A stretch of 64,000 nt of DNA from Ancylobacter mangrovi (lineage in GTDB: Bacteria; Pseudomonadota; Alphaproteobacteria; Rhizobiales; Xanthobacteraceae): positions 62,001 to 126,000 of the forward strand of contig NZ_JANTHZ010000010.1 of the NCBI RefSeq assembly GCF_024752355.1, written 5' to 3'. Both the position numbers and the translations under genes were made by a program. The notes beneath the pieces were generated by a model, which did no database searches, was not told the origin of the DNA, and saw nothing but the letters and a program-made list of their open reading frames with translations. Positions 1 through 64,000 of the stretch are shown here, one piece after another (the stretch's first letter is position 1; the number at the start of each line of letters is the position of its first letter).

Positions 1-130
1 CGCCGTGCCCGTAGAGCAGCAGCGCCGCGCCGGCGGCGACGAAGCCGATGGCGGCGAAGACCCGCTGGCCCGAGACCAGCAGCAGCACCATCGAGGCGAA
101 CATGAGAAGGGCGATCGCCTCGTAGCTCAC
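1..130 (-). CDS. TRAP transporter large permease (DctM-type), N-terminal fragment
   Basis: Only the first 43 codons lie inside the window; the gene runs off the left edge. The start is a GTG at 130 that overlaps the stop of the small permease gene (GTGA, 127-130), the usual translational coupling of dctQ and dctM. The visible residues begin MSYEAIALLMFASMVLLL and form one hydrophobic helix, then a second (FAAIGFVAAGAALLLY), as expected for the start of the 12-helix TRAP large subunit. By family it would form the Na+-coupled carboxylate or sugar-acid channel with the small subunit. Identification rests on context and the short hydrophobic N-terminus. Confidence 0.8.
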   Translation of the reverse strand, partial: MSYEAIALLMFASMVLLLVSGQRVFAAIGFVAAGAALLLYGHG

Positions 131-675
131 CGCAGATCCTCCCCGCGCAGCGTGGCGACGTGCTTGAAGAAGAGCGCGACGGCCTGCAGCAGCATCAGCA
201 CGATGCACGCGACCATCAGCGACTTGATCGGGATCACCGACGGATTCCAGATCGAGAACCGCCGCTCGTCGGTGGCGATGGCGTAGGCGAGGCTGGAGAT
301 CGAGCCCGCGAGCAACACGCCGAGATAGAAGATCAGGCACCAGACGGTGAAGATATCGACCTTCGCCTTGCCGCGTACGGAAAGGTTTCCGTACCAGAGG
401 TCCATGCGGACATGCTCGTCGTTCTTGAGCGTGATCGGCCCGCCCATGAAGTAATAGGCGGCGAGCGTGAACTGGGTGAGTTCCACCGCCCAGTGGACCG
501 GCATGCGGATCAGGTTGCGGGTGACGGCGTCGAACAGCAGCGTGGCGCCCATGAAGAAGATGAGCGAGGCGGCGAGGTAGCCGACATAGTCGGAGATCCG
601 ATCCGTCAGGCGCACATAGAAGGCGATCCATCGCCACATGCCCGTCTCTGTCCGTTCTGCCACTTCGGAAGTCAC
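127..675 (-). CDS. TRAP transporter small permease (DctQ-type)
   Basis: Inner-membrane small subunit of a tripartite ATP-independent periplasmic transporter. Four hydrophobic segments are visible, including YVGYLAASLIFFMGATLLF near the N-terminus and an internal segment reading VELTQFTLAAYYFMGG that carries the conserved E-L/E-F pattern of DctQ proteins. I chose the GTG at 675 because GGAG lies seven bases upstream (683-686); the ATG at 639 (MWRWIAFYV) is an alternative without a good ribosome site. Length is about 182 residues, normal for the family. It is translationally coupled to the large permease that leaves the window. No binding-protein gene precedes it here, so DctP must lie elsewhere in the operon or genome. 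Confidence 0.85.
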   Translation of the reverse strand: MTSEVAERTETGMWRWIAFYVRLTDRISDYVGYLAASLIFFMGATLLFDAVTRNLIRMPVHWAVELTQFTLAAYYFMGGPITLKNDEHVRMDLWYGNLSVRGKAKVDIFTVWCLIFYLGVLLAGSISSLAYAIATDERRFSIWNPSVIPIKSLMVACIVLMLLQAVALFFKHVATLRGEDLR

Positions 676-1305
676 ATCCACGCTCCGTTCCTGTCCGATA
701 TGCACCCGCTCGGTCCTGAAGGCCGGCGCCGGCGCGCCCGCCGCCGGAAAATCCGCGTGACGCGCCAGACGGCCCCGCCGCGCCCGGCACACACGGGCGC
801 CGGCGCGCGATCCACAAGACGGCGCCGACGCGATCGCCGCCGATGCTCGCGCAACTAGGCATCGCCGCGACGTCAGATGCCGATCATGAGGCCCATCTGC
901 CAAAGGCGGTCATATGCAATCCCCTCGCGCCCGCTGCACGCCGAATGTGCGCGCCGTTATTTTCAGCACTAGCAAGCACCATACCGCTTTCGATACGGAA
1001 GGAAAGACCGAATTATCATCATCGGCGGCCATTTTGACCGAAATGGTTGACTATGTAGCCCGTATAATCAACATATGGCTCTTGCAGTTGACTATTCGGT
1101 CATATCACGCGGAAATATCGTCGGCTACCCAAAGGTAAATGCCCGAATCGGCGTCGCCTCCGTACAGCGGCGCGGTCTCATTGACCCAACAACCGGCGTC
1201 ACTTACCGATTCAGCAATCGCCGTCGCGTGGAATCGGGCGCGCCGCCGGGCCGCCCGACCGGGCCGAAAGCCCGAGCATTCACGAAAGGCAAGCAGGGAA
1301 ACGCC
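676..1305. promoter_or_regulatory. Divergent control region between the TRAP operon and the DeoR regulator
   Basis: This 630-bp region has no convincing gene; reading frames through it have the composition of shadows. It is more AT-rich between about 950 and 1110. There the octamer TGACCGAA occurs at 1035-1042, its reverse complement TTCGGTCA at 1095-1102, and a one-mismatch copy AGACCGAA at 1005-1012. A second word, GTTGACTAT, is repeated directly at 1046-1054 and 1087-1095, 41 bp apart (about four helical turns). A TATAAT lies at 1063-1068. These are candidate operators for the adjacent DeoR protein acting on the TRAP operon, its own gene, or both. Promoter assignment is inference. Confidence 0.45.
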
Positions 1306-2085
1306 GTGCAGCCCTCCTCCCGCCATGACGACATCATCGCGCTGCTTTCCGAGGCCGGAGAGCTGAGCGTCGAGGCGCTGGCCGACCGGCTCCGCGTCTC
1401 GCGCGAGACGGTGCGGCGCGATCTCGGCCGGCTTGACGCGGCCGGGCGGCTGCGCCGCTTTCACGGCGGGGCCAAGGCGATCGGCGTGCCCGCCCCGGTC
1501 ATGGACAAGGAATGGCCGTTTGCGCAGCGCATGGCGCAAAATGCGGCAGGCAAGAAGAGCATCGCCGCGGCCGCCGCCCGCCTGTTCGAGCCCGACGATT
1601 CCCTGTTCATCGATACCGGCAGCACCACCGTCGCCTTCGCCGAGGCGCTGGCGGGAGCCCGCTCGCTGACGACGATCACCAACTCGCCGCGCATCGCCGC
1701 GATGCTCGCCGCCAATCACGCGCACAAGGTCTTCCTCATCGGCGGCGCCTATGGCGCGGATGCCGGCGAGAGCCTGGGGCCGCTGGCGCTGGAACAGGTC
1801 GCCAAGTTCCGCGTGCGCCATGCGGTGCTGACCATCGGCGCCATCGATCCGGCCTGCGTGATGGATTTCGACCTGCAGGAGGCCGAGGTCGCCAAGGCGA
1901 TGATCGAGCGCGCCGACCGCGTCACCGTGCTCGCCGACCACAGCAAGTTCGACCGGCGCGCCGTCTTCGAGGTCGCCCCGCTCGCGCGCGTGCACACGCT
2001 GGTGACCGACCTTGCGCCCTCCGAGCCGATGGCGAAAGCCCTCGAGGCCGCCGGCACCCGGCTGATCGTCGCCGGCGCGGAGTGA
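1306..2085 (+). CDS. DeoR/GlpR-family transcriptional regulator
   Basis: Repressor of about 259 residues with an N-terminal winged helix (residues 7-58; recognition helix VSRETVRRDL at 31-40, the DeoR signature) and a C-terminal DeoRC sensor domain. Sensor landmarks are FIDTGSTT (101-108), the phosphosugar-binding loop of the family, and ADHSKF (210-215). Such proteins usually sense phosphorylated sugars or sugar acids and repress neighbouring uptake and catabolic genes. The start is the GTG at 1306, seven bases after AGGGA; the upstream in-frame stretch from 1075 lacks domain character. It is divergent from the TRAP operon at the left edge, its most likely target; the amidase operon starts 700 bp downstream. 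Confidence 0.9.
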   Translation: MQPSSRHDDIIALLSEAGELSVEALADRLRVSRETVRRDLGRLDAAGRLRRFHGGAKAIGVPAPVMDKEWPFAQRMAQNAAGKKSIAAAAARLFEPDDSLFIDTGSTTVAFAEALAGARSLTTITNSPRIAAMLAANHAHKVFLIGGAYGADAGESLGPLALEQVAKFRVRHAVLTIGAIDPACVMDFDLQEAEVAKAMIERADRVTVLADHSKFDRRAVFEVAPLARVHTLVTDLAPSEPMAKALEAAGTRLIVAGAE

Positions 2086-2784
2086 ACGCGCCGCTTCGCG
2101 AGCGGGGCGATAGTCGAGGGCGAAGCCGGACCTAACGTTGTGCGGGCCCCTCGCGCTGCAACGCTGGGGCATATAGCGAGTGGACCGCGATCGGCGCACC
2201 TCAGCATCGGAAGCTTCGGTGCAGGGCAAAGTCCTCATGCTCCGCACGGGCGCCGAGAAGCTGAGGAAGCCGGCCAATGATGGCCTCATGGCTCGATCAG
2301 ACTTGCCTATCCCAAATAGCGAATAAAACTATTTTATTGATGCCCCGCGTGGCCTCACTCTGATCCTCTACGTAAATGGCGGGCGCGGCACGACGGGGAC
2401 GGAAGGTTCGCGTCGGTGGTGTGCGCCTCGTCGCCCTCGCCCGCGGCAGCGGGTCGACGGCATGGTCCGAGCGGCCCATTGGGCCGACGGCGGCAAACCC
2501 GCGCGCCACCACACTCCAGTATTATCATGTATATAAAGTGATCCTATGCCGCGCATAGGAGCATTGCTTTCACGTCTTTTGATTCATTTCACGAACGTGT
2601 CAAATCATGTTCATAGGATTTGATTATTCTGAGCGTGATTCATTCGCACTCCATTTAATCAAATGACGAGGAAAAAAGCGCCATCTGCTCATTTTGGCGC
2701 ATTTTGCGGCATTTGATCCAGATCAACTGTTGACCACCCAACCTTCCGTTCGGACAATCCTCGCACATTCACGAGGTACCGGAC
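2086..2784. promoter_or_regulatory. Gene-free region with AT-rich promoter segment upstream of the amidase operon
   Basis: No gene is supported between the regulator and the amidase. The second half (about 2510-2700) is strikingly AT-rich for this genome and holds two inverted repeats: TCCTATGC-CGC-GCATAGGA at 2542-2560 (perfect 8-bp arms) and CAAATC-N10-GATTTG at 2601-2622. GATTCATT is also repeated directly at 2581-2588 and 2637-2644. The position just upstream of the amidase/enolase/TRAP operon suggests the promoter and operator of that operon. The first half (2086-2330) holds nothing I recognise. Confidence 0.45.
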
Positions 2785-4296
2785 ATGCTCGAGCTCTCCG
2801 CCCGGGAGACCAGGGCGCTCATCGGCCGCAAGCAATTGTCGCCGGTGGAGGTGCACGACGCCTGTCAGGCCCGCATCGAGGCGGTCGACCCCCATCTGAA
2901 CGCGCTGGTGGCGCGCGACTTCGAGCGCTCGCGCCGGGACGCCCGCCGTGCCGAGGACGCGGTGATGCGCGGCGAGCCGCTCGGCGTGCTGCACGGCCTG
3001 CCGGTCGCCATCAAGGACCTCACCGAGACCGAGGGCCTCGTCACCAGCTTCGGCTCGCTCGCCCATGCCGACAACGTGCCGTGGCGCGACGATCCGCTGG
3101 TGGCACGCATCCGCGCGGCGGGCGGCGTCGTCATCGCCAAGAGCAACACGCCCGAATTCGGCGCCGGCGCCAACACGGTCAACAAGGTCTATGGCGCCAC
3201 GGTGAACCCGTTCGACCCCACGCTGTCCTGCGCCGGCTCCTCCGGCGGGTCGGCGGTGGCGCTCGCGACCGGCATGGTGCCGCTGGCGACCGGCTCGGAC
3301 CTCGGCGGCAGCCTGCGCACCCCCGCCTCCTTCTGCGGTGTGGTCGGACACCGCCCTTCGCCCGGCGCGGTGGCGAGCGAGGGGCGCGCCCATGGCTGGT
3401 CGCCCCATCTCGTCGAGGGCCCCATGGCCCGCTGCGTCGACGACGCGGCGCTGCTGATGGCGGCGATGGTCGGCGAGAGTTCGCGCGACCCGCTGTCGCG
3501 CCCGCTCGACCCGCGCGACTTCCTTCATCTGCACAAGGTCGATCCCGGCACGCTGCGGGTCGCCTTCAGCGCCGACCTCGGCGGCGTGCCGGTGGCGCGC
3601 GAGGTGGCGGAGCACTTCGTGGCGGTGGCCGAAGGGTTGGCGCCGCTCTTCTCCCACAGCATGTGGAAGGACCCGGAGCTGCCGGAAGTCGACGCGACCT
3701 TCGAGACGCTGCGCGCGGTCGGCTTCGCCGGCGGCATCACCGACTATGTCGAGCGCCACCGCGCCCTCGCCACGCCCAACGTCGTCGCCAATACCGAGCT
3801 GGCGCGGCGGTTCGCCATCACCGACATCGCCCGCGCCCAGGCCGGGCAGACCGAGATCCTGCGCCGCTTCCAGGACTTCTTCGCCGATATCGACCTGCTG
3901 ATCTGCCCGGCGGCCTCGGTGGTGCCGTTCCCGGTCGACGAGCTCTACGTGCCCGAAATCGACGGCGTCGCGCTCGACACCTACATCAGCTGGTGCGCCA
4001 TCGCCTATGCGATCACGCTCACCAGTCATCCCGCCACCGTCATCCCCTGCGGGCTCGGCCCGTCCGGCCTGCCCTTCGGCCTGCAGATCGTCGGCCGGCT
4101 GCGCGACGACGCCGGCACGCTCGCCGCGGCCGCCGCCATCGAGGCGGCGCTGGCCGACGACCCGGTGCTGGCGCGCCCCGCTCCCGATCTCACCCGGCTC
4201 GCCCGGATGCCCAGCCGGGCGGGAGCGGTCATCGCCGCCCTCGCCGGCCCCTTCGAACGACCCGGCGCCCATGCGCGCCACGCAGTTGCCCCGTGA
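2785..4296 (+). CDS. Amidase signature family hydrolase
   Basis: A 503-residue amidase-signature enzyme that by family hydrolyses a C-N amide or carbamoyl bond with a Ser-cisSer-Lys triad. All three residues are visible: Lys77 in GLPVAIKDL, Ser152 in the Gly/Ser-rich loop CAGSSGGS and Ser176 in DLGGSLRTP, with the standard 24-residue spacing of the two serines. Length is usual for stand-alone amidases, not GatA-specific, and no gatB or gatC is nearby. It is the first gene of an operon continuing with an enolase-superfamily enzyme and a TRAP transporter, so its substrate is probably an amide or N-carbamoyl form of the imported acid (inference). The next gene starts 17 bp after its stop. Confidence 0.9.
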   Translation: MLELSARETRALIGRKQLSPVEVHDACQARIEAVDPHLNALVARDFERSRRDARRAEDAVMRGEPLGVLHGLPVAIKDLTETEGLVTSFGSLAHADNVPWRDDPLVARIRAAGGVVIAKSNTPEFGAGANTVNKVYGATVNPFDPTLSCAGSSGGSAVALATGMVPLATGSDLGGSLRTPASFCGVVGHRPSPGAVASEGRAHGWSPHLVEGPMARCVDDAALLMAAMVGESSRDPLSRPLDPRDFLHLHKVDPGTLRVAFSADLGGVPVAREVAEHFVAVAEGLAPLFSHSMWKDPELPEVDATFETLRAVGFAGGITDYVERHRALATPNVVANTELARRFAITDIARAQAGQTEILRRFQDFFADIDLLICPAASVVPFPVDELYVPEIDGVALDTYISWCAIAYAITLTSHPATVIPCGLGPSGLPFGLQIVGRLRDDAGTLAAAAAIEAALADDPVLARPAPDLTRLARMPSRAGAVIAALAGPFERPGAHARHAVAP

Positions 4297-4313
4297 CGGG
4301 TGGAGGAAGTGCT

Positions 4314-5408
4314 TTGCTGATCAAGGACGTGCGCGTCAGCGTTCACCGCTTCAAGAATTCGGTGCCGCTGATCAACAAGCCGATCGAGGATGATTACCGC
4401 ATCATCTGCGAGATCGAGACCGACGAGGGCCATGTCGGCATCGGCATGGCCTCGCGCTTCCTCTGGCACGGCGTCGCCGCCGTCGCCGGCAAGCATCTCG
4501 GCCCCGCCATCATCGGCATGGACCCGCGCGACCTGGAGAAGATCCACGCCCGCCTGCAGCCGCTGATCTCCGAGCGCGGCGCGATGACGGGCATCAACCT
4601 TGCCGGGCTCTCCTGCATCGACCTCGCGCTGTGGGACATCATCGGCAAGGCGAGCGGGCGCACCGTCGCCCAGCTTCTCGGCGGCGCCAAGGACTATGCC
4701 GACGCCTATGTGACCTACGGCTTTGCCGCCTTCGAGACCGAGCACCTGATCGAGATGGCTCGGATCCTGATCGGCAAGGGCCACACCCGGCTGAAGATGC
4801 TGGTCGGCACCGGGCGCGGCCTCGTCGAGGACGCGAAGCGCGTCGCTGCGGTGCGCGAGGCGATCGGCGAGGACATCCTGCTCGCCGTCGACGCCAATGA
4901 GGGGCTGCGCCCGGAAGAGGCGCTGCGCATCGCCAAGATGATCGAGCCCTGCAACATCGCCTGGTTCGAGGACCCGCTGCAGCGCGTCGACGCGCGCGAC
5001 CTCGGCAATATGCGCAAGCGCACCACCATCCCGCTCTCGGCCGGGCAGATGGACGGGCATTCGCTGCGCTTCCGCGAATGGGTCGAGCACGACGCGATCG
5101 ACATCTTCATGCCGAACAGCATGTACAACGGCGGCATGACGGAGACCCGCCGGGTCGCGCATCTTTCGCAGATCTACAACAAACCCTTGTCGGATGCCGG
5201 CGGCGGCGGCGTGTGGTGCCTCCATCACGTCGCCGGCTTCCGCAACGGCACGCTGGCCGAAATCCATCTCGGTACCGAGCAGGTCGAGGAGCAGATGTTC
5301 CTCGATCCGCCCAAGGCCGTGAACGGGCGCGTCGCCATACCCGACGCGCCGGGATTCGGCGTCACCCTCAACAGGGACATGCTGAAAGAAACGCTCGTCA
5401 CCGCGTGA
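4314..5408 (+). CDS. Enolase-superfamily (mandelate racemase/muconate lactonizing-like) enzyme 1
   Basis: A 364-residue member of the mandelate racemase group, which abstract the proton alpha to a carboxylate, typically dehydrating or epimerising acid sugars. Visible active-site positions are Lys161 (RLKML) on the second barrel strand, Asp193 (VDANEG), Glu219 (AWFEDPL) and a C-terminal His304/His305. The third metal-ligand position, normally Glu, reads Gln245 (LSAGQMDG), an uncommon substitution. Start: TTG at 4314 with GGAGG at 4302-4306, seven bases upstream; a longer in-frame stretch through the amidase is a shadow. It lies between amidase and TRAP genes, so it probably acts on the transported acid. 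The exact reaction cannot be read from sequence. Confidence 0.88.
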   Translation: MLIKDVRVSVHRFKNSVPLINKPIEDDYRIICEIETDEGHVGIGMASRFLWHGVAAVAGKHLGPAIIGMDPRDLEKIHARLQPLISERGAMTGINLAGLSCIDLALWDIIGKASGRTVAQLLGGAKDYADAYVTYGFAAFETEHLIEMARILIGKGHTRLKMLVGTGRGLVEDAKRVAAVREAIGEDILLAVDANEGLRPEEALRIAKMIEPCNIAWFEDPLQRVDARDLGNMRKRTTIPLSAGQMDGHSLRFREWVEHDAIDIFMPNSMYNGGMTETRRVAHLSQIYNKPLSDAGGGGVWCLHHVAGFRNGTLAEIHLGTEQVEEQMFLDPPKAVNGRVAIPDAPGFGVTLNRDMLKETLVTA

Positions 5409-5441
5409 CGAGCCAATCAATCAACGAAGGAGAGTGGGAAC

Positions 5442-6434
5442 ATGGCCTATCGCTTCAATATGCGTCACGCGCTCGGGGCTCTCGCCCTCAGCACCAGCCT
5501 GGTCGCCGGCGCCGCCTTCGCCGAGCCGCTGCACCTCAAGATGGCGAGCCCCTCCCCCGCGGGCGGCTTCGACACCATCATGGCGCAGAAGGTCGCCGAC
5601 AAGATGAAGGCGAAGATGGGTGACGAGTTCACCTACGAGCTGTTCGACAACGCCACCATCGGCGACGAGATCGTGCACATGCAGCAGGTGCGCACCGGCC
5701 AGATCGACATCACGCCGATGGGCTCGGACGCGGTCGAGCTGGACAACGCCTGGGCGGTGTTCGACATGCCCTTCATGTTCCCGGACCGCGAGGCGGTGGC
5801 GAAGGTGCTGGACGGCGAGTTCGGCCAGAAGCTCGCTGCCTCGATGCGCGAGAAGGCGGGCCTCGAAGTGCTGGCCTTCGGCGAGATCGGCTTCCGCCAG
5901 ATCACCAATTCGGTGCGCCCGATCAAGACCCCGGCCGACTTCCAGGGCATGAAGATCCGCGTGCCGGGCAGCGAGACCCGCATCCTGACCTTCAAGACGC
6001 TGGGAGCGACCCCGGTCAACATGAACTTCGGCGAGGTGTTCCTCGCCCTGCAGAACAAGACCATCGACGGCCAGGAAAACCCGCTCAACGACATCGTCGA
6101 GCGCTCGCTGCAGGAGGTCCAGCCCTACATCTCGATCTCCAACCACGTCTACACGCCGATCACCTTCGCGATGAACGCGAAGAAGTTCGACTCCCTGCCC
6201 GACGACCAGAAGGCGATGCTGAAGGAAGCCGCGCTCGAGGCCGCCAAGGAAATCCGCGCGCTCGGCGCGCAGAAGGACAAGGACCTGCTGGCCAAGCTGA
6301 AGGCCAACGGCAAGAACGAGATCATCGAGATCGACCGCGCCACCTTCGTCGAAGCCTCGCAGCCGCTCTACGCCGAGATCGGCAAGATCGCCGGCGGCAC
6401 CTATGCGGCCGACATGCAGGCCGCGCTGCAGTGA
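5442..6434 (+). CDS. TRAP transporter solute-binding protein (DctP family)
   Basis: Periplasmic binding protein of 330 residues. The first 27 residues are a Sec signal (charged start MAYRFNMRH, hydrophobic ALGALALSTSLVAGAAFA, cleavage after AFA). The mature protein shows DctP landmarks: the MKIRVPGSE segment whose arginine normally pairs with the ligand carboxylate, and the NFGEVFLALQNKTIDGQE segment. It delivers an organic acid or sugar acid to the DctQM genes that follow. A strong ribosome site (AAGGAGAG) precedes the ATG. It follows the enolase-superfamily gene by 33 bp and is followed by an 11-bp-stem hairpin before dctQ. Confidence 0.93.
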   Translation: MAYRFNMRHALGALALSTSLVAGAAFAEPLHLKMASPSPAGGFDTIMAQKVADKMKAKMGDEFTYELFDNATIGDEIVHMQQVRTGQIDITPMGSDAVELDNAWAVFDMPFMFPDREAVAKVLDGEFGQKLAASMREKAGLEVLAFGEIGFRQITNSVRPIKTPADFQGMKIRVPGSETRILTFKTLGATPVNMNFGEVFLALQNKTIDGQENPLNDIVERSLQEVQPYISISNHVYTPITFAMNAKKFDSLPDDQKAMLKEAALEAAKEIRALGAQKDKDLLAKLKANGKNEIIEIDRATFVEASQPLYAEIGKIAGGTYAADMQAALQ

Positions 6435-6461
6435 CCCCCGCCTAGCCGACGATGCGCCGGG

Positions 6462-6489
6462 CGTCCGGCGGGCTCCGACCCGCCGGACG
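6462..6489 (+). promoter_or_regulatory. Intercistronic hairpin after dctP
   Basis: Perfect inverted repeat CGTCCGGCGGG / CCCGCCGGACG, 11-bp stem with a six-base loop, in the 91-bp gap between dctP and dctQ. It is not followed by a T-run, so it is more likely an mRNA 3'-end stabiliser or partial attenuator giving excess binding protein over permease than a full terminator (inference). Confidence 0.6.
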
Positions 6490-6525
6490 TCGCCTTTCAG
6501 AAACCGATGCCATGAGACGGATGCC

Positions 6526-7116
6526 ATGAGCCTGCCCGAAGACCCGCAACCGCCGGAGGCCGACCTCGGCCGGCAGATGGAGGAGGCCGGCTTCGAGCTC
6601 GAGCTCGGCCAGAACGAGCACGGCCTCGACGCCTGGATCAACGGCATCGCAGGCGCGCTCGGCGCCGCGGCGCTTGTGACGGTCACGCTGCTCGTCTTCC
6701 TCAACGCCTCGCTGCGCTACCTCTTCAATTCCGGGATCATCTGGGCCGACGAGATCGTCATCGCGCTCATTCCCTGGCTCACCATGCTCGGCATGTTCCT
6801 CTCGGTGCGCCGGCGCGAGATCATCCGCATCGAGCATTTCGCCAACCGCCTGCCGCAGGGCGCGCGACGCATCCTCAACGCCTTCGCCGACCTGCTGTCC
6901 GCGGCGTCCTTCGCCTATCTCGCCTTCGTCTCGTTCGACTATTTCGCGATGTTCGGCGGCGACAAGACGACCTATCTCAAGCTGCCCAAGGGCTGGTTCA
7001 TCTCGTCCATGCTGGTCGGCTCGGCGCTGCTGGCGCTCGCCTTCCTCGCCGACTTCGTGCGCACGCTGCGCGCGCGCAGCCTCGCCCCCATTCCCGAGGA
7101 GAAGGCCGCGCGATGA
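6526..7116 (+). CDS. TRAP transporter small permease (DctQ-type)
   Basis: Inner-membrane small subunit of 196 residues. An acidic cytoplasmic N-terminus of about 40 residues (PEDPQPPEADLGRQMEEAG) precedes four predicted helices; the first reads AALVTVTLLVFLNASLRYL. The segment IIWADEIVIALIPWLTMLG matches the conserved DctQ stretch, and RRREIIRIEHF the conserved basic loop. The ATG at 6526 is chosen because it directly precedes this sequence; the Shine-Dalgarno sequence is weak (GACGG), in keeping with lower expression than dctP. Its stop overlaps the next start (ATGA, 7113-7116), coupling it to dctM. Confidence 0.9.
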   Translation: MSLPEDPQPPEADLGRQMEEAGFELELGQNEHGLDAWINGIAGALGAAALVTVTLLVFLNASLRYLFNSGIIWADEIVIALIPWLTMLGMFLSVRRREIIRIEHFANRLPQGARRILNAFADLLSAASFAYLAFVSFDYFAMFGGDKTTYLKLPKGWFISSMLVGSALLALAFLADFVRTLRARSLAPIPEEKAAR

Positions 7117-8393
7117 CCGGGGCAATCGTCGGCATCGCCGTCCTCCTCGTCCTCCTGATGCTCGGCGTGCCGATGGTGGCCGCCCTGCTCAGCGCCGTCG
7201 CGCTGCTGCTCTATCTCAGCGGGCAGTGGGGCATGTCGCTGCCGCAGACCATGGTGGCGGGCCTGTCGGGCTACACGCTGCTCTCGCTGCCGCTCTTCGT
7301 CTTCGCCGGCACGCTGATGAACTCGGGCGGCATCGCCGCGCGGCTGTTCGCCTTCGCCCGCGCGCTGGTCGGCTGGACCCGCGGCGGGCTCGCGCAGGTG
7401 AACGTGCTCACCAGCGTGTTCTTCGGCGGCATGATCGGCTCCTCCGCCGCCGACCTCGCGGGATCGGGCTCGGTGCTCATCCCCGCGATGAAGCGGGACG
7501 GCTATTCGGGCGCCTTCTCGGCCGGGGTGAGCGCCTCGTCCTCCGGCATCGGCCCGCTGATCCCGCCCTCCTCGCCGGTGATCCTCTATTCGGCGGTCAC
7601 CGGCACCTCGCTGAGCGCGCTGTTCCTGGCCGGGCTGATTCCCGGCCTGCTGCTCGGCCTCGTCTTCATGGCGACCATCACCTGGCTCGCGCACCGGCAC
7701 GGCTACCCCGCCTTCGGCCATTTCTCGCCGCGCGAGATCGGGCGCACCGGGCTTGCGGCGCTGCTCGCCTTCGGCATGCCGGGGCTGATCGTCGGCGGGC
7801 TTGTGGCCGGTGCCTTCACGCCTTCGGAAGCCGGCGCCTTCGGCGTCGTCTACGCCGCCTTCCTCTCCTTCGCGGTCTACCGCACGCTGAACCTTAAGGG
7901 GCTCTACCAGGCGACGGTCGCCGCGGTGCAGATGACGGGCGAGCTGCTTGGCATCGTCGCGCTCTCGGTGGCGCTGGGCAGTGCGCTGTCGGCCGCCCAT
8001 GTGCCGCAGGCCTTTGCCGGGCTGATCGACGTGCTGACCATCGGCGACAGCCCGTTCATGCGGCTGCTGGCGATGATGATCATCGCCATCATTGCCGGCA
8101 TGTTCATCGACCCGCTGATCCCGGTGTTGGTGCCGATCCTCCTGCCCTCGCTCCAGCTCTTCGGGGTCGACCTGATCCATTTCGGCGTGCTGATGGTCAT
8201 GGCGGTGGTGATCGGCCAGATCACGCCTCCGGTCGCCATGTCGCTGATCATCACGGCGCGGATCGCCAAGGTCGACCAATGGCAGGTATTCCGCGCCAAC
8301 ATGCCGTTCTTCATCATCACCCTGCTGTTCACGCTGGTGCTGATGGCGGTACCGGCGCTATCCACCTGGCTGCCGATGCACATGCGGAACTGA
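7113..8393 (+). CDS. TRAP transporter large permease (DctM-type)
   Basis: A 426-residue polytopic membrane protein with about 12 hydrophobic segments, the channel subunit of the TRAP system. Family landmarks include PLFVFAGTLMNSGGIA (about 65-80), FFGGMIGSSAADLAGSGS, the SSGIGPLIPPSSPVILY segment on the substrate path, and FIDPLIPVLVPILLP near the C-terminus. Length is normal. Its start overlaps the dctQ stop. With the 5442 binding protein it forms a complete Na+-dependent importer; the amidase and enolase-superfamily genes upstream are the presumed downstream enzymes. Confidence 0.93.
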   Translation: MTGAIVGIAVLLVLLMLGVPMVAALLSAVALLLYLSGQWGMSLPQTMVAGLSGYTLLSLPLFVFAGTLMNSGGIAARLFAFARALVGWTRGGLAQVNVLTSVFFGGMIGSSAADLAGSGSVLIPAMKRDGYSGAFSAGVSASSSGIGPLIPPSSPVILYSAVTGTSLSALFLAGLIPGLLLGLVFMATITWLAHRHGYPAFGHFSPREIGRTGLAALLAFGMPGLIVGGLVAGAFTPSEAGAFGVVYAAFLSFAVYRTLNLKGLYQATVAAVQMTGELLGIVALSVALGSALSAAHVPQAFAGLIDVLTIGDSPFMRLLAMMIIAIIAGMFIDPLIPVLVPILLPSLQLFGVDLIHFGVLMVMAVVIGQITPPVAMSLIITARIAKVDQWQVFRANMPFFIITLLFTLVLMAVPALSTWLPMHMRN

Positions 8394-8444
8394 GCGCCCC
8401 GGAGAATGCGAGGGACGCGAGCGGGCATGAAAGGAGACGGACGG

Positions 8445-8690
8445 GTGAGCGACGAGTGGGCGATCATGAACTGGATCAAGCGCGGCAATGTCCGCTCCAA
8501 GATCTGGGCGATCCTGCCGGTGGAGAGCCTGGCGGTGCTGCCGCGCCTCCATGACGAGGGTCATTGGGAGGAATATCGCCGCCTGCCCGCGCGCCGCTTC
8601 GTCGACGAGGACGGGGCACGCGAGGCGATCGAATCGGACGGCTTCTGCTTCATCCCCGAGCGCATGGCGATCGGCCCGCTGGCGGACTAG
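8445..8690 (+). CDS. Small uncharacterised protein
   Basis: An 81-codon reading frame 51 bp after dctM on the same strand. GTG at 8445 is chosen as start because AAGGAGA (8431-8437) lies eight bases upstream; an ATG at 8427 is possible. The protein begins SDEWAIMNWIKRGNVRSKI and ends ESDGFCFIPERMAIGPLAD. It has no signal peptide or membrane segment and is rich in charged and aromatic residues, unlike shadow frames here. No family is recognised. As the last gene of the amidase/TRAP operon it may be a small accessory or regulatory protein; the function is unknown. Confidence 0.55.
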   Translation: MSDEWAIMNWIKRGNVRSKIWAILPVESLAVLPRLHDEGHWEEYRRLPARRFVDEDGAREAIESDGFCFIPERMAIGPLAD

Positions 8691-8840
8691 CGGCGCGCGG
8701 CAAGGCCCGCCCCTTCGTGCCGGTCGCCTCGCCTGTCATTTTCCGCTATGCGGATGCCCATGCCTTCTGCACGGGCAGCGGGGCTGCTCCCTGCTTCGCG
8801 CCCGGAGAAGGGAACGTGTCATTTGGACGGGGCCCGAGCC

Positions 8841-9524
8841 ATGCCATCGCCGACCTTCATCCCGAAGCCGCTCGTGGACCAGGCGTTCGAGTGGCTGGAA
8901 GAAGCCATCATCAAGGGCACCTACGCGCCGGGCACCAAGCTCGACGAGGTGGCGCTGGCGCGCGCCTTCAACATCAGCCGCGGGCCGGTGCGCGAGGCGA
9001 TTCGCCGGCTCGAGGGCAAGCAGCTCGTGGAGCGCGTGCCCAATATCGGCGCGCGGGTAGCCTCGTTCGCGCCGGACGCCATCTTCGACCTGCTGGAGGT
9101 GCGCGAGGGGCTGGAGGGCATCGCCGCCCGGCTGGCGACGCAGCGCATGTCGAAGGAGGCGATCGCCGGGCTCGACGCCCTGCTCGACCGCCACGCGGAG
9201 CAGGGCGAGGTGCAGGCGGGGGAAAGCTATTTCCAGCGCTCGGGCGACCACGACTTCCATTTCCGCATCATCCAGGGATCGGGAAACGCCAAGCTGATCT
9301 CGATGCTGTGCGACGACCTCTACAGCCTGCTGCGCGTCTACCGCTACCGTTCGGGCCTGCGCCCCGGCCAGGCGCCGAAGTCGCTGCAGGAGCACCGCAG
9401 CGTGGTGGAGGCGATGAAGGCGGGCGACGCGGACCGGGCCGAGCACCTCATGCGCGAGCACCTGCGGCAGGCGCGGGCGCGGCTGCGCGAGGAATTCGAG
9501 GAAGACGCGCGCAAGTCCGCGTGA
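8841..9524 (+). CDS. GntR-family regulator, FadR/FCD subfamily
   Basis: A 228-residue regulator with an N-terminal winged helix (about residues 10-75; recognition region NISRGPVREAIRRLEG) and an all-helical FCD ligand domain (about 80-220). FCD metal-site histidines and acids are present in DHDFHFRII, LQEHRSVVEAMKAGD and LMREHL, so it probably binds a small carboxylate through a metal ion. ATG 8841 is preferred because upstream residues look non-coding; the ribosome site is weak. It follows the amidase/TRAP operon and meets an enolase-superfamily gene tail to tail (27-bp gap), so it may control either operon. Which one cannot be read here. Confidence 0.88.
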   Translation: MPSPTFIPKPLVDQAFEWLEEAIIKGTYAPGTKLDEVALARAFNISRGPVREAIRRLEGKQLVERVPNIGARVASFAPDAIFDLLEVREGLEGIAARLATQRMSKEAIAGLDALLDRHAEQGEVQAGESYFQRSGDHDFHFRIIQGSGNAKLISMLCDDLYSLLRVYRYRSGLRPGQAPKSLQEHRSVVEAMKAGDADRAEHLMREHLRQARARLREEFEEDARKSA

Positions 9525-9551
9525 CCTTCGACGCCGGGCGACTCTGGCGCG

Positions 9552-10733
9552 TCAGGCGGTCGGCGGATGCCGGCGCACCGCCGCCTCGTCGATGTCCGTG
9601 CCCCAGCCCGGCCGCTGCGGCAGCACGAACTGGCCGTCCACGATCTCGGGCAGGTGGGTGTAGAACTCGCCGCGCCACGGCACGCCGTCCACGTCCATCT
9701 CCATGACGCGCAGATTGGGGATGGCGGCCGAGAAATTGGCGCTGATGAAATCCGCCAGATGGCCGAAATAATTGTGCGGCGCGATGTTGATGTCGTAGCT
9801 GTCGGCGCAGGCGGCGACCCTCAGCCCTTCCAGATAGCCGTTCCAGATCAGGTCGACGATGGCGACGTCGACCGCCCCCGCCTCGAAGAAGGCGCGGTAG
9901 CCGCGCTGGCCATAGACGTTCTCGCAGGAGGCGACCGGCGTCGTGACGCAGCGGCGCACATGGGCGAGGAAGCCGGGCTCGCGGCTGTCCATCTCGATCC
10001 ACCCCAGCCCCGCCCCTTCGAGGATGCGGCACAGGCGCAGGAAGCCTTCCGGCTTGAAGTTCATGTTGAGGTCGAGATTGATCTCGACCTCCGGACCCGC
10101 GCCGGCGCGTAGCGCCTCGATCTGGCGCAGGATCTGGCCCTCGGCGACCGGGTTGGGATTGAGCTCGGGAAAGCCCCCGCTCGCCCCGCGCCCAGGGCGG
10201 TAGGCGACGAAGCGGTCGTCTTCCTTCAGCAGAAGGTTGGTCTTCAGCGCGCGGAAGCCGCGCGCGCGCACCTCTTCGCCGATGCGCGAGAGGTCGTCAT
10301 AGCTGCGCGGCGGCTCGACACCCAGTTCCTTCGGGTAGCGCGCGCGATAGCCCACGCAGTGCGACCAGTAGAGCGGGACGCGCTCGCGCAGCGTGCCGCC
10401 GAGCAGCTCGCGCACCGGCACGCCGAGCGACTTGCCCTTCACGTCGAGCAGCGCGTTGACGATCGCCGCCACCGCCTGCTGGTTGAGCCCCACCGGCGCC
10501 TGCGAGATCAGGCTGCCGAGCCGGGCCGCGATCGCCTCGATCGCCAGCGGGTCGCGGCCGACGATCTGCTCCGCGAGAGCGGCGACCACCGCGCTGATGC
10601 CGGTGTTGCTGGAGCCCGGACCATCCGTGTACTCGGACCAGCCGACGATGCCGTCCGAGGTCTCCAGCCGCAGGAAGGAGATGGTGCGCCATCCGAACGC
10701 GGCGTGGAGGATGTCGGCGCGCGTGATCTTCAT
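9552..10733 (-). CDS. Enolase-superfamily (mandelate racemase-like) enzyme 2
   Basis: A 393-residue enolase-superfamily enzyme. Second-strand motif is Lys164-x-Asn166 (LKTNLL) rather than KxK; metal ligands are Asp221 (NLDLNMNF), Glu247 (WIEMDS) and Glu271 (SCENVYG); the seventh-strand base is His320 (APHNYFG). The motif suggests a one-sided or atypical acid/base arrangement, so dehydration or stereospecific proton transfer is more likely than 1,1-racemisation (inference). It is last in the minus-strand run tctC-tctB-tctA-enzyme 3-enzyme 2, 58 bp after enzyme 3, and so probably acts on a carboxylate imported by that TTT system. Confidence 0.88.
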   Translation of the reverse strand: MKITRADILHAAFGWRTISFLRLETSDGIVGWSEYTDGPGSSNTGISAVVAALAEQIVGRDPLAIEAIAARLGSLISQAPVGLNQQAVAAIVNALLDVKGKSLGVPVRELLGGTLRERVPLYWSHCVGYRARYPKELGVEPPRSYDDLSRIGEEVRARGFRALKTNLLLKEDDRFVAYRPGRGASGGFPELNPNPVAEGQILRQIEALRAGAGPEVEINLDLNMNFKPEGFLRLCRILEGAGLGWIEMDSREPGFLAHVRRCVTTPVASCENVYGQRGYRAFFEAGAVDVAIVDLIWNGYLEGLRVAACADSYDINIAPHNYFGHLADFISANFSAAIPNLRVMEMDVDGVPWRGEFYTHLPEIVDGQFVLPQRPGWGTDIDEAAVRRHPPTA

Positions 10734-10791
10734 CGTGTTGTTCTACCGGCGATGGCAAGGAGGCCGGGGCGCGCGGCCCCGGCCGGAGGGA

Positions 10792-11931
10792 TCACACGAA
10801 GCCGGGACCCTCGATGACGGGGTTGGCCTTGATGAAGTCCTCGTCGACTTCCAGACCGATACCCGGTCCTTCCAGCGGATGCACGCAGCCATCCGCGCCG
10901 ACCTCGTAGGGCTTGTTCTTGAACGGACCCTCGCGCAGCGGGTTGCAGCCCTCGCTCGACTCGAAGAAGCCGCCATTCTCGATCGAGGCCAGCACGTGGA
11001 TGCCGGCCGCCAGATCCAGTCCGGTGACGCCGCCATGCGGATGCACGGCGATGTTCCAGGTCGAGGCGCAGGCGGCGATACGCATGATCTCGGTCACGCC
11101 GCCGCACTTGCCGACATCCGGCTGGAAGATGCGGATGTTGCCGGAATCGAGATGCGGGATGAACTCGAAGCGGGTGTAGGAATTCTCGCCCAGCGCGAGC
11201 TGGGTCGAGGAGAAGGTGGCCGCGATCTCGTAGGCCTTGGTGTTGGTGGCCGGGAACGGCTCCTCCAGCCAGTACACGTCGAGCTCCTCCATCGCCGGCA
11301 TCACGCGGCGACAGTCGTCGAGGCTGTAGGCCGTGTTGGCGTCGGTGAGGATGGTGAGGTCGGGGAAGCGCTCGCGCACCGCGCTGATGCGGGCGATGTC
11401 CTGCTTGTTGGTCTGGCCGAGGCGCAGCTTCACCGCGCGGAAGCCCTTCTCGACGAAGCCGCCGACCTCCTCGACCGTCTCCTCGGGCGTGCGGAAGCCG
11501 AGCGCGCCGCCACCGCCGGCATAGGCCGGGATCGGCTTCTGCGAGCCGCCGAGCAGCTTGTAGAGTGGCATGTTGGCCGCCTTGCCCTTGATGTCCCACA
11601 GCGCCATGTCGATGCCGCTCAGCGCGATCACCGAGCCGGCGCCCATGCCATGGCTGCCGATCTGGGCCTTGTAGACCTTGTCCCAGATCGCGGTCGTCTG
11701 CGAGGCGTCCATGCCCAAGACGAGGTCGCGCATGGTGGTGTTGATGATGTGCGCCACCGCGCCGGGGTTGCGCGCATGGTGCGCCTCGCCCCAGCCGATG
11801 ATGCCCTCGTCGGTCACGATCTTGATGATGGTGGCGTCGCGCTTGGTGAGCTTGCCCAGTCCCAGCGTGTTCTGCCGCTCGGGGGGAAGCCGCACCGAGA
11901 GCGGATAGCCGATGACGTCGATGATCTTCAT
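10792..11931 (-). CDS. Enolase-superfamily (mandelate racemase-like) enzyme 3
   Basis: A 379-residue enzyme with a full capping domain (1-130) and modified barrel. Visible catalytic residues are Lys168-x-Arg170 (VKLRLG), Asp197 (TDANTAY), Glu223 (WLEEP), Glu249 (LGENSY), Asp272 (QPDVGK) and His297/His299 (VHPHGG), so the Asp-His dyad of the mandelate racemase group is intact while the second lysine is Arg. Family members dehydrate acid sugars or racemise alpha-hydroxy acids. It follows tctA by 43 bp and precedes enzyme 2, with which it is 379 versus 393 residues long but clearly different in active site, so the two are not a simple tandem duplication. Confidence 0.9.
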   Translation of the reverse strand: MKIIDVIGYPLSVRLPPERQNTLGLGKLTKRDATIIKIVTDEGIIGWGEAHHARNPGAVAHIINTTMRDLVLGMDASQTTAIWDKVYKAQIGSHGMGAGSVIALSGIDMALWDIKGKAANMPLYKLLGGSQKPIPAYAGGGGALGFRTPEETVEEVGGFVEKGFRAVKLRLGQTNKQDIARISAVRERFPDLTILTDANTAYSLDDCRRVMPAMEELDVYWLEEPFPATNTKAYEIAATFSSTQLALGENSYTRFEFIPHLDSGNIRIFQPDVGKCGGVTEIMRIAACASTWNIAVHPHGGVTGLDLAAGIHVLASIENGGFFESSEGCNPLREGPFKNKPYEVGADGCVHPLEGPGIGLEVDEDFIKANPVIEGPGFV

Positions 11932-11974
11932 GTCGAACTCCGGAATATGGGCGTCGTCGGGCCCGTCGGCACAG

Positions 11975-13471
11975 TTATTCGGTCTCGATCACGCTCTTGA
12001 AGCGATGCCGGACGAGCGGGTAGAGCAGGCAGAGGAAGGCCACCACGAGCAGGGCCAGGCTGATCGGCCGCTCGAAGAAGACGGTGGGCGAGCCCATCGA
12101 GATCACCAGCGACTGGCGCAGCGCGTTCTCCGCGTCGGGCCCGAGCACGAGGGCGATGACCAGCGGCGCGGCCGGGATGCCCGAGGCGCGGAAGCCGTAG
12201 CCCAGCACCGTGAAGGCGATCATCAGCCAGATGTCCCACATCGAGTTGTCGACGCTGTAGACGCCGATGACGCACAGCGAGGCGACGATGACGGGGAGCG
12301 TCCGCTCGGAGATGACGAACAGCCAGATGAAGAACGGCACCAGAAGGATGTTCTGCGCGAGCAGCATCAGGTTGCCGACATACATGCTGGCGATCAGGCC
12401 CCAGGCGACGTCCGCATGCTCGGTGAAGAGCCGCGGGCCCGGCTGGATGCCGAGGATGATGAAGGCACCGATCAGCACCGCCGTGGTCGCCGAGCCGGGA
12501 ATGCCGAGCGCGAGCAGCGGCACGAAGGCGCCGGAGCTGGCGGCGTTGTTGGCCGATTCCGGGCCGGCGACGCCTTCCAGCGCACCCTGGCCGAAGCGTT
12601 CGGGCGTCTTGGAGATCTGCTTCTCGACGCCGTAGGAGACGAAGGAGGCGATGGTCGCGCCCGCACCGGGCAGGATGCCGAGGAAGAAGCCGAGGAAGCC
12701 GCCGCGCACCATCGCCGCCCAGGTCTGCTTGAGATCGGCCATGGAGGGCAGGATCTCGCGGATCTTGAGCTTGATGTTCTGCTGCTTGGCCTCGGGTTGG
12801 GGATGGACGATGTCGTAGACGATCTCCGACAGGCCGAACAGGCCGACCACGGCCGGGATGAAGCCGATGCCGTCGATGAGCTCCATCGTGCCCCAGGTCA
12901 GGCGCGCCTGGCCGGAGATGATGTCCTGCCCGACGGTCGCCAGCAGCAGGCCGAGGAACAGCGACAGGAACGACTTCACCATGTTGCCGCGGGCGAGCGA
13001 GGAGACCATCACGAAGGCGAGGATGGTGACCGCGAAATATTCCGGCGGGCCGAACACGAGCGCCATGCGGGCGAGCGGGATGGCGAGCACGCTGAGCAGG
13101 ATGAGGCCGATGGTGCCGGCGATGAACGAGCCGATCGCCGCGAGGCCGAGGGCGACGCCGCCCTTGCCCTGCTTGGCCAGCGGATGGCCGTCATAGGTGG
13201 TAACGACCGAGGCGCTTTCGCCCGGCACGTTGAGCAGCACCGAGGTGATCGTGCCGCCATACATGGCGCCGTAATAGATGCCCGCCATGGCCACCAGCGC
13301 GATCAGCGGATCGACGCCATAGGTAATGGGCAGAAGAACGGCGATGGCCGCGCTCGGTCCGAGGCCCGGCAGGACGCCGACTAGCGTTCCCGCGAAGGTA
13401 CCGAGGAAACACATCAGGAGCAGCCAGGGGTCCATCATCCTGGCGAAACCGTCGATCAACGGGGTAAGCAT
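11975..13471 (-). CDS. Tripartite tricarboxylate transporter large permease (TctA family)
   Basis: A 498-residue membrane protein with about 11-12 hydrophobic segments. TctA signatures are clear: LVGVLPGLGPSAAIAVLLP near residue 35, LLNVPGESASV, and a second internal-repeat copy ILPGAGATIASFVSYG followed by LALGIPGSATTAVLIGAF. It is the channel subunit for carboxylates such as citrate or other di/tricarboxylates and works with the TctB and TctC genes immediately upstream (13500, 14029). The gap to tctB is 28 bp. Two enolase-superfamily enzymes follow on the same strand. Confidence 0.93.
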   Translation of the reverse strand: MLTPLIDGFARMMDPWLLLMCFLGTFAGTLVGVLPGLGPSAAIAVLLPITYGVDPLIALVAMAGIYYGAMYGGTITSVLLNVPGESASVVTTYDGHPLAKQGKGGVALGLAAIGSFIAGTIGLILLSVLAIPLARMALVFGPPEYFAVTILAFVMVSSLARGNMVKSFLSLFLGLLLATVGQDIISGQARLTWGTMELIDGIGFIPAVVGLFGLSEIVYDIVHPQPEAKQQNIKLKIREILPSMADLKQTWAAMVRGGFLGFFLGILPGAGATIASFVSYGVEKQISKTPERFGQGALEGVAGPESANNAASSGAFVPLLALGIPGSATTAVLIGAFIILGIQPGPRLFTEHADVAWGLIASMYVGNLMLLAQNILLVPFFIWLFVISERTLPVIVASLCVIGVYSVDNSMWDIWLMIAFTVLGYGFRASGIPAAPLVIALVLGPDAENALRQSLVISMGSPTVFFERPISLALLVVAFLCLLYPLVRHRFKSVIETE

Positions 13472-13499
13472 TTCGGATCCTTAGCTCTTGCTGGAAGGC

Positions 13500-13961
13500 T
13501 TACGAAAACAACAAGCCAGGTTCCAAAGGAACTTCGAGCAGGTAGTGGAAGGCGGCATACAGCGCGGCGCCCCAGATGACGCTGAAGGCGATGTTCTTGA
13601 CGAGGCCGAGGCCGGAGAAGAACTGGCAGAACAGGAAGCAGAAGAGGATCGTCGAGAACAGGAACCCGACCACGTAGATCGAGGCGACGAACAGGACGAG
13701 AAGGAGGATGCACAGCACTCCCCTCATCGAGTTCTTCTCGCCGACCCCGTCGCTTCCCCCCTGTCGCACGGAATCGAACAGCACCGCGGCGCTGCAGATC
13801 AGCAGGCCGATGGAGTAGATCATCGGCAGGGCGCCGGGTCCGAGCGTGTAGTCGGCGGACAGAGAAAGCTGGTTGGCCGCGTAGACCTGAGCGGCGGCGA
13901 ACGCCACCATGAAGGCCGAGACCACGATCTCGGCGTTTAGGGGGAAGGCTTTATTGCCCAT
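13500..13961 (-). CDS. Tripartite tricarboxylate transporter small permease (TctB family)
   Basis: A 153-residue membrane protein with four hydrophobic segments, for example VVSAFMVAFAAAQVYAAN and a central VLCILLLVLFVASIYVVGF. The LSADYTLGPGALPMIYSIG stretch is the conserved TctB loop containing G-P-G-x-x-P. Start: ATG at 13961, eight bases downstream of GGAG; an in-frame TTG two codons upstream is too close to that site. It lies between tctC and tctA and is the accessory small subunit of the importer. Confidence 0.88.
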   Translation of the reverse strand: MGNKAFPLNAEIVVSAFMVAFAAAQVYAANQLSLSADYTLGPGALPMIYSIGLLICSAAVLFDSVRQGGSDGVGEKNSMRGVLCILLLVLFVASIYVVGFLFSTILFCFLFCQFFSGLGLVKNIAFSVIWGAALYAAFHYLLEVPLEPGLLFS

Positions 13962-13977
13962 GGACAAGGCTCCACTC

Positions 13978-14001
13978 GCGGAGAGCCCGCAGGCTCTCCG
14001 C
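13978..14001 (-). promoter_or_regulatory. Intercistronic hairpin after tctC
   Basis: Perfect inverted repeat GCGGAGAGCC / GGCTCTCCGC (10-bp stem, four-base loop CGCA) in the 67-bp gap between tctC and tctB. It lacks a U-tract on either strand. Position and form match the hairpin after dctP at 6462-6489, suggesting the same role in raising binding-protein mRNA relative to permease mRNA (inference). Confidence 0.6.
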
Positions 14002-14028
14002 TGCCGAGATGACGGCCGCTCCGAAAGG

Positions 14029-14979
14029 TCACTTCTTCGGAAGCGACTGGCTTAGGAATTCGATCTGCTTGGTGACCACGTCCCGCACTTCTTCCGGCGA
14101 GCTGTAGGACACCCGCTGGGAGACCTTCTTGGCACGCTCGACATATTCGGGATCTTCGGTCGCCTGCTTGACGGCGTCCCGCAGCTTCTTCAGGACCGCC
14201 GGGTCCATGCCGGCCGGCGCGATCATGCCGCGGCTGGAGGCGCTGATCGGCAGGTCGAAGCCCTGCTCCTTGAAGGTCGGCACGTCCGGGATCAGCGGAT
14301 TGCGCTTGTCGCCGCCGACGCCGAGGATGCGCACGCTGCCCTCCTGCATGAGCGGGAGGACCTCGCTCACCGCCAGGCCGAGCGCGTCGATATGGCCGCC
14401 GAGCAGCGCGGTCACCGCCTCCGGCGTGCCGGCGAAGTTGACGACGCGGAACTTGGCGTCAGCCTTTGCCGCCAGCGCCAGCGACACCAGCCCGTCGAGG
14501 CTGGTCGAGCCGGTCGCGCCGTAGGACAGCCCGCCCGGATGCGCCTTCAGATAGGTGACGACGTCGCCGAGGCTCTTGTAGGGGCTCTTGGCCGGGACGA
14601 CGACGATCGCCGGGTCGACCATCACGTTGCCCAGGAAGTCGAAGGACTTGAGCGGGTCGATCGGCAGGCCGCCGCTGGCGGTAACGCCGGAGATCGCGGG
14701 ATAGTTGACGCTGCCAAGCGTATAGCCGTCCGGCTTGGAGCGGGCGACCTCGGTCCAGGCCACCGCGCCGCCGGCGCCCGGCTTGTTGATGACCACGACC
14801 GGCTGGCCGAGGATCTTCTGAAGGGTCGGGGCGACGGTGCGGATGGTGGCGTCCATCGCGCCGCCGGCGCTGAATCCGACGATCACCTGGATCGGACGAT
14901 CCGGGTAGTCGGCGAAGGCGGCGGCAGAGGTCAGAAGCGTACCCGCGACCGCAAGCGCTACGCGCAAGGTTGATTTCAT
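14029..14979 (-). CDS. Tripartite tricarboxylate transporter binding protein (TctC/Bug family)
   Basis: A 316-residue periplasmic receptor. The signal peptide is residues 1-23 (hydrophobic VALAVAGTLLTSAAAFA). The mature start YPDRPIQVIVGFSAGG is the Bug-family signature preceding the ligand loop, followed by VVVINKPGAGGAVAW and PDGYTLGS. The ATG at 14979 has GGAGGAA about six bases upstream. It heads the operon tctC-tctB-tctA with two enolase-superfamily enzymes. It is strikingly similar to the lone tctC at 22445 (same YGATGS, FAGT and SSRGM blocks), so the two may share a substrate class. A TATATGAT operator candidate lies 70 bp upstream. Confidence 0.93.
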   Translation of the reverse strand: MKSTLRVALAVAGTLLTSAAAFADYPDRPIQVIVGFSAGGAMDATIRTVAPTLQKILGQPVVVINKPGAGGAVAWTEVARSKPDGYTLGSVNYPAISGVTASGGLPIDPLKSFDFLGNVMVDPAIVVVPAKSPYKSLGDVVTYLKAHPGGLSYGATGSTSLDGLVSLALAAKADAKFRVVNFAGTPEAVTALLGGHIDALGLAVSEVLPLMQEGSVRILGVGGDKRNPLIPDVPTFKEQGFDLPISASSRGMIAPAGMDPAVLKKLRDAVKQATEDPEYVERAKKVSQRVSYSSPEEVRDVVTKQIEFLSQSLPKK

Positions 14980-15044
14980 CGTTTCCTCCAAGGTTGACGA
15001 AAGTTCTTTGGCCGGATGTCGTTAATCGCATCCGGTACAACGTA

Positions 15045-15060
15045 TCATATATGATATCAC
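15045..15060. promoter_or_regulatory. Candidate GntR operator, site A (upstream of tctC)
   Basis: The palindrome ATCATATATGAT at 15045-15056, extended by ATCA, lies in the AT-rich gap between the VOC gene and the start of the tctCBA operon. It contains TATATGAT (15049-15056), found also at 17010, 17857 and 23404 in promoter regions around the GntR gene at 17112. The palindromic form and promoter position support a repressor site; assignment to that GntR is inference. Confidence 0.6.
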
Positions 15061-15125
15061 ATCGACAGAACGTCAAGCTTTACTTGTTGTTTCTTGCTAT
15101 TTTTGAGCCTCTCCGCTGAGATATA

Positions 15126-15500
15126 TTACATACGTTGCAGCAGTTCGATTTTGATACGTTCCGGACCTTCGATGAATACGGTCCAGACACCCGGACGGGC
15201 CATCGTCACCGGCTCGACGATGACCGCACCCTTCCCGACCAGTTCCTCCGCCGCGGCCTTCACGTCGGCCACCACGAAGGCGAGATGGTCGATCGGCCCC
15301 GGCCCGCCCACGGCGCCGCCCGCCGCGCGCGGCGAGAGCGTCAGCTTCACCCCGCCGAGGTCGAGATCGACCTTGGGCCGCGCCGGCGGGTCGATCCGGT
15401 TGACGACGCGCGCGCCGAGCCGGTCGCAGAACCAGTCGGCCGCCGCGATGTAGTCGTCGAGCCGCAGATGAACGTGATCGAACCGGCACGCGATCGACAT
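15126..15500 (-). CDS. VOC-family (glyoxalase/bleomycin resistance-like) protein
   Basis: A 124-residue single-domain vicinal-oxygen-chelate protein. The two beta-alpha-beta-beta-beta halves are visible: FDHVHLRLDDYIAAADWF at the N-terminus, giving a metal-binding His9, and PIDHLAFVVADVKAAAEEL in the middle; the C-terminal strand IKIELLQ supplies the usual glutamate ligand. Members catalyse isomerisation, epimerisation or ring-opening at metal-bound oxygen atoms. The ATG at 15500 follows AGGAG by eight bases. It starts 23 bp after the aldehyde dehydrogenase stop, so the two are an operon; a role as a lyase or epimerase in the same catabolic route is likely, but the reaction is unknown. Confidence 0.85.
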   Translation of the reverse strand: MSIACRFDHVHLRLDDYIAAADWFCDRLGARVVNRIDPPARPKVDLDLGGVKLTLSPRAAGGAVGGPGPIDHLAFVVADVKAAAEELVGKGAVIVEPVTMARPGVWTVFIEGPERIKIELLQRM

Positions 15501-15523
15501 GGGTCCACTCCTCGCCGCCGCCG

Positions 15524-16993
15524 TCACCAGGCGACGGAGACGTACTGCGCCTCGAGGAATTCGAGCATGCCCTCATGCCCGCCCTCGCGGCCGAGGCCGG
15601 ACTGCTTCACGCCGCCGAACGGCGCCGCGGGGTCCGACACCAGGCCGCGATTGAGGCCGACCATGCCGAAGTCGAGCTGCTCGGAGATGGCGAGGCCGCG
15701 CTTGAGGTCGCGGGTGAAGAGATAGGCGACGAGACCGTATTCGGTGTCGTTGCACTTGCGCACCAGCTCGGCCTCGTCGTCGAAGCGGGTGATCGCGGCG
15801 ACCGGGCCGAATATCTCCTCACGGAAGCAGTCCGCATCCTCGGGCACGTCCACCATCACCGTCGGCGGGTAGTAGAAGCCGTGGCCATTGGGCAGGGTGC
15901 CGCCGGTCGTCACCCTGGCGCCGCGCGCCACGGCGTCCTGCACCAGCTCGTGCACCTTGCGGCGCGTGGCGTCGTTCACCAGCGAGCCGACCTGCACACC
16001 CTCCTCGAGGCCGTAGCCGACCTTCATCTCGGCCATGCGCGTTGTCAGCTTGTCGGCGAAGGCGTCGTGGACCGAGGAATGCACATAGAAGCGGTTCGCC
16101 GCGGTGCAGGCCTCGCCGAGATTGCGCATCTTGGCGAGGATGGCGCCCTCGACGGCGGCGTCGATGTCGGCATCGGCCAGCACTGCGAAGGGCGCGTTGC
16201 CGCCGAGCTCCATCGCCGGCTTGACGACGGTTCGGGCCGCCACCGCGAGAAGCTTGCGCCCGACCTCGGTCGAGCCGGTGAAGGAGACCACCCGCACCCG
16301 CGGGTCGCCGAGCAGCATCTCGGCGAGCGGGCCGGAGCGGCGCGAGGGAAGGACGTTGACGAGGCCGGCCGGCACGCCCGCCTTCTCCAGCAGCGGCATC
16401 AGCGCCAGCATGGTGAGCGGCGTCTCGGAGGCCGGCTTGATGATGACCGGGCAGCCCGCCGCCAACGCCGGGGCGATCTTGCGCGTGCCCATCGCCGCCG
16501 GGTAGTTCCACGGCGTGATGAGCACGGCGATGCCCGCCGGGCGGTGCTGGACGAGGATGCGGGCGCCGGTGGCCGGCCCGCGCGCCATCTCGCCGATGTT
16601 GCGCACCGCCTCCTCGGCGTACCAGCGGAAGAACTCGGCGGCATAGGAGACCTCGGCGCGCGAATCCGGCAGCGCCTTGCCGTTCTCCATCGTGATAAGG
16701 CGCGCGAGGCGCTCGTGATCGGCCATGATGAGCTCATAGGCCTTGCGCAGGATCTCGCCGCGCTCGCGTGCGCTGCGCGCCGCCCACGGCCCGAACGCCT
16801 TGTCCGCCGCCTCGAGCGCGGCCGCACCGTCCTCGAGGGTGGCGTCGGCGACCTCGGCGATGGTCTTGCCCGTGCCGGGATCGACCACGGGAAACGTGCC
16901 GCCCTCGCTTCCCTCGCGCCATTGCCCGTCGATGTACAGGCGGGTCGGCACGTTCAGGAGCTCCTGGTCGACGGCAGGTTCGGAAAGGGACAT
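15524..16993 (-). CDS. NAD(P)-dependent aldehyde dehydrogenase, succinate-semialdehyde-dehydrogenase-like
   Basis: A 489-residue aldehyde dehydrogenase oxidising an aldehyde to a carboxylate. Catalytic residues are Asn163 (TPWNYP), Lys186 (IIKPASE), Glu262 (MELGGNAP) and Cys296 (GEACTAANR). The C-terminal NRGLVSDPAAPFGGVKQSG segment resembles the succinate- and glutarate-semialdehyde dehydrogenase branch. Length is standard. It follows the GntR gene on the same strand with its own candidate operator at 17005-17033. With the adjacent Fe-alcohol dehydrogenase and Ldh2 enzyme it suggests a pathway passing through a semialdehyde (inference). Confidence 0.9.
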   Translation of the reverse strand: MSLSEPAVDQELLNVPTRLYIDGQWREGSEGGTFPVVDPGTGKTIAEVADATLEDGAAALEAADKAFGPWAARSARERGEILRKAYELIMADHERLARLITMENGKALPDSRAEVSYAAEFFRWYAEEAVRNIGEMARGPATGARILVQHRPAGIAVLITPWNYPAAMGTRKIAPALAAGCPVIIKPASETPLTMLALMPLLEKAGVPAGLVNVLPSRRSGPLAEMLLGDPRVRVVSFTGSTEVGRKLLAVAARTVVKPAMELGGNAPFAVLADADIDAAVEGAILAKMRNLGEACTAANRFYVHSSVHDAFADKLTTRMAEMKVGYGLEEGVQVGSLVNDATRRKVHELVQDAVARGARVTTGGTLPNGHGFYYPPTVMVDVPEDADCFREEIFGPVAAITRFDDEAELVRKCNDTEYGLVAYLFTRDLKRGLAISEQLDFGMVGLNRGLVSDPAAPFGGVKQSGLGREGGHEGMLEFLEAQYVSVAW

Positions 16994-17004
16994 CTCGCAC
17001 CCAA

Positions 17005-17033
17005 CATAATATATGATCTGATATATGGTTATG
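17005..17033. promoter_or_regulatory. Candidate GntR operator, site B (upstream of aldehyde dehydrogenase)
   Basis: AT-rich patch with outer arms CATAA / TTATG (17005-17009, 17029-17033) enclosing TATATGAT (17010-17017) and TCTGATAT (17017-17024). It begins 12 bp upstream of the dehydrogenase start and shares both octamers with site D at 23404-23426. It lies between the GntR gene and the dehydrogenase gene, so it could give the latter its own regulated promoter. Confidence 0.6.
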
Positions 17034-17111
17034 ACGGCGGGCGCGACACGTCAAGCATGCCGATCACCTCATAGGGCCGCTTTATCGAAACCGGGGCACC
17101 GCCCCGGCCCG

Positions 17112-17795
17112 TCAGTCGAACACCGACATCACGCGCTGGCGGGACTTCTCGATATGCGAGCGCATGGCCGCCGCCGTGCCCTCCGGATCGCCCTGCTTCA
17201 GCTTGTCGAAGATCTGGCGGTGCTCGTCGATCGCCTCCTGCGTCACCCGCGCATGCGAATAGAAGCGGAAGATGTGGATGTGCGTGTGAAGGCGCTCCAG
17301 CGAGTCGGCGATCAGCGTGTTGCCGCTCAGCGAGGCCAGGTAGTCATGGAACTCGGAATCGTGCACCGCGAAGTCGCGGTAGTGGTTGCCCGGGTGCGCG
17401 CCGGCCATCTGCTGCACGATCATCTCGGCGCGCCGGATCTTGTCGGGGTCGATGGCGGCGGCTGCACGCGCGGCCGCGGTCGGCTCCAGCAGCAGGCGGA
17501 AATCGAACAGCTCCTCGAACTGGCTCTTGGTGAGCTGCGGCGCCGCGCGATAGCCGACCAGGTGGGTCTTGATGACGAGGCCGTTCACCTCGAGCCGGCT
17601 AAGCGCCTCGCGTACCGGCGTCTGCGAGACGCCGAGCTCGCGCGAGAGATTGTCCACGCGCAGCCGTTCGCCGGGCTGGATCTGCAGCGTCATGAGCTGG
17701 CCCAGCAGCACGTCGTAGACATTGTCGACGAGGCTCGCAGGACGCGCCATCAGGGCGCTGCCGGGGGAGTTGTCCTTCTTCGATGGCTTAATCAT
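17112..17795 (-). CDS. GntR-family regulator, FadR/FCD subfamily
   Basis: A 227-residue regulator: winged helix at about 22-85 (GVSQTPVREALSRLEVNG is the recognition segment) and an FCD domain with conserved ligand-site residues in FAVHDSEFHDYLASL, SLERLHTHIHIFRFY and DEHRQIF. FCD proteins bind small carboxylates and release DNA. Start ATG 17795 is one of several options (GTG 17804, ATG 17750) and has no strong ribosome site. It is divergent from the 17888 dehydrogenase operon, with candidate sites on both sides, and is the best candidate regulator for the TATATGAT sites at 15.0, 17.0, 17.9 and 23.4 kb. Confidence 0.9.
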   Translation of the reverse strand: MIKPSKKDNSPGSALMARPASLVDNVYDVLLGQLMTLQIQPGERLRVDNLSRELGVSQTPVREALSRLEVNGLVIKTHLVGYRAAPQLTKSQFEELFDFRLLLEPTAAARAAAAIDPDKIRRAEMIVQQMAGAHPGNHYRDFAVHDSEFHDYLASLSGNTLIADSLERLHTHIHIFRFYSHARVTQEAIDEHRQIFDKLKQGDPEGTAAAMRSHIEKSRQRVMSVFD

Positions 17796-17850
17796 GCAGC
17801 GCACATCCCGATGGGATTCCTTGACTCCGGAAGGCCAATTCGTATCCTCG

Positions 17851-17866
17851 ATATAATATATGATTG
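17851..17866. promoter_or_regulatory. Candidate GntR operator, site C (between gntR and the dehydrogenase operon)
   Basis: ATATAATATATGATTG at 17851-17866 lies in the 92-bp divergent gap between the GntR gene and the Ldh2-type dehydrogenase, 21 bp before the latter's start. TATATGAT is at 17857-17864; the preceding bases (ATAATATATGAT) match site B exactly. A site here could control both the regulator and the plus-strand operon. Confidence 0.6.
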
Positions 17867-17887
17867 GATTCTGAGGCGCGATAAAAA

Positions 17888-18901
17888 ATGCTCGTCAAGG
17901 CTGAAACAGCGCGAGAAGTCTGCATCGCCGCCCTCACCCGACATGGCGTTTCCGCTGCAAATGCGGGCATTCAGGCCGAGTTGCTGGTGCAGGCGGAACT
18001 GATGGGACACCCCTCCCACGGCCTCCAGCGCCTTCCGCGAATCATCGAGCGCATCGGCAACGGCGTGATCGACCCGGTCGCGACCGGCGCCCATGACTGG
18101 CGGACCCCGTCGCTGCTCGACGTAGACGGGCAGATGGGGCTCGGCCCGGTCGTCCTGGTGCAGGCGCTCGAGGAGGCAGCCCGCCGGACCCCGGAGACGG
18201 GCGTGGTGCTCGGCGCGATCCATAACAGCAACCATATCGGGATGTTGAGCTGGTACGTCCGCCATTTCGCGGAACGCGGCTTCGTCAGCATCATCGTTAC
18301 AACCAGCGAGGCGCTTGTCCATCCGCTCGGCGGCCGCCGCGCCATGATCGGCACCAACCCGCTGGCGATCGGCGTGCCCGCCACGCCCGACCCGTTCGTG
18401 CTCGACATGGCCTCGGGACTGGTCTCGATGGGCAAGATCCACGACTACGCCGCGCGCGGCGAGCCGATTCCCGACAACTGGGCGCTCGACGCGGAGGGCA
18501 ACCCGACCACCGACGCCGCCGCGGCCAAGGGCGGGGCCATCGCCCCCTTCGGCGGCGGCAAGGGCTACGGCCTCGGCCTCGGGATCGAGCTGCTCGTCGG
18601 CGCGCTCACCGGATGCGCCCTCGGCACCGACGTCAAGGGCACGCTCGATTCGGACAAGGTCTGCAACAAGGGCGACCTGTTCATCCTCATCGACCCCGCT
18701 CACGTGCGCGGCACCGGCATCTCGGCCTATCTCGACGAGATCCGCCACATCGCCCCCATCGACCCCGCCTCCCCGGTCCTGGTGCCGGGCGACCGCGCGG
18801 TGCGGGTGCGGGCCGAGCGCACGGCCAAAGGCATTCCCGTGAACCCGGACGTCTGGCGGCAAATCGAGAATTACACCACCCAGAAAGGAAAGCTGTCGTG
18901 A
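17888..18901 (+). CDS. Ldh2-family (malate/L-lactate/sulfolactate-type) NAD(P)-dependent dehydrogenase
   Basis: A 337-residue oxidoreductase of the Ldh2/YbiC/ComC fold, unrelated to classical Rossmann LDH. Family landmarks are GHPSHGLQRLP (40-50), IHNSNHIGML (111-120) and GTNPLAIGVPA, which form the nicotinamide and substrate site. Members oxidise alpha-hydroxy acids such as malate, lactate, ureidoglycolate or sulfolactate, or reduce cyclic imines. It heads a plus-strand operon with an Fe-alcohol dehydrogenase (GTGA overlap), a D-2-hydroxyacid dehydrogenase and an enolase-superfamily enzyme. Two other Ldh2 members occur at 52441 and 56916. The substrate cannot be fixed from sequence. Confidence 0.9.
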   Translation: MLVKAETAREVCIAALTRHGVSAANAGIQAELLVQAELMGHPSHGLQRLPRIIERIGNGVIDPVATGAHDWRTPSLLDVDGQMGLGPVVLVQALEEAARRTPETGVVLGAIHNSNHIGMLSWYVRHFAERGFVSIIVTTSEALVHPLGGRRAMIGTNPLAIGVPATPDPFVLDMASGLVSMGKIHDYAARGEPIPDNWALDAEGNPTTDAAAAKGGAIAPFGGGKGYGLGLGIELLVGALTGCALGTDVKGTLDSDKVCNKGDLFILIDPAHVRGTGISAYLDEIRHIAPIDPASPVLVPGDRAVRVRAERTAKGIPVNPDVWRQIENYTTQKGKLS

Positions 18902-20136
18902 CGAGTTTCGGTGTCCTGCGTAGTCCGCGCACGGTTCTTTTCGGCAGCGGCCAGCGTGCCGCGCTCGGCTGGACGGCGCGCTCCCTCGGTCAGCGGGCGC
19001 TGATCTGCACCGACGAGCGCATGGCGCGCGACCCGCTCTTCCACGAGATGGTCGAGGATCTCGGGCGCAACGGCGTCGCCGTACACGTCTATGACGGCAC
19101 CATGGTCGACGTGCCGATCGGCCTGGTCGAGACCGCGGCCGAGGCGGCGAAGCCGTTCGGCCCCGACGTCGTCATCGGCATCGGCGGGGGAAGCTGCCTC
19201 GACCTCGCCAAGGCGGTGGCGCTGCTGCTCAGCCATGGCGGCGACGTGCGCGGCTACTATGGCGAGGGCAAGGTGCCCGGCCCCATCCTGCCGGTGATCG
19301 CCATCCCCACCACCGCGGGCACCGGCTCAGAAGTCACCCCGGTGGCGGTGCTCTCCGACCCCGACCGTCTGCTCAAGGTCGGCGTGTCGAGCCCCTATCT
19401 GGTCCCGACCGTCGCCATCTGCGACGCGGAGCTGACCCTCACCTGCCCGCGCGGGCTGACCGCCGTGTCGGGCGCCGACGCCCTCACCCACGCCATCGAG
19501 GCCTATACGGCCGTACGCCGGCCGGCGACCGCCCAGCTCGCGCAGACCAACGTCTTCGTCGGCAAGAACGACCTGTCCGACCAGTTCGCGCGCGAGGCGG
19601 TGCGGGTGATCTTCGCCAATCTGCGCCGCGCCTGCGAGGACGGCTCCGACCTCGCGGCACGCGAAGGCATGATGCTCGGCTCGCTCACCGCCGGGCTCGG
19701 CTTCGGCAATGCCGGCACGGCGCTCGCCCACGCGCTGCAATATCCGCTCGGCGCCCTCACACACACCTCGCATGGCGAGGGGGTGGCCGCGCTGCTGCCC
19801 TATGTGATGGAGTTCAACCAGCCGGCGGCGGCCCCGCTCTATGCCGAGCTCGCCGGGCCGATGGGGCTGGGCGCCATGGCCGACGAGGCCACGGCCTGCG
19901 ACGCGGCGATCGACGCGGTCGCCTCGCTGTTCGCCGATATCGGCATCCCGACCAGCCTCGGCGCCATGAGGCTGGAGGCCAAGGACATCGACCGCGTCGC
20001 TTCCGAATCGCTCCACGCCGCGCGGCTGATCAACAACAACCCGCGGCCGGTCGACGTGAACGGCGCCCGGCGCGTGGTCGCCTGCGCGCTCGCCGGCGAC
20101 CGGGCGGCCGCGCGCGAAGAGCTGCGGGCGGACTGA
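18898..20136 (+). CDS. Iron-containing (group III) alcohol dehydrogenase
   Basis: A 412-residue enzyme with an N-terminal NAD-binding domain (GIGGGS at 94-99) and a C-terminal helical metal domain. The Fe/Zn ligands are Asp194 and His198 (GADALTHAIEAY), His278 (AHALQYPLG) and His292 (THTSHGEG), all conserved. TTAGTGSEVTPVAV (138-151) is the family phosphate-binding loop. The start is GTG 18898, whose GTGA overlaps the upstream stop, with AAAGGAAAG before it. Family members interconvert primary alcohols or hydroxy acids and aldehydes, including tartronate semialdehyde and maleylacetate. It probably works in sequence with the Ldh2 enzyme or the 15524 aldehyde dehydrogenase. Confidence 0.92.
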   Translation: MTSFGVLRSPRTVLFGSGQRAALGWTARSLGQRALICTDERMARDPLFHEMVEDLGRNGVAVHVYDGTMVDVPIGLVETAAEAAKPFGPDVVIGIGGGSCLDLAKAVALLLSHGGDVRGYYGEGKVPGPILPVIAIPTTAGTGSEVTPVAVLSDPDRLLKVGVSSPYLVPTVAICDAELTLTCPRGLTAVSGADALTHAIEAYTAVRRPATAQLAQTNVFVGKNDLSDQFAREAVRVIFANLRRACEDGSDLAAREGMMLGSLTAGLGFGNAGTALAHALQYPLGALTHTSHGEGVAALLPYVMEFNQPAAAPLYAELAGPMGLGAMADEATACDAAIDAVASLFADIGIPTSLGAMRLEAKDIDRVASESLHAARLINNNPRPVDVNGARRVVACALAGDRAAAREELRAD

Positions 20137-20145
20137 GCCGGGACG

Positions 20146-21093
20146 ATGAAAAGCGTCATCCGCTCGCCGCACTACGCGCAGCAGCTCGTGCCGGTGATCC
20201 GCCGGCTGCTCGGTAGCGATCCGGTTGTCCCGCAAGACGAGGCGGAGTGCTACCGCGTGGTGGGCGAGGCGGATGTGCTCTTCTGCCAGCCCTCGCAGAT
20301 CAGCCCCGAGCTGGTGCGGGCGATGGCGCAGGCGCCGCGCCTGCGCTGGCTCCAGGTGCTGGGCTCGGGGGTCGACAAGCTCGCGAGCCTCGAGCGCCCC
20401 GACCTCGTCATCACAAACGCCGCCGACGCCTACGGCCCGGCGGTGGCCGAGCACGCGGTGGCGCTGGCGCTCGCGCTGTTCCGGCGGATTCCGGAGCTGG
20501 TCGAGGCGCGCGAGCGCCGGCAATGGACCAAGCCGAGCATCGACGACCGGCTGGATTCGCTTGAGGGCGCGGTCGCCGCCGTGGTCGGCTACGGCGCCAT
20601 CGGCGCGGCGATCGTCCGCCGGCTGGAAGCCTTCGACGTGTCCTCCATCCGCGTCGTGCGCCGCCGGCCCGTCCCCTCCCCCGATGGCGAAGCGGGCCGC
20701 GCGCGCTTCATGCCGCTCGACGAGGCGCTGTCGGGCGCCGACATCGTCTTCCTCGCCGTGCCGCTCACCGGGCAGACCCGCCGCCTCGTCGACGCGGCGC
20801 GCCTCGCGCATCTCGCGCCGGGCGCGCGGCTCGTCAACGTCTCGCGCGGCGACGTGGTGGACACGGACGCGCTGATCGCCGCGCTCGCGAGCGGGGCGCT
20901 CTCGGGTGCCGCGCTCGACGTGTTCGAGACCGAGCCGCTGCCGACCGCGAGCCCGCTCTGGGCGCTGCCCAACCTCATCGTCTCGCCGCATGTGGCCGGG
21001 CGCGGCAATCGGCGCGTCACCGAGCGGATCATCGGCATCTGCGAACGCAACATCACGGCCTTCGCCGCGGGCGACCTGCGGAGCAGCCAATAA
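20146..21093 (+). CDS. D-isomer-specific 2-hydroxyacid dehydrogenase (NAD-binding)
   Basis: A 315-residue Rossmann enzyme reducing 2-oxo acids or oxidising D-2-hydroxy acids. The cofactor loop is GYGAIG (148-153), shorter than the classical GxGxxG-x17-D pattern; Arg171-Arg172 after the second strand (RVVRRRP) suggests NADP preference. The catalytic triad is Arg234 (NVSRGD), Glu263 (FETEPLP) and His282 (SPHVAG). It starts nine bases after the Fe-alcohol dehydrogenase stop and precedes an enolase-superfamily gene by 41 bp. In acid-sugar routes such enzymes act as hydroxypyruvate or glyoxylate reductases (inference). Confidence 0.92.
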   Translation: MKSVIRSPHYAQQLVPVIRRLLGSDPVVPQDEAECYRVVGEADVLFCQPSQISPELVRAMAQAPRLRWLQVLGSGVDKLASLERPDLVITNAADAYGPAVAEHAVALALALFRRIPELVEARERRQWTKPSIDDRLDSLEGAVAAVVGYGAIGAAIVRRLEAFDVSSIRVVRRRPVPSPDGEAGRARFMPLDEALSGADIVFLAVPLTGQTRRLVDAARLAHLAPGARLVNVSRGDVVDTDALIAALASGALSGAALDVFETEPLPTASPLWALPNLIVSPHVAGRGNRRVTERIIGICERNITAFAAGDLRSSQ

Positions 21094-21134
21094 CCCGCAG
21101 CCCGATCGGGCATGCGGAATCCGGGAGGATTTGA

Positions 21135-22247
21135 ATGAAGATAGTCGATCTCAAGGTCGAGCTGTTCCGGTGGGACGCGGTCGCCAATGTCCGCTACGGC
21201 GCGCACAGCGCCGCGCGCGGGGCGAGCCAGTCCTGCCTGGCGCTGGTGAGCGTGCTGACCGACGAGGGCGTGAAGGGACATTCCTTCCTCGGCGCCTATT
21301 CGCGCTCGGCTGAGCTCGATGCGCTCTCGCTGGTGCGCGCGCTGAAGCCGATGGTGGTGGGCGAGGACCCGCTCGACCGCGAGCGCCTGCTGAAGCGGAT
21401 GATGCAGCGCATCAAGCTGACCACCTACCGCGCCGTCGGCGCCGTCGACGTCGCGCTGTGGGACCTCGCCGGCAAGGTGGCGGGGCTGCCGGTCTACAAG
21501 CTGATGGGTGCCTTCCGCGACAGCGTGCCGGCCTATGCGAGCTCGGAAGTGCTCGGCTCGGTCGGCGACTATGTCGAGCAGGCCCAGCGCATGAAGGCCG
21601 AGGGCTGGAAGGCCTACAAGATCCACCCGCCGGCGGACTGGCGGGAGGACATCGCCATCTGCAAGGCGGTGCGCGAGGCGGTCGGCGGCGACTATCCGCT
21701 GATGCTCGATTCCACCTGGTCCTACACCTATGAGGAGACGATCCGCGTCGGCCGCGCGATCCAGGACCTCGACTATTACTGGTACGAGGACCCGCTGCCG
21801 CCCGAGGACCTGCTCAACTACGTGAAGGTGAAGCAGCAGCTCCACATCCCGATCGTGGCGACCGAGTACTCGGCCGGCGGCTTCGCAGGCTTCGCGCCGT
21901 GGATCGTGAACCGGGCAACCGACGTGCTGCGCGGCGATCCGGCGGTGAAGGGCGGGCTGACCGCCTGCCTCAAGGCGGCGCATCTCGCCGAGGCGTTCGG
22001 CATGAATTTCGAGATCCACCACGGCGGCAACTCGCTCAACAACGTGGCGAACCTGCACCTGATGTGCGCGATCCGGAACTCCGAGTTCTTCGAGGTGCTG
22101 CTCCCCGACGAGGCGCAGAAATACGGGCTGGTCGAGGACATCAAGGTCGGGCCGGACGGCATGCTCAAGGCCCCGACGGGGGCCGGGCTCGGCGTCGAGA
22201 TCGACTTCGACCTGGTCCGCCGCAACTTCGTCGCCGACGTGGTCTGA
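21135..22247 (+). CDS. Enolase-superfamily (mandelate racemase-like) enzyme 4
   Basis: A 370-residue enolase-superfamily member. Second-strand motif is Lys162-x-His164 (YKIHPP), metal ligands Asp192 (LDSTW, with Ser where Asn is usual), Glu218 (YEDPL) and Glu244 (ATEYS), and the seventh-strand residues are His295-His296 (IHHGGNS). The Asp270-type partner lies in RGDPAVKGG. The Lys-x-His arrangement differs from the other four enolase-superfamily enzymes here. A good ribosome site (GGGAGGA) precedes the ATG. It closes the plus-strand operon begun at 17888 and is followed by a strong terminator. Likely an acid-sugar dehydratase or epimerase. Confidence 0.9.
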   Translation: MKIVDLKVELFRWDAVANVRYGAHSAARGASQSCLALVSVLTDEGVKGHSFLGAYSRSAELDALSLVRALKPMVVGEDPLDRERLLKRMMQRIKLTTYRAVGAVDVALWDLAGKVAGLPVYKLMGAFRDSVPAYASSEVLGSVGDYVEQAQRMKAEGWKAYKIHPPADWREDIAICKAVREAVGGDYPLMLDSTWSYTYEETIRVGRAIQDLDYYWYEDPLPPEDLLNYVKVKQQLHIPIVATEYSAGGFAGFAPWIVNRATDVLRGDPAVKGGLTACLKAAHLAEAFGMNFEIHHGGNSLNNVANLHLMCAIRNSEFFEVLLPDEAQKYGLVEDIKVGPDGMLKAPTGAGLGVEIDFDLVRRNFVADVV

Positions 22248-22303
22248 AACCGGGAGGCGGGAGACCCCTCCCGCCCCTAGGCGGGGCTCCGGCCTCCCCT
22301 TCC

Positions 22304-22337
22304 AGGGCGCCAGCCCTTCCGGGCCGGCGCCCTTTTT
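22304..22337 (+). terminator. Rho-independent terminator of the 17888-22247 operon
   Basis: Stem AGGGCGCC (22304-22311) / GGCGCCCT (22326-22333) followed by a run of five T (22333-22337), 57 bp after the enolase-superfamily stop. This is the clearest intrinsic terminator in the window. Confidence 0.8.
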
Positions 22338-22404
22338 CTGTGGCCTCCAAAACAAAAGGAGCGGAAGGCACGCCTCCCGCTCCAGTCGCCTCTTTGGTTC
22401 GGTT

Positions 22405-22434
22405 CAGGCGCCCGCCGCGGCGGGTCGGCGCCTG
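22405..22434 (-). terminator. Nested palindromic hairpin after the lone tctC
   Basis: Outer arms CAGGCGC (22405-22411) / GCGCCTG (22428-22434) enclose the 14-bp palindrome CCCGCCGCGGCGGG (22411-22424), 11 bp beyond the tctC stop on the minus strand. There is no T-run downstream. It may terminate or protect the 3' end of the tctC message and marks the convergent boundary with the plus-strand operon. Confidence 0.5.
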
Positions 22435-22444
22435 GTCAGCGACG

Positions 22445-23383
22445 TCACTTCTTCAGCGCGTCCTTGAGGAAGGTGATCTGGTCCTCGACCGCCGTACGGA
22501 CCTGCTCCGGCGAGCGGTAGGTGATCTGCTGCGAGACCTTCTTGGCGCGCGCCAGATATTCAGGGTCCTGCGTCGCCTGCTTGATCGCGTCGCGCAGCTT
22601 CTTGAGGATTGCCGGATCGACGCCGGCGGGCGCCAGCATGCCGCGGCTGGATTCGTTGATGGGCAGCGTGAAACCCTGCTCGGCAAAGGTCTTGACGCCG
22701 GGCAGCAGGTCGCTCTCGCTGGTGCCGCCGACGCCGAGCACGCGCACCTGGTCGAGGAAGGGCTGCACCTCGCTGACCGCGAGGCCGACCGCGTCGACAT
22801 GCCCGCCCAGCAGCGCCGTCGCCTGCTCGGCCGTGCCGGCGAAATTCACGACGCGGAACTTGGCGCCGGCCGTGCGGTCCAGCGCCAGAACCGTCAGGCC
22901 GTCGAGGCTCATGCTGCCGGTCGCCCCGTAGGAGAGCCCGCCCGGATGCTCCTTGAGATAGGCGACGACGTCCTTCATCGACTTGTAGGGGCTCTTGTTG
23001 GAGACGACCGCCACGGCCGGATCCACCATCACGTTGCCAAGGAAGGCGAAGGTCTTCATCGGGTCGAACGGAAGCCCACCGCCGGCCGTCACGCCGGAAA
23101 CCGCCGGGTAGTTCACGCTTCCCAGCGTGTACCCGTCCGGCTTGGCGCGGGCGACCTCGGTCCAGGCCAGCGCGCCGCCGGCGCCGGGCTTGTTGATGAC
23201 CACGATCGGCTGGCCGAGGATCTTCTCGAGCGTCGGGGCTATGGTGCGGATGGTCGAATCCATGCCGCCGCCGGCGCTGAAGCCGACGATGACCTGAATG
23301 GGATGGTCCGGATAGTCCGCCTTGGCGAGGGCGGGCGTCAGCGACAGGCAGGCCGCCGCCATGACGAGGGTACTGAACTTCAT
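22445..23383 (-). CDS. Orphan TctC/Bug-family periplasmic binding protein
   Basis: A 312-residue TctC protein with a signal peptide (VMAAACLSLTPALAKA) and the Bug signature YPDHPIQVIVGFSAGGG, then VVINKPGAGGALAWTEVA and PDGYTLGSVNYPAVSG. It matches the 14029 receptor block by block, indicating a duplication, but no tctA or tctB accompanies it; the nearest permeases are at 11975-13961 and 26752-28749. It may feed the 11975 permease. The shared TATATGAT site (23404) upstream supports co-regulation with the 15-22 kb genes. Orphan Bug receptors are common in Betaproteobacteria and some can act as sensors (family knowledge). Confidence 0.9.
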   Translation of the reverse strand: MKFSTLVMAAACLSLTPALAKADYPDHPIQVIVGFSAGGGMDSTIRTIAPTLEKILGQPIVVINKPGAGGALAWTEVARAKPDGYTLGSVNYPAVSGVTAGGGLPFDPMKTFAFLGNVMVDPAVAVVSNKSPYKSMKDVVAYLKEHPGGLSYGATGSMSLDGLTVLALDRTAGAKFRVVNFAGTAEQATALLGGHVDAVGLAVSEVQPFLDQVRVLGVGGTSESDLLPGVKTFAEQGFTLPINESSRGMLAPAGVDPAILKKLRDAIKQATQDPEYLARAKKVSQQITYRSPEQVRTAVEDQITFLKDALKK

Positions 23384-23402
23384 GCTTTATCCTCCCAATT
23401 GG

Positions 23403-23426
23403 TTATATGATTTAATATCTGATATT
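23403..23426. promoter_or_regulatory. Candidate GntR operator, site D (upstream of orphan tctC)
   Basis: TATATGAT at 23404-23411 is followed by the palindrome AATATC-T-GATATT (23414-23426), 20-45 bp upstream of the orphan tctC start. TCTGATAT within it is also in site B. It is the fourth copy of the octamer seen in this GC-rich window, all in promoter regions. Confidence 0.55.
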
Positions 23427-23500
23427 ATTTTGAAGGGCAACGCTGTCAATCCGGGCCGGGGATGCCTCTGCCGGCCGCGCGGCGCGAAGGTCCGCCGTCC

Positions 23501-24229
23501 TCACCCCGCCGGCGGCACCTTCGCCGTCTGGCCGGAACGTGCCAGGGCCTGCGCAACGAAGCCGCTGGTCTTCATATCGGTGACGAACGCCTCCAGCAGG
23601 TCGCGCGCATGGCTGCGCCCCTTGGGCACGCCGATGGCCTGCCCGATCTCCATGAACGCCTCCTCCATCACCCGGTAGCCGGGATGGGCGGCGGCATAGG
23701 CATCGAGCCATGCGCGCACGCCGGCCGCGGCGTCGAGGCGCTCGGCCACGAACAGGTCGATCATGGCGGCGGAGCCCCCGCGCGGAGCGCGCACGATCCG
23801 CGCATGGGCGAGCGTGCGCGAAAGGAACAGGTCGTATGCCGAACCCGGCCCCACCGACACCCGCATTCCCGGGGCGTCGACATCTCGCGGCGTGCGCAGC
23901 GGCGAGGAGGCCGGCACCATGTAGGTGCCTTCGATCATCGCATAGGGGCTGGTGAACGCGATCTGCGCCTCCCGCACCGGATCGATGGCGAGGAACGCGA
24001 TGTCCCACGCCCCCGGCTTCAGCGCCTCGAACAGTATGCCGGCCGCCTCGAACGGCACGATGTCGAGACCGAGCCCGGTTCGGGAGGCGAATTCCGTGGC
24101 GAGATCCACCGCGATCCCGGTCGGCGCACCGTCGGCGCCGCGCTGGGCGAGGACCGTGTTGCCGAAATTGATGGCGGCGCGGAGCACGCCCGTCGGCGCC
24201 AGTTCGTCGCGCTCTTTCTCAGTCAGCAT
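23501..24229 (-). CDS. SBP-family-3-like solute-binding protein lacking a signal peptide
   Basis: A 243-residue type-II periplasmic-binding fold of the amino-acid/polar family (SBP_bac_3): TGIAVDLATEFASRTGL, AWDIAFLAIDPVREAQI, FTSPYAMIEGTYMVPA and VSVGPGSAYDLFL are the expected strands and ligand loops. Unlike transport receptors it starts directly with MLTEKERDELAPTGVLR: there is no hydrophobic leader at ATG 24229 or GTG 24232, both well placed after AAGGAGG, so it appears cytoplasmic. Related soluble proteins include cyclohexadienyl dehydratase-like enzymes and ligand sensors. It is divergent from the GntR at 24426. No permease or ATPase adjoins it. Confidence 0.8.
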   Translation of the reverse strand: MLTEKERDELAPTGVLRAAINFGNTVLAQRGADGAPTGIAVDLATEFASRTGLGLDIVPFEAAGILFEALKPGAWDIAFLAIDPVREAQIAFTSPYAMIEGTYMVPASSPLRTPRDVDAPGMRVSVGPGSAYDLFLSRTLAHARIVRAPRGGSAAMIDLFVAERLDAAAGVRAWLDAYAAAHPGYRVMEEAFMEIGQAIGVPKGRSHARDLLEAFVTDMKTSGFVAQALARSGQTAKVPPAG

Positions 24230-24425
24230 CACGGGGTTTCCTCCTTGCAGGGGACGGGCGGGTTGACGAGATAAGGGAGGGCATAGGCAGCCCACGCAGG
24301 CCCGCCGGCCGCCGCCCTGCCCCTTCGGCAAGGCGAGCTATCGCCATGAGCCTGTTTGCTGTTTGTCTGCTATAGTGTGGCGAGCCAATCGGGCACCCCG
24401 CCACCGACACGACATCCGGGAGCCA

Positions 24426-25346
24426 ATGCGGAGCAACAGCCTTTCCAAGCGCATCGCGGCGTCGATCACCAAACGCATCCAGGACGGTGAATTTCCCCCT
24501 GGCGCGCATCTGCGCGCCGAGCAGATGTCCGAGATCTTCAAGGTGTCCCGCTCGCCGATCCGCCAGGCGTTCCAGATCCTCGCCGCGCAGGGGATCGTCG
24601 AGCAGAAGGTCAATCGGGGCTTCTTCGTCAGCGAGGACCCGGCGCTGCCGGCGCCGCGGCAGGACCTGGCCGAGCATACCGATGCGCCCGAGATCCATTT
24701 CCGCTTCGCCGAGGACTGGCTCAACGACCGCATTCCCGCCGACGTTACCGAGCAGTTCCTGCGCGACCGCTATCACCTGACCAAGGCACAGGTCTTCGAA
24801 CTGCTGACCCGCGCCGCAAACGAGGGCTGGGCCGAACGCAAGGAAGGCCGGGGCTGGCGCCTTCTCGCCGTCGCCAAGGCCACCGAGACGCTGGAGCAGA
24901 TCTACCGTTTCCGCGCCATCATCGAGCCGGCGAGCCTTCTCGAACCCGGCTTCGCCCTCGACCGGGCGGCGATCGCGGAGCAGCGGCGGATCCAGGAGGG
25001 CATGTATGCCGGCGACATCGAGCGCATGTCGGCCGACCGCCTGCTGGTGACCGGCGTGAACTTTCATGAAGCGCTGGTCCGCATGTCCAACAGCCCGTTC
25101 TTCCTGCAGTCGGTGGTCCGCGCCAACCGTATGCGGCGGCTGCTCAACTATCGGACGCTGGTCGACCGCGCGCGCTTCTACGACCAGGCCCGCGAGCACC
25201 TGCAGATGCTCGACCTGCTCGAGCGCGGCGAGAACCTCGAATGCTCCTACCTTCTCAAGCGCCATCTGACCGGCGCCCTGGCGCAGCGGGCGATCTGGCA
25301 GGAATCGGCGCCGAAGAACATGCTCGTCTCCAGCGCCGCCGAGTGA
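24426..25346 (+). CDS. GntR-family regulator with an apparent second winged-helix domain and FCD-like domain
   Basis: A 306-residue protein, longer than usual FCD regulators. Residues 1-70 are a GntR winged helix (FKVSRSPIRQAFQILAAQGI). Residues about 95-150 look like a second winged helix (ADVTEQFLRDRYHLTKAQV followed by the wing-like EGWAERKEGRGWRLL), and about 155-300 resemble the helical FCD domain (IYRFRAIIEPASLLEPGF, then HEALVRMSNSPFF, then AREHLQMLDLL). Start ATG 24426 follows GGGAG. It is divergent from the signal-less binding-like protein and convergent with the MmgE/PrpD gene, so it may control the latter's operon from outside. Domain assignment of the middle segment is inference. 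Confidence 0.82.
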   Translation: MRSNSLSKRIAASITKRIQDGEFPPGAHLRAEQMSEIFKVSRSPIRQAFQILAAQGIVEQKVNRGFFVSEDPALPAPRQDLAEHTDAPEIHFRFAEDWLNDRIPADVTEQFLRDRYHLTKAQVFELLTRAANEGWAERKEGRGWRLLAVAKATETLEQIYRFRAIIEPASLLEPGFALDRAAIAEQRRIQEGMYAGDIERMSADRLLVTGVNFHEALVRMSNSPFFLQSVVRANRMRRLLNYRTLVDRARFYDQAREHLQMLDLLERGENLECSYLLKRHLTGALAQRAIWQESAPKNMLVSSAAE

Positions 25347-25352
25347 ACGGCC

Positions 25353-26699
25353 TCAGATCGCGAGCTGCGAGATCCTCGGCAGCGCGCGAAGGTCGTTGAG
25401 CTGTTCGAGCAGCCGGCGCGGATCGGCGATCACCCCGTCCACCAGATGCAGGAACTTGGCGTCGAGCTCTTCGGCGCTCATCGGATTGCTCGGCGCGCCG
25501 CGGAAGTCGCGCCGCTCGATGGCGAATTCGCGCCCGTCGCGCAGCCGCACGCGCAGCTTCGTCGCCCATGCCGCGCCCGGCGCCTTGCTCTCCTCGTTCA
25601 GGGTGAGCACCACCCGCTGGGCGAGATCGATGATGCCGGCATCCTCGTGCGGGTTGTCGAGGAAGGACGAGGGCTCGCTCGGATCGCGCCAGGCCGCCGT
25701 CGCCATGCAGAACGGCAGGCTGTACTGGGCCGTCGCAATGTCGTTGGGGTGGCGGATGTCGTGGTGGCTGAGGACCTTCTCGCTGGTCGCGATGTGAATC
25801 TCGGCGATGTCCTGCGCCGCGAAGCCGTGCGCGGCCTGCAGGTCCCGAAGCGCCTGGATCGGCGTGTTGGCCGTCACATGGCAGGGATAGGCCTTCATGC
25901 AGATCCGGCTGGTCTCCCAGTTCGAGCCAAGCCCGGCCGTCAGTTCGTCGAGCTTAGGCTCGCGGGTGAAGGCCTCGAAGAAGCCGAGCTTGCCCTCCAG
26001 CACGACGTCGGGCCCGTCGAACCCGGCGGAGGCGAGGCAGGCCGCGAGCACGCCGCCCTCCGATGCGCGCCCCGTATGCAGGCGCTTCACCGTCCCGCCA
26101 TTGCCGGCCTTGGAGAAGGCGAGCAGCCCCGAGCACAGAGAGCCGGCGATGCCGAGCGCATTCGCCATCTGGCGCGGATCGAGCCGGAGCAGCCGGCCGG
26201 CGGTGACCGCGGCGCCGAAGGTGCCGGTGAGGCCGGGCGAGTGGAAGCCCAGCTTCTCGGCCGTGTTGCGCGCGGCGACGCCGATCCGGCACATCACCTC
26301 GCACCCGGCGACGAAGGCGACGAGCAGGTCCCGCCCGCCCGCATCGACCTCGTCGCCGACGGCGAACATCGGCGGCAGCAAGGTCGAGCCCGCATGCACG
26401 CCGGCGCTCGGCTGGCGCAGATTGTCCATCTCGAATCCGTGCGCCAGCGTTCCGTTGGCCAGCGCCGCGAACGGCGTCGCGACGCGCGCCGGGGTGCCGA
26501 GGATGCGACCCGTTCCCCCGCCGCCATACTTCACCGCATAGTCGATGACGATCCGGCTCCACGGCAGGGTCGAGCCGAAGACGGTCGCGGCGACCGAATC
26601 CACGATAGCGTCGTTGGCCTTGCGGACGATCGCGTCGGGAATGTCCTCGAACGACAGGCGGGACGCGAAGTCGGCGAGGATCTGAGTAGGCGATGACAC
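25353..26699 (-). CDS. MmgE/PrpD-family protein
   Basis: A 448-residue member of the MmgE/PrpD family, which includes 2-methylcitrate dehydratase, cis-aconitate decarboxylase and iminodisuccinate epimerase. The N-terminal segment DAIVRKANDAIVDSVAATVFG, the GTPARVATPFAALANGTLAHG motif and the SLCSGLLAFSKAGNGGTVKRLHTG motif of the active-site cleft are present; MKAYPCHVTANTPIQAL is the conserved lid region. I prefer GTG 26699, seven bases after GGAG, over ATG 26705, which sits one base from that site. It is the last gene of the operon that runs from 33087. Likely substrate: an imported polycarboxylate. Confidence 0.9.
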   Translation of the reverse strand: MSSPTQILADFASRLSFEDIPDAIVRKANDAIVDSVAATVFGSTLPWSRIVIDYAVKYGGGGTGRILGTPARVATPFAALANGTLAHGFEMDNLRQPSAGVHAGSTLLPPMFAVGDEVDAGGRDLLVAFVAGCEVMCRIGVAARNTAEKLGFHSPGLTGTFGAAVTAGRLLRLDPRQMANALGIAGSLCSGLLAFSKAGNGGTVKRLHTGRASEGGVLAACLASAGFDGPDVVLEGKLGFFEAFTREPKLDELTAGLGSNWETSRICMKAYPCHVTANTPIQALRDLQAAHGFAAQDIAEIHIATSEKVLSHHDIRHPNDIATAQYSLPFCMATAAWRDPSEPSSFLDNPHEDAGIIDLAQRVVLTLNEESKAPGAAWATKLRVRLRDGREFAIERRDFRGAPSNPMSAEELDAKFLHLVDGVIADPRRLLEQLNDLRALPRISQLAI

Positions 26700-26751
26700 A
26701 CGCATTCTCCGTGCTTTGTCGATGACGGGATGGCGGGAACGGCGGGGGGCG

Positions 26752-28269
26752 CTAGGCTTCGGCCTCCGCCTCGGCGACGATCCGCCGTGCCGAACGCACC
26801 CGGTGCAGCAGCGGCGCGCACAGGATCACCGCCGCCAGGATGAGCAGGACGGCCGAGATCGGACGGTCGACGAGGATCATCGGGTCGCCGTTCGACATGG
26901 TGAGCGACTGGCGGACCGCCCGCTCCATGGCATCGCCGAGCACGAAGCCGAGGATGAGCGGGGCGCTCGGGAAGCCGAGCTTGGCCATGCCGTATCCCAT
27001 GATGCCGAAGAAGACGAGCAGGCCCACATCGAACATGTTGCCCGACGCGCCATAGGCGCCGGCGATCGCCACGCCGAGGATCATCGGATGCAGGATGTAG
27101 ATCGGCACCCGCAGGATCTGGGCGAACACGCCGACCAGCGGCAGGTTCATCACCAGCAGGGCGACGTTGCCCACATACATGCTGGCGACGAGGCCCCAGA
27201 ACACGTCGGGCGACTGCTGCATCATCAGCGGGCCCGGCTTCACCCCCCACATGATGAGGGCGGTGAGCATGATCGCGGTCGATGCGCCGCCGGGAATGCC
27301 GAGCGTCAGCAGCGGCAACAGCGCGCCACCTGTGTCGGCGTTGTTCGCCCCTTCCGGCGCCGCCAGCCCTTCCGGCGCGCCGTGGCCGAACCGTTCGGGG
27401 TGGCGCGAGACGGCCTTCTCGATCCCGTAGGAGACGAAGGAGGCGATGGTCGAGCCGGCCCCCGGCAGCAGCCCGATGAAGAAGCCGGTCAGCGAGCCGT
27501 TGAGGAAGGCGAAGCGGCAGTCCTTCAGTTCCGCCCAGGACGGGAACAGGTTGCGCAGCCCCTTCGGCACCTTCAGCAGTTCGACGGTCCCCCTCGCCTC
27601 GATGTTGAGCAGGATTTCCGAGATCGCGAAGATGCCGATGGCGAGCGACATGAATTCGATGCCGCCAAGCAGCGAGCTCTGCCCGAAGATGAAGCGCGAC
27701 TGGGCGGTGAACAGGTCGGTACCGATGCTCGCCAGCCAGAGCCCGACCAGCGTCGACAGGATCGCCTTGGGAAAGTCGCTGCCGCCGAGCAGGACGACCA
27801 GCGACAGGCCCATGACCATCAGCGCGAAATATTCCGGCGAGCCGAAGGAGAGCGCGAACGAGGCCACCGGCGGGGCCACGAAGGTCAGCATCAGCAGGCC
27901 GACCGTGCCGGCGACGAAGGAGGCGATCGCCGCGATGCCGAGCGCCGCGCCGCCCCTGCCCTTCTTGGCCATCTGGTAGCCGTCGACGCAGGAAATGACC
28001 GAGGACGCCTCGCCCGGCATGTTGAGCAGGATCGAGGTGGTCGAGCCGCCGTACTTCGCCCCGTAGTAGATGCCGGCGAACATGATGATGCCGCCGGTCG
28101 GATCCATGTTGAAGGTCAGCGGCAGCAGGATCGCGATCGTGGCCGACGGCCCGAGGCCGGGCAGGATGCCGATGACGGTGCCGAGGAAGCAGCCGACGAA
28201 GCACCACAGCAGATTCATCGGCTGCAGGGCGATGCTGAACCCGTGAATAAGTCCTTCGAATACGGTCAT
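26752..28269 (-). CDS. Tripartite tricarboxylate transporter large permease (TctA family)
   Basis: A 505-residue, roughly 12-segment membrane protein. Both halves of the TctA internal repeat are visible: VIGILPGLGPSATIAILLPL with the downstream LLNMPGEASSVISC, and LLPGAGSTIASFVSYGIEKA with LTLGIPGGASTAIMLTALI. It shares only family-level patterns with the 11975 TctA, so it is a distinct system. It follows tctB by three bases and is coupled to it. The two tctC genes of this operon (31041, 32110) lie 2.3 kb upstream behind the CapA and CHR genes. Confidence 0.93.
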   Translation of the reverse strand: MTVFEGLIHGFSIALQPMNLLWCFVGCFLGTVIGILPGLGPSATIAILLPLTFNMDPTGGIIMFAGIYYGAKYGGSTTSILLNMPGEASSVISCVDGYQMAKKGRGGAALGIAAIASFVAGTVGLLMLTFVAPPVASFALSFGSPEYFALMVMGLSLVVLLGGSDFPKAILSTLVGLWLASIGTDLFTAQSRFIFGQSSLLGGIEFMSLAIGIFAISEILLNIEARGTVELLKVPKGLRNLFPSWAELKDCRFAFLNGSLTGFFIGLLPGAGSTIASFVSYGIEKAVSRHPERFGHGAPEGLAAPEGANNADTGGALLPLLTLGIPGGASTAIMLTALIMWGVKPGPLMMQQSPDVFWGLVASMYVGNVALLVMNLPLVGVFAQILRVPIYILHPMILGVAIAGAYGASGNMFDVGLLVFFGIMGYGMAKLGFPSAPLILGFVLGDAMERAVRQSLTMSNGDPMILVDRPISAVLLILAAVILCAPLLHRVRSARRIVAEAEAEA

Positions 28270-28272
28270 GAC

Positions 28273-28749
28273 TCAGGCCCCCCAGAACATGCCTTCGGGA
28301 AGATCCACTTCGAGAAGGACCGGGAAGAGGATGTGGAGCGCGACGGTGATCGCGGCTGCGACGATGAACGCCCGCAGATAGGACTGGCCGAAGATGAAGC
28401 GGACCAGCAGGAAGGTGAAAATGCCGAACCCGGCCATGAAGCCGAAGATGTCCATCAGCGGGATCGCCAGCGCGAGCCCGACCCAGGCGGCGAGCGCGGC
28501 CCACACGCCCTTGGGATCCTTTTCCTCGTCGTCGGCGAAGATGCCCTCGGCCGGCGCCACGCGCAGGCTGCGAAAGGCGAGGTAGATGGCGACGACGACG
28601 ATCAAGCCGCCATAGAAGATGGGAAAGAAGCCGGGTCCGGGCCCCTCCGGTCCGAAGAACTTCCAGGCACTGCTCTCCCAGACGATGTAGGCACCGAGGG
28701 CCGTGAGGCCCACGCCGGCGATCAGGTCGCCCGTCGACTGTCTTGTCAT
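28273..28749 (-). CDS. Tripartite tricarboxylate transporter small permease (TctB family)
   Basis: A 158-residue membrane protein with four hydrophobic segments; GPEGPGPGFFPIFYGGLIVVV is the TctB G-P-G-x-F-P loop entering helix 2, and FGFMAGFGIFTFLLVRFIFG is helix 3. The ATG at 28749 is preceded by GGAAGA. A longer upstream frame lies over the neighbouring gene and is not real. It is 40 bp downstream of the second CHR gene on the same strand and directly followed by tctA. Confidence 0.88.
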   Translation of the reverse strand: MTRQSTGDLIAGVGLTALGAYIVWESSAWKFFGPEGPGPGFFPIFYGGLIVVVAIYLAFRSLRVAPAEGIFADDEEKDPKGVWAALAAWVGLALAIPLMDIFGFMAGFGIFTFLLVRFIFGQSYLRAFIVAAAITVALHILFPVLLEVDLPEGMFWGA

Positions 28750-28789
28750 CGTTCTTCCGTCCCTATTCGTATGTTTTTGTGTGCCCGCC

Positions 28790-29341
28790 CTAGCGAACAT
28801 CGATTCCCAGCAGATGGAGGCCTCCCAGGCACAGCCCCGCGGCCATGAGCAGCGAGATGGGAGGAAAGCGCGGACGCAGCAGGAGGATGCCGGCGGTCGC
28901 GCCAGCGATGGCCCAGGAGGCCGGGCCGGCGTCGGCGATCCGGAACAGCGATATCGCGCCGGCGGCAAGCAGGCCGGTGCCCACCGGGGTCAGCCCCTCC
29001 TGGAGGATGGAGTGCCACTTCGTCCCCTTGTGGCGATCCCAGGTCAGCGTGGCGGCGTAGCAGAGGAACGAGCTCGGCAGGAAAAGCGCCACCGTGGCGA
29101 CGAAGGCGCCCGTGACGCCATAGAGCTTCCAGCCGATCAGGGTCGCGAGCATCGAGCCCGGCCCCGGCGACATCCGGGCCACGGCGAACAGGTCGACGAA
29201 GTCCTGCGGGCTCATCCACTGGTGGACGTCGACCGCCTGGTGCTGCATCGCCGGCAGGATGGCGACGCCGCCGCCTATCGAGGCCAGCGACAGTGGCCCG
29301 AACACCATGGCGAGGGCGATCAGCGGATTGCTCTCAGCCAT
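28790..29341 (-). CDS. CHR (chromate transporter) family half-size protein, second of a pair
   Basis: A 183-residue membrane protein of the CHR superfamily, half-size type. The family motif region LSLASIGGGVAILPAMQHQAV and MSPGPGSMLATLIGWKLYG (the proline-glycine loop of CHR domains) are visible, with about six hydrophobic stretches. It overlaps the preceding CHR gene by eight bases, as in short-chain ChrA pairs that work as heterodimers. No chrB-type regulator is nearby, and the pair is embedded between a CapA-like gene and tctB, so export or import of an anion other than chromate is more plausible (inference). Confidence 0.88.
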   Translation of the reverse strand: MAESNPLIALAMVFGPLSLASIGGGVAILPAMQHQAVDVHQWMSPQDFVDLFAVARMSPGPGSMLATLIGWKLYGVTGAFVATVALFLPSSFLCYAATLTWDRHKGTKWHSILQEGLTPVGTGLLAAGAISLFRIADAGPASWAIAGATAGILLLRPRFPPISLLMAAGLCLGGLHLLGIDVR

Positions 29342-29927
29342 CGGCGCGCCTCCGCCAGGCGGCCATCGCGATGCTGCACGGCACGACGACGAGAACCACC
29401 GGGATGAGCGGCCACCTCATGACGCCGACCGCCCAGGCGGTGCCGGCGATGACGGCGAGGCTGCCTACCTGCCGCGACACCTGCGAGGTCCCGCGGATCA
29501 CCACTACCAGCAGGAGCCCGATCGCCGCGGCGGTGACGCCGGCGAGCCCCGCCGTGATCGCGCCGATCTGGCGCAGCCAGTCGTAGGCCATGGCCGCGCC
29601 GATCACGACGAAGAACGGTCCGAACAGCAGCGCCGACAACGCCACCAGCGATCCCGGCCATCCCCGCAGCCGCTGGCCGACATAGATCGCCAGATTGCCG
29701 ATATTCACGCCGGGAATGATCTGGCACACGGCGAGGCCGCTGAGGAATTCGCGCTCGTTCATCCAGCCGCGGCGCGTGACGACCTCGTGGAAGACGAGGC
29801 CACTCATGCCGCCGCCGAACGCCGACAGGCCCAGCTTGGCGTGCAGCATCGCGATGTCGATCAGCCGAACGGGCCGGTCGGGCGCGGCCGCCTGCCCCGT
29901 CGGGTCCGGTCGATCGAGCGTCTCCAT
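29334..29927 (-). CDS. CHR (chromate transporter) family half-size protein, first of a pair
   Basis: A 197-residue membrane protein. The N-terminal CHR motif reads KLGLSAFGGGMSGLVFHEVV, with FLSGLAVCQIIPGVNIGNLAI as the second conserved loop; these correspond to the LxxFGG and PGP/PGV motifs of ChrA. Hydrophobic segments continue to the C-terminus, which ends in basic residues. Its start overlaps the CapA stop by one base (TGATG, 29925-29929), and its stop lies within the next CHR gene, showing tight translational coupling of CapA and both CHR halves. Confidence 0.88.
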   Translation of the reverse strand: METLDRPDPTGQAAAPDRPVRLIDIAMLHAKLGLSAFGGGMSGLVFHEVVTRRGWMNEREFLSGLAVCQIIPGVNIGNLAIYVGQRLRGWPGSLVALSALLFGPFFVVIGAAMAYDWLRQIGAITAGLAGVTAAAIGLLLVVVIRGTSQVSRQVGSLAVIAGTAWAVGVMRWPLIPVVLVVVPCSIAMAAWRRRADG

Positions 29928-30976
29928 CAGGCGGCTCCCGCGCCGGCGAGCCGGACGGCGTCGCCATGGGGGGTGAACCGCGTCTGGAACCGGGCCGAGC
30001 GCTGCGCCACGAGGTCAACCACATCCGCGCCGCAGGTCAGGTCCAGCGCGTGCGGATTGATCTCGCCGTCCATCCGGGCCGGGATGTATTCGACCGCGCA
30101 GATGCGCTTGTCCTCGATGAGGCAGCGCACGATCATGGTCTCGTTCTCGTGACCCTTCTTCAGGTTCTGCTGGGCGAAGGTGAAATTGCCGAGCGAATAG
30201 AAGATGGCGCGGCCCTTGTAGACCTCGATGCCCTGCAGCACGTGAGGATGCGAGCCGACCACCAGATCGGCCCCCACATCGACCGCGTGACGGCCGAGCT
30301 CGACCTGATATTCGGCGATCTCGCGATAGCCGCGCGAGACGCCCCAGTGGAAGGCGCAGACGACGATGTCGGCCCCCCGCCGCGCCGCCGCGATGTCGGC
30401 GGCGAGCTGTTCGCGGTCCTCCTCGAACAGCCGCGTGCGCACGATCGGTGGAGTCCCGGGCACCTCGAACACCCGGCGCGGCGCCTCGTAGGACGTGCGC
30501 GCCCGCATGACGGCGAGGCCCGGCGTGTCGGGTCCCGCCGCCCATTCCGGGATGAAGACGGAGGTGTAGCCGAGCAGCGCGATCCGGCATCCGTGCTTCT
30601 CCACGATTGCCGGCCGGTGAGCCTCGGCGAAGTTCTCGCCGCCGCCCGTGTGCTTGATGCCGAGCCGGTCGAGATGGCCGAGCGTCTCGCGCAGCGCGTC
30701 ATGGCCGAAATCCAGCATGTGGTTGTTGGCGACGGTGACGGCATCGAAGCCGGCGGCGCTCAGCGCCGTCACCTGCCGCGCGTCGGCGCGCCAGTTCGTC
30801 TCCTTGATCGACCAGGGCGCCCCTGAATCGGAGGTCGACCCCTCCAGATTTCCCAGGGTGAAATCACCGCTCTTCAGGAAGTCGCCGACATACTTGAAAA
30901 CACTTGGCGGATCGTCGCGCTGCACGAACACATCGCCCACAAGAAGCATGGTCAGTTGCTTCTTCTTCGATTCCAT
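29927..30976 (-). CDS. CapA-family (PgsA-like) metallophosphoesterase domain protein
   Basis: A 349-residue protein of the CapA/PgsA calcineurin-like family. The metal-site blocks are LLVGDVFVQRDD near the N-terminus, NLEGSTSD, TVANNHMLDFG (family NNH motif), FHWGVSRGY, VVGSHPHVLQG (family GSHPH motif) and FYSLGNFTF. No signal peptide or membrane anchor is evident, so unlike capsule-associated CapA it appears cytoplasmic. Start ATG 30976 lies six bases after GAGG. It is coupled to the CHR pair downstream. CapA proteins are linked to poly-gamma-glutamate, but catabolic members with other substrates exist; the substrate here is unknown. Confidence 0.88.
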   Translation of the reverse strand: MESKKKQLTMLLVGDVFVQRDDPPSVFKYVGDFLKSGDFTLGNLEGSTSDSGAPWSIKETNWRADARQVTALSAAGFDAVTVANNHMLDFGHDALRETLGHLDRLGIKHTGGGENFAEAHRPAIVEKHGCRIALLGYTSVFIPEWAAGPDTPGLAVMRARTSYEAPRRVFEVPGTPPIVRTRLFEEDREQLAADIAAARRGADIVVCAFHWGVSRGYREIAEYQVELGRHAVDVGADLVVGSHPHVLQGIEVYKGRAIFYSLGNFTFAQQNLKKGHENETMIVRCLIEDKRICAVEYIPARMDGEINPHALDLTCGADVVDLVAQRSARFQTRFTPHGDAVRLAGAGAA

Positions 30977-31018
30977 CTTCAACCTCACGCCGATGGTCAA
31001 GTGACGGGCCCCGGCCGC

Positions 31019-31036
31019 GGACGGGACCCGCCGTCC
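31019..31036 (-). promoter_or_regulatory. Hairpin after the second tctC of the operon
   Basis: Inverted repeat GGACGG (31019-31024) / CCGTCC (31031-31036), six-base loop, in the 64-bp gap between the tctC at 31041 and the CapA-like gene. It is weaker than the other hairpins that follow binding-protein genes in this window. Confidence 0.4.
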
Positions 31037-31040
31037 TGGT

Positions 31041-32021
31041 TCAGGGATTCACTTTCATCCCGGCCTGCACGAGAATGTCGCGCATCTTGGCGACATAGGC
31101 TTTTTCGAACTTGGCCAGTTCTTCCGAGTTCATGTAGCCGTCTTCGAGCTGGGTCTTCTTCAGATAGTCTTTCCAGCCGTCCGACTTCGCGAGCTTGGCG
31201 AACAGGTCGGAATAATAGGCTTTGGCATCCGCCGACATGCCGGGAGGTCCGATCACGCCGCGCACCTGCGGCACGCTGGTGATCTCGTAGCCGGCCTCGG
31301 TTAGCGTCGGCACGTCGGGGAAGGCGGGCAGGCGCTTGTTGGCGATCTGCGCCAGCGCGCGCAGCTTTCCTCCGGTGACGAGACCTGCCTCCTCGCTCGG
31401 CTCGATCATCATCAGGTCGGTATGGCCGCCGAGCAGCGCGGAGATGCGCTCACCCGCCGAGGGATAGGAGACATAGGCCCAGTCGGCGCCGGTCTTGGCC
31501 ATCAGCAGGTGGCGCACGATCGCCTCGCGGGCGAGCGGGTTGCCGGCCGACTGCTTGTATTTCTTCGGCTCCGCCTTCGCCGCCTCGATGAAGTCCTTCA
31601 GCGTCTTGAACGGCGAATCCGCACGCACGACGATCAAAGCCGGCTCGTAGACGAGGTTGGCGATCGGCGTCAGCTCTTCCATGGTGGTCGTCTTGACCTC
31701 CTGGACCAGCGGATCGATCAGGTAGGTGCTCGAATAGAGCCCGATCGTGTAGTCGTCGCCCTTCTTCTCACCCAGAAAGTTGCGGGCGTTCGCGCTGCCG
31801 CCGCCGCTCTTGTTGATGATCTGGAAGCGGACCGGAATGAGGCCCTCCTTCTCCATGATCGAGATCATGGCCCGGCCGAAGATGTCGTTGCCTCCGCCCG
31901 GCCCCGCATGGACGATGATCTCGACCGGCTTCTTGGGCACGAACTCCGCATGCGCGGCACCCGCGAACACCAGGGCCAGGCCGGCCGCGGCGATCAATGA
32001 AAGACGTCCCTTGGCTTTCAT
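31041..32021 (-). CDS. TctC/Bug-family periplasmic binding protein (second of tandem pair)
   Basis: A 326-residue receptor with a signal peptide (LSLIAAAGLALVFAGAAHA). The mature start FVPKKPVEIIVHAGPGGGND is a variant Bug signature with HAGPGG in place of the usual ASPGG-type loop. Other landmarks: IINKSGGGSANARNF, VVRADSPFKTLKDFI, GERISALLGGHTDLMMIEPS. It closely parallels the receptor upstream (32110), so they are tandem duplicates that have diverged in ligand-loop residues. Start ATG 32021 follows GGAGG by six bases. It belongs to the TTT permease at 26752-28749. Confidence 0.93.
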   Translation of the reverse strand: MKAKGRLSLIAAAGLALVFAGAAHAEFVPKKPVEIIVHAGPGGGNDIFGRAMISIMEKEGLIPVRFQIINKSGGGSANARNFLGEKKGDDYTIGLYSSTYLIDPLVQEVKTTTMEELTPIANLVYEPALIVVRADSPFKTLKDFIEAAKAEPKKYKQSAGNPLAREAIVRHLLMAKTGADWAYVSYPSAGERISALLGGHTDLMMIEPSEEAGLVTGGKLRALAQIANKRLPAFPDVPTLTEAGYEITSVPQVRGVIGPPGMSADAKAYYSDLFAKLAKSDGWKDYLKKTQLEDGYMNSEELAKFEKAYVAKMRDILVQAGMKVNP

Positions 32022-32072
32022 GCATTTCCTCCCGGTTATTCTTGCGTGATTTTTGCACGCTGTTCGTTGTGC

Positions 32073-32100
32073 GCGTCCGCCCTTTTGGCGTGGCGGACGC
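32073..32100 (-). promoter_or_regulatory. Hairpin between the tandem tctC genes
   Basis: Perfect inverted repeat GCGTCCGCC (32073-32081) / GGCGGACGC (32092-32100), nine-bp stem and ten-base loop, just past the stop of the first tctC. There is no T-run on the transcribed side. It parallels the hairpins at 6462, 13978 and 55790. Confidence 0.55.
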
Positions 32101-32109
32101 GCTAGACTG

Positions 32110-33087
32110 CTACCGCGCCGTCTGAATGCCGGCATCCGTCAGGATTTTCTTCATCTGCTCGGCATATCCGGCCAGGAATTCCTTGAGCTGGTCGCCCGGA
32201 ATGTACCGGTTCTCAAGCTGGTTGTCGGCGATGTACTTCTTCCAGGTCGGCGTCTGGACCATCTTCGCGAACAGGTCCTGGTAGAAGGCGACGGCCTCCT
32301 TCGACATGCCCGGAGGGCCGACCACGCCGCGCGCCTGCACGGGGATGTCGATCGCGTAGCCCGCCTCGCGGATGGTGGGCACGTCCGGGAAGCCGGGGAT
32401 GCGGGTGTCGGAGACCTGCGCCAGCGCACGAAGCTGGCCCGAGCGGATGAGGTCGCCCGCCTCGGTCGCGTCCAGCACGTACATGTCGGTGTGCCCGCCC
32501 AGCAGCGCACTGATGCGCTCGCCGCCGCCCTGGAACGAGATGTAGTGCCACTTGGCGCCGGTATTGGCCATCAGCAGATACCGCACCACCGCGTCACGTC
32601 CGATCGGCGAGCCGCCCGACTGCTTGAGCGTGTTCGGCGATGCCTTGGCGGCGTCGATGAAGTCCTTCAGCGTCTTGTAAGGCGAGTCGGCACGCACGAC
32701 GACAAGGGCCGGCTCGACGATGAGATTGGCGATTGGCGTCAGGCCCTGGAGCGAGTTCTCGGCCTCTTTCTGAACGATGTGGTCGCTGGTCCAGTTGCTC
32801 GCGAACAGCGCGATCATGTCGTTGTCGCCCTTGGCGGCGGTGACGAAGTTCATCGCGCTCACGCTGCCGCCGCCGGTCTTGTTGACCATGACGAAGCGGA
32901 CCGGGCTGAGCTTCTCCTTCTCGATCACATTGATGATCTGCCGGCCGAACACATCGTTGGCCCCGCCGGGACCGGCATGGACGACGATCGACACCGGCTT
33001 GCTGGGCACGAATCCGTCGGCCGCCGCAATGCCCGAAGCCGCCACCACGCAGGCGGCGACCAATGCTGTCCGCAAGAGAATACGCAT
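32110..33087 (-). CDS. TctC/Bug-family periplasmic binding protein (first of tandem pair)
   Basis: A 325-residue receptor with a signal peptide (LRTALVAACVVAASGIAAA). It carries the same HAGPGGANDVFGR loop as its neighbour, plus VNKTGGGSVSAMNF, VVRADSPYKTLKDFI and GERISALLGGHTDMYVLDAT. The ATG at 33087 is preceded by GGGAGG at nine bases. It is the first gene of an eight-gene minus-strand operon: tctC, tctC, CapA-like, CHR, CHR, tctB, tctA, MmgE/PrpD. Two receptors for one permease suggest two related substrates or differential affinity (inference). Confidence 0.93.
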   Translation of the reverse strand: MRILLRTALVAACVVAASGIAAADGFVPSKPVSIVVHAGPGGANDVFGRQIINVIEKEKLSPVRFVMVNKTGGGSVSAMNFVTAAKGDNDMIALFASNWTSDHIVQKEAENSLQGLTPIANLIVEPALVVVRADSPYKTLKDFIDAAKASPNTLKQSGGSPIGRDAVVRYLLMANTGAKWHYISFQGGGERISALLGGHTDMYVLDATEAGDLIRSGQLRALAQVSDTRIPGFPDVPTIREAGYAIDIPVQARGVVGPPGMSKEAVAFYQDLFAKMVQTPTWKKYIADNQLENRYIPGDQLKEFLAGYAEQMKKILTDAGIQTAR

Positions 33088-33245
33088 GAGAACCAGCCTC
33101 CCTACTGATTGAATTTTTTCTTCTAAGATTGAACGATAGCATTCATCAGTGCAAAGTCAACGCGAGCAATCCCCCCTTTATGGCGGTTTGCTCGGCCCCT
33201 CATAGGGACAAGAGAACGCCATAGTGCAATCACGGGGAGGACGTC
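33088..33245. promoter_or_regulatory. Divergent promoter region of the tctC operon and the reductase gene
   Basis: The 158-bp gap is AT-rich near 33100-33160. GATTGAA is repeated directly at 33107-33113 and 33127-33133, a 20-bp period (two helical turns), 20-47 bp upstream of the tctC start. It is the only obvious place for the promoter of the eight-gene operon. The regulator is not identified. Confidence 0.4.
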
Positions 33246-34298
33246 ATGAAATTGGCGATATTCGGCGCCGGAGCGGTCGGCGGATATGTCGGGGGACTGC
33301 TCGCGCATGAGGGATGCGAGGTGACGCTGGTCGACATGTGGCATGAGCATGTCGCCGCGATCCGCGACCACGGCCTCGAGATCACCGGGCCCGAGGGAAG
33401 CCTCGTCGGCCGCCCGCGGGCGGTGACGATCGGCGAGTTCACCTCGACCGTCTGGCCGGAGCCGGTCGACATCGCCTTCATCTGCGTCAAATCCTACGAC
33501 ACGGAATGGATCGCGACCCTGCTCAAGCCGCATCTGGCGCCCGACGGCTTCGCCGTCTCGCTGCAGAACTGTCTCAACGAGGGCACCGTCGCGCGGGTGC
33601 TGGGCGCCGAGCGCACGCTGGGCTGCGTGGTGGCGAGCATCTCGGTCGAATTGTTCGCGCCCGGCCGCATCCGCCGCGAGCGCGCGCGCCGGACCGAGGG
33701 CCATAGCGTCTTCCGCGTCGGCGAACTCGACGGCCGCCAGAGCGAGCGCACGCACCTCGTGAGCGAGATGCTGCACAAGGTGGACAACGCCAGGGTCACC
33801 ACGAACCTGCAGGGCGAGCGCTGGTCGAAGCTCGCCAACAACGCGATGAACAGCGGCATCGCCGCCACGACCGGGCTGTCGGCCAAGCAGGGAATGGCGG
33901 ATGCAGCACTGCGCCCGGTGATGATCGACCTCGCCATGGAGACCGTCGCCGTCGGCACGGCGCTCGGCCACGCGCTCGAGCGCGTGGGAAAGGTCGACGC
34001 GGCCCTCTATCTGCGCGCCGCACGGGGCGACGGGGCGGCCCGCGGCGAGATCGACGCGCTGCTGTCGGCCCAAGGCGACCCGAGGCCGGCGACGCGGCTT
34101 TCCTCGATGGGCCAGGACATCGCCAAGGGGCGCCGGACCGAGATCGATTTCCTGAACGGCTATGTGGTGGAGATGGGCCGGCAGGCCGGGATCGCCACCC
34201 CGGCCAATGCGCGCGTCGTTGCTCTCGTGCAGGAGATACAGGCGGGCCGGCGCGCGCCGCACCCGGACAATCTGCGCCGGCTGGCGGTTCCCGGCTAG
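33246..34298 (+). CDS. Ketopantoate reductase-like (ApbA/PanE family) 2-oxoacid reductase
   Basis: A 350-residue NAD(P)-dependent enzyme. The Rossmann loop is FGAGAVGGYVGG (6-17); IAFICVKSYDT is the family ICVK segment; the catalytic-domain block RWSKLANNAMNSGIAATTG contains the conserved Lys and Asn-Asn. Length exceeds PanE (about 300) and there is no pantothenate gene nearby, so it is more likely a catabolic 2-oxo-4-hydroxy acid reductase or dehydrogenase. A strong ribosome site (GGGGAGGA) precedes the ATG. It overlaps tail-to-tail with the HpcH/HpaI aldolase by four bases and is divergent from the TTT/CapA operon. Confidence 0.88.
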   Translation: MKLAIFGAGAVGGYVGGLLAHEGCEVTLVDMWHEHVAAIRDHGLEITGPEGSLVGRPRAVTIGEFTSTVWPEPVDIAFICVKSYDTEWIATLLKPHLAPDGFAVSLQNCLNEGTVARVLGAERTLGCVVASISVELFAPGRIRRERARRTEGHSVFRVGELDGRQSERTHLVSEMLHKVDNARVTTNLQGERWSKLANNAMNSGIAATTGLSAKQGMADAALRPVMIDLAMETVAVGTALGHALERVGKVDAALYLRAARGDGAARGEIDALLSAQGDPRPATRLSSMGQDIAKGRRTEIDFLNGYVVEMGRQAGIATPANARVVALVQEIQAGRRAPHPDNLRRLAVPG

Positions 34299-34996
34299 CC
34301 GGCCGCGCGCGACTTCGCGGCGCTGATGAAAGCCTTGGAGCCGCGCGCCATGAACTGCTTCTGATGCACGTTCACCCAGCGCAACCCGAGATCCATGTAG
34401 TGGCCGACCGCGTCGATCTCGTCCTGCACGTTCATGCCGGCGATCTTGCCGGCATCGGCGGTGCGCCGGATACCGTCCTCGACCAGCGAGCGAACCTTCG
34501 GGTTCTTGCGGTCGCCCTTCAGCCCCATGGACTCGGCGAGGTCGTTCTGACCGAAATAGAAGACGTCGACCTCCTCGAGCTTCAGCAGCTCGGGCAGGCA
34601 CTCGATGCCCTGCCGGGACTCGATCATGAAGATGATGATCTTGTCGCGATAGTCGCCCTTGTCCCAATGGCTCATACCGTCGAGAAGCGCCCTGCCCTCC
34701 TCGACCGAGCCGACCTTCGGCGCCTGTATGCCGCCGGCGCCGCAGCTCAGATAGCGGTTGATGAGCCCCGGCTCCTTGCTGTAGGGCCGCAGCACGGACG
34801 CCATGTTCGACACGCGCGCCGCGCGCGACAGCTCTTCGACCAGCTTGAAATCGGTGCTGCTCTGCTCGCAGTCGATGAAGAGCGCGTCGAAACCGAGATC
34901 CCCGACGAATTCGACCATCTGCGGCGTCGGGAAATCGGTATTGCAGACGGTGATGATCTTCTCGGAGAGAACCTTCTGCTTGATCGTGCCGGCCAT
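34295..34996 (-). CDS. HpcH/HpaI-family class II aldolase-like protein
   Basis: A 233-residue (beta/alpha)8 aldolase/citrate-lyase family member, which cleave 4-hydroxy-2-oxo acids to pyruvate and an aldehyde. Metal ligands Glu126 (MIESRQG) and Asp152 (GQNDLAES) have the standard 26-residue spacing, and the substrate arginine is Arg70 (VLRPYSKEPG). The catalytic histidine that normally follows Glu44 (D-x-E-H) is Gln45 (DCEQSS), which may change or impair proton transfer. It directly follows the enolase-superfamily enzyme 5 gene (10 bp), giving a plausible dehydratase-aldolase pair for an acid sugar. Confidence 0.88.
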   Translation of the reverse strand: MAGTIKQKVLSEKIITVCNTDFPTPQMVEFVGDLGFDALFIDCEQSSTDFKLVEELSRAARVSNMASVLRPYSKEPGLINRYLSCGAGGIQAPKVGSVEEGRALLDGMSHWDKGDYRDKIIIFMIESRQGIECLPELLKLEEVDVFYFGQNDLAESMGLKGDRKNPKVRSLVEDGIRRTADAGKIAGMNVQDEIDAVGHYMDLGLRWVNVHQKQFMARGSKAFISAAKSRAAG

Positions 34997-35006
34997 GATC
35001 GCCTCC

Positions 35007-36134
35007 CTAGGCCCTGTTTTTCTCGATGTAGTCCCAGTTGAGCTCGTATCCGAAGCCGGGCTTCTCGTTCATGTAGACGAAGCTGTCGCGGATCTGGGCG
35101 CGGTCGGCATAGATGCCGTGCCAGATCGGGTCGCGATGGGGCGAGCCGTGCGATTCCACGGCGTAGCCCCCGCGCGGGAAGGCCGCGACCAGATGACAGT
35201 GAAGCTCCGGCGCGTGGTGCGGCGAGATCAACACGCCGTGGTGGTCGGCCAGATGCGCCACACGCAGCGCCTCGGTGAAGCCGGCATAGCGGGTGGCGTC
35301 GAACTGCATGTAGCGGATCGCGCCGCTGGTGATGAAGTCGCGGCAGGTGAAGCGGGTGATCTCACGCTCGCCATGGGCCAGCGCGACCGGGGAAGCGTCC
35401 GCCAGGAGCCGGAAATCGGCCGGCTGCAAATACCAGTGCAGCGGCTCCTCGAGCCAGGTGATGTCGTAGGGCGCGACCGCGTTGGCGAATTCGATGCAGG
35501 TCGACAGGTCATAGGCGCCGTTCATGTCGAGCATCAGCCCGACATCGTCGCCGATCGCCTCGCGGGTCGCGCGGATGCGGGCGACTTCCTCCTGCATGGC
35601 GCGCGCGCCGGTCTTCAGCTTCACGGCCCGGAAGCCGGCCGCGACGAAGCTCGCCATCTCGTCGGCGCAGGCGGTCAGTTTCTCGCCCTCGACGTAATAG
35701 CCGCCGGTCGCATAAGTGAAGATCGGCCGGTTCTCCGCACCGAGGATGCGGAACACGGGCAGGTTCGCGGCCTTGCCCTGCAGGTCCCACATCGCCATGT
35801 CGATGCCGCCGATCGCGCCCATGATCTGCGGCCGGGCTCCGCGCGGCAGCCCGCCGCCGCCCACGCGCGGTGCGGTCAGCGAGAACAGCTTCTCCCACAC
35901 GCCGAGCGGCGACAGCGCGTCCATGCCGATGACCGCCTCGGACAGGCGATCGATCCAGCCGCAGATCTCCTTCATCGGCGTGCTGCTCACCTGGCCGTAG
36001 CCGACATGCCCGTCGCTGCTGCGGATCTCGACCAGGATCAGCGTGACGTCGTCCCGCGGCTCGTGGGCCGTGTGGTGCTTGCGCTTGAGCGGCGCACGAA
36101 GCGCGTGGGCGGTCACGGATTCGATTTTGGTCAA
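35007..36134 (-). CDS. Enolase-superfamily (mandelate racemase-like) enzyme 5
   Basis: A 375-residue enzyme with the most canonical active site of the five in this window: Lys172-x-Lys174 (VKLKTG), Asp203 and Asn205 (LDMNGAY), Glu229 (WLEEPL), Glu256 (AHGERE), Asp279 (MQFDAT) and His306 (SPHHAPE), the complete KxK plus Asp-His set of racemases and syn/anti dehydratases. I place the start at TTG 36134, about six bases after GGGG; upstream in-frame residues read through the operator palindrome at 36171-36196 and look non-coding. It is followed by the HpcH-like aldolase, supporting an acid-sugar dehydratase role. Confidence 0.9.
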   Translation of the reverse strand: MTKIESVTAHALRAPLKRKHHTAHEPRDDVTLILVEIRSSDGHVGYGQVSSTPMKEICGWIDRLSEAVIGMDALSPLGVWEKLFSLTAPRVGGGGLPRGARPQIMGAIGGIDMAMWDLQGKAANLPVFRILGAENRPIFTYATGGYYVEGEKLTACADEMASFVAAGFRAVKLKTGARAMQEEVARIRATREAIGDDVGLMLDMNGAYDLSTCIEFANAVAPYDITWLEEPLHWYLQPADFRLLADASPVALAHGEREITRFTCRDFITSGAIRYMQFDATRYAGFTEALRVAHLADHHGVLISPHHAPELHCHLVAAFPRGGYAVESHGSPHRDPIWHGIYADRAQIRDSFVYMNEKPGFGYELNWDYIEKNRA

Positions 36135-36170
36135 GGCGTCCCCCGGCGAACTGTTTTTGGTTCGCCTTAA

Positions 36171-36196
36171 TTGCACAAAACAACTCTTTTGTGCAA
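36171..36196. promoter_or_regulatory. Perfect 10-bp inverted repeat upstream of enzyme 5
   Basis: TTGCACAAAA (36171-36180), six-base spacer, TTTTGTGCAA (36187-36196), located 37-62 bp upstream of the TTG start of enzyme 5 and 120 bp past the stop of the Crp-like regulator. No T-run follows either arm in the way of a terminator. The dyad with a six-base centre resembles Crp/Fnr-type spacing, so the adjacent Crp-like protein is a candidate binder, but LacI- or TetR-type proteins encoded elsewhere are possible. Confidence 0.65.
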
Positions 36197-36315
36197 TAGA
36201 ATGGCAGCTAAAATTGGGGTACGGCAGCGCTCGCCGCGAAGCCGGATTGCACGATGAAAGCGCTTTGCGCTCTGGAGTCAATCACTCGTCGGGGGACGAC
36301 CGCCCGGCCCCGCCG

Positions 36316-36918
36316 CTACTCGGACGGCGCGGTCGGCGGTGGGGCGAGCCGCTCGGCCTCGTGCTTCAGCCGGGAGAAATACTGCGGGGTGATGTCGAGA
36401 TAGGCGGCGAGCAGATGCTGGGGAATGAGCCGCCAGTCGGCCGGCAGTTCCTTGTCCATGTCGGCGAAGCGCTCGCGCGCCGTGCGCTGGCGCAGCGCGA
36501 GATAGCGCTGCTGCTTGCGGCTGAACGTCTCCTCCGTCATCCGCAGGGCCAGCGTGTTCCACTCGGGGTGCCGGGCCGCCGCCTCCTGCCGCAGCCGATA
36601 GGGCCAGACCCACATCGCGCACGGGATCACGGCCTGCATGCCGACCTCCGAGGGCACACCCTTCACGGCCGCGTCGAGCGCCAGCGCCATGCCGCCCCGG
36701 AAGATGAAGTCGAGCACGATGTTGCGCCCGTCCGAGCCGGGGGTGAATACCTGCAGGATGCCGCTCTCGAGAAAGCCCAGCTCGTGGTCGCTCTGCCCGA
36801 CGCGGCAGAAGACCTCGCCCTTGGCGAGCAGCCGGCGCTCGGCCTGGGCTTCGAACCATTCGATCTCCCGCGGCGGCAGATCGGCCCGTTGCAGGATGTA
36901 ATTCGACAATGACGACAT
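36316..36918 (-). CDS. Crp/Fnr-family transcriptional regulator
   Basis: A 200-residue regulator: a cyclic-nucleotide-binding-like beta-roll (about 20-115; LLAKGEVFCRVGQSDHELGFLESG and the Asn-Ile-Val-Leu-Asp strand), a dimer helix, and a short C-terminal helix-turn-helix (QHLLAAYLDITPQYFSRL). FNR cysteines and the CAP cAMP-phosphate Arg-Ser are absent, so the ligand is unknown. The ATG at 36918 gives the typical MSSLSNYILQ start of this subgroup; a GTG at 36996 is possible. It lies in tandem upstream of enzyme 5 and may act at the 36171 dyad. Its upstream neighbour is proB. Confidence 0.88.
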   Translation of the reverse strand: MSSLSNYILQRADLPPREIEWFEAQAERRLLAKGEVFCRVGQSDHELGFLESGILQVFTPGSDGRNIVLDFIFRGGMALALDAAVKGVPSEVGMQAVIPCAMWVWPYRLRQEAAARHPEWNTLALRMTEETFSRKQQRYLALRQRTARERFADMDKELPADWRLIPQHLLAAYLDITPQYFSRLKHEAERLAPPPTAPSE

Positions 36919-37078
36919 GAGGTTGGCCACGCGGGTCAGCTTTCGGTCGACCGATTCCAGCGATCGACCATATCCGCGCGGGAGGTACTTTGCCACCTCG
37001 GCAAGGGCGAAATCGACCCTGCCCTGCCTCTTCGTAAGCCGTGTCGCGCCCTTGAAGCCGGCTCGACCTGCGGCCGCG

Positions 37079-38251
37079 TCAGCCCCTGCCGCCGCCCAGC
37101 ACCAGATCGTCCCGGTGCACCATCTCGGTGCGGCCCTCGAAGCCGGTGATGGTCACGATCTCGTCCGACGAGCGCCCCTTGATGCGCTCGGCATGGTCGT
37201 GGTCATAGGCCACCAGCCCGCGCCCGATCTCCGCCCCGTCGGGGCCGCGCAGGATCACCGCGTCGCCGCGCTCGAAGATCCCCTCCACCCGCTTCACGCC
37301 CGCCGGCAGGAGCGAGGAGCCACGGCGCAGCGCGGCCACGGCGCCGGCGTCGAGATGCAGCACGCCGCGCGGCTCCAGCGCGCCGGCGATCCAGCGCTTG
37401 CGCGAGGCGACGGGGTTCGCCGGAGCGAGGAACCAGGTGCAGCGCCCGCCGGTCTCGATCGCGCGCAACGGGTTCTTCAGCTTGCCGGAAGCGATGACCA
37501 TGTGCGCGCCGGCGGTGGTGGCGATCTTGCCGGCCTCGATCTTGGTCTTCATGCCCCCGCGCGAGAGCTCCGAGCCCGCCGAGCCGGCCATGGCCTCGAT
37601 CTCGGCGGTGATGCGCGGCACCAGCGGCAGGAACTCCGCGTCCGGATTGTCGTTCGGCGGTGCGGTGTAGAGCCCGTCGATGTCCGACAGCAGGATCAGA
37701 AGGTCGGCGCTGGTCATGCCGGCGACGCGCGCCGCGAGGCGGTCATTGTCGCCGTAGCGGATCTCGGAGGTGGCGACCGTGTCGTTCTCGTTGATGACCG
37801 GCACCACCTTCAGCGCCAGCAGCTTGGCGATGGTGGAGCGGGCGTTGAGGTAGCGGCGGCGCTCTTCCGTGTCGCCCAGCGTGATCAGGATCTGCCCGGC
37901 GGTGACGCCCTCATGCGCCAGCGCCTCCGACCAGGCGCGCGCCAGCGCGATCTGGCCGACCGCCGCAGAGGCCTGGTTTTCCTCCAGCTTCAGCGGGCGG
38001 CGCGGCAGCTTCAATATGTTGCGCCCGAGCGCGATGGCGCCGGAGGAGACGACGAGCACCTGCCGCCCCTCGCGGTGCAGGTTCGCCACGTCCTCGGCAA
38101 GCGCCGCCAGCCAGGCATGCCGCAGCGCCCCGCGCGCGGAATCGACCAGCAGCGCCGAGCCGACCTTCACCACGATGCGGCGGAAGGAGGAGAGCTGCGG
38201 CAGGGCCGCCGTCTCGGCGATGTCGGTGGAAGTGGCGGCGTGACGGGTCAT
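37079..38251 (-). CDS. proB: Glutamate 5-kinase
   Basis: First enzyme of proline synthesis, phosphorylating L-glutamate to gamma-glutamyl phosphate with ATP. The amino-acid kinase domain (about 20-275) has [43 protein letters not shown] and [16 protein letters not shown]-terminal PUA domain (about 285-375) carries [21 protein letters not shown] and the [11 protein letters not shown] segment. ATG 38251 is chosen; the TTG at 38287 also fits and neither has a clear ribosome site. It follows obgE as in other Hyphomicrobiales; proA, which normally follows, is absent, and the Crp-like gene comes next instead. Confidence 0.95.
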
Positions 38252-38395
38252 GGGAAGGGCGACTTCGGTGCTGGCGTCGGGCGACAAGGGGCGAATGCCG
38301 GCTACATACGCCCATTTGCGGGCGATGGCGCGGGAATTTGCGGGGCCGCCCCGCCCCTCGATGCGAGGGAGCGGCAGCGGCGCCGCGTCACGCCC

Positions 38396-39430
38396 TCACG
38401 GTCGCCAGGGCTCGGCGACTTCCTTGGTCTGCTCTTCCTCGCGGCCCTCGTTTATGACATAGGCCAGCGCGCGCAGCGCCTCGCGCACGCCCTGCCCCGA
38501 ATGGGCGGAAAGCGCGAGCGGCTTCTTCTTCGCCGCGCGCTGCAGGCGGGCGAGCTGGAGCTTCAGCGTCTCCGGGTCGAGCGTATCGACCTTGGACAGC
38601 GCGACGATCTCCGGCTTGTCCTCGAGCCCGTGGCCATAGGCGTCGAGCTCGGCGCGCACGCTCTTGTAGGTCTTGCCGGCATGCTCGCTGGTGCCGTCGA
38701 CGAGATGCAGCAGCACCCGGCAACGCTCGACATGGGCGAGGAAGCGGTCGCCGAGACCCACGCCCTCATGCGCGCCCTCGATCAGGCCGGGAATGTCGGC
38801 GAGCACGAATTCGCGCCCGTCCACCCGCACCACGCCGAGGCCCGGATGGAGCGTGGTGAAGGGATAGTCGGCGACCTTGGGCTTGGCCGCCGTGGTGGCG
38901 GCGAGGAAGGTCGACTTGCCGGCATTGGGCAGACCCACGAGGCCCGCATCGGCGATCAGCTTCAGGCGAAGCCAGATCCAGCGCTCCTCGCCCGGCAGGC
39001 CGGGATTGGCACGGCGCGGCGCCTGGTTGGTCGAGGTCTTGAAATGCGCGTTGCCGAAGCCGCCATTGCCGCCCTTCAGCAGGCGCACCTTCTGGCCGAC
39101 ATCGGTCATGTCGGCAAGCACGGTGTCCCCGTCCTCGTCCAGCACCTCGGTGCCGGCGGGAACGCGCAGCACGATGTCGTCGCCCCTGGCGCCCGACCGG
39201 TTGGCCCCCATGCCGAAGCCGCCCTTCTTCGCCTTGAAGTGCTGCTGGTAGCGGTAGTCGATCAGCGTGTTGAGCCCGTCGACGCATTCGATGACCACGT
39301 CGCCGCCGCGCCCGCCGTCGCCGCCGTCGGGGCCGCCGAACTCGATGAACTTCTCGCGCCGGAACGAGAGGCAGCCCGCCCCGCCATCGCCGGAGCGGAC
39401 ATAGATCTTGGCCTGGTCGAGAAATTTCAT
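38396..39430 (-). CDS. obgE: Obg-family GTPase (ObgE/CgtA)
   Basis: Essential ribosome-associated GTPase, 344 residues. The Obg fold (1-160) contains the glycine-rich [15 protein letters not shown] and [18 protein letters not shown]. The G domain has G1 GLPNAGKST, the switch region [12 protein letters not shown]3 DIPGLI, G4 SKVD and a terminal SAHSGQG (G5). The C-terminal OCT domain is absent, as usual in Proteobacteria. It lies between a GNAT acetyltransferase and proB in the conserved rplU-rpmA-obgE order. Confidence 0.96.
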
Positions 39431-39498
39431 CGCAATGCGCTCAACAAGATGGACCCCCGCAGATGCAGGGGCCGGCTCAGTCTATCAAATCGGCCCGT

Positions 39499-40167
39499 TC
39501 AATGCCGGGTATCTATATCGCGGCGGATGGGGTGCGCGCTGGCGCCCCAGGCGCGCAGCGAACTCCACAGCCGCCGTTCGAGGCGGAAGCGGTCGACCGG
39601 CACCGAGGCGCCCAGCGCACGCACCCGCGTCAACCCGACCCCGGTCCACTGGAATCCGCACTTCTCCAGCACCCGGCGCGAGGCCGGATTGACCACGCGC
39701 GCGGCGCCCACCAGCGCCTCGAGGTCGCGGTCGCCGAAGGCGTGGTCGATCAGCGCCCGGGCCGCCTCGGTGGCGATGCCGCGATCCCAATAGGGCTCGC
39801 CGAGCCAGTAGCCGATCTCCGGCACGTCGTCCTCGCGGCGGTTGAAGCCGCACATGCCGACGGGGATCGGCGGACCGAAGGTCGATTCGTCCGCGCCGCG
39901 CAGCGCCGCCTCGTTCTTCAGGAACACCGCGAAGGTGACCGCGTCCGGGCCGCCCGGCAGGTTGGCGACGAAAGCCGCGGCATCCGCCATCCCATAGGGA
40001 TGGGGAATGTTCGCGGTCATCTCGGCAACCTTTCGGTTGTCGGCCAGCTCCGCGATCCAGGCCATGTCCTCGATGCGCGGCGCGCGCAGGATCAGGCGGC
40101 CGGTTTCGAGGACGGCGGTACTGCTCTCGGCGAGGGGGGACCCGGGGGTCGCTTCAACAAGGGTCAT
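39499..40167 (-). CDS. GNAT-family N-acetyltransferase (RimJ/RimL-like)
   Basis: A 222-residue acetyltransferase of the RimJ/RimL type. LETGRLILRAPRIEDMAWIAEL is the typical first strand and helix; VGMCGFNRREDDVPEIGYWLGEPYWDRGIATEA covers motif A, with the acetyl-CoA pyrophosphate loop approximated by YWDRGIATEA; NPASRRVLEKCGFQ is the C-terminal substrate-site block. It lies between rpmA and obgE, a position common in Hyphomicrobiales, and may acetylate a ribosomal protein N-terminus, though the substrate is unproven. Confidence 0.9.
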   Translation of the reverse strand: MTLVEATPGSPLAESSTAVLETGRLILRAPRIEDMAWIAELADNRKVAEMTANIPHPYGMADAAAFVANLPGGPDAVTFAVFLKNEAALRGADESTFGPPIPVGMCGFNRREDDVPEIGYWLGEPYWDRGIATEAARALIDHAFGDRDLEALVGAARVVNPASRRVLEKCGFQWTGVGLTRVRALGASVPVDRFRLERRLWSSLRAWGASAHPIRRDIDTRH

Positions 40168-40197
40168 CGGGGATCTCCTGGGGGCCTGAACGACGAA

Positions 40198-40222
40198 GGG
40201 GAGGCGGTTTCCTCGCCTCCCC
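40198..40222 (-). terminator. Hairpin downstream of rplU-rpmA
   Basis: Perfect stem GGGGAGGCG (40198-40206) / CGCCTCCCC (40214-40222) with a seven-base loop, between rpmA and the GNAT gene. On the minus strand it is followed by TTCGTCGTTC, only mildly U-rich, so it is probably a partial terminator that lowers transcription into GNAT-obgE-proB relative to the ribosomal protein genes. Confidence 0.6.
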
Positions 40223-40312
40223 TGTCGGGTACCCGGGATGTCCCCTTACGGACGTTCCGGAAATCCTACCAGTCGGGCGAGACCGGTGGGATTTCAAGAA
40301 ACCTCACCGGTA

Positions 40313-40582
40313 TTATTCGGCGGCCTCGGCGGCCGGAATGACGTTTACGTAGGTTCGGGAATTGGCTTTGGCACGGAATTCGACGCGGCCCTCGCAAAGG
40401 GCAAAGAGGGTGTGGTCTTTGCCCATGCCGACGTTCACGCCGGGATGCCACTGCGTCCCACGCTGACGAACGATGATGTTGCCGGCCACGACCTTCTCGC
40501 TGCCGAACTTCTTCACGCCCAGACGGCGGCCGTCCGAGTCGCGACCGTTGCGGGAGGAACCGCCTGCCTTTTTGTGAGCCAT
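40313..40582 (-). CDS. rpmA: 50S ribosomal protein L27
   Basis: An 89-residue L27 with the unprocessed bacterial N-terminus [18 protein letters not shown] that reaches the peptidyl-transferase centre, followed by [23 protein letters not shown] and [17 protein letters not shown]. The C-terminal extension ends in an alanine/glutamate-rich tail. It is 29 bp downstream of rplU. Confidence 0.98.
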
Positions 40583-40611
40583 GGTGCTCTCCTATTCCTT
40601 CGCTGGCGGTC

Positions 40612-40920
40612 TCAGGCGCCGGTGATCGAGGTCACGCGGACCACGGTGAAGTCCTGGCGGTGGCCGATCTTGCGGCGCGAATTCTGCCGGCGGCGCTTCT
40701 TGAACGCAATGACCTTGTCGCCGCGCGTGTGCTTGACGACCTCGACTGTGACCTCGGCGCCGTCGACCAGCGGCGCGCCGACCTTCGGGCTTTCGCCGCC
40801 GAGCATCAGCACCGGCAGGGTCACGGAGGCGCCGGCTTCGGCGTCGATCTTGCCGACGGTGACGACCTCGTCGGGGGCGACGCGGTACTGCTTACCGCCC
40901 GTCTTGATGACCGCGAACAT
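40612..40920 (-). CDS. rplU: 50S ribosomal protein L21
   Basis: A 102-residue L21: MFAVIKTGGKQYRVAPDEVV at the N-terminus and the C-terminal KHTRGDKVIAFKKRRRQNSRRKIGHRQDF that binds 23S rRNA. It is first in the block rplU-rpmA-GNAT-obgE-proB, with a strong promoter at 41035-41063. Confidence 0.98.
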   Translation of the reverse strand: MFAVIKTGGKQYRVAPDEVVTVGKIDAEAGASVTLPVLMLGGESPKVGAPLVDGAEVTVEVVKHTRGDKVIAFKKRRRQNSRRKIGHRQDFTVVRVTSITGA

Positions 40921-41034
40921 GTTCTGTCCTTTCGTTCGAGCCCGATCTCCCGCCTCATCGGCGTGGACCGGCTTCTTTCGGTCGGGTTATAGGGATGCGT
41001 GACGGGCGCGAGACGCCCATTACGCGAGGGCCGG

Positions 41035-41063
41035 TCCATAGCGGGCAAGGCCAGCGCTGTCAA
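41035..41063 (-). promoter_or_regulatory. Sigma-70-type promoter of rplU
   Basis: On the minus strand, TTGACA (41058-41063) is separated by exactly 17 bp from TATGGA (41035-41040). Transcription would start near 41028, giving a leader of about 108 nt to rplU. This is the best housekeeping promoter seen in the window. Confidence 0.75.
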
Positions 41064-41219
41064 GGACAAGGGCGTGCCCGGCGGCTGACGTCCCCCGCGC
41101 GCCCTCCCCGCGCCCGTTCCCGCCCGCGGATGAACCTTCCGGCCTGCGCAGCGTTGTGTGAGCAGACGTCGCCGCCCGGCGGCACCTGTTGATCATACAC
41201 TCGCAGTGGAGAGTTCGTC

Positions 41220-41546
41220 ATGGACACGCATCGCATCACCGGCGCCGCCCGCCAGGCCGGCGGAAGACTGCGCGGCATCGCAGGCCGGGCCGGCCATGAC
41301 GCCGCGCTGCGGGCCGAGGAGGCCTATGAAGAGGCGATGGGCGCCGGCGGCCGCGCCTTCGGCGACGTGCGCGAGCGCACCCTCGCCCTCGCCGACGACG
41401 CGCTGGAATCGGGCCACGAGCTCTATGGCCGCTCGATGCAGGCGCTTTCGCGCCAGGCGGCCGTGCATCCGCTCGCGCTGGTGGTCGCCGCCGGCCTGAC
41501 CGGCGCGGCCGTCGCCTGGTTCCTCAGCTCCGGCTCCCGCCGCTGA
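41220..41546 (+). CDS. Small membrane-anchored protein, DUF883/YqjD-like
   Basis: A 108-residue protein: an amphipathic, alanine-rich charged helix region (about 1-75, including AEEAYEEAMGAGGRAFGDV) followed by one C-terminal hydrophobic helix (PLALVVAAGLTGAAVAWFLSS) and a basic end. This architecture resembles the stress-induced YqjD/ElaB family, whose members tether ribosomes or other partners to the inner membrane. GGAGAG precedes the ATG. It is transcribed away from rplU. Family assignment is by architecture only. Confidence 0.7.
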   Translation: MDTHRITGAARQAGGRLRGIAGRAGHDAALRAEEAYEEAMGAGGRAFGDVRERTLALADDALESGHELYGRSMQALSRQAAVHPLALVVAAGLTGAAVAWFLSSGSRR

Positions 41547-41572
41547 GCGAAGCCCCGGCGCCGGTCGGCCCG

Positions 41573-41836
41573 TCAGCGGGCCGGAGGCGCCGGGATTTCG
41601 AAAGGGCGGGTCCCGGTCTTCAGGCAGGAAGGTACACCAGCCTCTCGGCAGGCCATCGGGCGTTTGGCGAGGCGGCGCAGCATCTCCTCGGCAGGATCGG
41701 CAGCGGGCCCTTGTGATAGGGAGAGCCGACGCCTCGCGGCGTCGGCTTCCACGAGGCAGGCATCGGTCGCCGCGAGCCACCTCGCCCTTAGCGGATGCAA
41801 CGCCCGCGCGCCCTCGTTCGCGCCTCCCGCGTTCAT
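41573..41836 (-). CDS. Small hypothetical protein
   Basis: An 87-codon frame starting at ATG 41836, with GGGAGG six bases upstream, which is the main reason to accept it. The product is arginine/alanine-rich (ALHPLRARWLAATDACLVE, then LAKRPMACREAGVPSCLK) and has no membrane segment or known motif. Its stop is 27 bp from the stop of the DUF883-like gene on the other strand. It could still be a chance frame. Confidence 0.45.
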   Translation of the reverse strand: MNAGGANEGARALHPLRARWLAATDACLVEADAARRRLSLSQGPAADPAEEMLRRLAKRPMACREAGVPSCLKTGTRPFEIPAPPAR

Positions 41837-41920
41837 GCGGCGCCTCCCGGACTTCCTCGTCATCGGGTGTGAATTGCGGCGCCGAAGCACGGATTTCGCG
41901 ACATGAGACGTTCACGGCAC

Positions 41921-41949
41921 TTGTGCGCTCCTGCCGCCTCGGTTATTCA
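41921..41949 (+). promoter_or_regulatory. Candidate promoter of tRNA-Ser
   Basis: TTGTGC (41921-41926), 17-bp spacer, TATTCA (41944-41949), placing transcription start near 41956, about 34 nt before the tRNA. Both boxes are imperfect. Confidence 0.4.
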
Positions 41950-41989
41950 GCCCCCGCTCCAAGGCGTGGCCCCGGCCCGCCTCGCGCGC

Positions 41990-42079
<90 letters not shown>

Positions 42080-42351
42080 ATTTCATTACATTAGTCGTTG
42101 ATTTCATTTCGGTTTTTTCGCATGACCTTATGCGCTCATCGCCACCCCTCCCACATTATTGCGGTGGTGGGCACGCGGCCGAGGGCTGAAAGAGTGAGGC
42201 GGCCGGCCCGTTTGGTGACATTCTGTGTTTGGCGCAGAGCGTTGAGGTCTCTTTGGCGCCAATCGCGGACGGTCGACTGAACTCAGGAGCGGACGCTCAA
42301 CCGTGCGCCGGGGACAATGAACGCTGAGGCGAAGCCCGCGCCGCAGGTGCC
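42080..42351. other. Gene-free stretch after tRNA-Ser
   Basis: No supported gene, repeat of the tRNA 3' end or integrase was seen. Together with the truncated oxidoreductase just beyond, it looks like decayed DNA between the conserved block and the sulfatase gene. Confidence 0.4.
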
Positions 42352-42447
42352 TTACGCGGCCACGTTCAGCACAACCTTCCCGAACCCGCCGCCTGCTTCG
42401 ATATAGCGATGAGCCTCGGCCGCTCGGGACGTGATATCACCGGCCCG
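42352..42447 (-). pseudogene. C-terminal remnant of a quinone-oxidoreductase-like (MDR) dehydrogenase
   Basis: The last 30 or so codons before a TAA at 42352 read TSRAAEAHRYIEAGGGFGKV followed by VLNVAA, matching the typical end of zinc-type/quinone oxidoreductases of the MDR superfamily (AxEAHRxxExGxxxGKVVL). Upstream the frame becomes arginine/glycine-rich without any Rossmann motif, so the first 300 residues are missing. It is most simply a truncated gene left after deletion next to the tRNA. Confidence 0.6.
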
Positions 42448-42535
42448 CGTGCATCCCGATCCGCCTGCATCCGCCATCCGGTCGAGTGAGCCGGGCCCGC
42501 ATCCATTCGATTGGAGCGAAGCCCGGCTCATTCGC

Positions 42536-45049
42536 CTATTTCGACGCGGGGGCGACGCCGGGTGCCGGGTGTTCGACATCCCGGGTCGACATCTGCTTTA
42601 GCCACGCTGTCATGGATTCCAGCGAGACCGGTCCTTCTCCCAGGTCGACCGCGATAGATCCGATCTTGCCGGTGAAGTTTGCCGGTATCTGATAGTCAGC
42701 ATCATCGACCGGCGTACCGGTATCGTGACCCACGTCGAACGTCTCGTCCCAGGCGAAGGTGAACGGGACCGTCTCCGGCAATGTCAGCTTCGCCGCTTCC
42801 TTTCCGTCCACGGTCAGGATACCTGTCCCGCCGCGTCCGAAAAGCATTTTGCCCTGCGGGTCCAGCGCGAAATCGAACACCAGCGTGTGCTGCCCACCGG
42901 TGAGCGCGTCTGCGGCCTGCCATTTCGGGCGCTTCAGGTCGAGCAGGTTCATGGTGAAGGTTGGCTTGCCATCCTTCAGATAGAGCCCCCAGCCGGCGAA
43001 GCGGCCACCTTGCGTCACAAGAACGCCGCTCCCCCCATCGGCGAGAACGGTGATGTCCGCGGTGATGCGGAACGACCGGTTGAGGATGCTGGGCGCGGCG
43101 TTCGCCTGCGTGCAGCAGGAGGGGCCGGTATAGACGAAATGCGTGCGGCCGGCGGCCGGGCCCGGACGCGGGGCGACCATCGCGGTGATGGAATTGTTCA
43201 GCGGGAAGACCTGGTTCTTCTGGCCCTCCATGATGAAGAGTTCCTGCAGCGCCTCGAGCCTGGCGGGCTCCGCCTTGGCGAGATCGTGCACCTGCGTCGG
43301 ATCATCCGCGAGCTTGTAGAGCTCCCACGCATAACCGTTCATCACATCCGAGGGGCGCGGCGCAGCCACGCTGGCCCAGGGCGGCACGGGCGGCGTCGTG
43401 CTGGCGATCCAGCCATCGTTGTAGAGGGCGCGATTGCCCAGGATCTCGAAATACTGCGTTGTGCGCCTCGAGGGCAGCGCCTTGTTTTCCGCCGGAAGGG
43501 TGTAGGCCATCGACACACCGTCCATCGGACGCTGTGCGATCCCGTTCACCATATTGGGCTGGGGAATGCCGGCGAGGTCCAGGATCGTCGGGGCGATGTC
43601 GATGACATGATGGAACTGCTGGCGGATGCCACCATGGTCCTTGATCCTTGCGGGCCAGGAGATCGCCATGCCATTGCGGGTGCCGCCAAAATGCGAGGCG
43701 ACCTGCTTGGTCCAGCGATACGGCGTGCCGAACGCCCAGGTCCAGCCCACCGCCATGTGGTTATAGGTCTTGTCGGTGCCCCAGGCGTCGTACCAGGGCA
43801 TCTGCTGCTCGGCGTCGAGCGCGACACCGTTGAAATACATGACCTCGTTGGGCGTGCCGTTGACCGAGCCTTCGGCGCTCGAACCATTGTCGCCGCTGAT
43901 ATAGATGATCAGCGTATTGTCGAGCTGGCCGAGCCGCTTGACCTCGTCGATGACACGTCCGATCTCGTGATCGGTGTAGGCGAGATAGGCGGCATAGACA
44001 TCGGCCTGCCGGATGAAGAGCTTCTTCTCGACATCCGTCAGGTCGCTCCAGCGCTTCAGCATGTCCGCCGGCCATGCCGGAAGAACGGCATTCTCCGGAA
44101 TGACGCCGAGCCGCTTCTGGTTGGCGAAAATGCGCTCGCGTAGCGCTTCCCAGCCATCGTCGAACAGGTGCATCTGCTCAATGCGATCCACCCATTCCCG
44201 GGTGGGGTGGTGCGGGGCATGGGTGCCGCCCGGAGCATAGTGGATGAACCACGGGCGGTTCGGCGCGATCTCGACGTTCCTGCGAAGATAGTCGATGGCG
44301 TCGTCGGCCATGGCCGTGATGAGGTTCCACCCCGGATGGCCGTCATAGGGATGGATCGGCGTGGTGTCGCGGAACAGGTTGCCGGGCTGCCACTGGCTCG
44401 TATCGCCACCGACGAAGCCGTAGAAATAGTCGAACCCCTGCCCGGTCGGCCAGTTTGTGAACGGGCCGGCGGTGCTGGCTTCCCATGGCGGCACGTTGTG
44501 ATCCTTGCCGAACCAGGCCGTCGCGTAGCCGTTCTGGCGAAGAATGGCCGCGATGGTGGCGGTCTCCGGCGGGATGATGGCGTTGTAGCCGGGAAATCCG
44601 GTCGACAATTCGCTGATGTCGCCGAAGCCGACCTGATGATGGTTGCGACCCGTCAGAAGGGCGGCGCGCGTGGGCGAACACAGCGCGGTGGTGTGGAAGG
44701 TGGTGTAGCGCAGCCCCTCATTCGCCACCTCGTCCAGCGTCGGCGTGGGAATGACGCCGCCAAAGGTGGACGGCGCGCCAAATCCCACATCGTCCGTCAG
44801 GATCAGGAGCACGTTCGGCGCTCCCGCCGGCGGCATGACCTGGGGCGGCCAGGCGGGCCTGCTGTCGACGGCATTGGGAAGGATTTTCCCGGAGAAGGGC
44901 GGCGAAGGCGCCGGCAACTGAAGCCCGGGCAAGGTCATCACCGCGTCCGGCGCCCCTCGCGCGCCACGGATAGTTTGGGCCTCGGCCCTCCCTATCAGCG
45001 GAACGGCCATGGCCAATGCGAGAAACTGAAGCATCAGCGATCGGAACAT
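42536..45049 (-). CDS. Secreted type I (formylglycine-dependent) sulfatase/arylsulfatase
   Basis: An 837-residue sulfatase that would cleave sulfate esters in the periplasm or outside. The signal peptide is 1-24 (LMLQFLALAMAVPLIGRAEA). The catalytic motif L-C-S-P-T-R-A-A-L-L-T-G-R occupies 123-135 with Cys124 to be converted to formylglycine; Asp86-Asp87 (LLILTDDVG) and DNGSS are the metal-site residues. The C-terminal 200 residues form an extra beta-rich domain (VLVTQGGRFAGWGLYLKDGK). Start ATG 45049 follows GGGAGGG. No sulfatase-maturing enzyme gene lies in the window. The neighbouring sugar ABC transporter could import desulfated product (inference). Confidence 0.92.
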   Translation of the reverse strand: MFRSLMLQFLALAMAVPLIGRAEAQTIRGARGAPDAVMTLPGLQLPAPSPPFSGKILPNAVDSRPAWPPQVMPPAGAPNVLLILTDDVGFGAPSTFGGVIPTPTLDEVANEGLRYTTFHTTALCSPTRAALLTGRNHHQVGFGDISELSTGFPGYNAIIPPETATIAAILRQNGYATAWFGKDHNVPPWEASTAGPFTNWPTGQGFDYFYGFVGGDTSQWQPGNLFRDTTPIHPYDGHPGWNLITAMADDAIDYLRRNVEIAPNRPWFIHYAPGGTHAPHHPTREWVDRIEQMHLFDDGWEALRERIFANQKRLGVIPENAVLPAWPADMLKRWSDLTDVEKKLFIRQADVYAAYLAYTDHEIGRVIDEVKRLGQLDNTLIIYISGDNGSSAEGSVNGTPNEVMYFNGVALDAEQQMPWYDAWGTDKTYNHMAVGWTWAFGTPYRWTKQVASHFGGTRNGMAISWPARIKDHGGIRQQFHHVIDIAPTILDLAGIPQPNMVNGIAQRPMDGVSMAYTLPAENKALPSRRTTQYFEILGNRALYNDGWIASTTPPVPPWASVAAPRPSDVMNGYAWELYKLADDPTQVHDLAKAEPARLEALQELFIMEGQKNQVFPLNNSITAMVAPRPGPAAGRTHFVYTGPSCCTQANAAPSILNRSFRITADITVLADGGSGVLVTQGGRFAGWGLYLKDGKPTFTMNLLDLKRPKWQAADALTGGQHTLVFDFALDPQGKMLFGRGGTGILTVDGKEAAKLTLPETVPFTFAWDETFDVGHDTGTPVDDADYQIPANFTGKIGSIAVDLGEGPVSLESMTAWLKQMSTRDVEHPAPGVAPASK

Positions 45050-45387
45050 GCGACCCTCCCTTGCACGCTCGCCTTCAGTACAGCCCAAGCGTTCGTTGGC
45101 CGAATACTGCAACCGATCGATAGGGGGCGCCTTGACCCTGATCATTTGAGGTAGAAGGCACGGCCGCTCGCCGCGCGAACCTGACCTCGGACCCCGATCT
45201 TCCTTCAGGTTTGAGGTGAGTTCCTTCTCCTTATCCTCGGTGACACAGGCCTCCCGCCAGCCTTCCTGCGGGGCTACGGTCGCCAGCACCGGACTGGCGA
45301 GTTCGCTTGCTCGGGCTTCGCCGCGGATCGGCCCGCGAACCGCGCCGATTGCCGTTCGCTCGCAGCCCGTAAGGAAACGAAGGCCGT
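45050..45387. other. Gene-free stretch between sulfatase and ABC operon
   Basis: 338 bp with no supported gene. It holds an inverted repeat TCGCCAG-N7-CTGGCGA (45280-45286, 45294-45300) that could form a weak hairpin after the ABC operon (whose ATPase stops at 45388, on the minus strand), and the promoter of the sulfatase near 45050-45150. Confidence 0.4.
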
Positions 45388-46452
45388 CTAGGCGAGAGCC
45401 CTGCCGCTTCGCTCGTCGAACAGATGGGTCAGGTTCGGTTGCGGAGCGATGCGGATCGTCTCTCCCGGCGCGAAGGAGAGACGTTCGCGGAACAGGCAGT
45501 TGATCTCCTGCTCGCCCACCTTCGCGACGACGAGGATTTCCGCGCCCGTCGGTTCGGTCACCAGCACCTGTGCCGCCACGCCTTGCGGATCGGTCTGCAT
45601 GTGCTCGGGTCTTACCCCGTAGACCGCGGGCTGCCCGTCCTCCACGCCGCCGGGCGACGAGAGCGGAAGGGCGATCCCGTCGGGCGTTTCGAACCGGGGA
45701 GTTCCATCGAGCCGCACGTGCCCTTTCAGGAAGTTCATGGAGGGCGAGCCGATGAAGCCGGCGACGAACTGGTTCGCCGGCCGGTCGTAAAGGTCGAGCG
45801 GCGCCCCGATCTGCTCGACGATGCCGTCATGCATGACGACGATCTTGTCGGCCATGGTCATCGCCTCGATCTGGTCGTGCGTGACATAGACCGTGGTGGT
45901 GTGCAGGCGCTGGTGGAGCTCCTTGATCTCCGTGCGCATCTGCACCCGCAGCTTGGCGTCGAGGTTCGAGAGCGGCTCGTCGAACAGGAACACCTGCGGG
46001 TCGCGCACGATGGCGCGCCCCATGGCGACACGCTGGCGCTGGCCGCCCGACAGCTGGCGCGGATAGCGATCCAGCAGATGGTCGAGGCTGAGAATCTCCG
46101 CCGCGCGCCTCACCCGCGTCTCGATCTCGGCCTTCGGCGCCTTCCGCAGCTTCAGCGAGAAGCCCATGTTCTCGGCGACAGTCATGTGCGGGTAGAGCGC
46201 ATAGTTCTGGAACACCATGGCGATGTCCCGGTCCTTGGGCGGCATCCCGTTGACGACCTGCTCGCCGATCCGGATCTCGCCGCCGGAGATATCCTCCAGC
46301 CCGGCGATCATCCGCAGCAGGGTGGACTTGCCGCAGCCCGAGGGTCCCACCAGCACGACGAACTCGCCGTCCTCGATATCGACATCGACGCCATGGATGA
46401 CGGCCGTTGCGCCATAGGCCTTCTTCACGGCACGAATTTCAACAGTCGCCAT
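45388..46452 (-). CDS. Carbohydrate ABC transporter ATPase (MalK/UgpC type)
   Basis: A 354-residue ATPase: Walker A GPSGCGKST, Q-loop VFQNYALYPHMTV, signature LSGGQRQRVAMGRAI, Walker B VFLFDEPLSNLD and switch HDQIEAMTMADKI. The C-terminal regulatory OB-like domain (about 240-354) contains VYGVRPEHM and INCLFRERL, typical of the MalK/UgpC/SmoK type that energises sugar or polyol uptake. I prefer ATG 46452 over 46455 because of spacing from GGAGG. It is the last gene of the operon: binding protein, permease, permease, ATPase. Confidence 0.93.
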   Translation of the reverse strand: MATVEIRAVKKAYGATAVIHGVDVDIEDGEFVVLVGPSGCGKSTLLRMIAGLEDISGGEIRIGEQVVNGMPPKDRDIAMVFQNYALYPHMTVAENMGFSLKLRKAPKAEIETRVRRAAEILSLDHLLDRYPRQLSGGQRQRVAMGRAIVRDPQVFLFDEPLSNLDAKLRVQMRTEIKELHQRLHTTTVYVTHDQIEAMTMADKIVVMHDGIVEQIGAPLDLYDRPANQFVAGFIGSPSMNFLKGHVRLDGTPRFETPDGIALPLSSPGGVEDGQPAVYGVRPEHMQTDPQGVAAQVLVTEPTGAEILVVAKVGEQEINCLFRERLSFAPGETIRIAPQPNLTHLFDERSGRALA

Positions 46453-46481
46453 CATGGCCTCCGATATCTCGACGGGTCACG

Positions 46482-47291
46482 CTACTTGACCGCGCCCGCG
46501 CTCAGTCCGTGGATGAGCTGGCGTTGCAGGAACAGGAACAGGATTGCCGGCGGGATGATGGAGACGATCGCGCCCGCCGCGATCTTCCCCCACTCGACGC
46601 CGAAGTCGGACAGGTAGAAGTAGAGGCCCACGGAGACGAGGCGCATGTCCTGCTTGGCCGCGAGGCTGACGGCGATGATGAATTCGTTCCAGACGTAGAC
46701 GAAGACGATCAGCCCCGCCGCCAGCAGCCCGGGCACGAGCTGCGGCAGCACGATCCGCACGAACGCGCCGGCGCGGCTGCAGCCGTCCACCAGGGCGGCC
46801 TCCTCCAGCTCCGGCGGGATCGAATTCATGAAGGAGCGGAGCAGCCAGAGCGTGCCCGGAAGCTGCCAGGCGGTGAAGACGATCACCAGGATCGAATAGG
46901 TGTTCAGCAATTGCAGCTTCGCCGCCAGCGCGTAGAGCGGCACCAGCACCGCGATGACCGGCGTCATCGAGGCGAGGAGGAGGCCGATCATGATGGTCTC
47001 GCGTCCCGGGAAACGGTAGCGCGAGGCCGCATAGGCGCCGAGCGTCGCGCAGGTCAGCGTGCACAGCACCGTGAACAGCGCGACGATCGTGGTGTTGAGG
47101 AAGTACTGCGCCATCATGCTCTGGAAGATCACGGAGGCGTAGTTCTTCAGCGAATACACGCCCGAGCCGGAGGCGATGCCCTGGTTGGGATCCAGCGACA
47201 GCAGGAACAGCCAGGCCAGCGGCAGCACGGCGCCGATCGACGTCAGGAGGATGGCGACATAGGCCCACCAGGGCGCCTTATCTCTGAACAT
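46482..47291 (-). CDS. Carbohydrate ABC transporter permease (MalG type)
   Basis: A 269-residue inner-membrane permease with six hydrophobic segments. The EAA coupling loop reads ELEEAALVDGCSRAGAFVRIVLP (E-A-A-x3-G-x9-I-x-L-P), which docks with the ATPase. The N-terminal periplasmic region SLDPNQGIASG is normal for MalG proteins. It overlaps the MalF-type gene by 14 bp, giving coupled translation. Confidence 0.92.
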   Translation of the reverse strand: MFRDKAPWWAYVAILLTSIGAVLPLAWLFLLSLDPNQGIASGSGVYSLKNYASVIFQSMMAQYFLNTTIVALFTVLCTLTCATLGAYAASRYRFPGRETIMIGLLLASMTPVIAVLVPLYALAAKLQLLNTYSILVIVFTAWQLPGTLWLLRSFMNSIPPELEEAALVDGCSRAGAFVRIVLPQLVPGLLAAGLIVFVYVWNEFIIAVSLAAKQDMRLVSVGLYFYLSDFGVEWGKIAAGAIVSIIPPAILFLFLQRQLIHGLSAGAVK

Positions 47292-48156
47292 CGGCGCCCC
47301 CCTTGACGGCGAATTTGCGGATGTAGACCAGTGCCAGGACGAGGTTCAGGCAGAACACGACCACGCCGGCCGCGGCCGAATAGCCGAAGTGATAATTGGT
47401 GAAGGCTTCGCGCCAGACCCGCAGCGACAGCAGATAGGTCGCCTCGTTCGGTCCCCCGCTCGTCATGATGAACGGGATGGTGACCAGCGTGAAATATTCG
47501 AAGGTCAGCAGGATCAGCACCACCATCGCGGTCTGCCCGGCCATCGGCAGCGAGATGTACCGGAACTCCTGCCAGCGCGTGGCCCCGTCGATGCGCGCGG
47601 CCTCGTACATTTCCGAGGGAATAGACTGAAGCGCCGCCAGCATCAGGACCAGGGCGAACGGATAGGAGCGCCAGACATTGGCGATCACCATCGAGGCCAT
47701 GGCGCCGAACTCGTTGCCAAGCGGGGCGAAGCTGACCCCGAACATCACCTGGGCGAGATGGGCCAGCGGGCCGAAATTGGCGTCGAGCATGGCCTGCCAG
47801 AGGAGCGCCGTGACCACCTGCGAGACCAGCCACGGCACCATGACGACCGTGCGCAGCAGGCCGCGATTGCGCAGCGGCGCCTCCAGAAGCAATGCCAGGA
47901 AAATGGCGAGCGACAGCGCCAGCACGTCGGACGCGATCACGAAGATCGCGGTGGCGACGAAGGAGCGCATGCCGCTCGCGTTGAAGAGCGAGAAGAAATT
48001 GGCTCCTGCGTTGAAGGAGCCAATCTGGAAGTAGTTGGTCGCGTGAAACGCAATCCAGAACAGGTTCACGATCGGGTAGAGCGTGATCGCGAAGATGATG
48101 ACCGCTGCCGGCGTCAGCAGCAGGTACGGGCTCGCACGCGAGACGATTGTGTTCAC
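47278..48156 (-). CDS. Carbohydrate ABC transporter permease (MalF/UgpA type)
   Basis: A 292-residue permease with six hydrophobic segments starting YLLLTPAAVIIFAITLYPI. The EAA loop is EMYEAARIDGATRWQEF followed by RYISLP, a textbook match. It starts with GTG at 48156 after AGGAG (five bases). It follows the binding-protein gene by 55 bp; its partner is the overlapping MalG-type permease. Confidence 0.92.
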   Translation of the reverse strand: MNTIVSRASPYLLLTPAAVIIFAITLYPIVNLFWIAFHATNYFQIGSFNAGANFFSLFNASGMRSFVATAIFVIASDVLALSLAIFLALLLEAPLRNRGLLRTVVMVPWLVSQVVTALLWQAMLDANFGPLAHLAQVMFGVSFAPLGNEFGAMASMVIANVWRSYPFALVLMLAALQSIPSEMYEAARIDGATRWQEFRYISLPMAGQTAMVVLILLTFEYFTLVTIPFIMTSGGPNEATYLLSLRVWREAFTNYHFGYSAAAGVVVFCLNLVLALVYIRKFAVKGGADVQR

Positions 48157-48211
48157 GACGACTCCTGTGGGATTCGCTTGGAGCGCAGGCGGTATCGCCA
48201 GCGAGGCGGGA

Positions 48212-49519
48212 TCAGCCGTTGCGCGCCTGATCCCAATCCGTGGCGACGCGCTCCAGCGCCTCCTTGATCGGCGTTCCCGTCATCATCTGCTGCGCCGCGA
48301 GGGCGAGGCGCGTCTGCAGGAAGTCGGTCCTCTTCGGGAATTTGAAGAAGTGCGGCGTCTCGGCCATATAATCCATGGCGAATTTGAGATCGGCCGCTTC
48401 CGGCGTCTTGAACCAGGGATCGGCGACGACGGATTTCCGCGAAGGCAGCTCCTTCGCCATCTGGGCGTTGATGAGCTGGGACTGCGGCGAGATCATGCTT
48501 TCGATGAACAGCCCCGCGGCTTCCTGCTCGTGGCAGCTCTTCGTCATCATGATGAACTTGCCGGCGGCGAAGGCGGGGCAGGCACCGTTCGGCCCCGGCT
48601 GGCGCGCCAGACCGAGATCGTCGCCCAGCGCGCTCCGGGCGGAGGCCACGATGTTGCTGGTGAGGATGGTGGAGAGCGCCTTGCGCCCCTTCATCGCGTC
48701 GAGAACATTGTCGCGGGTGAGCGCCGAGATGTTGTCCGGCGTCAGCTTGTGGACCTTCACCATGTCGAGGATCCACTGGAACGGCTTCATGCCGTTCTCG
48801 TTCAGGAAGCCGACCTCGCCCGTCTCGGTCACATATTCAGCGCCGCAGGCCCAGAAGGCGGGAATGAGCCAGTCGGTGAATTCGATGGCGTTGCCCTGCT
48901 GGCTGAGGCCGGTGAGGAAGCCCGGCTTGCCATGCTTCTTGGCGAGCGGGGTGAGGAAGGATTGCAGGCCGTCCCAGGTCGTCGGGATCTCGCCGTCCAC
49001 TTCGCTGCGGATGTACCAGAACTCGTTGTTGAGCAGCGAATTCCAGTAATAGGCCATCTTCTGGCCATCATAGACCGTGTTGTCCCACGGAAGGATGAAG
49101 TCGTCCTTCTCGGCCTGCGACCAGTTCTTGCCGACGACGTCGTTCAGCGGTGCGGCCGAGCCGGCGCCGACCTGATCGGGCAGGTTGGTGGTCGAGAGCT
49201 GGGCGATGTCCGGTCCGCTGCCCGCCATGACACCCTGGATCACCTGCTGGCCCATGACCTGCCACGGCACGGGCTGGATCTCGACGGCGATTTCCGGGTG
49301 GGATTTGGTGAACAGCTCGACCATCGCCCCTTCGGCCTTCGAGCGGGCGTTGTTGGACTTGGGGTCGAGCGGGCTCCAGTAGACGAGCTTGACCTTCTTC
49401 GCCAGGGCCGGGCGGGGAAAGGCGCTCGCCGCGGCGAGCGTGCCGAGGCCCAGGGCGGCCCCGCCGAGGAACGTACGGCGGTCGAGATGGGGACCTTGCC
49501 CCTTCATCTTCTTGGTCAT
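48212..49519 (-). CDS. Carbohydrate ABC transporter binding protein (family 1) with Tat signal
   Basis: A 435-residue extracellular solute-binding protein family 1 member. The N-terminus carries a twin-arginine signal (LDRRTFLGGAALGLGTLAAA), implying export in folded form. The mature part shows VKLVYWSPLDP, IQPVPWQVMGQQVIQGVMAG and GSGPDIAQLSTTNLPDQVG, the hinge region of sugar/polyol receptors. Start ATG 49519 follows GGAGGAA. It heads the ABC operon, divergent from the IclR gene, with an inverted repeat at 49578-49598 in the shared promoter region. Confidence 0.92.
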   Translation of the reverse strand: MTKKMKGQGPHLDRRTFLGGAALGLGTLAAASAFPRPALAKKVKLVYWSPLDPKSNNARSKAEGAMVELFTKSHPEIAVEIQPVPWQVMGQQVIQGVMAGSGPDIAQLSTTNLPDQVGAGSAAPLNDVVGKNWSQAEKDDFILPWDNTVYDGQKMAYYWNSLLNNEFWYIRSEVDGEIPTTWDGLQSFLTPLAKKHGKPGFLTGLSQQGNAIEFTDWLIPAFWACGAEYVTETGEVGFLNENGMKPFQWILDMVKVHKLTPDNISALTRDNVLDAMKGRKALSTILTSNIVASARSALGDDLGLARQPGPNGACPAFAAGKFIMMTKSCHEQEAAGLFIESMISPQSQLINAQMAKELPSRKSVVADPWFKTPEAADLKFAMDYMAETPHFFKFPKRTDFLQTRLALAAQQMMTGTPIKEALERVATDWDQARNG

Positions 49520-49570
49520 CGGGTGTTTCCTCCTGTGCGATCTGTTTGGCGTCGCGTCTTTTCGCTTCAC

Positions 49571-49598
49571 ATATGAAGCATTATTTTATAAATGATGC
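49571..49598. promoter_or_regulatory. Candidate IclR operator between the ABC operon and iclR
   Basis: GCATTATTT-TAT-AAATGATGC (49578-49598), arms matching 8 of 9, in the divergent promoter, preceded by ATATGAAGCAT (49571-49581). ATATGAA(A/G)CAT recurs at 51961-51971 upstream of the FAD oxidoreductase. The IclR protein encoded at 49651 is the obvious candidate. Confidence 0.55.
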
Positions 49599-49650
49599 GC
49601 TGGATTGGCGATGGGCGTCAATCGCGTAGCGATGTCGAAGGCCTGGCTCC

Positions 49651-50463
49651 ATGGTGATGGAAGATGAAAGCGATACGGACGAGCAATCGCGCTACATCGT
49701 TCCGGGACTTCGGCGCGGCCTTGCGGCGCTGCGCCTGTTCACGCGGGACCGGGCCGTCGTCTCCGTTCCCGAAATATCGCGCGAGCTGAAGATCTCGCGC
49801 GCCACCGCCTTCCGGATCGTCTACACGCTCGAGGCGGATGGCTACCTCCAGCGCACGCCGCATTCCCACGCCTACAAGCTCGGCGTGAACGTGCTGTCGC
49901 TGGGATTCGAATATCTTGGGTCGCAGGACCTGCTCGACATCGCACGGCCGGTCCTGGAGAAGCTCCGCGACGACACCGACGCCTCGGCCCATATGGGACT
50001 GCGCGACGGCACGCAGGTGGTCTACGTGCTGAAGTCTGCGTCCCAGCATCGCCTGCGCAGCAACGTGTCGGTCGGCACGCGTCTCGCCCTGCACGCCACC
50101 TCGATCGGACAGGCGCTTCTTCTCGACACGCCGCGCGCGGAGCTGGACCGGCTGTTCGAGGGCTTCGAGATGCTTCAGTACTCCGACCAGACGCCGGCGA
50201 CCGTGCAGCAGCTCGTCGACCGGCTCGACGAGCATCGGCCGCGCGGCTACGTCGCCTACCGGTCGGCCTATGCGAAGGGCATCGACAGCGTCGCCGCCCC
50301 GGTGAGGGACGCGCAGGGCGCCATAGTGGCGGGCATCAATGTCTCGGATCATGAGTCCCTCCCGATCATGCAGGAGCAGCACGGGCGACTGAAGGATCTC
50401 GTCATGGAGGCCGCCGCGAGCATCTCGATGCAGCTCGGCTACCGGCCTCCCGCGCGTCGTTAG
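49651..50463 (+). CDS. IclR-family transcriptional regulator
   Basis: A 270-residue IclR protein: N-terminal winged helix (VSVPEISRELKISRATAFRI at about 37-56, followed by the wing) and C-terminal GAF-like effector domain (DASAHMGLRDGTQVVYVL, RLALHATSIGQALLLD, GIDSVAAPVRDAQG). IclR proteins often control aromatic, sugar-acid or glyoxylate genes. It is divergent from the sugar ABC operon and convergent with the FAD oxidoreductase gene (61-bp gap). Candidate operators in both promoters suggest it controls both. The ATG at 49657 is an equally good start. Confidence 0.9.
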   Translation: MVMEDESDTDEQSRYIVPGLRRGLAALRLFTRDRAVVSVPEISRELKISRATAFRIVYTLEADGYLQRTPHSHAYKLGVNVLSLGFEYLGSQDLLDIARPVLEKLRDDTDASAHMGLRDGTQVVYVLKSASQHRLRSNVSVGTRLALHATSIGQALLLDTPRAELDRLFEGFEMLQYSDQTPATVQQLVDRLDEHRPRGYVAYRSAYAKGIDSVAAPVRDAQGAIVAGINVSDHESLPIMQEQHGRLKDLVMEAAASISMQLGYRPPARR

Positions 50464-50523
50464 GCCCGGGCGATGGGCGAAACAGGCGGCCGGGCCGCAC
50501 GTCCCGCCCGGCCGCCCGGCACC

Positions 50524-51915
50524 TCAGTTGATCTGGTTGCCGTGGATCGGCATGCCGAGATCGCGCAGGATCTCCTGCACCTTCGGCACCGGCACGTCCC
50601 TCACCCGGATGCCGTCCTCCACCGCGACCGCGGCCGCGATGCCGGCCGCCTGTCCGGTCGCCATGCAGGCCGGCATGTTGCGCGAGCGCGCATGCGCGCC
50701 GTGATCGGCGGAGATGCAGCGCCCGGCGATGAGAAGCTGCTCCACGCCCTTGGGAACGAGGCAGCGATAGGGAATCTCGTAAGGACGCATGCCGCGGAAA
50801 TCGACATCGGCGCCCTTCGGGTCGTGGATGTCGAGGGCGGAGGCGTCGGCCGCGATGCTGTCCTCGAAATACGGTCCGTCGAGCACGTCATGCTCGGTGA
50901 GCGTATATTCGCCGACGACGTGGCGCGTCTCGCGCACGCCCAGCACCGGGGAGATCTGCGCGATCTTGGCGTTCTCGAAGCCGGGTATGCGTTCCTTGAG
51001 GAAGCGCGCATAGGCGTCGACCTGGCGGTAGCACTCCAGCACGGCGTCGGAGAACTCCTTCGGCGAGAACACGTCGACGCCGAGCACGCGCGTGGCGTTG
51101 ACATAGAGCTGACCGTCGGCGGTCTTGAGCGTGATGTTCTCGCGCTGAAGCTTGATGCCGGTGTCCTGCTGGAACTTGCGCAGCGACCCGTTGAAGCCGG
51201 TCAGCCACAGGCCATAGGCCAGGTCCTCGTCCTTCTCGGGGATCGCGCGGGCCGGCACGTCGTCGGTCTGGCGCGCCCAGTCGGCCAGCCGCTTGATGTC
51301 GACATTCACCATGGTGAAGTACATCGACACCGGCTGCATCGTCGTGGTCGCGTCGCCCGCGCCCATCACGAAGGGCACGTCCGCCTTGGCGGCCATGTCG
51401 CCATCGGCCGAACAGTCGATCAGCACCTTGCAGCCGACGAACTGCCGGCCGCTCTTGCTCTCGACGACGACGCCCCTCACCTCGCCGTGCTCGACCACGG
51501 GGCTGGACACGAAGGTCTCGAACAGGATCTGCACGCCCGCCTCGGCGCACAGGCGGGTAAGCAGCATCTTCATGATCTCGGGATCGCAGGGCGAGGCGAT
51601 CTTGACGCCGCCCGACTTCGACACCGCCATGTAGTCCTCGCCGGCCCCGCCGACCGAGCGGGCGAGATTCCAGATCTCCAGCGGCAGCCCGCCAACCAGC
51701 GCGCCCGACGGCTTGGTGTTGAGGCCGAGCGTGAGGTTTCCGCCCAGCGAACCGAAACGCTCGATCAGGACCACGCTCTTGCCCCGGCGCGCGGCGGCTA
51801 TCGCCGCGATCGGCCCCGTGGTGCCACCGCCCACGACGACGATGTCCGCCTCCATGAGGACGGGCGTCTCGCGTGCGGGCTCCTTAATGACCTTGTCGAG
51901 CACAGGGGCGTTCAT
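50524..51915 (-). CDS. FAD-dependent oxidoreductase (FAD_oxidored family)
   Basis: A 463-residue flavoprotein. The dinucleotide fold is ADIVVVGGGTTGPIAAIAAA (23-42, GxGxxG variant GGGTTG), with Glu52 (LIERFG) for the FAD ribose and a second FAD contact at LLIAGRCISADHGAHA near the C-terminus. The CSADGDMAA segment (about 188-196) is typical of the FAD_oxidored family, which shares this fold with succinate dehydrogenase-like and thiazole-synthesis proteins; substrates are mostly unknown. Start ATG 51915 follows GGAGA. It has its own promoter with the 51959-51983 inverted repeat. Confidence 0.88.
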   Translation of the reverse strand: MNAPVLDKVIKEPARETPVLMEADIVVVGGGTTGPIAAIAAARRGKSVVLIERFGSLGGNLTLGLNTKPSGALVGGLPLEIWNLARSVGGAGEDYMAVSKSGGVKIASPCDPEIMKMLLTRLCAEAGVQILFETFVSSPVVEHGEVRGVVVESKSGRQFVGCKVLIDCSADGDMAAKADVPFVMGAGDATTTMQPVSMYFTMVNVDIKRLADWARQTDDVPARAIPEKDEDLAYGLWLTGFNGSLRKFQQDTGIKLQRENITLKTADGQLYVNATRVLGVDVFSPKEFSDAVLECYRQVDAYARFLKERIPGFENAKIAQISPVLGVRETRHVVGEYTLTEHDVLDGPYFEDSIAADASALDIHDPKGADVDFRGMRPYEIPYRCLVPKGVEQLLIAGRCISADHGAHARSRNMPACMATGQAAGIAAAVAVEDGIRVRDVPVPKVQEILRDLGMPIHGNQIN

Positions 51916-52440
51916 GCTTCGCGTCTCCCTAACGGTCGCCCTTGGCAGGGCTTGTTTTATATATGAAACATCAGTTCATATATGGTTCATTAAAATGAGA
52001 CGGCCGTCAAGCGCCGGGCCGATCGGCGTCGGCTCGTCGCAGCTCGACGACTTGCGGGCGGTTGGGGAGACGGAATCGATTGTGGACGAGAGAACGTCGT
52101 CGCTGCGTTCTTGCCGAATTATTATCGGCATAAGATAGTATCTATACGTCGACTTTATGTAATTTATTCTAAATATGCGGATTAAATCCGCGATGATGCT
52201 TCGATCAAACTTGATAGATTAGGACGACTTCTGCTTTGCTTTCGTCAGTTCCACAATAGCCGGAAAGTCCGGGCGGCTCTGTAGTCAGACGCGAGCTCGT
52301 TGGGATCGGCGTCGCTGATACATCCCCTTGGGCAACCTTGAAGACGTCAGGGCATAGGACAGGCTCGATCGCCGGCAGCGAGGCGCCGTTCCGTCCCGCG
52401 CAGCACCCGCCACGGCTGAAAGCCGGGAGCCCCTGCCCCG
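51916..52440. promoter_or_regulatory. AT-rich gene-free region upstream of the FAD oxidoreductase
   Basis: 525 bp without a supported gene. It holds the operator candidate at 51959-51983, a dyad TGCCGA-N7-TCGGCA (52112-52130) and a near-continuous palindrome GCGGATT-A-AATCCGC (52177-52191). The 52130-52210 part is far more AT-rich than the genome. The right end follows the stop of the 52441 dehydrogenase (minus strand), so one of the dyads may act in termination of that long operon. Confidence 0.4.
51959..51983. promoter_or_regulatory. Candidate IclR operator upstream of the FAD oxidoreductase
   Basis: Perfect inverted repeat ATATATGAA (51959-51967), seven-base spacer, TTCATATAT (51975-51983), 44-68 bp upstream of the start codon. 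It shares ATATGAA(A/G)CAT with the iclR/ABC promoter. Confidence 0.6.
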
Positions 52441-53526
52441 TCAGAACGGGCAGGACGAACGACATCCCGTCTCGTCCGCCAGCCGCACCAGGTCGGCGAC
52501 GGTGTCGGCCGGGAGCATCAGCCCTTCGGTCCGGTGGCGGGCGTCGTTGCGGGCCTCGATCTCGCCCGGATAGACGATCTCGTCGAAGCCCTTGGCCAGC
52601 GGCGCCTGCTTCAGCTCCGCGATCAGCGCCTCCATGCGTGCGCCGAACTCGGCCAGCGGCTGGAAGGCGGCAATGTCGAAGGCGATCATGAAATGGCCGG
52701 TGCGGCCGGGACGCTCGAACTGGTAGGGCCCGCTCACCGCCTTGCCGAAGCCGCTGCCGCTGAGCACGCCGGAAAGCATGTCCATCATCACCGCGATGGC
52801 GTAGCCCTTGTGCTGCGCCATCGGAAGGATGTTGCCGGCCAGCGCCGCGGCGGCGTCGGTGGTCGGCTCGCCCGCCGCGTCGATCGCCCAGCCCTCGGGA
52901 ATGGCGAGCTTCTTCTGCTGCGCGAGGTAGATCTTGCCCCGCGCGACGGCGGTGTTGGCGATGTCGAGCACCATCGGCGCGTGCCGCCCGGCGGGCGCCG
53001 CCCAGGACCATGGATTGGTGCCCACGCTCTTGGCCCGCCCGCCCCATGGCGCCATGGCCGGGCTGGCATTGGTCGACAGGAAGCCGACGCAGCCCGCGCG
53101 CGCGGCCATCAGCGTGAAGTACATCGCCGTGCCGAAATGGTTGGAGTTGCGCAGCGCCGCGACGCCCACCCCATGCGCCCGGGCGCGCGCGATCGTCTCC
53201 TCCATGGCGCGGGCGGTCAGCACCTGGCCCATGCCGTCATGGCCGTCGATGACGCAGATCGCGCCGGCGTCGACCACGCGCTCAGGTGCCGCCACCGGCG
53301 CGACGACGCCCGCGCGCAGCCGCGCCGCATACCAGGGCAGGCGCATCACGCCGTGGGACTGGTGCCCCCAAAGGTCGGCCTGCACCAGCGTGTCGGCCAC
53401 CAGCCGCGCATCCTCTTCGGACATGCCGCAGGAAGCGAAGACGGCGCCGGCGAAATCGCGAAGCGGCCCGTCGGCGACCGGGACCAGCCCGTCCGGGGCG
53501 CGCGTGGCGGCATCAGGAGACGGCAT
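52441..53526 (-). CDS. Ldh2-family NAD(P)-dependent dehydrogenase
   Basis: A 361-residue Ldh2/malate-type oxidoreductase. Family blocks: GHQSHGVMRLPWYAARL, ALRNSNHFGTAMYF, SVGTNPWSWAAPAG (Trp-Ser-Trp in place of the usual small-residue run) and LPMAQHKGYAIAVMMDML. It is the last gene of the minus-strand operon beginning at 60422 and follows the cupin gene by three bases. A second Ldh2 gene (56916) lies in the same operon, so the two presumably act on different hydroxy or imino acids. Confidence 0.9.
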   Translation of the reverse strand: MPSPDAATRAPDGLVPVADGPLRDFAGAVFASCGMSEEDARLVADTLVQADLWGHQSHGVMRLPWYAARLRAGVVAPVAAPERVVDAGAICVIDGHDGMGQVLTARAMEETIARARAHGVGVAALRNSNHFGTAMYFTLMAARAGCVGFLSTNASPAMAPWGGRAKSVGTNPWSWAAPAGRHAPMVLDIANTAVARGKIYLAQQKKLAIPEGWAIDAAGEPTTDAAAALAGNILPMAQHKGYAIAVMMDMLSGVLSGSGFGKAVSGPYQFERPGRTGHFMIAFDIAAFQPLAEFGARMEALIAELKQAPLAKGFDEIVYPGEIEARNDARHRTEGLMLPADTVADLVRLADETGCRSSCPF

Positions 53527-53529
53527 GGC

Positions 53530-53952
53530 TCAGATCCTTCCGCCGCGCTCGGAATCGATGGACCGCGTGTCGCCGGTGGCGACGATGGTGCGGGTGGCCT
53601 CAATCGAGGCGTAGGTCCAGAAGATCCGCATCCGCTCCGTTTCCGAGGTGTTGATGAAGCGGTGCGGCAGGTTGGCCGGCACCCAGGTGGTGTCGCCCGC
53701 GCCCATGCGGTGCGCGGTGCCGTCGATCTCAACGACCGCCTCGCCCTCCAGCACCATCACGCTCTCCTCGCAATTGTGGGTGTGGAGCGCGATTGCCGCG
53801 CCGGGGGCGAACTCGGTGATGCCGTTGAGCAGGCTGGTCGAGCCCGAGGCGCGCGTCACCAGCGGAATGGTGCGCGCCCCGTTGCCACGGTCATGCGGCG
53901 TGATCTCGCCCGGCCGCAGGATCGCGGCTCTCGCGCGCGGCGTGTCGTTCAT
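53530..53952 (-). CDS. Cupin-domain protein
   Basis: A 140-residue single cupin. Motif 1 supplies His57, His59 and Glu63 (LHTHNCEESVMVLEGE) and motif 2 His97 (WVPANLPHRFIN), the complete 3-His/1-Glu metal site. Such proteins may be isomerases, dioxygenases or lyases for small acids, or sensors. Start ATG 53952 follows AAGGAAA. It lies between DUF4387 and the Ldh2 gene in the AtuA operon, where an isomerase or lactone/ketone tautomerase role is plausible. Confidence 0.88.
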   Translation of the reverse strand: MNDTPRARAAILRPGEITPHDRGNGARTIPLVTRASGSTSLLNGITEFAPGAAIALHTHNCEESVMVLEGEAVVEIDGTAHRMGAGDTTWVPANLPHRFINTSETERMRIFWTYASIEATRTIVATGDTRSIDSERGGRI

Positions 53953-54069
53953 CTGGCTGTTTCCTTGGGCTCGGCGGCGGTGGCGGCGGTCCTCGCCATC
54001 CCGCATCCGCCGGCCCGGCCGCTGCGGGCCGGACCGGCGTTTCGCGTGGAGCGGTTCTGCGAGGCGCCG

Positions 54070-54381
54070 TCAGTCCGGAATTTCGAGCTCGACCAGCGGG
54101 CCGTGCTGCTGGCCGCCATAGATGTCGCCGCAGTCGCGCGAGCCCTGGATCGCCGGCCGCGGGATCGAGATCTTGATCGCCCGCGCCGCGTCGTGCTCGA
54201 AGAAGGTCACCTCCTCCTCCGGCACGCGGTAGATCGAGGCGAAGCTCGCCTTGGTCAGCACCTTGGAGGCGCAGACCTTGCGGTAGACGTCGTCGGTCTC
54301 GAACATCACATCGAAGGTCAGCGTGAACGGGCCGGCATTCTTCGACCGGATCAGACGCGCCAGATCACCCAGTTTCGCCAT
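54070..54381 (-). CDS. DUF4387-family protein
   Basis: A 103-residue protein starting KLGDLARLIRSKNAGPFTLT, the conserved start of DUF4387, with an acidic/hydrophobic core and ending in GPLVELEIPD. DUF4387 is found beside or fused to AtuA-like (DUF1446) proteins, as here: it starts three bases after the AtuA stop, with GGAGG upstream. The pair is presumed to form a two-subunit enzyme; its reaction is not established to my knowledge. Confidence 0.85.
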   Translation of the reverse strand: MAKLGDLARLIRSKNAGPFTLTFDVMFETDDVYRKVCASKVLTKASFASIYRVPEEEVTFFEHDAARAIKISIPRPAIQGSRDCGDIYGGQQHGPLVELEIPD

Positions 54382-54384
54382 CGC

Positions 54385-55758
54385 TCAGACCTCCAGGAAC
54401 TCGGTGCGGAACATCTCCAGCGGATGGTCCGGCTCGACGATGTGGTTGAGGTTGAAGCGGTACACCGCCCCGCGGTTCACATGGCTCGGCGCCATCGGGT
54501 AGGCGATGCCGGTGATGAGCCCGCGCCATTCCGGAATCGGGTAGTGGACCGCGAAATGGGCGAAGGTCTTGGCGATAGAATCGGTGATTGCCTCGTCGGC
54601 GGTGGTGATGGTGAAGACCAGCCCGACCTCGTGGCCGATCTGGTCGGCGAGCGGCTCCAGCGAGCCCATCACCCCGTCGCGGCCATAGACGCGGACATGG
54701 ATGTCGTAGTCCTCGCGCCCGAGCCGGCCCTGGAACATCTCCTGCACGCGGGCGAAGAACTTGTCCTGCATGCCCTCCAGCCAGGAATCGAGCTGGCGCA
54801 AGATGAAGGGCTCGCGCACGCCGCCGATGATCAGCGCCTGGTAGCCGGCGAGCTCGGAGCCTTCGAGCTTGATGGTGAGGCGCCCGGACGGGCGGAAGCT
54901 CGAGCCGCGCACACGCACGGCGCGCTCGTTCAGCGCCTCGTACTGGGCGTCGAGCGTGTCGATAGTGCCGCTCGGCTCGGTGATGAGGAACGGGTCGGCG
55001 TTCTCGTAGAGCGTGTGCGAGGCGACGCTCTGGGGGCTGCAGCGGACGTCGAAGTCCATCGGCTCGATGTCGAAATGGTCGTCGCGCACCCAGGCCATCA
55101 GGCTGTCCGGGCGCTTGCGCTGCACCACGCAGGCAGTCCCGCATTCGAGGATCTTGGCGGCGTGCCAGGCGGCGCCGGCATTGGCGCCCATCATCAGCGG
55201 CACGGTCGCGAACAGCGAGGTGTCGGAAGCGCGGCCCGCGAGCACCACGTCGGCGCCCTTTTCGATCGCGTCGGCGATCGGCTCGTGGCCCATCATGCCG
55301 ACGATATGCGAACTGCGATCGATCACCTCGTCGTTGATCGGCGGCGCGGGGTTGAGCGCGGTGATGCGCCCCTCATGCAGGCGGCGCTTGAGATAGGCCT
55401 TGTCCTGCTCCGAGCGCACGAGCGCGAGGTTGAACTTCAGCCCCTCCTCGCGGGCGATCTCCAGCGCGATGTCGCGCATCCAGTCGACGCCGGCGTCGCC
55501 GCCGCCGAAGCCGCAGGAGCCGACGATCAGCGGCGCGCCGACCTTGGCGCGGCCGAGCAGCATCAGGCGCAGGTCGCGCTTGGTGCCCTCGCGCGAGAAA
55601 TGCGGCTTGCCGCTGCCCAGATGCGCGGGGCCGGCATCGGTTGAGCCGCCATCGCAGGCGATGACGTGCGGCTCGAGCGAAATGCCGCGCGCGAACGAGG
55701 ATTCAAGGAAGCCCGAACCGATCTGGCCGGACGCCGACAAAACTCTTACTTCAGTCAT
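54385..55758 (-). CDS. AtuA-like protein (acyclic terpene utilisation AtuA family, DUF1446)
   Basis: A 457-residue DUF1446/AtuA-family protein. Landmarks: HVIACDGGSTDAGPAHLGSG near residue 31, PLIVGSCGFGGGDAGVDW (glycine loop), VVLAGRASDTSLFATVPLM, LECGTACVVQRKRPDS. The family is named after a Pseudomonas citronellol/geraniol gene of uncertain biochemical role; here there are no acyl-CoA carboxylase genes, so a terpene pathway is unlikely. GAGGTGAG precedes ATG 55758. With DUF4387, two Ldh2 enzymes and a cupin it more likely handles a small hydroxy or amino acid. Confidence 0.88.
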   Translation of the reverse strand: MTEVRVLSASGQIGSGFLESSFARGISLEPHVIACDGGSTDAGPAHLGSGKPHFSREGTKRDLRLMLLGRAKVGAPLIVGSCGFGGGDAGVDWMRDIALEIAREEGLKFNLALVRSEQDKAYLKRRLHEGRITALNPAPPINDEVIDRSSHIVGMMGHEPIADAIEKGADVVLAGRASDTSLFATVPLMMGANAGAAWHAAKILECGTACVVQRKRPDSLMAWVRDDHFDIEPMDFDVRCSPQSVASHTLYENADPFLITEPSGTIDTLDAQYEALNERAVRVRGSSFRPSGRLTIKLEGSELAGYQALIIGGVREPFILRQLDSWLEGMQDKFFARVQEMFQGRLGREDYDIHVRVYGRDGVMGSLEPLADQIGHEVGLVFTITTADEAITDSIAKTFAHFAVHYPIPEWRGLITGIAYPMAPSHVNRGAVYRFNLNHIVEPDHPLEMFRTEFLEV

Positions 55759-55789
55759 CTCTCACCTCAACCGTCTCCAACCCGAATGT

Positions 55790-55816
55790 GCCGGCGCGAC
55801 GGGGCGCCGCGCCGGC
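55790..55816 (-). promoter_or_regulatory. Hairpin after the ABC binding-protein gene
   Basis: Perfect inverted repeat GCCGGCGCG (55790-55798) / CGCGCCGGC (55808-55816), nine-bp stem and nine-base loop, in the 64-bp gap between the binding protein and the AtuA gene. No T-run. Comparable hairpins follow four other binding-protein genes here. Confidence 0.55.
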
Positions 55817-55822
55817 CCGGCG

Positions 55823-56857
55823 TCAGCCGAGTTCCTGCAGCGCCTGATCGACGAAGCGGGTGTCGATGAAGCGGTTGAGGTCGGGCTTGCCCTTGATGGC
55901 GCCGGCCTTCTCGTAGACGGGGATCAGCTCCTCGAAATATTCGCGCTTGAACTCGCCGTCGTTCGGCCAGGCGTTGATGTCCTTCGAGAGCTTCTCCCAC
56001 ACGGGCTTCAGCTCCTCGTCGGTCGCCTCCGAGGCCTTGGCGACGGTGGCGTATTTGCGGAAGCCCGCCGCGAAATACTCGTAGTCCTTGTTGGCCCGCC
56101 GGAACGACTGGATGGTGGCCTTGTTGAGGTCGACGATGGCGCGGAAATTTTCCTTGTCGTCGACCCACTTGCCGGGCACCAGCCAGGCTTCCGAGTACCA
56201 GTGCTTGTAGGCCTTCCACGGCTCGATCAGCACCTTGTAGTTGCCCTGCTTCACGATCGTGGCTGCCTGGTCGAAATGCACCGGCACCGCGGCGACGCGC
56301 CCGCTCAGCAGCGCGCGCATGCGCGAGCCCGAGCCGCCCATTTCCACGATGGTGGTGTCGTCGATATTGATGCCGTGCTGGTTCAGCACGCCGCTCAGCA
56401 GCACGTAGATGAAGTCGCCGCGCGAGTTCAGCGCGATGGCGTTGCTGGTGTTCTTGAAGTCGTCATAGGACTTGATCATGTCGGCGTTGACGACGAACAC
56501 CTGGCTCGTGCTGTTGTAGACGAGCCCGGTCAGGCGGACGTCGGCGCCGAGGCTGTTCGCCAGCATCGCGGTGACGACGTCGGAGTCGCCCGCATTGGCG
56601 GAGCCGGCGACGATCGACTGGGTGATGACCTGCATGGATTCGATGCGGTCGATCTTCGGTTCGGGGTAGCCGAGTTCCGCCAGTCCCTCGCGCAGGGCGA
56701 TGACCTCGGGAATGTGGATCGCCAGGCTGAAGCCCTGGATGACGATGCTCAGCCGCTCCTTCTCCGCGGCGAGCGCGCCGCCTCCGCCGGAAAGGACGAG
56801 GCCGGCCGCGCCGGCGCCGGCCGCACTCTGAAGCAGCCTTCTGCGTGTCAGATTCAT
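55823..56857 (-). CDS. ABC transporter binding protein, taurine/nitrate/sulfonate (NMT1-like) type, with Tat signal
   Basis: A 344-residue periplasmic receptor of the SsuA/TauA/NMT1 class. The leader has a twin-arginine motif (NLTRRRLLQSAAGAGAAGL). The mature part starts RLSIVIQGFSLAIHIPEVIAL, with the class hallmark SIVAGSANAGDSDVVTAML. GGGAGGAA precedes the ATG. Gene order places it between the Ldh2 gene (56916) and AtuA, separated from its permease/ATPase genes (58010-60422) by that Ldh2 gene. Confidence 0.9.
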   Translation of the reverse strand: MNLTRRRLLQSAAGAGAAGLVLSGGGGALAAEKERLSIVIQGFSLAIHIPEVIALREGLAELGYPEPKIDRIESMQVITQSIVAGSANAGDSDVVTAMLANSLGADVRLTGLVYNSTSQVFVVNADMIKSYDDFKNTSNAIALNSRGDFIYVLLSGVLNQHGINIDDTTIVEMGGSGSRMRALLSGRVAAVPVHFDQAATIVKQGNYKVLIEPWKAYKHWYSEAWLVPGKWVDDKENFRAIVDLNKATIQSFRRANKDYEYFAAGFRKYATVAKASEATDEELKPVWEKLSKDINAWPNDGEFKREYFEELIPVYEKAGAIKGKPDLNRFIDTRFVDQALQELG

Positions 56858-56915
56858 TGGTAATTCCTCCCTTTTGTCGTTGATTCTTCGTGTCGTCCGC
56901 TCGCCGCGGCGATGC

Positions 56916-58013
56916 TCAGTCGATGGCGACCGGCGCGGCGAGGATCTCGAGCGGGGCGAGGCCGCAGCGCGCCGCCTCCGCGTCCAGCGCGGCGTGCACG
57001 TCGGCAGCCAGCGGGATGCCGGTGCGCAGGCGCTCCTTCTCCCGCCGTGCCTCGCGCTCGCCCGGCACCAGGATCTCCTCGACCCCGGCCGCCCGGGGCT
57101 GCGCCTTCATGCGCACGACCAGCTCGTCCATGCGGGCGAGGAACATCTCCTCCGGCATGAACAGGTCGGTGCGCAGGCACAGGAAGAAATGGCCGACATT
57201 CTGCGGCCGGTCGAAGCTCTGATGCGGGTTGCCGACCTCGCCGCCGAAGGCCGCGCCGGAGAGGACGCCGCTCAATATGTCCATCAGCATCGACAGCGCC
57301 GCGCCCTTGACGCCGCCGAAGGGCAGCATCGAGCCGCCGTCGATCAGCGCCTTGGGATCGGTGGTCGGCCGGCCTTCGGAATCGAGGGCGAGGCCGGGCG
57401 GGATCGACGTGCCGGCCTGCGCGGCGACATAGACATTGCCGCGCGCCAGCACGCTCATCGCCATGTCGAGCACGAAGGAGGGCTCGCGCCCGGCCGGCAC
57501 CGCGAACGCCATCGGGCTGGTGCCGAAGAAGGGCGCGCGCCCGCCCCAGGGCGGGAAGGCCGGCGAGGCGTTGGTGAAGGCGATGCCGATCATTCCGGCT
57601 TCCATCGCCTGCAGCACGTAGAACGCCGCCATGCCGTAATGGTTGGAATTGCACACCGAGACGAGGCCGGTGCCGTGCCGGCGCGCGAGCTCGATCGCCT
57701 CGCCCATCGCCCGGCGCCCGACCACCGCGCCCATGCCGTTGTCGCCATCGACATGAGAGGCGGCATCCGCGACCTTGCGGACCGCGATGTTGGGTGCGCG
57801 GTTGTTCAGCCCTTCGCGCAGGCGCTTGAGATAGGTCGGCGCGCGGAACACGCCATGCGTGTCGGTGCCGCGCAGATTGGCGCGCACCAGGCACTCGGCG
57901 ACGGTCGCCGCGTCGGCCGGCGGAAGGCCGGTGGCGGCGAACAGGCCGGCCACGAACTCGCGCAGGCGGCCCACTTCCACATGGACGCGGCCGTCGACGT
58001 CAACCGCGCTCAT
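56916..58013 (-). CDS. Ldh2-family NAD(P)-dependent dehydrogenase
   Basis: A 365-residue Ldh2-type enzyme: RGTDTHGVFRAPTYLKRL, VCNSNHYGMAAFY, GTSPMAFAVPAGREPS and LPFGGVKGAALSMLMDIL. It differs from the 52441 paralog in the nicotinamide loop (PMAF versus PWSW), so they are not recent duplicates. Its start overlaps the ATPase stop (ATGA, 58010-58013), embedding it inside the ABC transporter genes. It probably oxidises the imported compound. Confidence 0.9.
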   Translation of the reverse strand: MSAVDVDGRVHVEVGRLREFVAGLFAATGLPPADAATVAECLVRANLRGTDTHGVFRAPTYLKRLREGLNNRAPNIAVRKVADAASHVDGDNGMGAVVGRRAMGEAIELARRHGTGLVSVCNSNHYGMAAFYVLQAMEAGMIGIAFTNASPAFPPWGGRAPFFGTSPMAFAVPAGREPSFVLDMAMSVLARGNVYVAAQAGTSIPPGLALDSEGRPTTDPKALIDGGSMLPFGGVKGAALSMLMDILSGVLSGAAFGGEVGNPHQSFDRPQNVGHFFLCLRTDLFMPEEMFLARMDELVVRMKAQPRAAGVEEILVPGEREARREKERLRTGIPLAADVHAALDAEAARCGLAPLEILAAPVAID

Positions 58014-58828
58014 ACCCGCGCTCCCTTCTTGAGGATCTGCCAGATCTCGCGGCGCAGGGCGAGGAACTCCGGGTCGCTCTTGAGCGCGTCGCGCCGCGGG
58101 CGGCCGAACGGCACGTCGATGATCTGCTCGATGCGGCCCGGGCGCGGCGACATCACCACGATGCGGTCGGCGAGATAGAGCGCCTCCTCGATCGAGTGGG
58201 TGACGAAGATCACCGTCTTGCGCTGGCGCTCCCAGATGGAGAGCAACTCGTCCTGCAGCAGGTCGCGCGTCTGCACGTCGAGCGCGCCATAGGGCTCGTC
58301 CATCAGCAGCACCTGCGGCTTGATGGCGAGCGCGCGGGCGATGCCGACGCGCTGCTGCATGCCGCCGGACAGCTCGTGCGGATAGGAGTGCTCGAAGGCC
58401 GAGAGACCGACGAGGTTGACGTATTCGCGCGCGATATCGAGCCGCTCGGCCTTGCCAACGCCCGTGACCTCGAGGCCGAAGGCCACGTTGTCGATCACCT
58501 TGCGCCAGGGGAACAGCTCGAAGCTCTGGAACACCATGCCCCGGCCGTCGCCCGTGGTGTTGGTGACGTTCTTGCCGTCGAGCACCACTTGCCCGCTGTC
58601 GCAGGTCTCGATGCCGTCGATGATGCGCAGCAGCGTGGACTTGCCGCAGCCCGAGGGACCGAGCAGGACGAGGAATTCGAGGTCCTTCACCGCCAGCGAG
58701 AAGTTCTCCAGCACCGGCAGGCTGTTGCCGCGCCCGTGGTAGTATTTGGTGACGTTGCGGATCTCGAGCTTGTCGGGCGCGCCGGTCCCGGCGGGTCGCG
58801 TTTCGAGTTCGGACATTGCGAGGCTCAT
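58010..58828 (-). CDS. ABC transporter ATPase, taurine/nitrate/sulfonate type (SsuB/TauB-like)
   Basis: A 272-residue ATPase: Walker A GPSGCGKST, Q-loop VFQSFELFPWRKV, signature LSGGMQQRVGIARAL, Walker B VLLMDEPYGALD and switch VTHSIEEALYLADRI. The W-R-K after the Q-loop and short length without a regulatory domain are typical of SsuB/TauB/NrtD. It overlaps both neighbours (58825-58828 and 58010-58013), so translation is coupled with the second permease and the Ldh2 gene. Confidence 0.92.
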   Translation of the reverse strand: MSLAMSELETRPAGTGAPDKLEIRNVTKYYHGRGNSLPVLENFSLAVKDLEFLVLLGPSGCGKSTLLRIIDGIETCDSGQVVLDGKNVTNTTGDGRGMVFQSFELFPWRKVIDNVAFGLEVTGVGKAERLDIAREYVNLVGLSAFEHSYPHELSGGMQQRVGIARALAIKPQVLLMDEPYGALDVQTRDLLQDELLSIWERQRKTVIFVTHSIEEALYLADRIVVMSPRPGRIEQIIDVPFGRPRRDALKSDPEFLALRREIWQILKKGARV

Positions 58829-59595
58829 AGGGTCACCCGTTGTTGTTCGTACCAGGGGGCGAGCCGCCGGCCCGCTTCGCCCAGGAGCCAGTTGAAGAAC
58901 AGGCTGACGATCATCAGTGTGATGAGGAGGCCGAGCACCGGCCCGGTGTCGACCAGCAGGCCGGAGCGGTGGATGAGCCCGCCATAGCCGATGATGACGA
59001 ACATCTCGGCCAGCACCATCGCCCGGATGGCGTGCACGAGCCCGATGCGGGCCCCGGTGATGAGGAAGGGGTAGATGGCAGGAAGCGTCACCTTCCAGAA
59101 GATCTGCAGCGTGCCGGCGCCGAAGGACCGCGCGACCGCGACCTGCATCGGGCTGACCCCGCGCGCGCCGTTATAGGCAGTGAGCACGATGTACCAGACG
59201 CTGGCGAGGAACACGATCGTCACCCGCAGCATGAAGCCGGTGCCGATGGTGAGGATGAACAGCGGGATCAGCGCCGCCGTGGAGGTCACGACGAACATGC
59301 TGACCCACGGCCGGAAGATCGCGTCCGCGACGTCCGAGCGCCCCATGGCGACGCCGAGCGGCATGCCGACGATGCAGGCGGCGAGGAAGCCGACGGCCAT
59401 CTGCCGCAGCGAGCCGGCGAGCTCGCGCAGCATGTCGCCCTGGCGCAGCAGGTCGACATAGTCCACCGCGACCGCCGAGGGCGGGGCGAGAAGGGCAGAG
59501 CCGAGAATTCGGCCGCCGATCTCCCACAGCCCCAGGAACAGGGCGAAGCCGACGCAGGCGAGCATGATCGAGCGAAGCTTTTCCATGATGGTCAC
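58825..59595 (-). CDS. ABC transporter permease, taurine/nitrate/sulfonate type (2)
   Basis: A 256-residue six-helix permease (BPD_transp_1). The coupling loop is MQVAVARSFGAGTLQIFWKVTLP, with the class pattern SFGA-x9-LP. The helix before it reads LRVTIVFLASVWYIVLTAYNG. It overlaps the other permease by four bases (59592-59595) and the ATPase by four. Two different permeases, rather than one SsuC-type homodimer, indicate a heterodimeric transporter. Confidence 0.9.
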   Translation of the reverse strand: MTIMEKLRSIMLACVGFALFLGLWEIGGRILGSALLAPPSAVAVDYVDLLRQGDMLRELAGSLRQMAVGFLAACIVGMPLGVAMGRSDVADAIFRPWVSMFVVTSTAALIPLFILTIGTGFMLRVTIVFLASVWYIVLTAYNGARGVSPMQVAVARSFGAGTLQIFWKVTLPAIYPFLITGARIGLVHAIRAMVLAEMFVIIGYGGLIHRSGLLVDTGPVLGLLITLMIVSLFFNWLLGEAGRRLAPWYEQQRVTL

Positions 59596-60422
59596 TTCCT
59601 CACATGCCAGTGCAGGATGCGGCGCTCGAACATCGCGATCAGCGACTGCGCCACCAGACCGAGCAGGCAGATCAGCAGCACCACGGAGAGCAGCGCGGCG
59701 GTGTCGAACTGCTGGGTCGAGCGCTTCATCAGCCCGCCGAGATTGACCGCGGCGAACAGCAGCTCAGCGGTGATCATGCCGTTGATCGCCCGCGCCGAGC
59801 CGACGCGCAGCGCGGCGACGAAGAACGGCATCAGCGCCGGCAGCACGATCAGCCGCAGCCGCTGGCCGTTGCGGGCGCCGAAGGAGCGGCCGACATCGAT
59901 CAGCGAGCGGCGCACGTCGCGGGCGCCGGCGATCATCACGATCAGCACGTCGAAGAAGCTCATCAGGAAGACGAGCGCGACGCGCGCTTCGAGGAACAGC
60001 CCGAACCAGACCACCAGGAAGGGCACGAAGGCGACGGGCGGAATGGCGTAGATAGCGGTGATGAGCGGCTCGAACATCTGGCGCATCAGCTTCGAGCGCC
60101 CGATCACGATGCCGAGCGGCACGGCGAGCGCCAGCGTGAGGCCGAAGCCGAGGGCGAGCTGGATCAGCGACTGGCCGAGCGCCGACATCAGCCGCGCCAG
60201 CCAGGACGGGTCCAGGAACTTGCCGATCACCTCGACCGGCGAGGGCAGCAGCATGCCGGAGACGTGGCTCGAGCCCCACTGCCACAGGGCCAGAACGACG
60301 ATGACCGACACGACCGACAGCCACCGCCTGCCAGCTAGAATGCCTGCCGCAATCACGTTGAACGACGACGAGCCAGACGGCCCGGCGCCGTTCCGGCGGT
60401 CCTCAAGGGCTTGGATGCTCAA
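59592..60422 (-). CDS. ABC transporter permease, taurine/nitrate/sulfonate type (1)
   Basis: A 276-residue permease with six hydrophobic segments; the coupling loop reads SLIDVGRSFGARNGQRLRLIVLP. It starts with TTG 60422 after AGGAAAGG. It is first in the nine-gene operon that ends at 52441, and divergent from the UTRA-GntR gene with a 126-bp intergenic region. An N-terminal polar stretch (ALEDRRNGAGPSGSSS) precedes helix 1. Confidence 0.9.
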   Translation of the reverse strand: MSIQALEDRRNGAGPSGSSSFNVIAAGILAGRRWLSVVSVIVVLALWQWGSSHVSGMLLPSPVEVIGKFLDPSWLARLMSALGQSLIQLALGFGLTLALAVPLGIVIGRSKLMRQMFEPLITAIYAIPPVAFVPFLVVWFGLFLEARVALVFLMSFFDVLIVMIAGARDVRRSLIDVGRSFGARNGQRLRLIVLPALMPFFVAALRVGSARAINGMITAELLFAAVNLGGLMKRSTQQFDTAALLSVVLLICLLGLVAQSLIAMFERRILHWHVRK

Positions 60423-60501
60423 GGCCTTTCCTCACTGGGGTTTCCTCCGCTCGGCGGCTTTTGCCGCTCTTGGCCGCTTGAAAGCGCAGCCTTTTTTCGA
60501 G

Positions 60502-60524
60502 TAGACTTGTGTAGATGTCTAGTC
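60502..60524. promoter_or_regulatory. Candidate operator of the UTRA-GntR regulator
   Basis: Inverted repeat TAGAC-N10-GTCTA (60502-60506, 60517-60521), followed by GTC, in the divergent promoter between the ABC/AtuA operon and the GntR gene. TGTCTAGTC resembles the GT(C)TAGAC cores bound by HutC/UTRA GntR proteins. It starts 80 bp from the permease start and 25 bp before the regulator start. Confidence 0.5.
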
Positions 60525-60548
60525 AACTTAACCAGCGATGCGAGCAGC

Positions 60549-61325
60549 GTGTCAACCCTCATTCCTAGCCGCACCACCTCGGCCGATCGTTTCACGCCGC
60601 TCTACGTCCGGATCCAGGAGCGCATCCGCGCCGCGATCGCCGACGGCACCATGGCGGCGGGCGATCGCGTCTGGTCGGAGGCCGAACTCGCCCGCGAGTA
60701 CAAGACCACCCGCTCGACCGTGCGCCAGGCGCTGGCCAAGCTCGAATTCGAGGGCCTGATCGTGCGCCATGTCGGCCGCGGCAGCTTCGTGGCCGAGCGC
60801 ACCACGGTCCGCTCGCCGATCGATTCGCGCTTCTCGATGTCGTTCGAGGAGCAGGTCGCGCAGAGCGGCCGCATCGTGACCTACCGCTCGCCCACCCTCG
60901 AGCTCATGATGCCTCCCCAGCCCTTCGCGGAGACGCTCGGGCTCGAGCCGCACACGCTGGCCTTCAAGCTGAAGCGGGTGCGCGTCATCGACGGGCGCCC
61001 GGTCTGCCTCGAGGTGCGCTACATGCCGCGCGAGATCGGCGAGCGCGTCACCGGCGAGATGCTGGCCAGCCGTTCGGCGCAGAGCTTCGTCGGCGACATC
61101 ATCGGCGAGAACATCCCGACCATCGTGGTCTCCGTCACCGCGGAGCTGGCCCAGGGATCGGTGGCCTCGCTGCTCAACGTTTCGGAAGGGTCACCGCTGC
61201 TGGTGCGAAAGAACTCGCACTACGCCAGCTCGGGCGCGGTGGTTCAGTGCGGGCGCTCGCTTTTCGTGGGCGACGTCAGCACGGACTACGTGCTCGGCCG
61301 GCCGCCGCCGCACCCGCCGAAGTGA
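60549..61325 (+). CDS. GntR-family regulator, HutC/UTRA subfamily
   Basis: A 258-residue regulator. The winged helix is at about 15-80 (YKTTRSTVRQALAKLEFEG) and the UTRA ligand domain at about 95-250 (SFEEQVAQSGRIVTYRSP, LGLEPHTLAFKLKRVRVIDG, VCLEVRYMP, LLVRKNSHYASSG). UTRA domains bind small molecules such as histidine-pathway intermediates, sugars or phosphonates. Start is GTG 60549, followed by STLIPSRTTSADRF. It is divergent from the nine-gene operon and upstream of the SMP-30 gene, and the likely controller of the former. Confidence 0.9.
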   Translation: MSTLIPSRTTSADRFTPLYVRIQERIRAAIADGTMAAGDRVWSEAELAREYKTTRSTVRQALAKLEFEGLIVRHVGRGSFVAERTTVRSPIDSRFSMSFEEQVAQSGRIVTYRSPTLELMMPPQPFAETLGLEPHTLAFKLKRVRVIDGRPVCLEVRYMPREIGERVTGEMLASRSAQSFVGDIIGENIPTIVVSVTAELAQGSVASLLNVSEGSPLLVRKNSHYASSGAVVQCGRSLFVGDVSTDYVLGRPPPHPPK

Positions 61326-61403
61326 CGGCCAATACCAAGGGGAGGACGTGGCGCGCGCGCCCATGGCGCCGTCGGCACGCATGTAAACGAAGGAACGCCA
61401 GAA

Positions 61404-62318
61404 TTGCTGTTTCACCCGCCGCAACGCATCGAGACCCGTGTTTTCGCCCGGCTGCCGGACAGCCTGCGCCTGACGGGGAAGCCTTCCGCCTGGTCCTTCG
61501 GCAAGGGGAACGACAACCTGCATTCCTTCCTCGAAGGCCCGGCCTTCGACCGCGCGGGCAATCTGTTCCTCGTCGACATCCCCTTTGGCCGCATCCTGCG
61601 CGTCACGCCTGCGGGCGAGTGGAGCGTCGTCGCCGAATATGACGGCTGGCCCAACGGCCTCGCCATCCACAAGGATGGGCGCATCTTCGTCGCCGACCAC
61701 CTGCGCGGCATCATGGCCGTCGACCCGGCGAGCGGGGCCGTCACGCCGGTGCTCGAGACGGTGCGGCGCGAGGGCTTCAAGGGCACCAACGACCTCACCT
61801 TCGCCAGCAATGGCGACCTCTACTTCACCGACCAGGGGCAGACCGGACTGCAGGACCCCAGCGGGCGCGTGTTCCGGCTGCGCGCCGACGGCACGGTCGA
61901 CTGCCTGATCGACAACGTGCCGAGCCCGAACGGGCTCGTGCTGTCGCGCGACGAGAAATCGCTCTTCCTGGCGGTGACGCGCGCCAACCAGATCTGGCGC
62001 CTGCCGCTGCACGCGGACGGCACCACGACCAAGGTCGGCGCCTACATCACCCTGTCGGGCGGCGGCGGGCCCGACGGCATGGCGCTCGACGACACGGGCG
62101 GGCTGGCCATCGCCCATGTCGGCCTCGGCGTGATCTGGCTGTTCGACCGGCTCGGCGAGCCCGTCGCCCGCGTCGCCTCCTGCGAGGAACTGGCGACCAC
62201 CAACGTCGCCTTCGGCGGGCCGGACGGCAAGACGCTCTTCATCACCGAATCGGAGAGCGGCACCATCCTGCAAGCCGACGTCCCCCAGCCCGGCCGCAAG
62301 CTCTATTCGCACATGTGA
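61404..62318 (+). CDS. SMP-30/gluconolactonase/LRE-family lactonase
   Basis: A 304-residue six-bladed beta-propeller. Blade motifs include LEGPAFDRAGNLFLVDI (metal-ligand Glu in LEGP), WPNGLAIHKDGRIFVAD, GTNDLTFASNGDLYFTD, SPNGLVLSRDEKSLFLAV and GGPDGMALDDTGGLAIAH; the Glu, two Asn and Asp of the Ca/Zn site are all present. It hydrolyses a sugar-acid or other lactone. Start TTG 61404 is eight to nine bases after AAGGA. It follows the UTRA-GntR by 78 bp on the same strand and converges on the M24 gene. Confidence 0.9.
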   Translation: MLFHPPQRIETRVFARLPDSLRLTGKPSAWSFGKGNDNLHSFLEGPAFDRAGNLFLVDIPFGRILRVTPAGEWSVVAEYDGWPNGLAIHKDGRIFVADHLRGIMAVDPASGAVTPVLETVRREGFKGTNDLTFASNGDLYFTDQGQTGLQDPSGRVFRLRADGTVDCLIDNVPSPNGLVLSRDEKSLFLAVTRANQIWRLPLHADGTTTKVGAYITLSGGGGPDGMALDDTGGLAIAHVGLGVIWLFDRLGEPVARVASCEELATTNVAFGGPDGKTLFITESESGTILQADVPQPGRKLYSHM

Positions 62319-62447
62319 GGGGATGGGGCCGGGTTCCGGCCTCGTCGCTGCGCCACATCGTCCGGCCGTTTGCCGGGCGATGGTGCCGGCAGGCGAGCGG
62401 GGGCCCGCCGCGATCGCGCGGCGGGGTCTGGCTGACGATGCCGGCGC

Positions 62448-63608
62448 CTAGGCCGCCACGATCAGTTCGCGCGGGCAGCGCTCGGTCCAGCACTCGACCG
62501 AGTTCTCCTTGACGTGGAAGGTCTCCTCGGTGTGGTGCCGGCAGCCCGCGTGGTAGTAGCTGTACTCGATGCAGATGATCGAATCCGGCTCGATGACCGA
62601 GCGGTTGACCTGGTTCAGGCGGGGCTGCTCATGCGCGCCGACGCCGATCCCGTGGCCGAGGAACTCGCGCGGGAACTTCTCCAGGTACTTGGAGATCATC
62701 GCGTAGCCCTTGTCGAACACCTCGCCCCCGGTCATGCCCGGGCGCATGCCCATGCCGAGCTCCATCTGCACCTCGTTGAGCCACTTCCAGATGTCCTGAT
62801 GGCGCTGGGAGGTCTCGCCGACGAAGTAGGAGCGGACGAAGTCGGCCGAATAGCCGAGGCAGGTCGCGCCCATGTCGACCTTCACGAAGTCGCCCCGGGC
62901 GATGGTGTGGCCGACCGGGAAAGGCGCGTGGGCGGCATAGGAGGTCTTCGGCCCGCAACCGATATTGATGAAGCGGTAGCCGTCCGACCCCTCGTCGATC
63001 ATCTTCCTGACGATCACCTCGAACAGGTCGCGGTCGGTGGCGCCGACCTTGATCGCCTCGCGAAAGGCGGCATGGGCCTCGATGGTGATGTCGGTCGCCT
63101 TCTTCAACCGCCGGATTTCCTCAGGCGACTTGACCATGCGGACGATTTCCAGCGGCCCGCTGAAGTCGACGACCTTGTTGCCCTCGAGCAGTTCGTCGAG
63201 CCTGGTGCGGTAGCCGGAGGGAAGGCTGTCGCCTTCCGTGCCGATCACGAAGTTCTTCACCTTCCGATCGTCCAGCACGGCGCGCGCCGCCTGGAAGAAG
63301 TCGTCGTAGAAGTGCGTGTCGATGTCGGTGAAGAACTCCGCCATCGCATAGGCGCGCACGTCCTCGATCCAGGTCGAGTCCATGGCAAGGTGCAGGTCGA
63401 CCGCCGGCACGATGAAGGCCGGGGCGAGGGCGGGGTCGCGGAAATAGAAGACCGTGAACGGCCGGTAGGTCAGATGCCCGCCATTGTTGAAGAACTCGGA
63501 CAGGTATTTCGAGTTCTCGTTGCCTCGGACGATGAGGAGATCGACGCCTTCCTTTTCCATGGCGGCGCGCAGGCGGGTTTCGCTGAACAGGATGGGTTTA
63601 CGTGACAC
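62448..63608 (-). CDS. M24-family peptidase (creatinase/Xaa-Pro dipeptidase-like)
   Basis: A 386-residue pita-bread hydrolase with an N-terminal creatinase-type domain (1-150). Metal ligands: two Asp in KVDMGATCLGYSADFVRS, His in LGHGIGVGAHE, Glu in CIEYSYY and Glu in TEETFHV. The His-Ala-Pro motif TSYAAHAPFPVG is the proton-shuttle region. It could be a C-N hydrolase such as creatinase or a dipeptidase. It follows the TRAP binding protein at 63663 by 54 bp on the same strand, so the imported compound may be an N-substituted acid or dipeptide. Confidence 0.9.
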   Translation of the reverse strand: MSRKPILFSETRLRAAMEKEGVDLLIVRGNENSKYLSEFFNNGGHLTYRPFTVFYFRDPALAPAFIVPAVDLHLAMDSTWIEDVRAYAMAEFFTDIDTHFYDDFFQAARAVLDDRKVKNFVIGTEGDSLPSGYRTRLDELLEGNKVVDFSGPLEIVRMVKSPEEIRRLKKATDITIEAHAAFREAIKVGATDRDLFEVIVRKMIDEGSDGYRFINIGCGPKTSYAAHAPFPVGHTIARGDFVKVDMGATCLGYSADFVRSYFVGETSQRHQDIWKWLNEVQMELGMGMRPGMTGGEVFDKGYAMISKYLEKFPREFLGHGIGVGAHEQPRLNQVNRSVIEPDSIICIEYSYYHAGCRHHTEETFHVKENSVECWTERCPRELIVAA

Positions 63609-63662
63609 GGTCGTTGTTCCAGCTCGGGACGGGAGGGGACGGAGTTCGCGGCGTATCCGCGC

Positions 63663-64000
63663 TCACTTCGAAACGGTGGTGATGACTTCCTGCATGAGGT
63701 CGGGACCGACCTTCTTGCCGATCTCGTCCCAGAGCGGGCGCATGACCGGCGTGAAGCTCGCCGCGTCGATCTCGCCCACCTCGGAGGTCTTCTTCATCTC
63801 GACGACGTACTTCTCGTCGAGCTCGGCACCGCGGGTGAAGGAGTACTCCGCCGCCGCCTTCGCCGAGGCCTTCACCGCGTCCTGCACCTTCTTCGGCCAG
63901 GCGTCGAAATAGGTCGGGCTCGCCATCATCGTGCAGGGCGTGAACAGGTAGTTCGCGATGGTGATGTACTTCTGCACCTCGTTGAACTTGGCGCCGTAGA
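63663..64000 (-). CDS. TRAP transporter solute-binding protein (DctP family), C-terminal fragment
   Basis: About 112 codons, open to the right edge with no start codon inside the window. The visible part, EVQKYITIANYLFTPCTMMA then a helix-rich C-terminus (WPKKVQDAVKASAKAAAEYS, PLWDEIGKKVGPDLMQEVI), is the typical last third of DctP, where the ITxHxxTP-type segment precedes the closing helices. The permease genes were not seen; in the order found here M24 is downstream, so dctQM are upstream (right) or elsewhere. Confidence 0.85.
   Translation of the reverse strand, partial: YGAKFNEVQKYITIANYLFTPCTMMASPTYFDAWPKKVQDAVKASAKAAAEYSFTRGAELDEKYVVEMKKTSEVGEIDAASFTPVMRPLWDEIGKKVGPDLMQEVITTVSK

Follow-up and report, generated by a model that had tools for sequence, protein, structure and literature searches.

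The 64-kb window analyzed in this study, i.e., the whole 64,000-nucleotide stretch of the Ancylobacter mangrovi genome, contains a gene for a GntR/FCD regulator, here named P0001, surrounded by genes for a tripartite tricarboxylate transporter (TTT), enolase-superfamily enzymes and several dehydrogenases, which were identified as follows:

9552..10733, minus strand: enolase-superfamily enzyme MR_a (Pfam MR_MLE)
10792..11931, minus strand: enolase-superfamily enzyme MR_b (Pfam MR_MLE)
11975..13471, minus strand: TctA (Pfam TctA)
13500..13967, minus strand: TctB (Pfam TctB)
14029..14979, minus strand: binding protein TctC-A (Pfam TctC)
15126..15500, minus strand: VOC/glyoxalase-family protein (Pfam Glyoxalase)
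15524..16993, minus strand: aldehyde dehydrogenase (nearest NCBIfam family of the succinate-semialdehyde type, below its cut-off)
17112..17795, minus strand: GntR/FCD regulator P0001, 227 aa (Pfam GntR 49 bits and FCD 100.2 bits, both above cut-off)
17888..18901, plus strand: Ldh2-family dehydrogenase (Pfam Ldh_2)
18901..20136, plus strand: iron-containing alcohol dehydrogenase, Fe-ADH, start approximate (Pfam Fe-ADH)
20146..21093, plus strand: D-2-hydroxyacid dehydrogenase (Pfam 2-Hacid_dh_C)
21135..22247, plus strand: enolase-superfamily enzyme MR_c (Pfam MR_MLE)
22445..23383, minus strand: orphan TctC binding protein, 72% identical to TctC-A (Pfam TctC)

P0001 has an N-terminal GntR winged helix and a C-terminal FCD domain, the layout of the FCD subfamily, and is the sole match to its GntR subfamily in its own genome at E 1e-20. 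The FCD subfamily comprises a VanR and a FadR group, with six or seven C-terminal helices, and its metal site is built from three His, often together with an Asp or Asn. The metal-site histidines of TM0439, three in number, correspond in the alignment to H150, H192 and H214 of P0001, and D146 is aligned with an aspartate (residue list in PMC7674646). Assignment as the phosphonate regulator PhnR (TIGR03338) was rejected, with 101.5 bits against a curated cut-off of 271.5. The transporter proteins matched Pfam TctA, TctB and TctC at 528, 65.7 and 187.8 bits, respectively. Among solved structures, the enolase-superfamily enzymes are best matched by 3bjs, 1rvk and 2oo6, and comparison of the regulon enzymes with NCBIfam reached no cut-off.

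The original prediction was that an 8-mer, TATATGAT, at 15049, 17010, 17857 and 23404 marks one GntR regulon. We found five strand matches of TATATGAT at these four places, and the first position had to be corrected to 15048: matches at 15044-15051 (minus strand) and 15048-15055 (plus strand) form a single palindromic site, and the others lie at 17010, 17857 and 23404. All four fall in intergenic gaps next to the named genes, as expected for promoter regions. A set of this kind had been considered improbable in DNA so rich in GC, which is borne out by a mean expectation of 0.10 matches and by none of 100 shuffled windows reaching five. The predicted operators around these positions, with scores of the matrix and model described below, are:

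15042..15064, minus strand: operator A, before tctC-A; matrix 24.2 (rank 1 in the window), R1 E 0.018; -35-like TTGACG with its first T at 15076, the operator lying between TTGACG and tctC-A
17002..17031: operator B, before the aldehyde dehydrogenase gene; matrix 19.3, R1 E 6; TTGACG with its first T at 17054
17844..17871: operator C, between gntR and Ldh2, in the gap whose counterpart holds the operator in relatives; matrix 17.7, R1 E 1.3; TTGACT with its first T at 17821
23403..23432: operator D, before the orphan tctC, a promoter-like match; matrix 21.4, R1 E 2.1; TTGACA with its first T at 23449

Unit A comprises tctC-tctB-tctA and two enolase-superfamily genes downstream of site A; unit B, the aldehyde dehydrogenase and VOC genes downstream of site B; and unit C, the Ldh2, Fe-ADH, 2-hydroxyacid dehydrogenase and enolase-superfamily genes divergent from gntR. 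Site D, in front of unit D, serves the orphan TctC, a close relative of TctC-A, and the two importers originally proposed are therefore better described as one importer with two binding proteins, with a single TctA/TctB pair under a site. No site scoring above 13.3 accompanies the second tctA/tctB pair (26.7-28.8 kb), the PrpD-like gene or the 24.4-kb GntR. Sites B and D share TCTGATAT, as had been pointed out. In site A, 14 bp form a perfect palindrome, TATCATATATGATA; site D, also described as palindromic, does contain the palindrome TAATATCTGATATTA, which adjoins its TATATGAT rather than lying within it.

A search of the whole 4.91-Mb genome, suggested with the original prediction, showed that the motif is not scattered widely. 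Of 18 strand matches of TATATGAT, five are inside the window; 11 of the remaining 13 lie within open frames of at least 100 codons (weak evidence of coding in such GC-rich DNA), and none of the 13 exceeded 14.8 with the operator matrix. The longer string ATMATATATGAT occurs exactly at three places only, which are sites A, B and C, and WTMATATMTGAT only at sites A, B, C and D and at C20:213731. The latter was rejected as an additional operator, with a matrix score of 4.4 against 22.6, 17.5, 16.2 and 19.3 for A, B, C and D under identical scoring. By eye, C20:213731 is located between AraC-like and SDR-like reading frames.

Relatives of P0001 were searched in 397 genomes of the order (E 1e-30) and 30 of the genus (E 1e-20), and were found in 37 and 22 of them, respectively, the own genome being included in both counts. 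The DNA-binding domains of relatives L015-L058 are 51-66% identical to that of P0001 (85% in genome G416) and their FCD domains 36-49% (61% in G416). In the tree, P0001 groups with the G416 ortholog (support 100/98), and the member from G004 joins more weakly (95/76) on a long branch flagged by the program. A contig scan also returned nine distant GntRs (26-50% in the best segment), which were set aside; GntR_0 matched better in eight of these nine loci, and TctC-like genes are present near several. A by-eye comparison of recognition-helix residues with operator letters was dropped as confounded by descent.

Upstream regions of 44 related gntR genes (proteins 42-69% identical), with the window left out, were reduced by 12 redundant ones to 32 and submitted to a purpose-written motif search. 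The learned 23-bp motif, CAATMCKATATCCTATAGGATTT, has a match of at least 18 in 29 of the 32 regions, and three (L023, L027 and L042) do not fit the matrix. Applied to the window, this matrix ranked sites A, D, B and C first, in that order, the best score elsewhere in the 64 kb being 13.3. None of 500 column-permuted matrices equalled the sum or the margin of the four sites, and one of 30 Markov-simulated 64-kb sequences had a best score above that of site C (18.4 vs 17.7). The gap between gntR and the Ldh2/Fe-ADH genes holds a predicted operator of the kind that marks the CCTATAGG-type subfamily, as defined here, weaker than those of the relatives. Short palindromic operators near the regulator's own promoter, typical of the FCD subfamily, have their putative counterparts in sites A-D, with C in the divergent gap of P0001.

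For alignment A1, five of the 32 regions were excluded by hand (L023, L027, L042, L038 and L039) and four of the other 27 as repeated sequences, and an Infernal model, R1, was built from 23 relatives' sites. At E<=10, R1 gave eight matches in the window, all within sites A-D, with A alone being strong. The window operators have drifted from the family consensus, and this model scores C, B and D only weakly. On the whole own genome R1 gave no match at E<=10 (150 of 444 candidates scored), which we attribute to a model too strict for the drifted window sites. A mixed model, R2, which includes the window sites by construction and was used solely to look for a fifth site, gave five matches at E<=10 in the genome, all at A-D, and no fifth operator of that strength among the 150 of 269 first-look candidates scored.

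R1 matches of at least 19.5 bits, a threshold chosen after inspection of the list, are present in 29 of 37 genomes with a GntR of this subfamily and in none of 360 without one. Matches in the GntR-negative genomes reach up to 18.5 bits (G241, G153 and G290), and some match at E<=0.5 occurs in 82 of 397 genomes. Eight of the 37 GntR-positive genomes, including the own genome, lack a 19.5-bit match. There is overlap with the training data, as 18 of the 29 genomes with strong matches had supplied a site to R1. For the other 11, the sites of G099, G278, G347, G383, G309 and G332 are identical to a training row, the site of G004 is new to the training set, and the matches in G291, G222, G005 and G357 are each at a distance of 72-73 bp from the gntR segment that was matched. 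Loci outside the training set gave similar pictures: three plasmid loci (L101-L103) scored 39.9, 36.9 and 32.5 with the matrix between gntR and the divergent gene, and L104 and L105 scored 33.0 and 32.6, their sites preceding the matched gntR segment by 76 and 126 bp. Five stretches that carry MR_b (51-52% identical) and TctC-like genes and have no P0001 match contain no promoter operator, their best score of 16.9 being intragenic. Taken as sequence matches, these data support the view that the predicted operator follows this GntR subfamily across relatives. Two of the genomes with P0001-free stretches (G402 and G472) were observed to encode a GntR of the subfamily elsewhere.

We consider it likely, with a probability of roughly 0.84, that the four sites are operators of P0001. 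The proposal of one GntR regulon across four transcription units is supported, since the motif is limited to this locus, a matrix learned without the window picks the same sites, and the operator tracks the GntR subfamily.

The arrangement of the promoters suggests how such a regulon may work. Of 44 loci of relatives, 38 (scores of at least 25, near-copies included) were measured: the operator follows TTGAC at a distance of 39-41 bp in 37 of them and of 35 bp in one, on the strand pointing away from gntR. In the window, TTGAC lies 12, 23, 28 and 19 bp upstream of the best 23-bp register of A, B, C and D, respectively. An operator covering the -10/start region suits a repressor, and, given that the sites are its operators, P0001 probably acts as one. 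P0001 would govern its own divergent gap and three further promoters, covering DNA 12-50 bp downstream of the TTGAC -35 box at each, and in its bound state would block RNA polymerase. A carboxylic-acid substrate at the FCD metal site may then cause P0001 to let go of the DNA, which would lead to joint induction of the TTT importer with its two binding proteins, three enolase-superfamily enzymes and four dehydrogenases. Two FCD proteins with a metal site offer precedents, DgoR binding D-galactonate with metal (PMC7674646) and CitO binding citrate with metal (PMC4746285); by analogy with these ligands, the alignment of the P0001 metal-site histidines makes a carboxylate inducer likely. The sites, their rarity, their agreement with an operator learned from relatives, its co-occurrence with the regulator and the promoter geometry come from computation; from these we infer binding of P0001 to the sites, repression as opposed to activation, a metal-carboxylate inducer and a common pathway for the genes.

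Other readings were weighed against this one. P0001 might be mainly an activator, or a repressor at some sites and an activator at others, a variant compatible with the site assignment. The varying distance between operator and TTGAC in the window, set against 39-41 bp in relatives, would fit this variant, and CitO provides a precedent for an FCD activator (PMC4746285); all four sites, however, are downstream of a -35-like box, the position of a repressor, and we regard the variant as improbable. The sites might instead belong to a different regulator, for example the GntR at 24426-25343 or the FCD GntR at 8748-9521 next to the tct operon, both of which are GntR/FCD proteins encoded near the sites. 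Their DNA-binding domains, however, share only 34% and 25% with P0001, compared with 51-85% for relatives L015-L058; the matrix finds nothing above 13.3 in the window outside A-D; in the 20-kb locus of G416 the tct operon adjoins the P0001 ortholog and the GntR_0 query has no separate match; and the P0001-free stretches with TctC-like and enolase-superfamily genes have no promoter operator, all of which makes this assignment very unlikely. Least credible is that TATATGAT is an AT-rich -10 box recurring by chance or for promoter strength with no dedicated regulator: A, B and D do overlap the expected -10 position and TATGAT in our judgement resembles a -10 box, yet a -10 element would be expected at many promoters while the longer motif is confined to this locus, each of the four places carries TATATGAT on the plus strand (A on the minus strand too) though three of four units run on the minus strand, and the other listed AT-rich stretches of the window score 12.8 or less.

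The order gntR - operator - Fe-ADH - aldehyde dehydrogenase (ALDH) was found in 14 of 20 fetched loci of relatives, 10 of them with Ldh2 between, and the other six contain part of the Fe-ADH/ALDH/Ldh2 set or none of it. The same order is present in all three annotated plasmid loci, two of which include Ldh. Of six inspected loci, five (L063, L069, L073, L101 and L102) have a gene for an ABC transporter or an alpha/beta hydrolase nearby, or genes for both; neither was evident near the sixth (L103). In the window this oxidation module is split, with Ldh2 and Fe-ADH under site C and ALDH under site B.

A close P0001 ortholog (69%) was found in just one other genome, G416, where it is flanked by tctCBA-MR_b-MR_a (54-86% identical). 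At the place of the ALDH and VOC genes only remains are detected, with matches of 11 residues to ALDH and 56 residues to VOC. Comparison of intergenic regions in relatives, with G416 as the sole close one, agreed with the prediction in part: the site at the gntR promoter is clear (21.0), and the tctC promoter scores only 11.4, with a 17.2 match about 700 bp upstream of tctC beside the decayed gene remains, so that site A has no clearly conserved counterpart in G416. MR_b orthologs of at least 86% identity occur in just two of 341 family genomes, the own genome and G416, the next being 52-53% identical. G416 also encodes a second, canonical gntR copy (L076) with a canonical operator (39.8); the coexistence of this canonical pair with the drifted one (21.0) suggests that the drift keeps two paralogous circuits apart. 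G004 has a canonical operator (33.4) in front of Fe-ADH - gntR - tctC - tctA, an arrangement that independently connects this GntR subfamily with a TTT importer. It is conceivable, and we advance it tentatively as somewhat short of probable, that a GntR-operator pair conserved in the order and built around the Ldh2/Fe-ADH/ALDH module has been rewired in this lineage, where the operator would have drifted from CCTATAGG to CATATATG/AATATATG, spread to four promoters and taken over the TTT importer and the enolase-superfamily enzymes.

These results fix the likely membership of the regulon computationally, at four promoters and with no fifth genomic site found, and connect a TTT importer and its two binding proteins with a defined set of enzymes whose substrate can be sought. 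They also provide an operator logo for a GntR subfamily with members in 37 genomes, the own one among them, of the 397 sampled from the order, and what may be an instance of operator drift with rewiring of a regulon. A literature search by motif or gene set revealed no evident description of this regulon.

Among sequenced counterparts, the GntR of Rhizobium etli CFN 42 plasmid p42f (RHE_RS28340) is 47% identical to P0001. Its divergent genes are annotated as Ldh, iron-containing alcohol dehydrogenase and succinate-semialdehyde dehydrogenase, and the gap scores 39.9 with the matrix. Different from the window, its operator is the canonical CGTATAGG, and the R. etli stretch contains no TTT importer or enolase-superfamily gene among 17 annotated features, in a table that may be incomplete.

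It is already known that local FCD regulons can repeat one palindrome at several promoters. Atu1419 of Agrobacterium fabrum is an FCD/VanR-group GntR that represses a local catabolic region through identical 10-bp palindromes, ATGTATACAT, in its own divergent gap and at a neighbouring promoter, overlapping the atu1418/atu1420 -10 box (PMC7797058). The system described here is similar in pairing an FCD GntR with short palindromes in its own divergent gap and at nearby promoters, and differs from it in its operator, of the ATCATATATGAT / ATCCTATAGGAT type, in the genes concerned and in extending to four promoters. The proposed regulon is well supported, though ordinary as gene control goes, with added interest from the matching family of sites in many related bacteria. 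It likewise resembles that of DgoR of Escherichia coli, a FadR-family GntR (PMC7674646), in a presumed link to sugar-acid catabolism, in inverted repeats overlapping promoters and in an FCD metal site of His and Asp.

In G416, the only close relative found, the interval between gntR and tctC holds only gene remains (L062, 11115-11330) where the window carries the aldehyde dehydrogenase (ALDH) and glyoxalase-family (VOC) genes. These comprise a VOC-like remnant (56 residues, 34%) and a C-terminal piece of an ALDH, HEGMLEFLE.

Beyond the end of the orphan tctC, a terminator-like hairpin with a T-run lies on the minus strand at window 22358-22383, and this hairpin would be the closing element of the unit behind operator D. 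The window also encodes a second cluster with tripartite tricarboxylate transporter (TTT) genes:

23501-28776, family-3 binding protein, GntR/FCD regulator, MmgE/PrpD-type protein, TctA and TctB

No copy of the operator is present in this cluster, and its genes appear to form a TTT system apart from the first, served by a GntR of its own. A further FCD GntR (8748-9521) is convergent with the tct-enolase operon, and no operator of the A-D type was identified near it.

Among relatives, loci L103 (at 5054, score 18.5) and L066 (at 5824, score 19.4) each contain a second, weaker operator-like site directly beyond the end of the ALDH gene, hinting that multi-site regulons may occur elsewhere. In genome G004 (L071, 8410-13653), a canonical operator is followed in one stretch by genes encoding an iron-containing alcohol dehydrogenase, a GntR of the P0001 subfamily, TctC and TctA.
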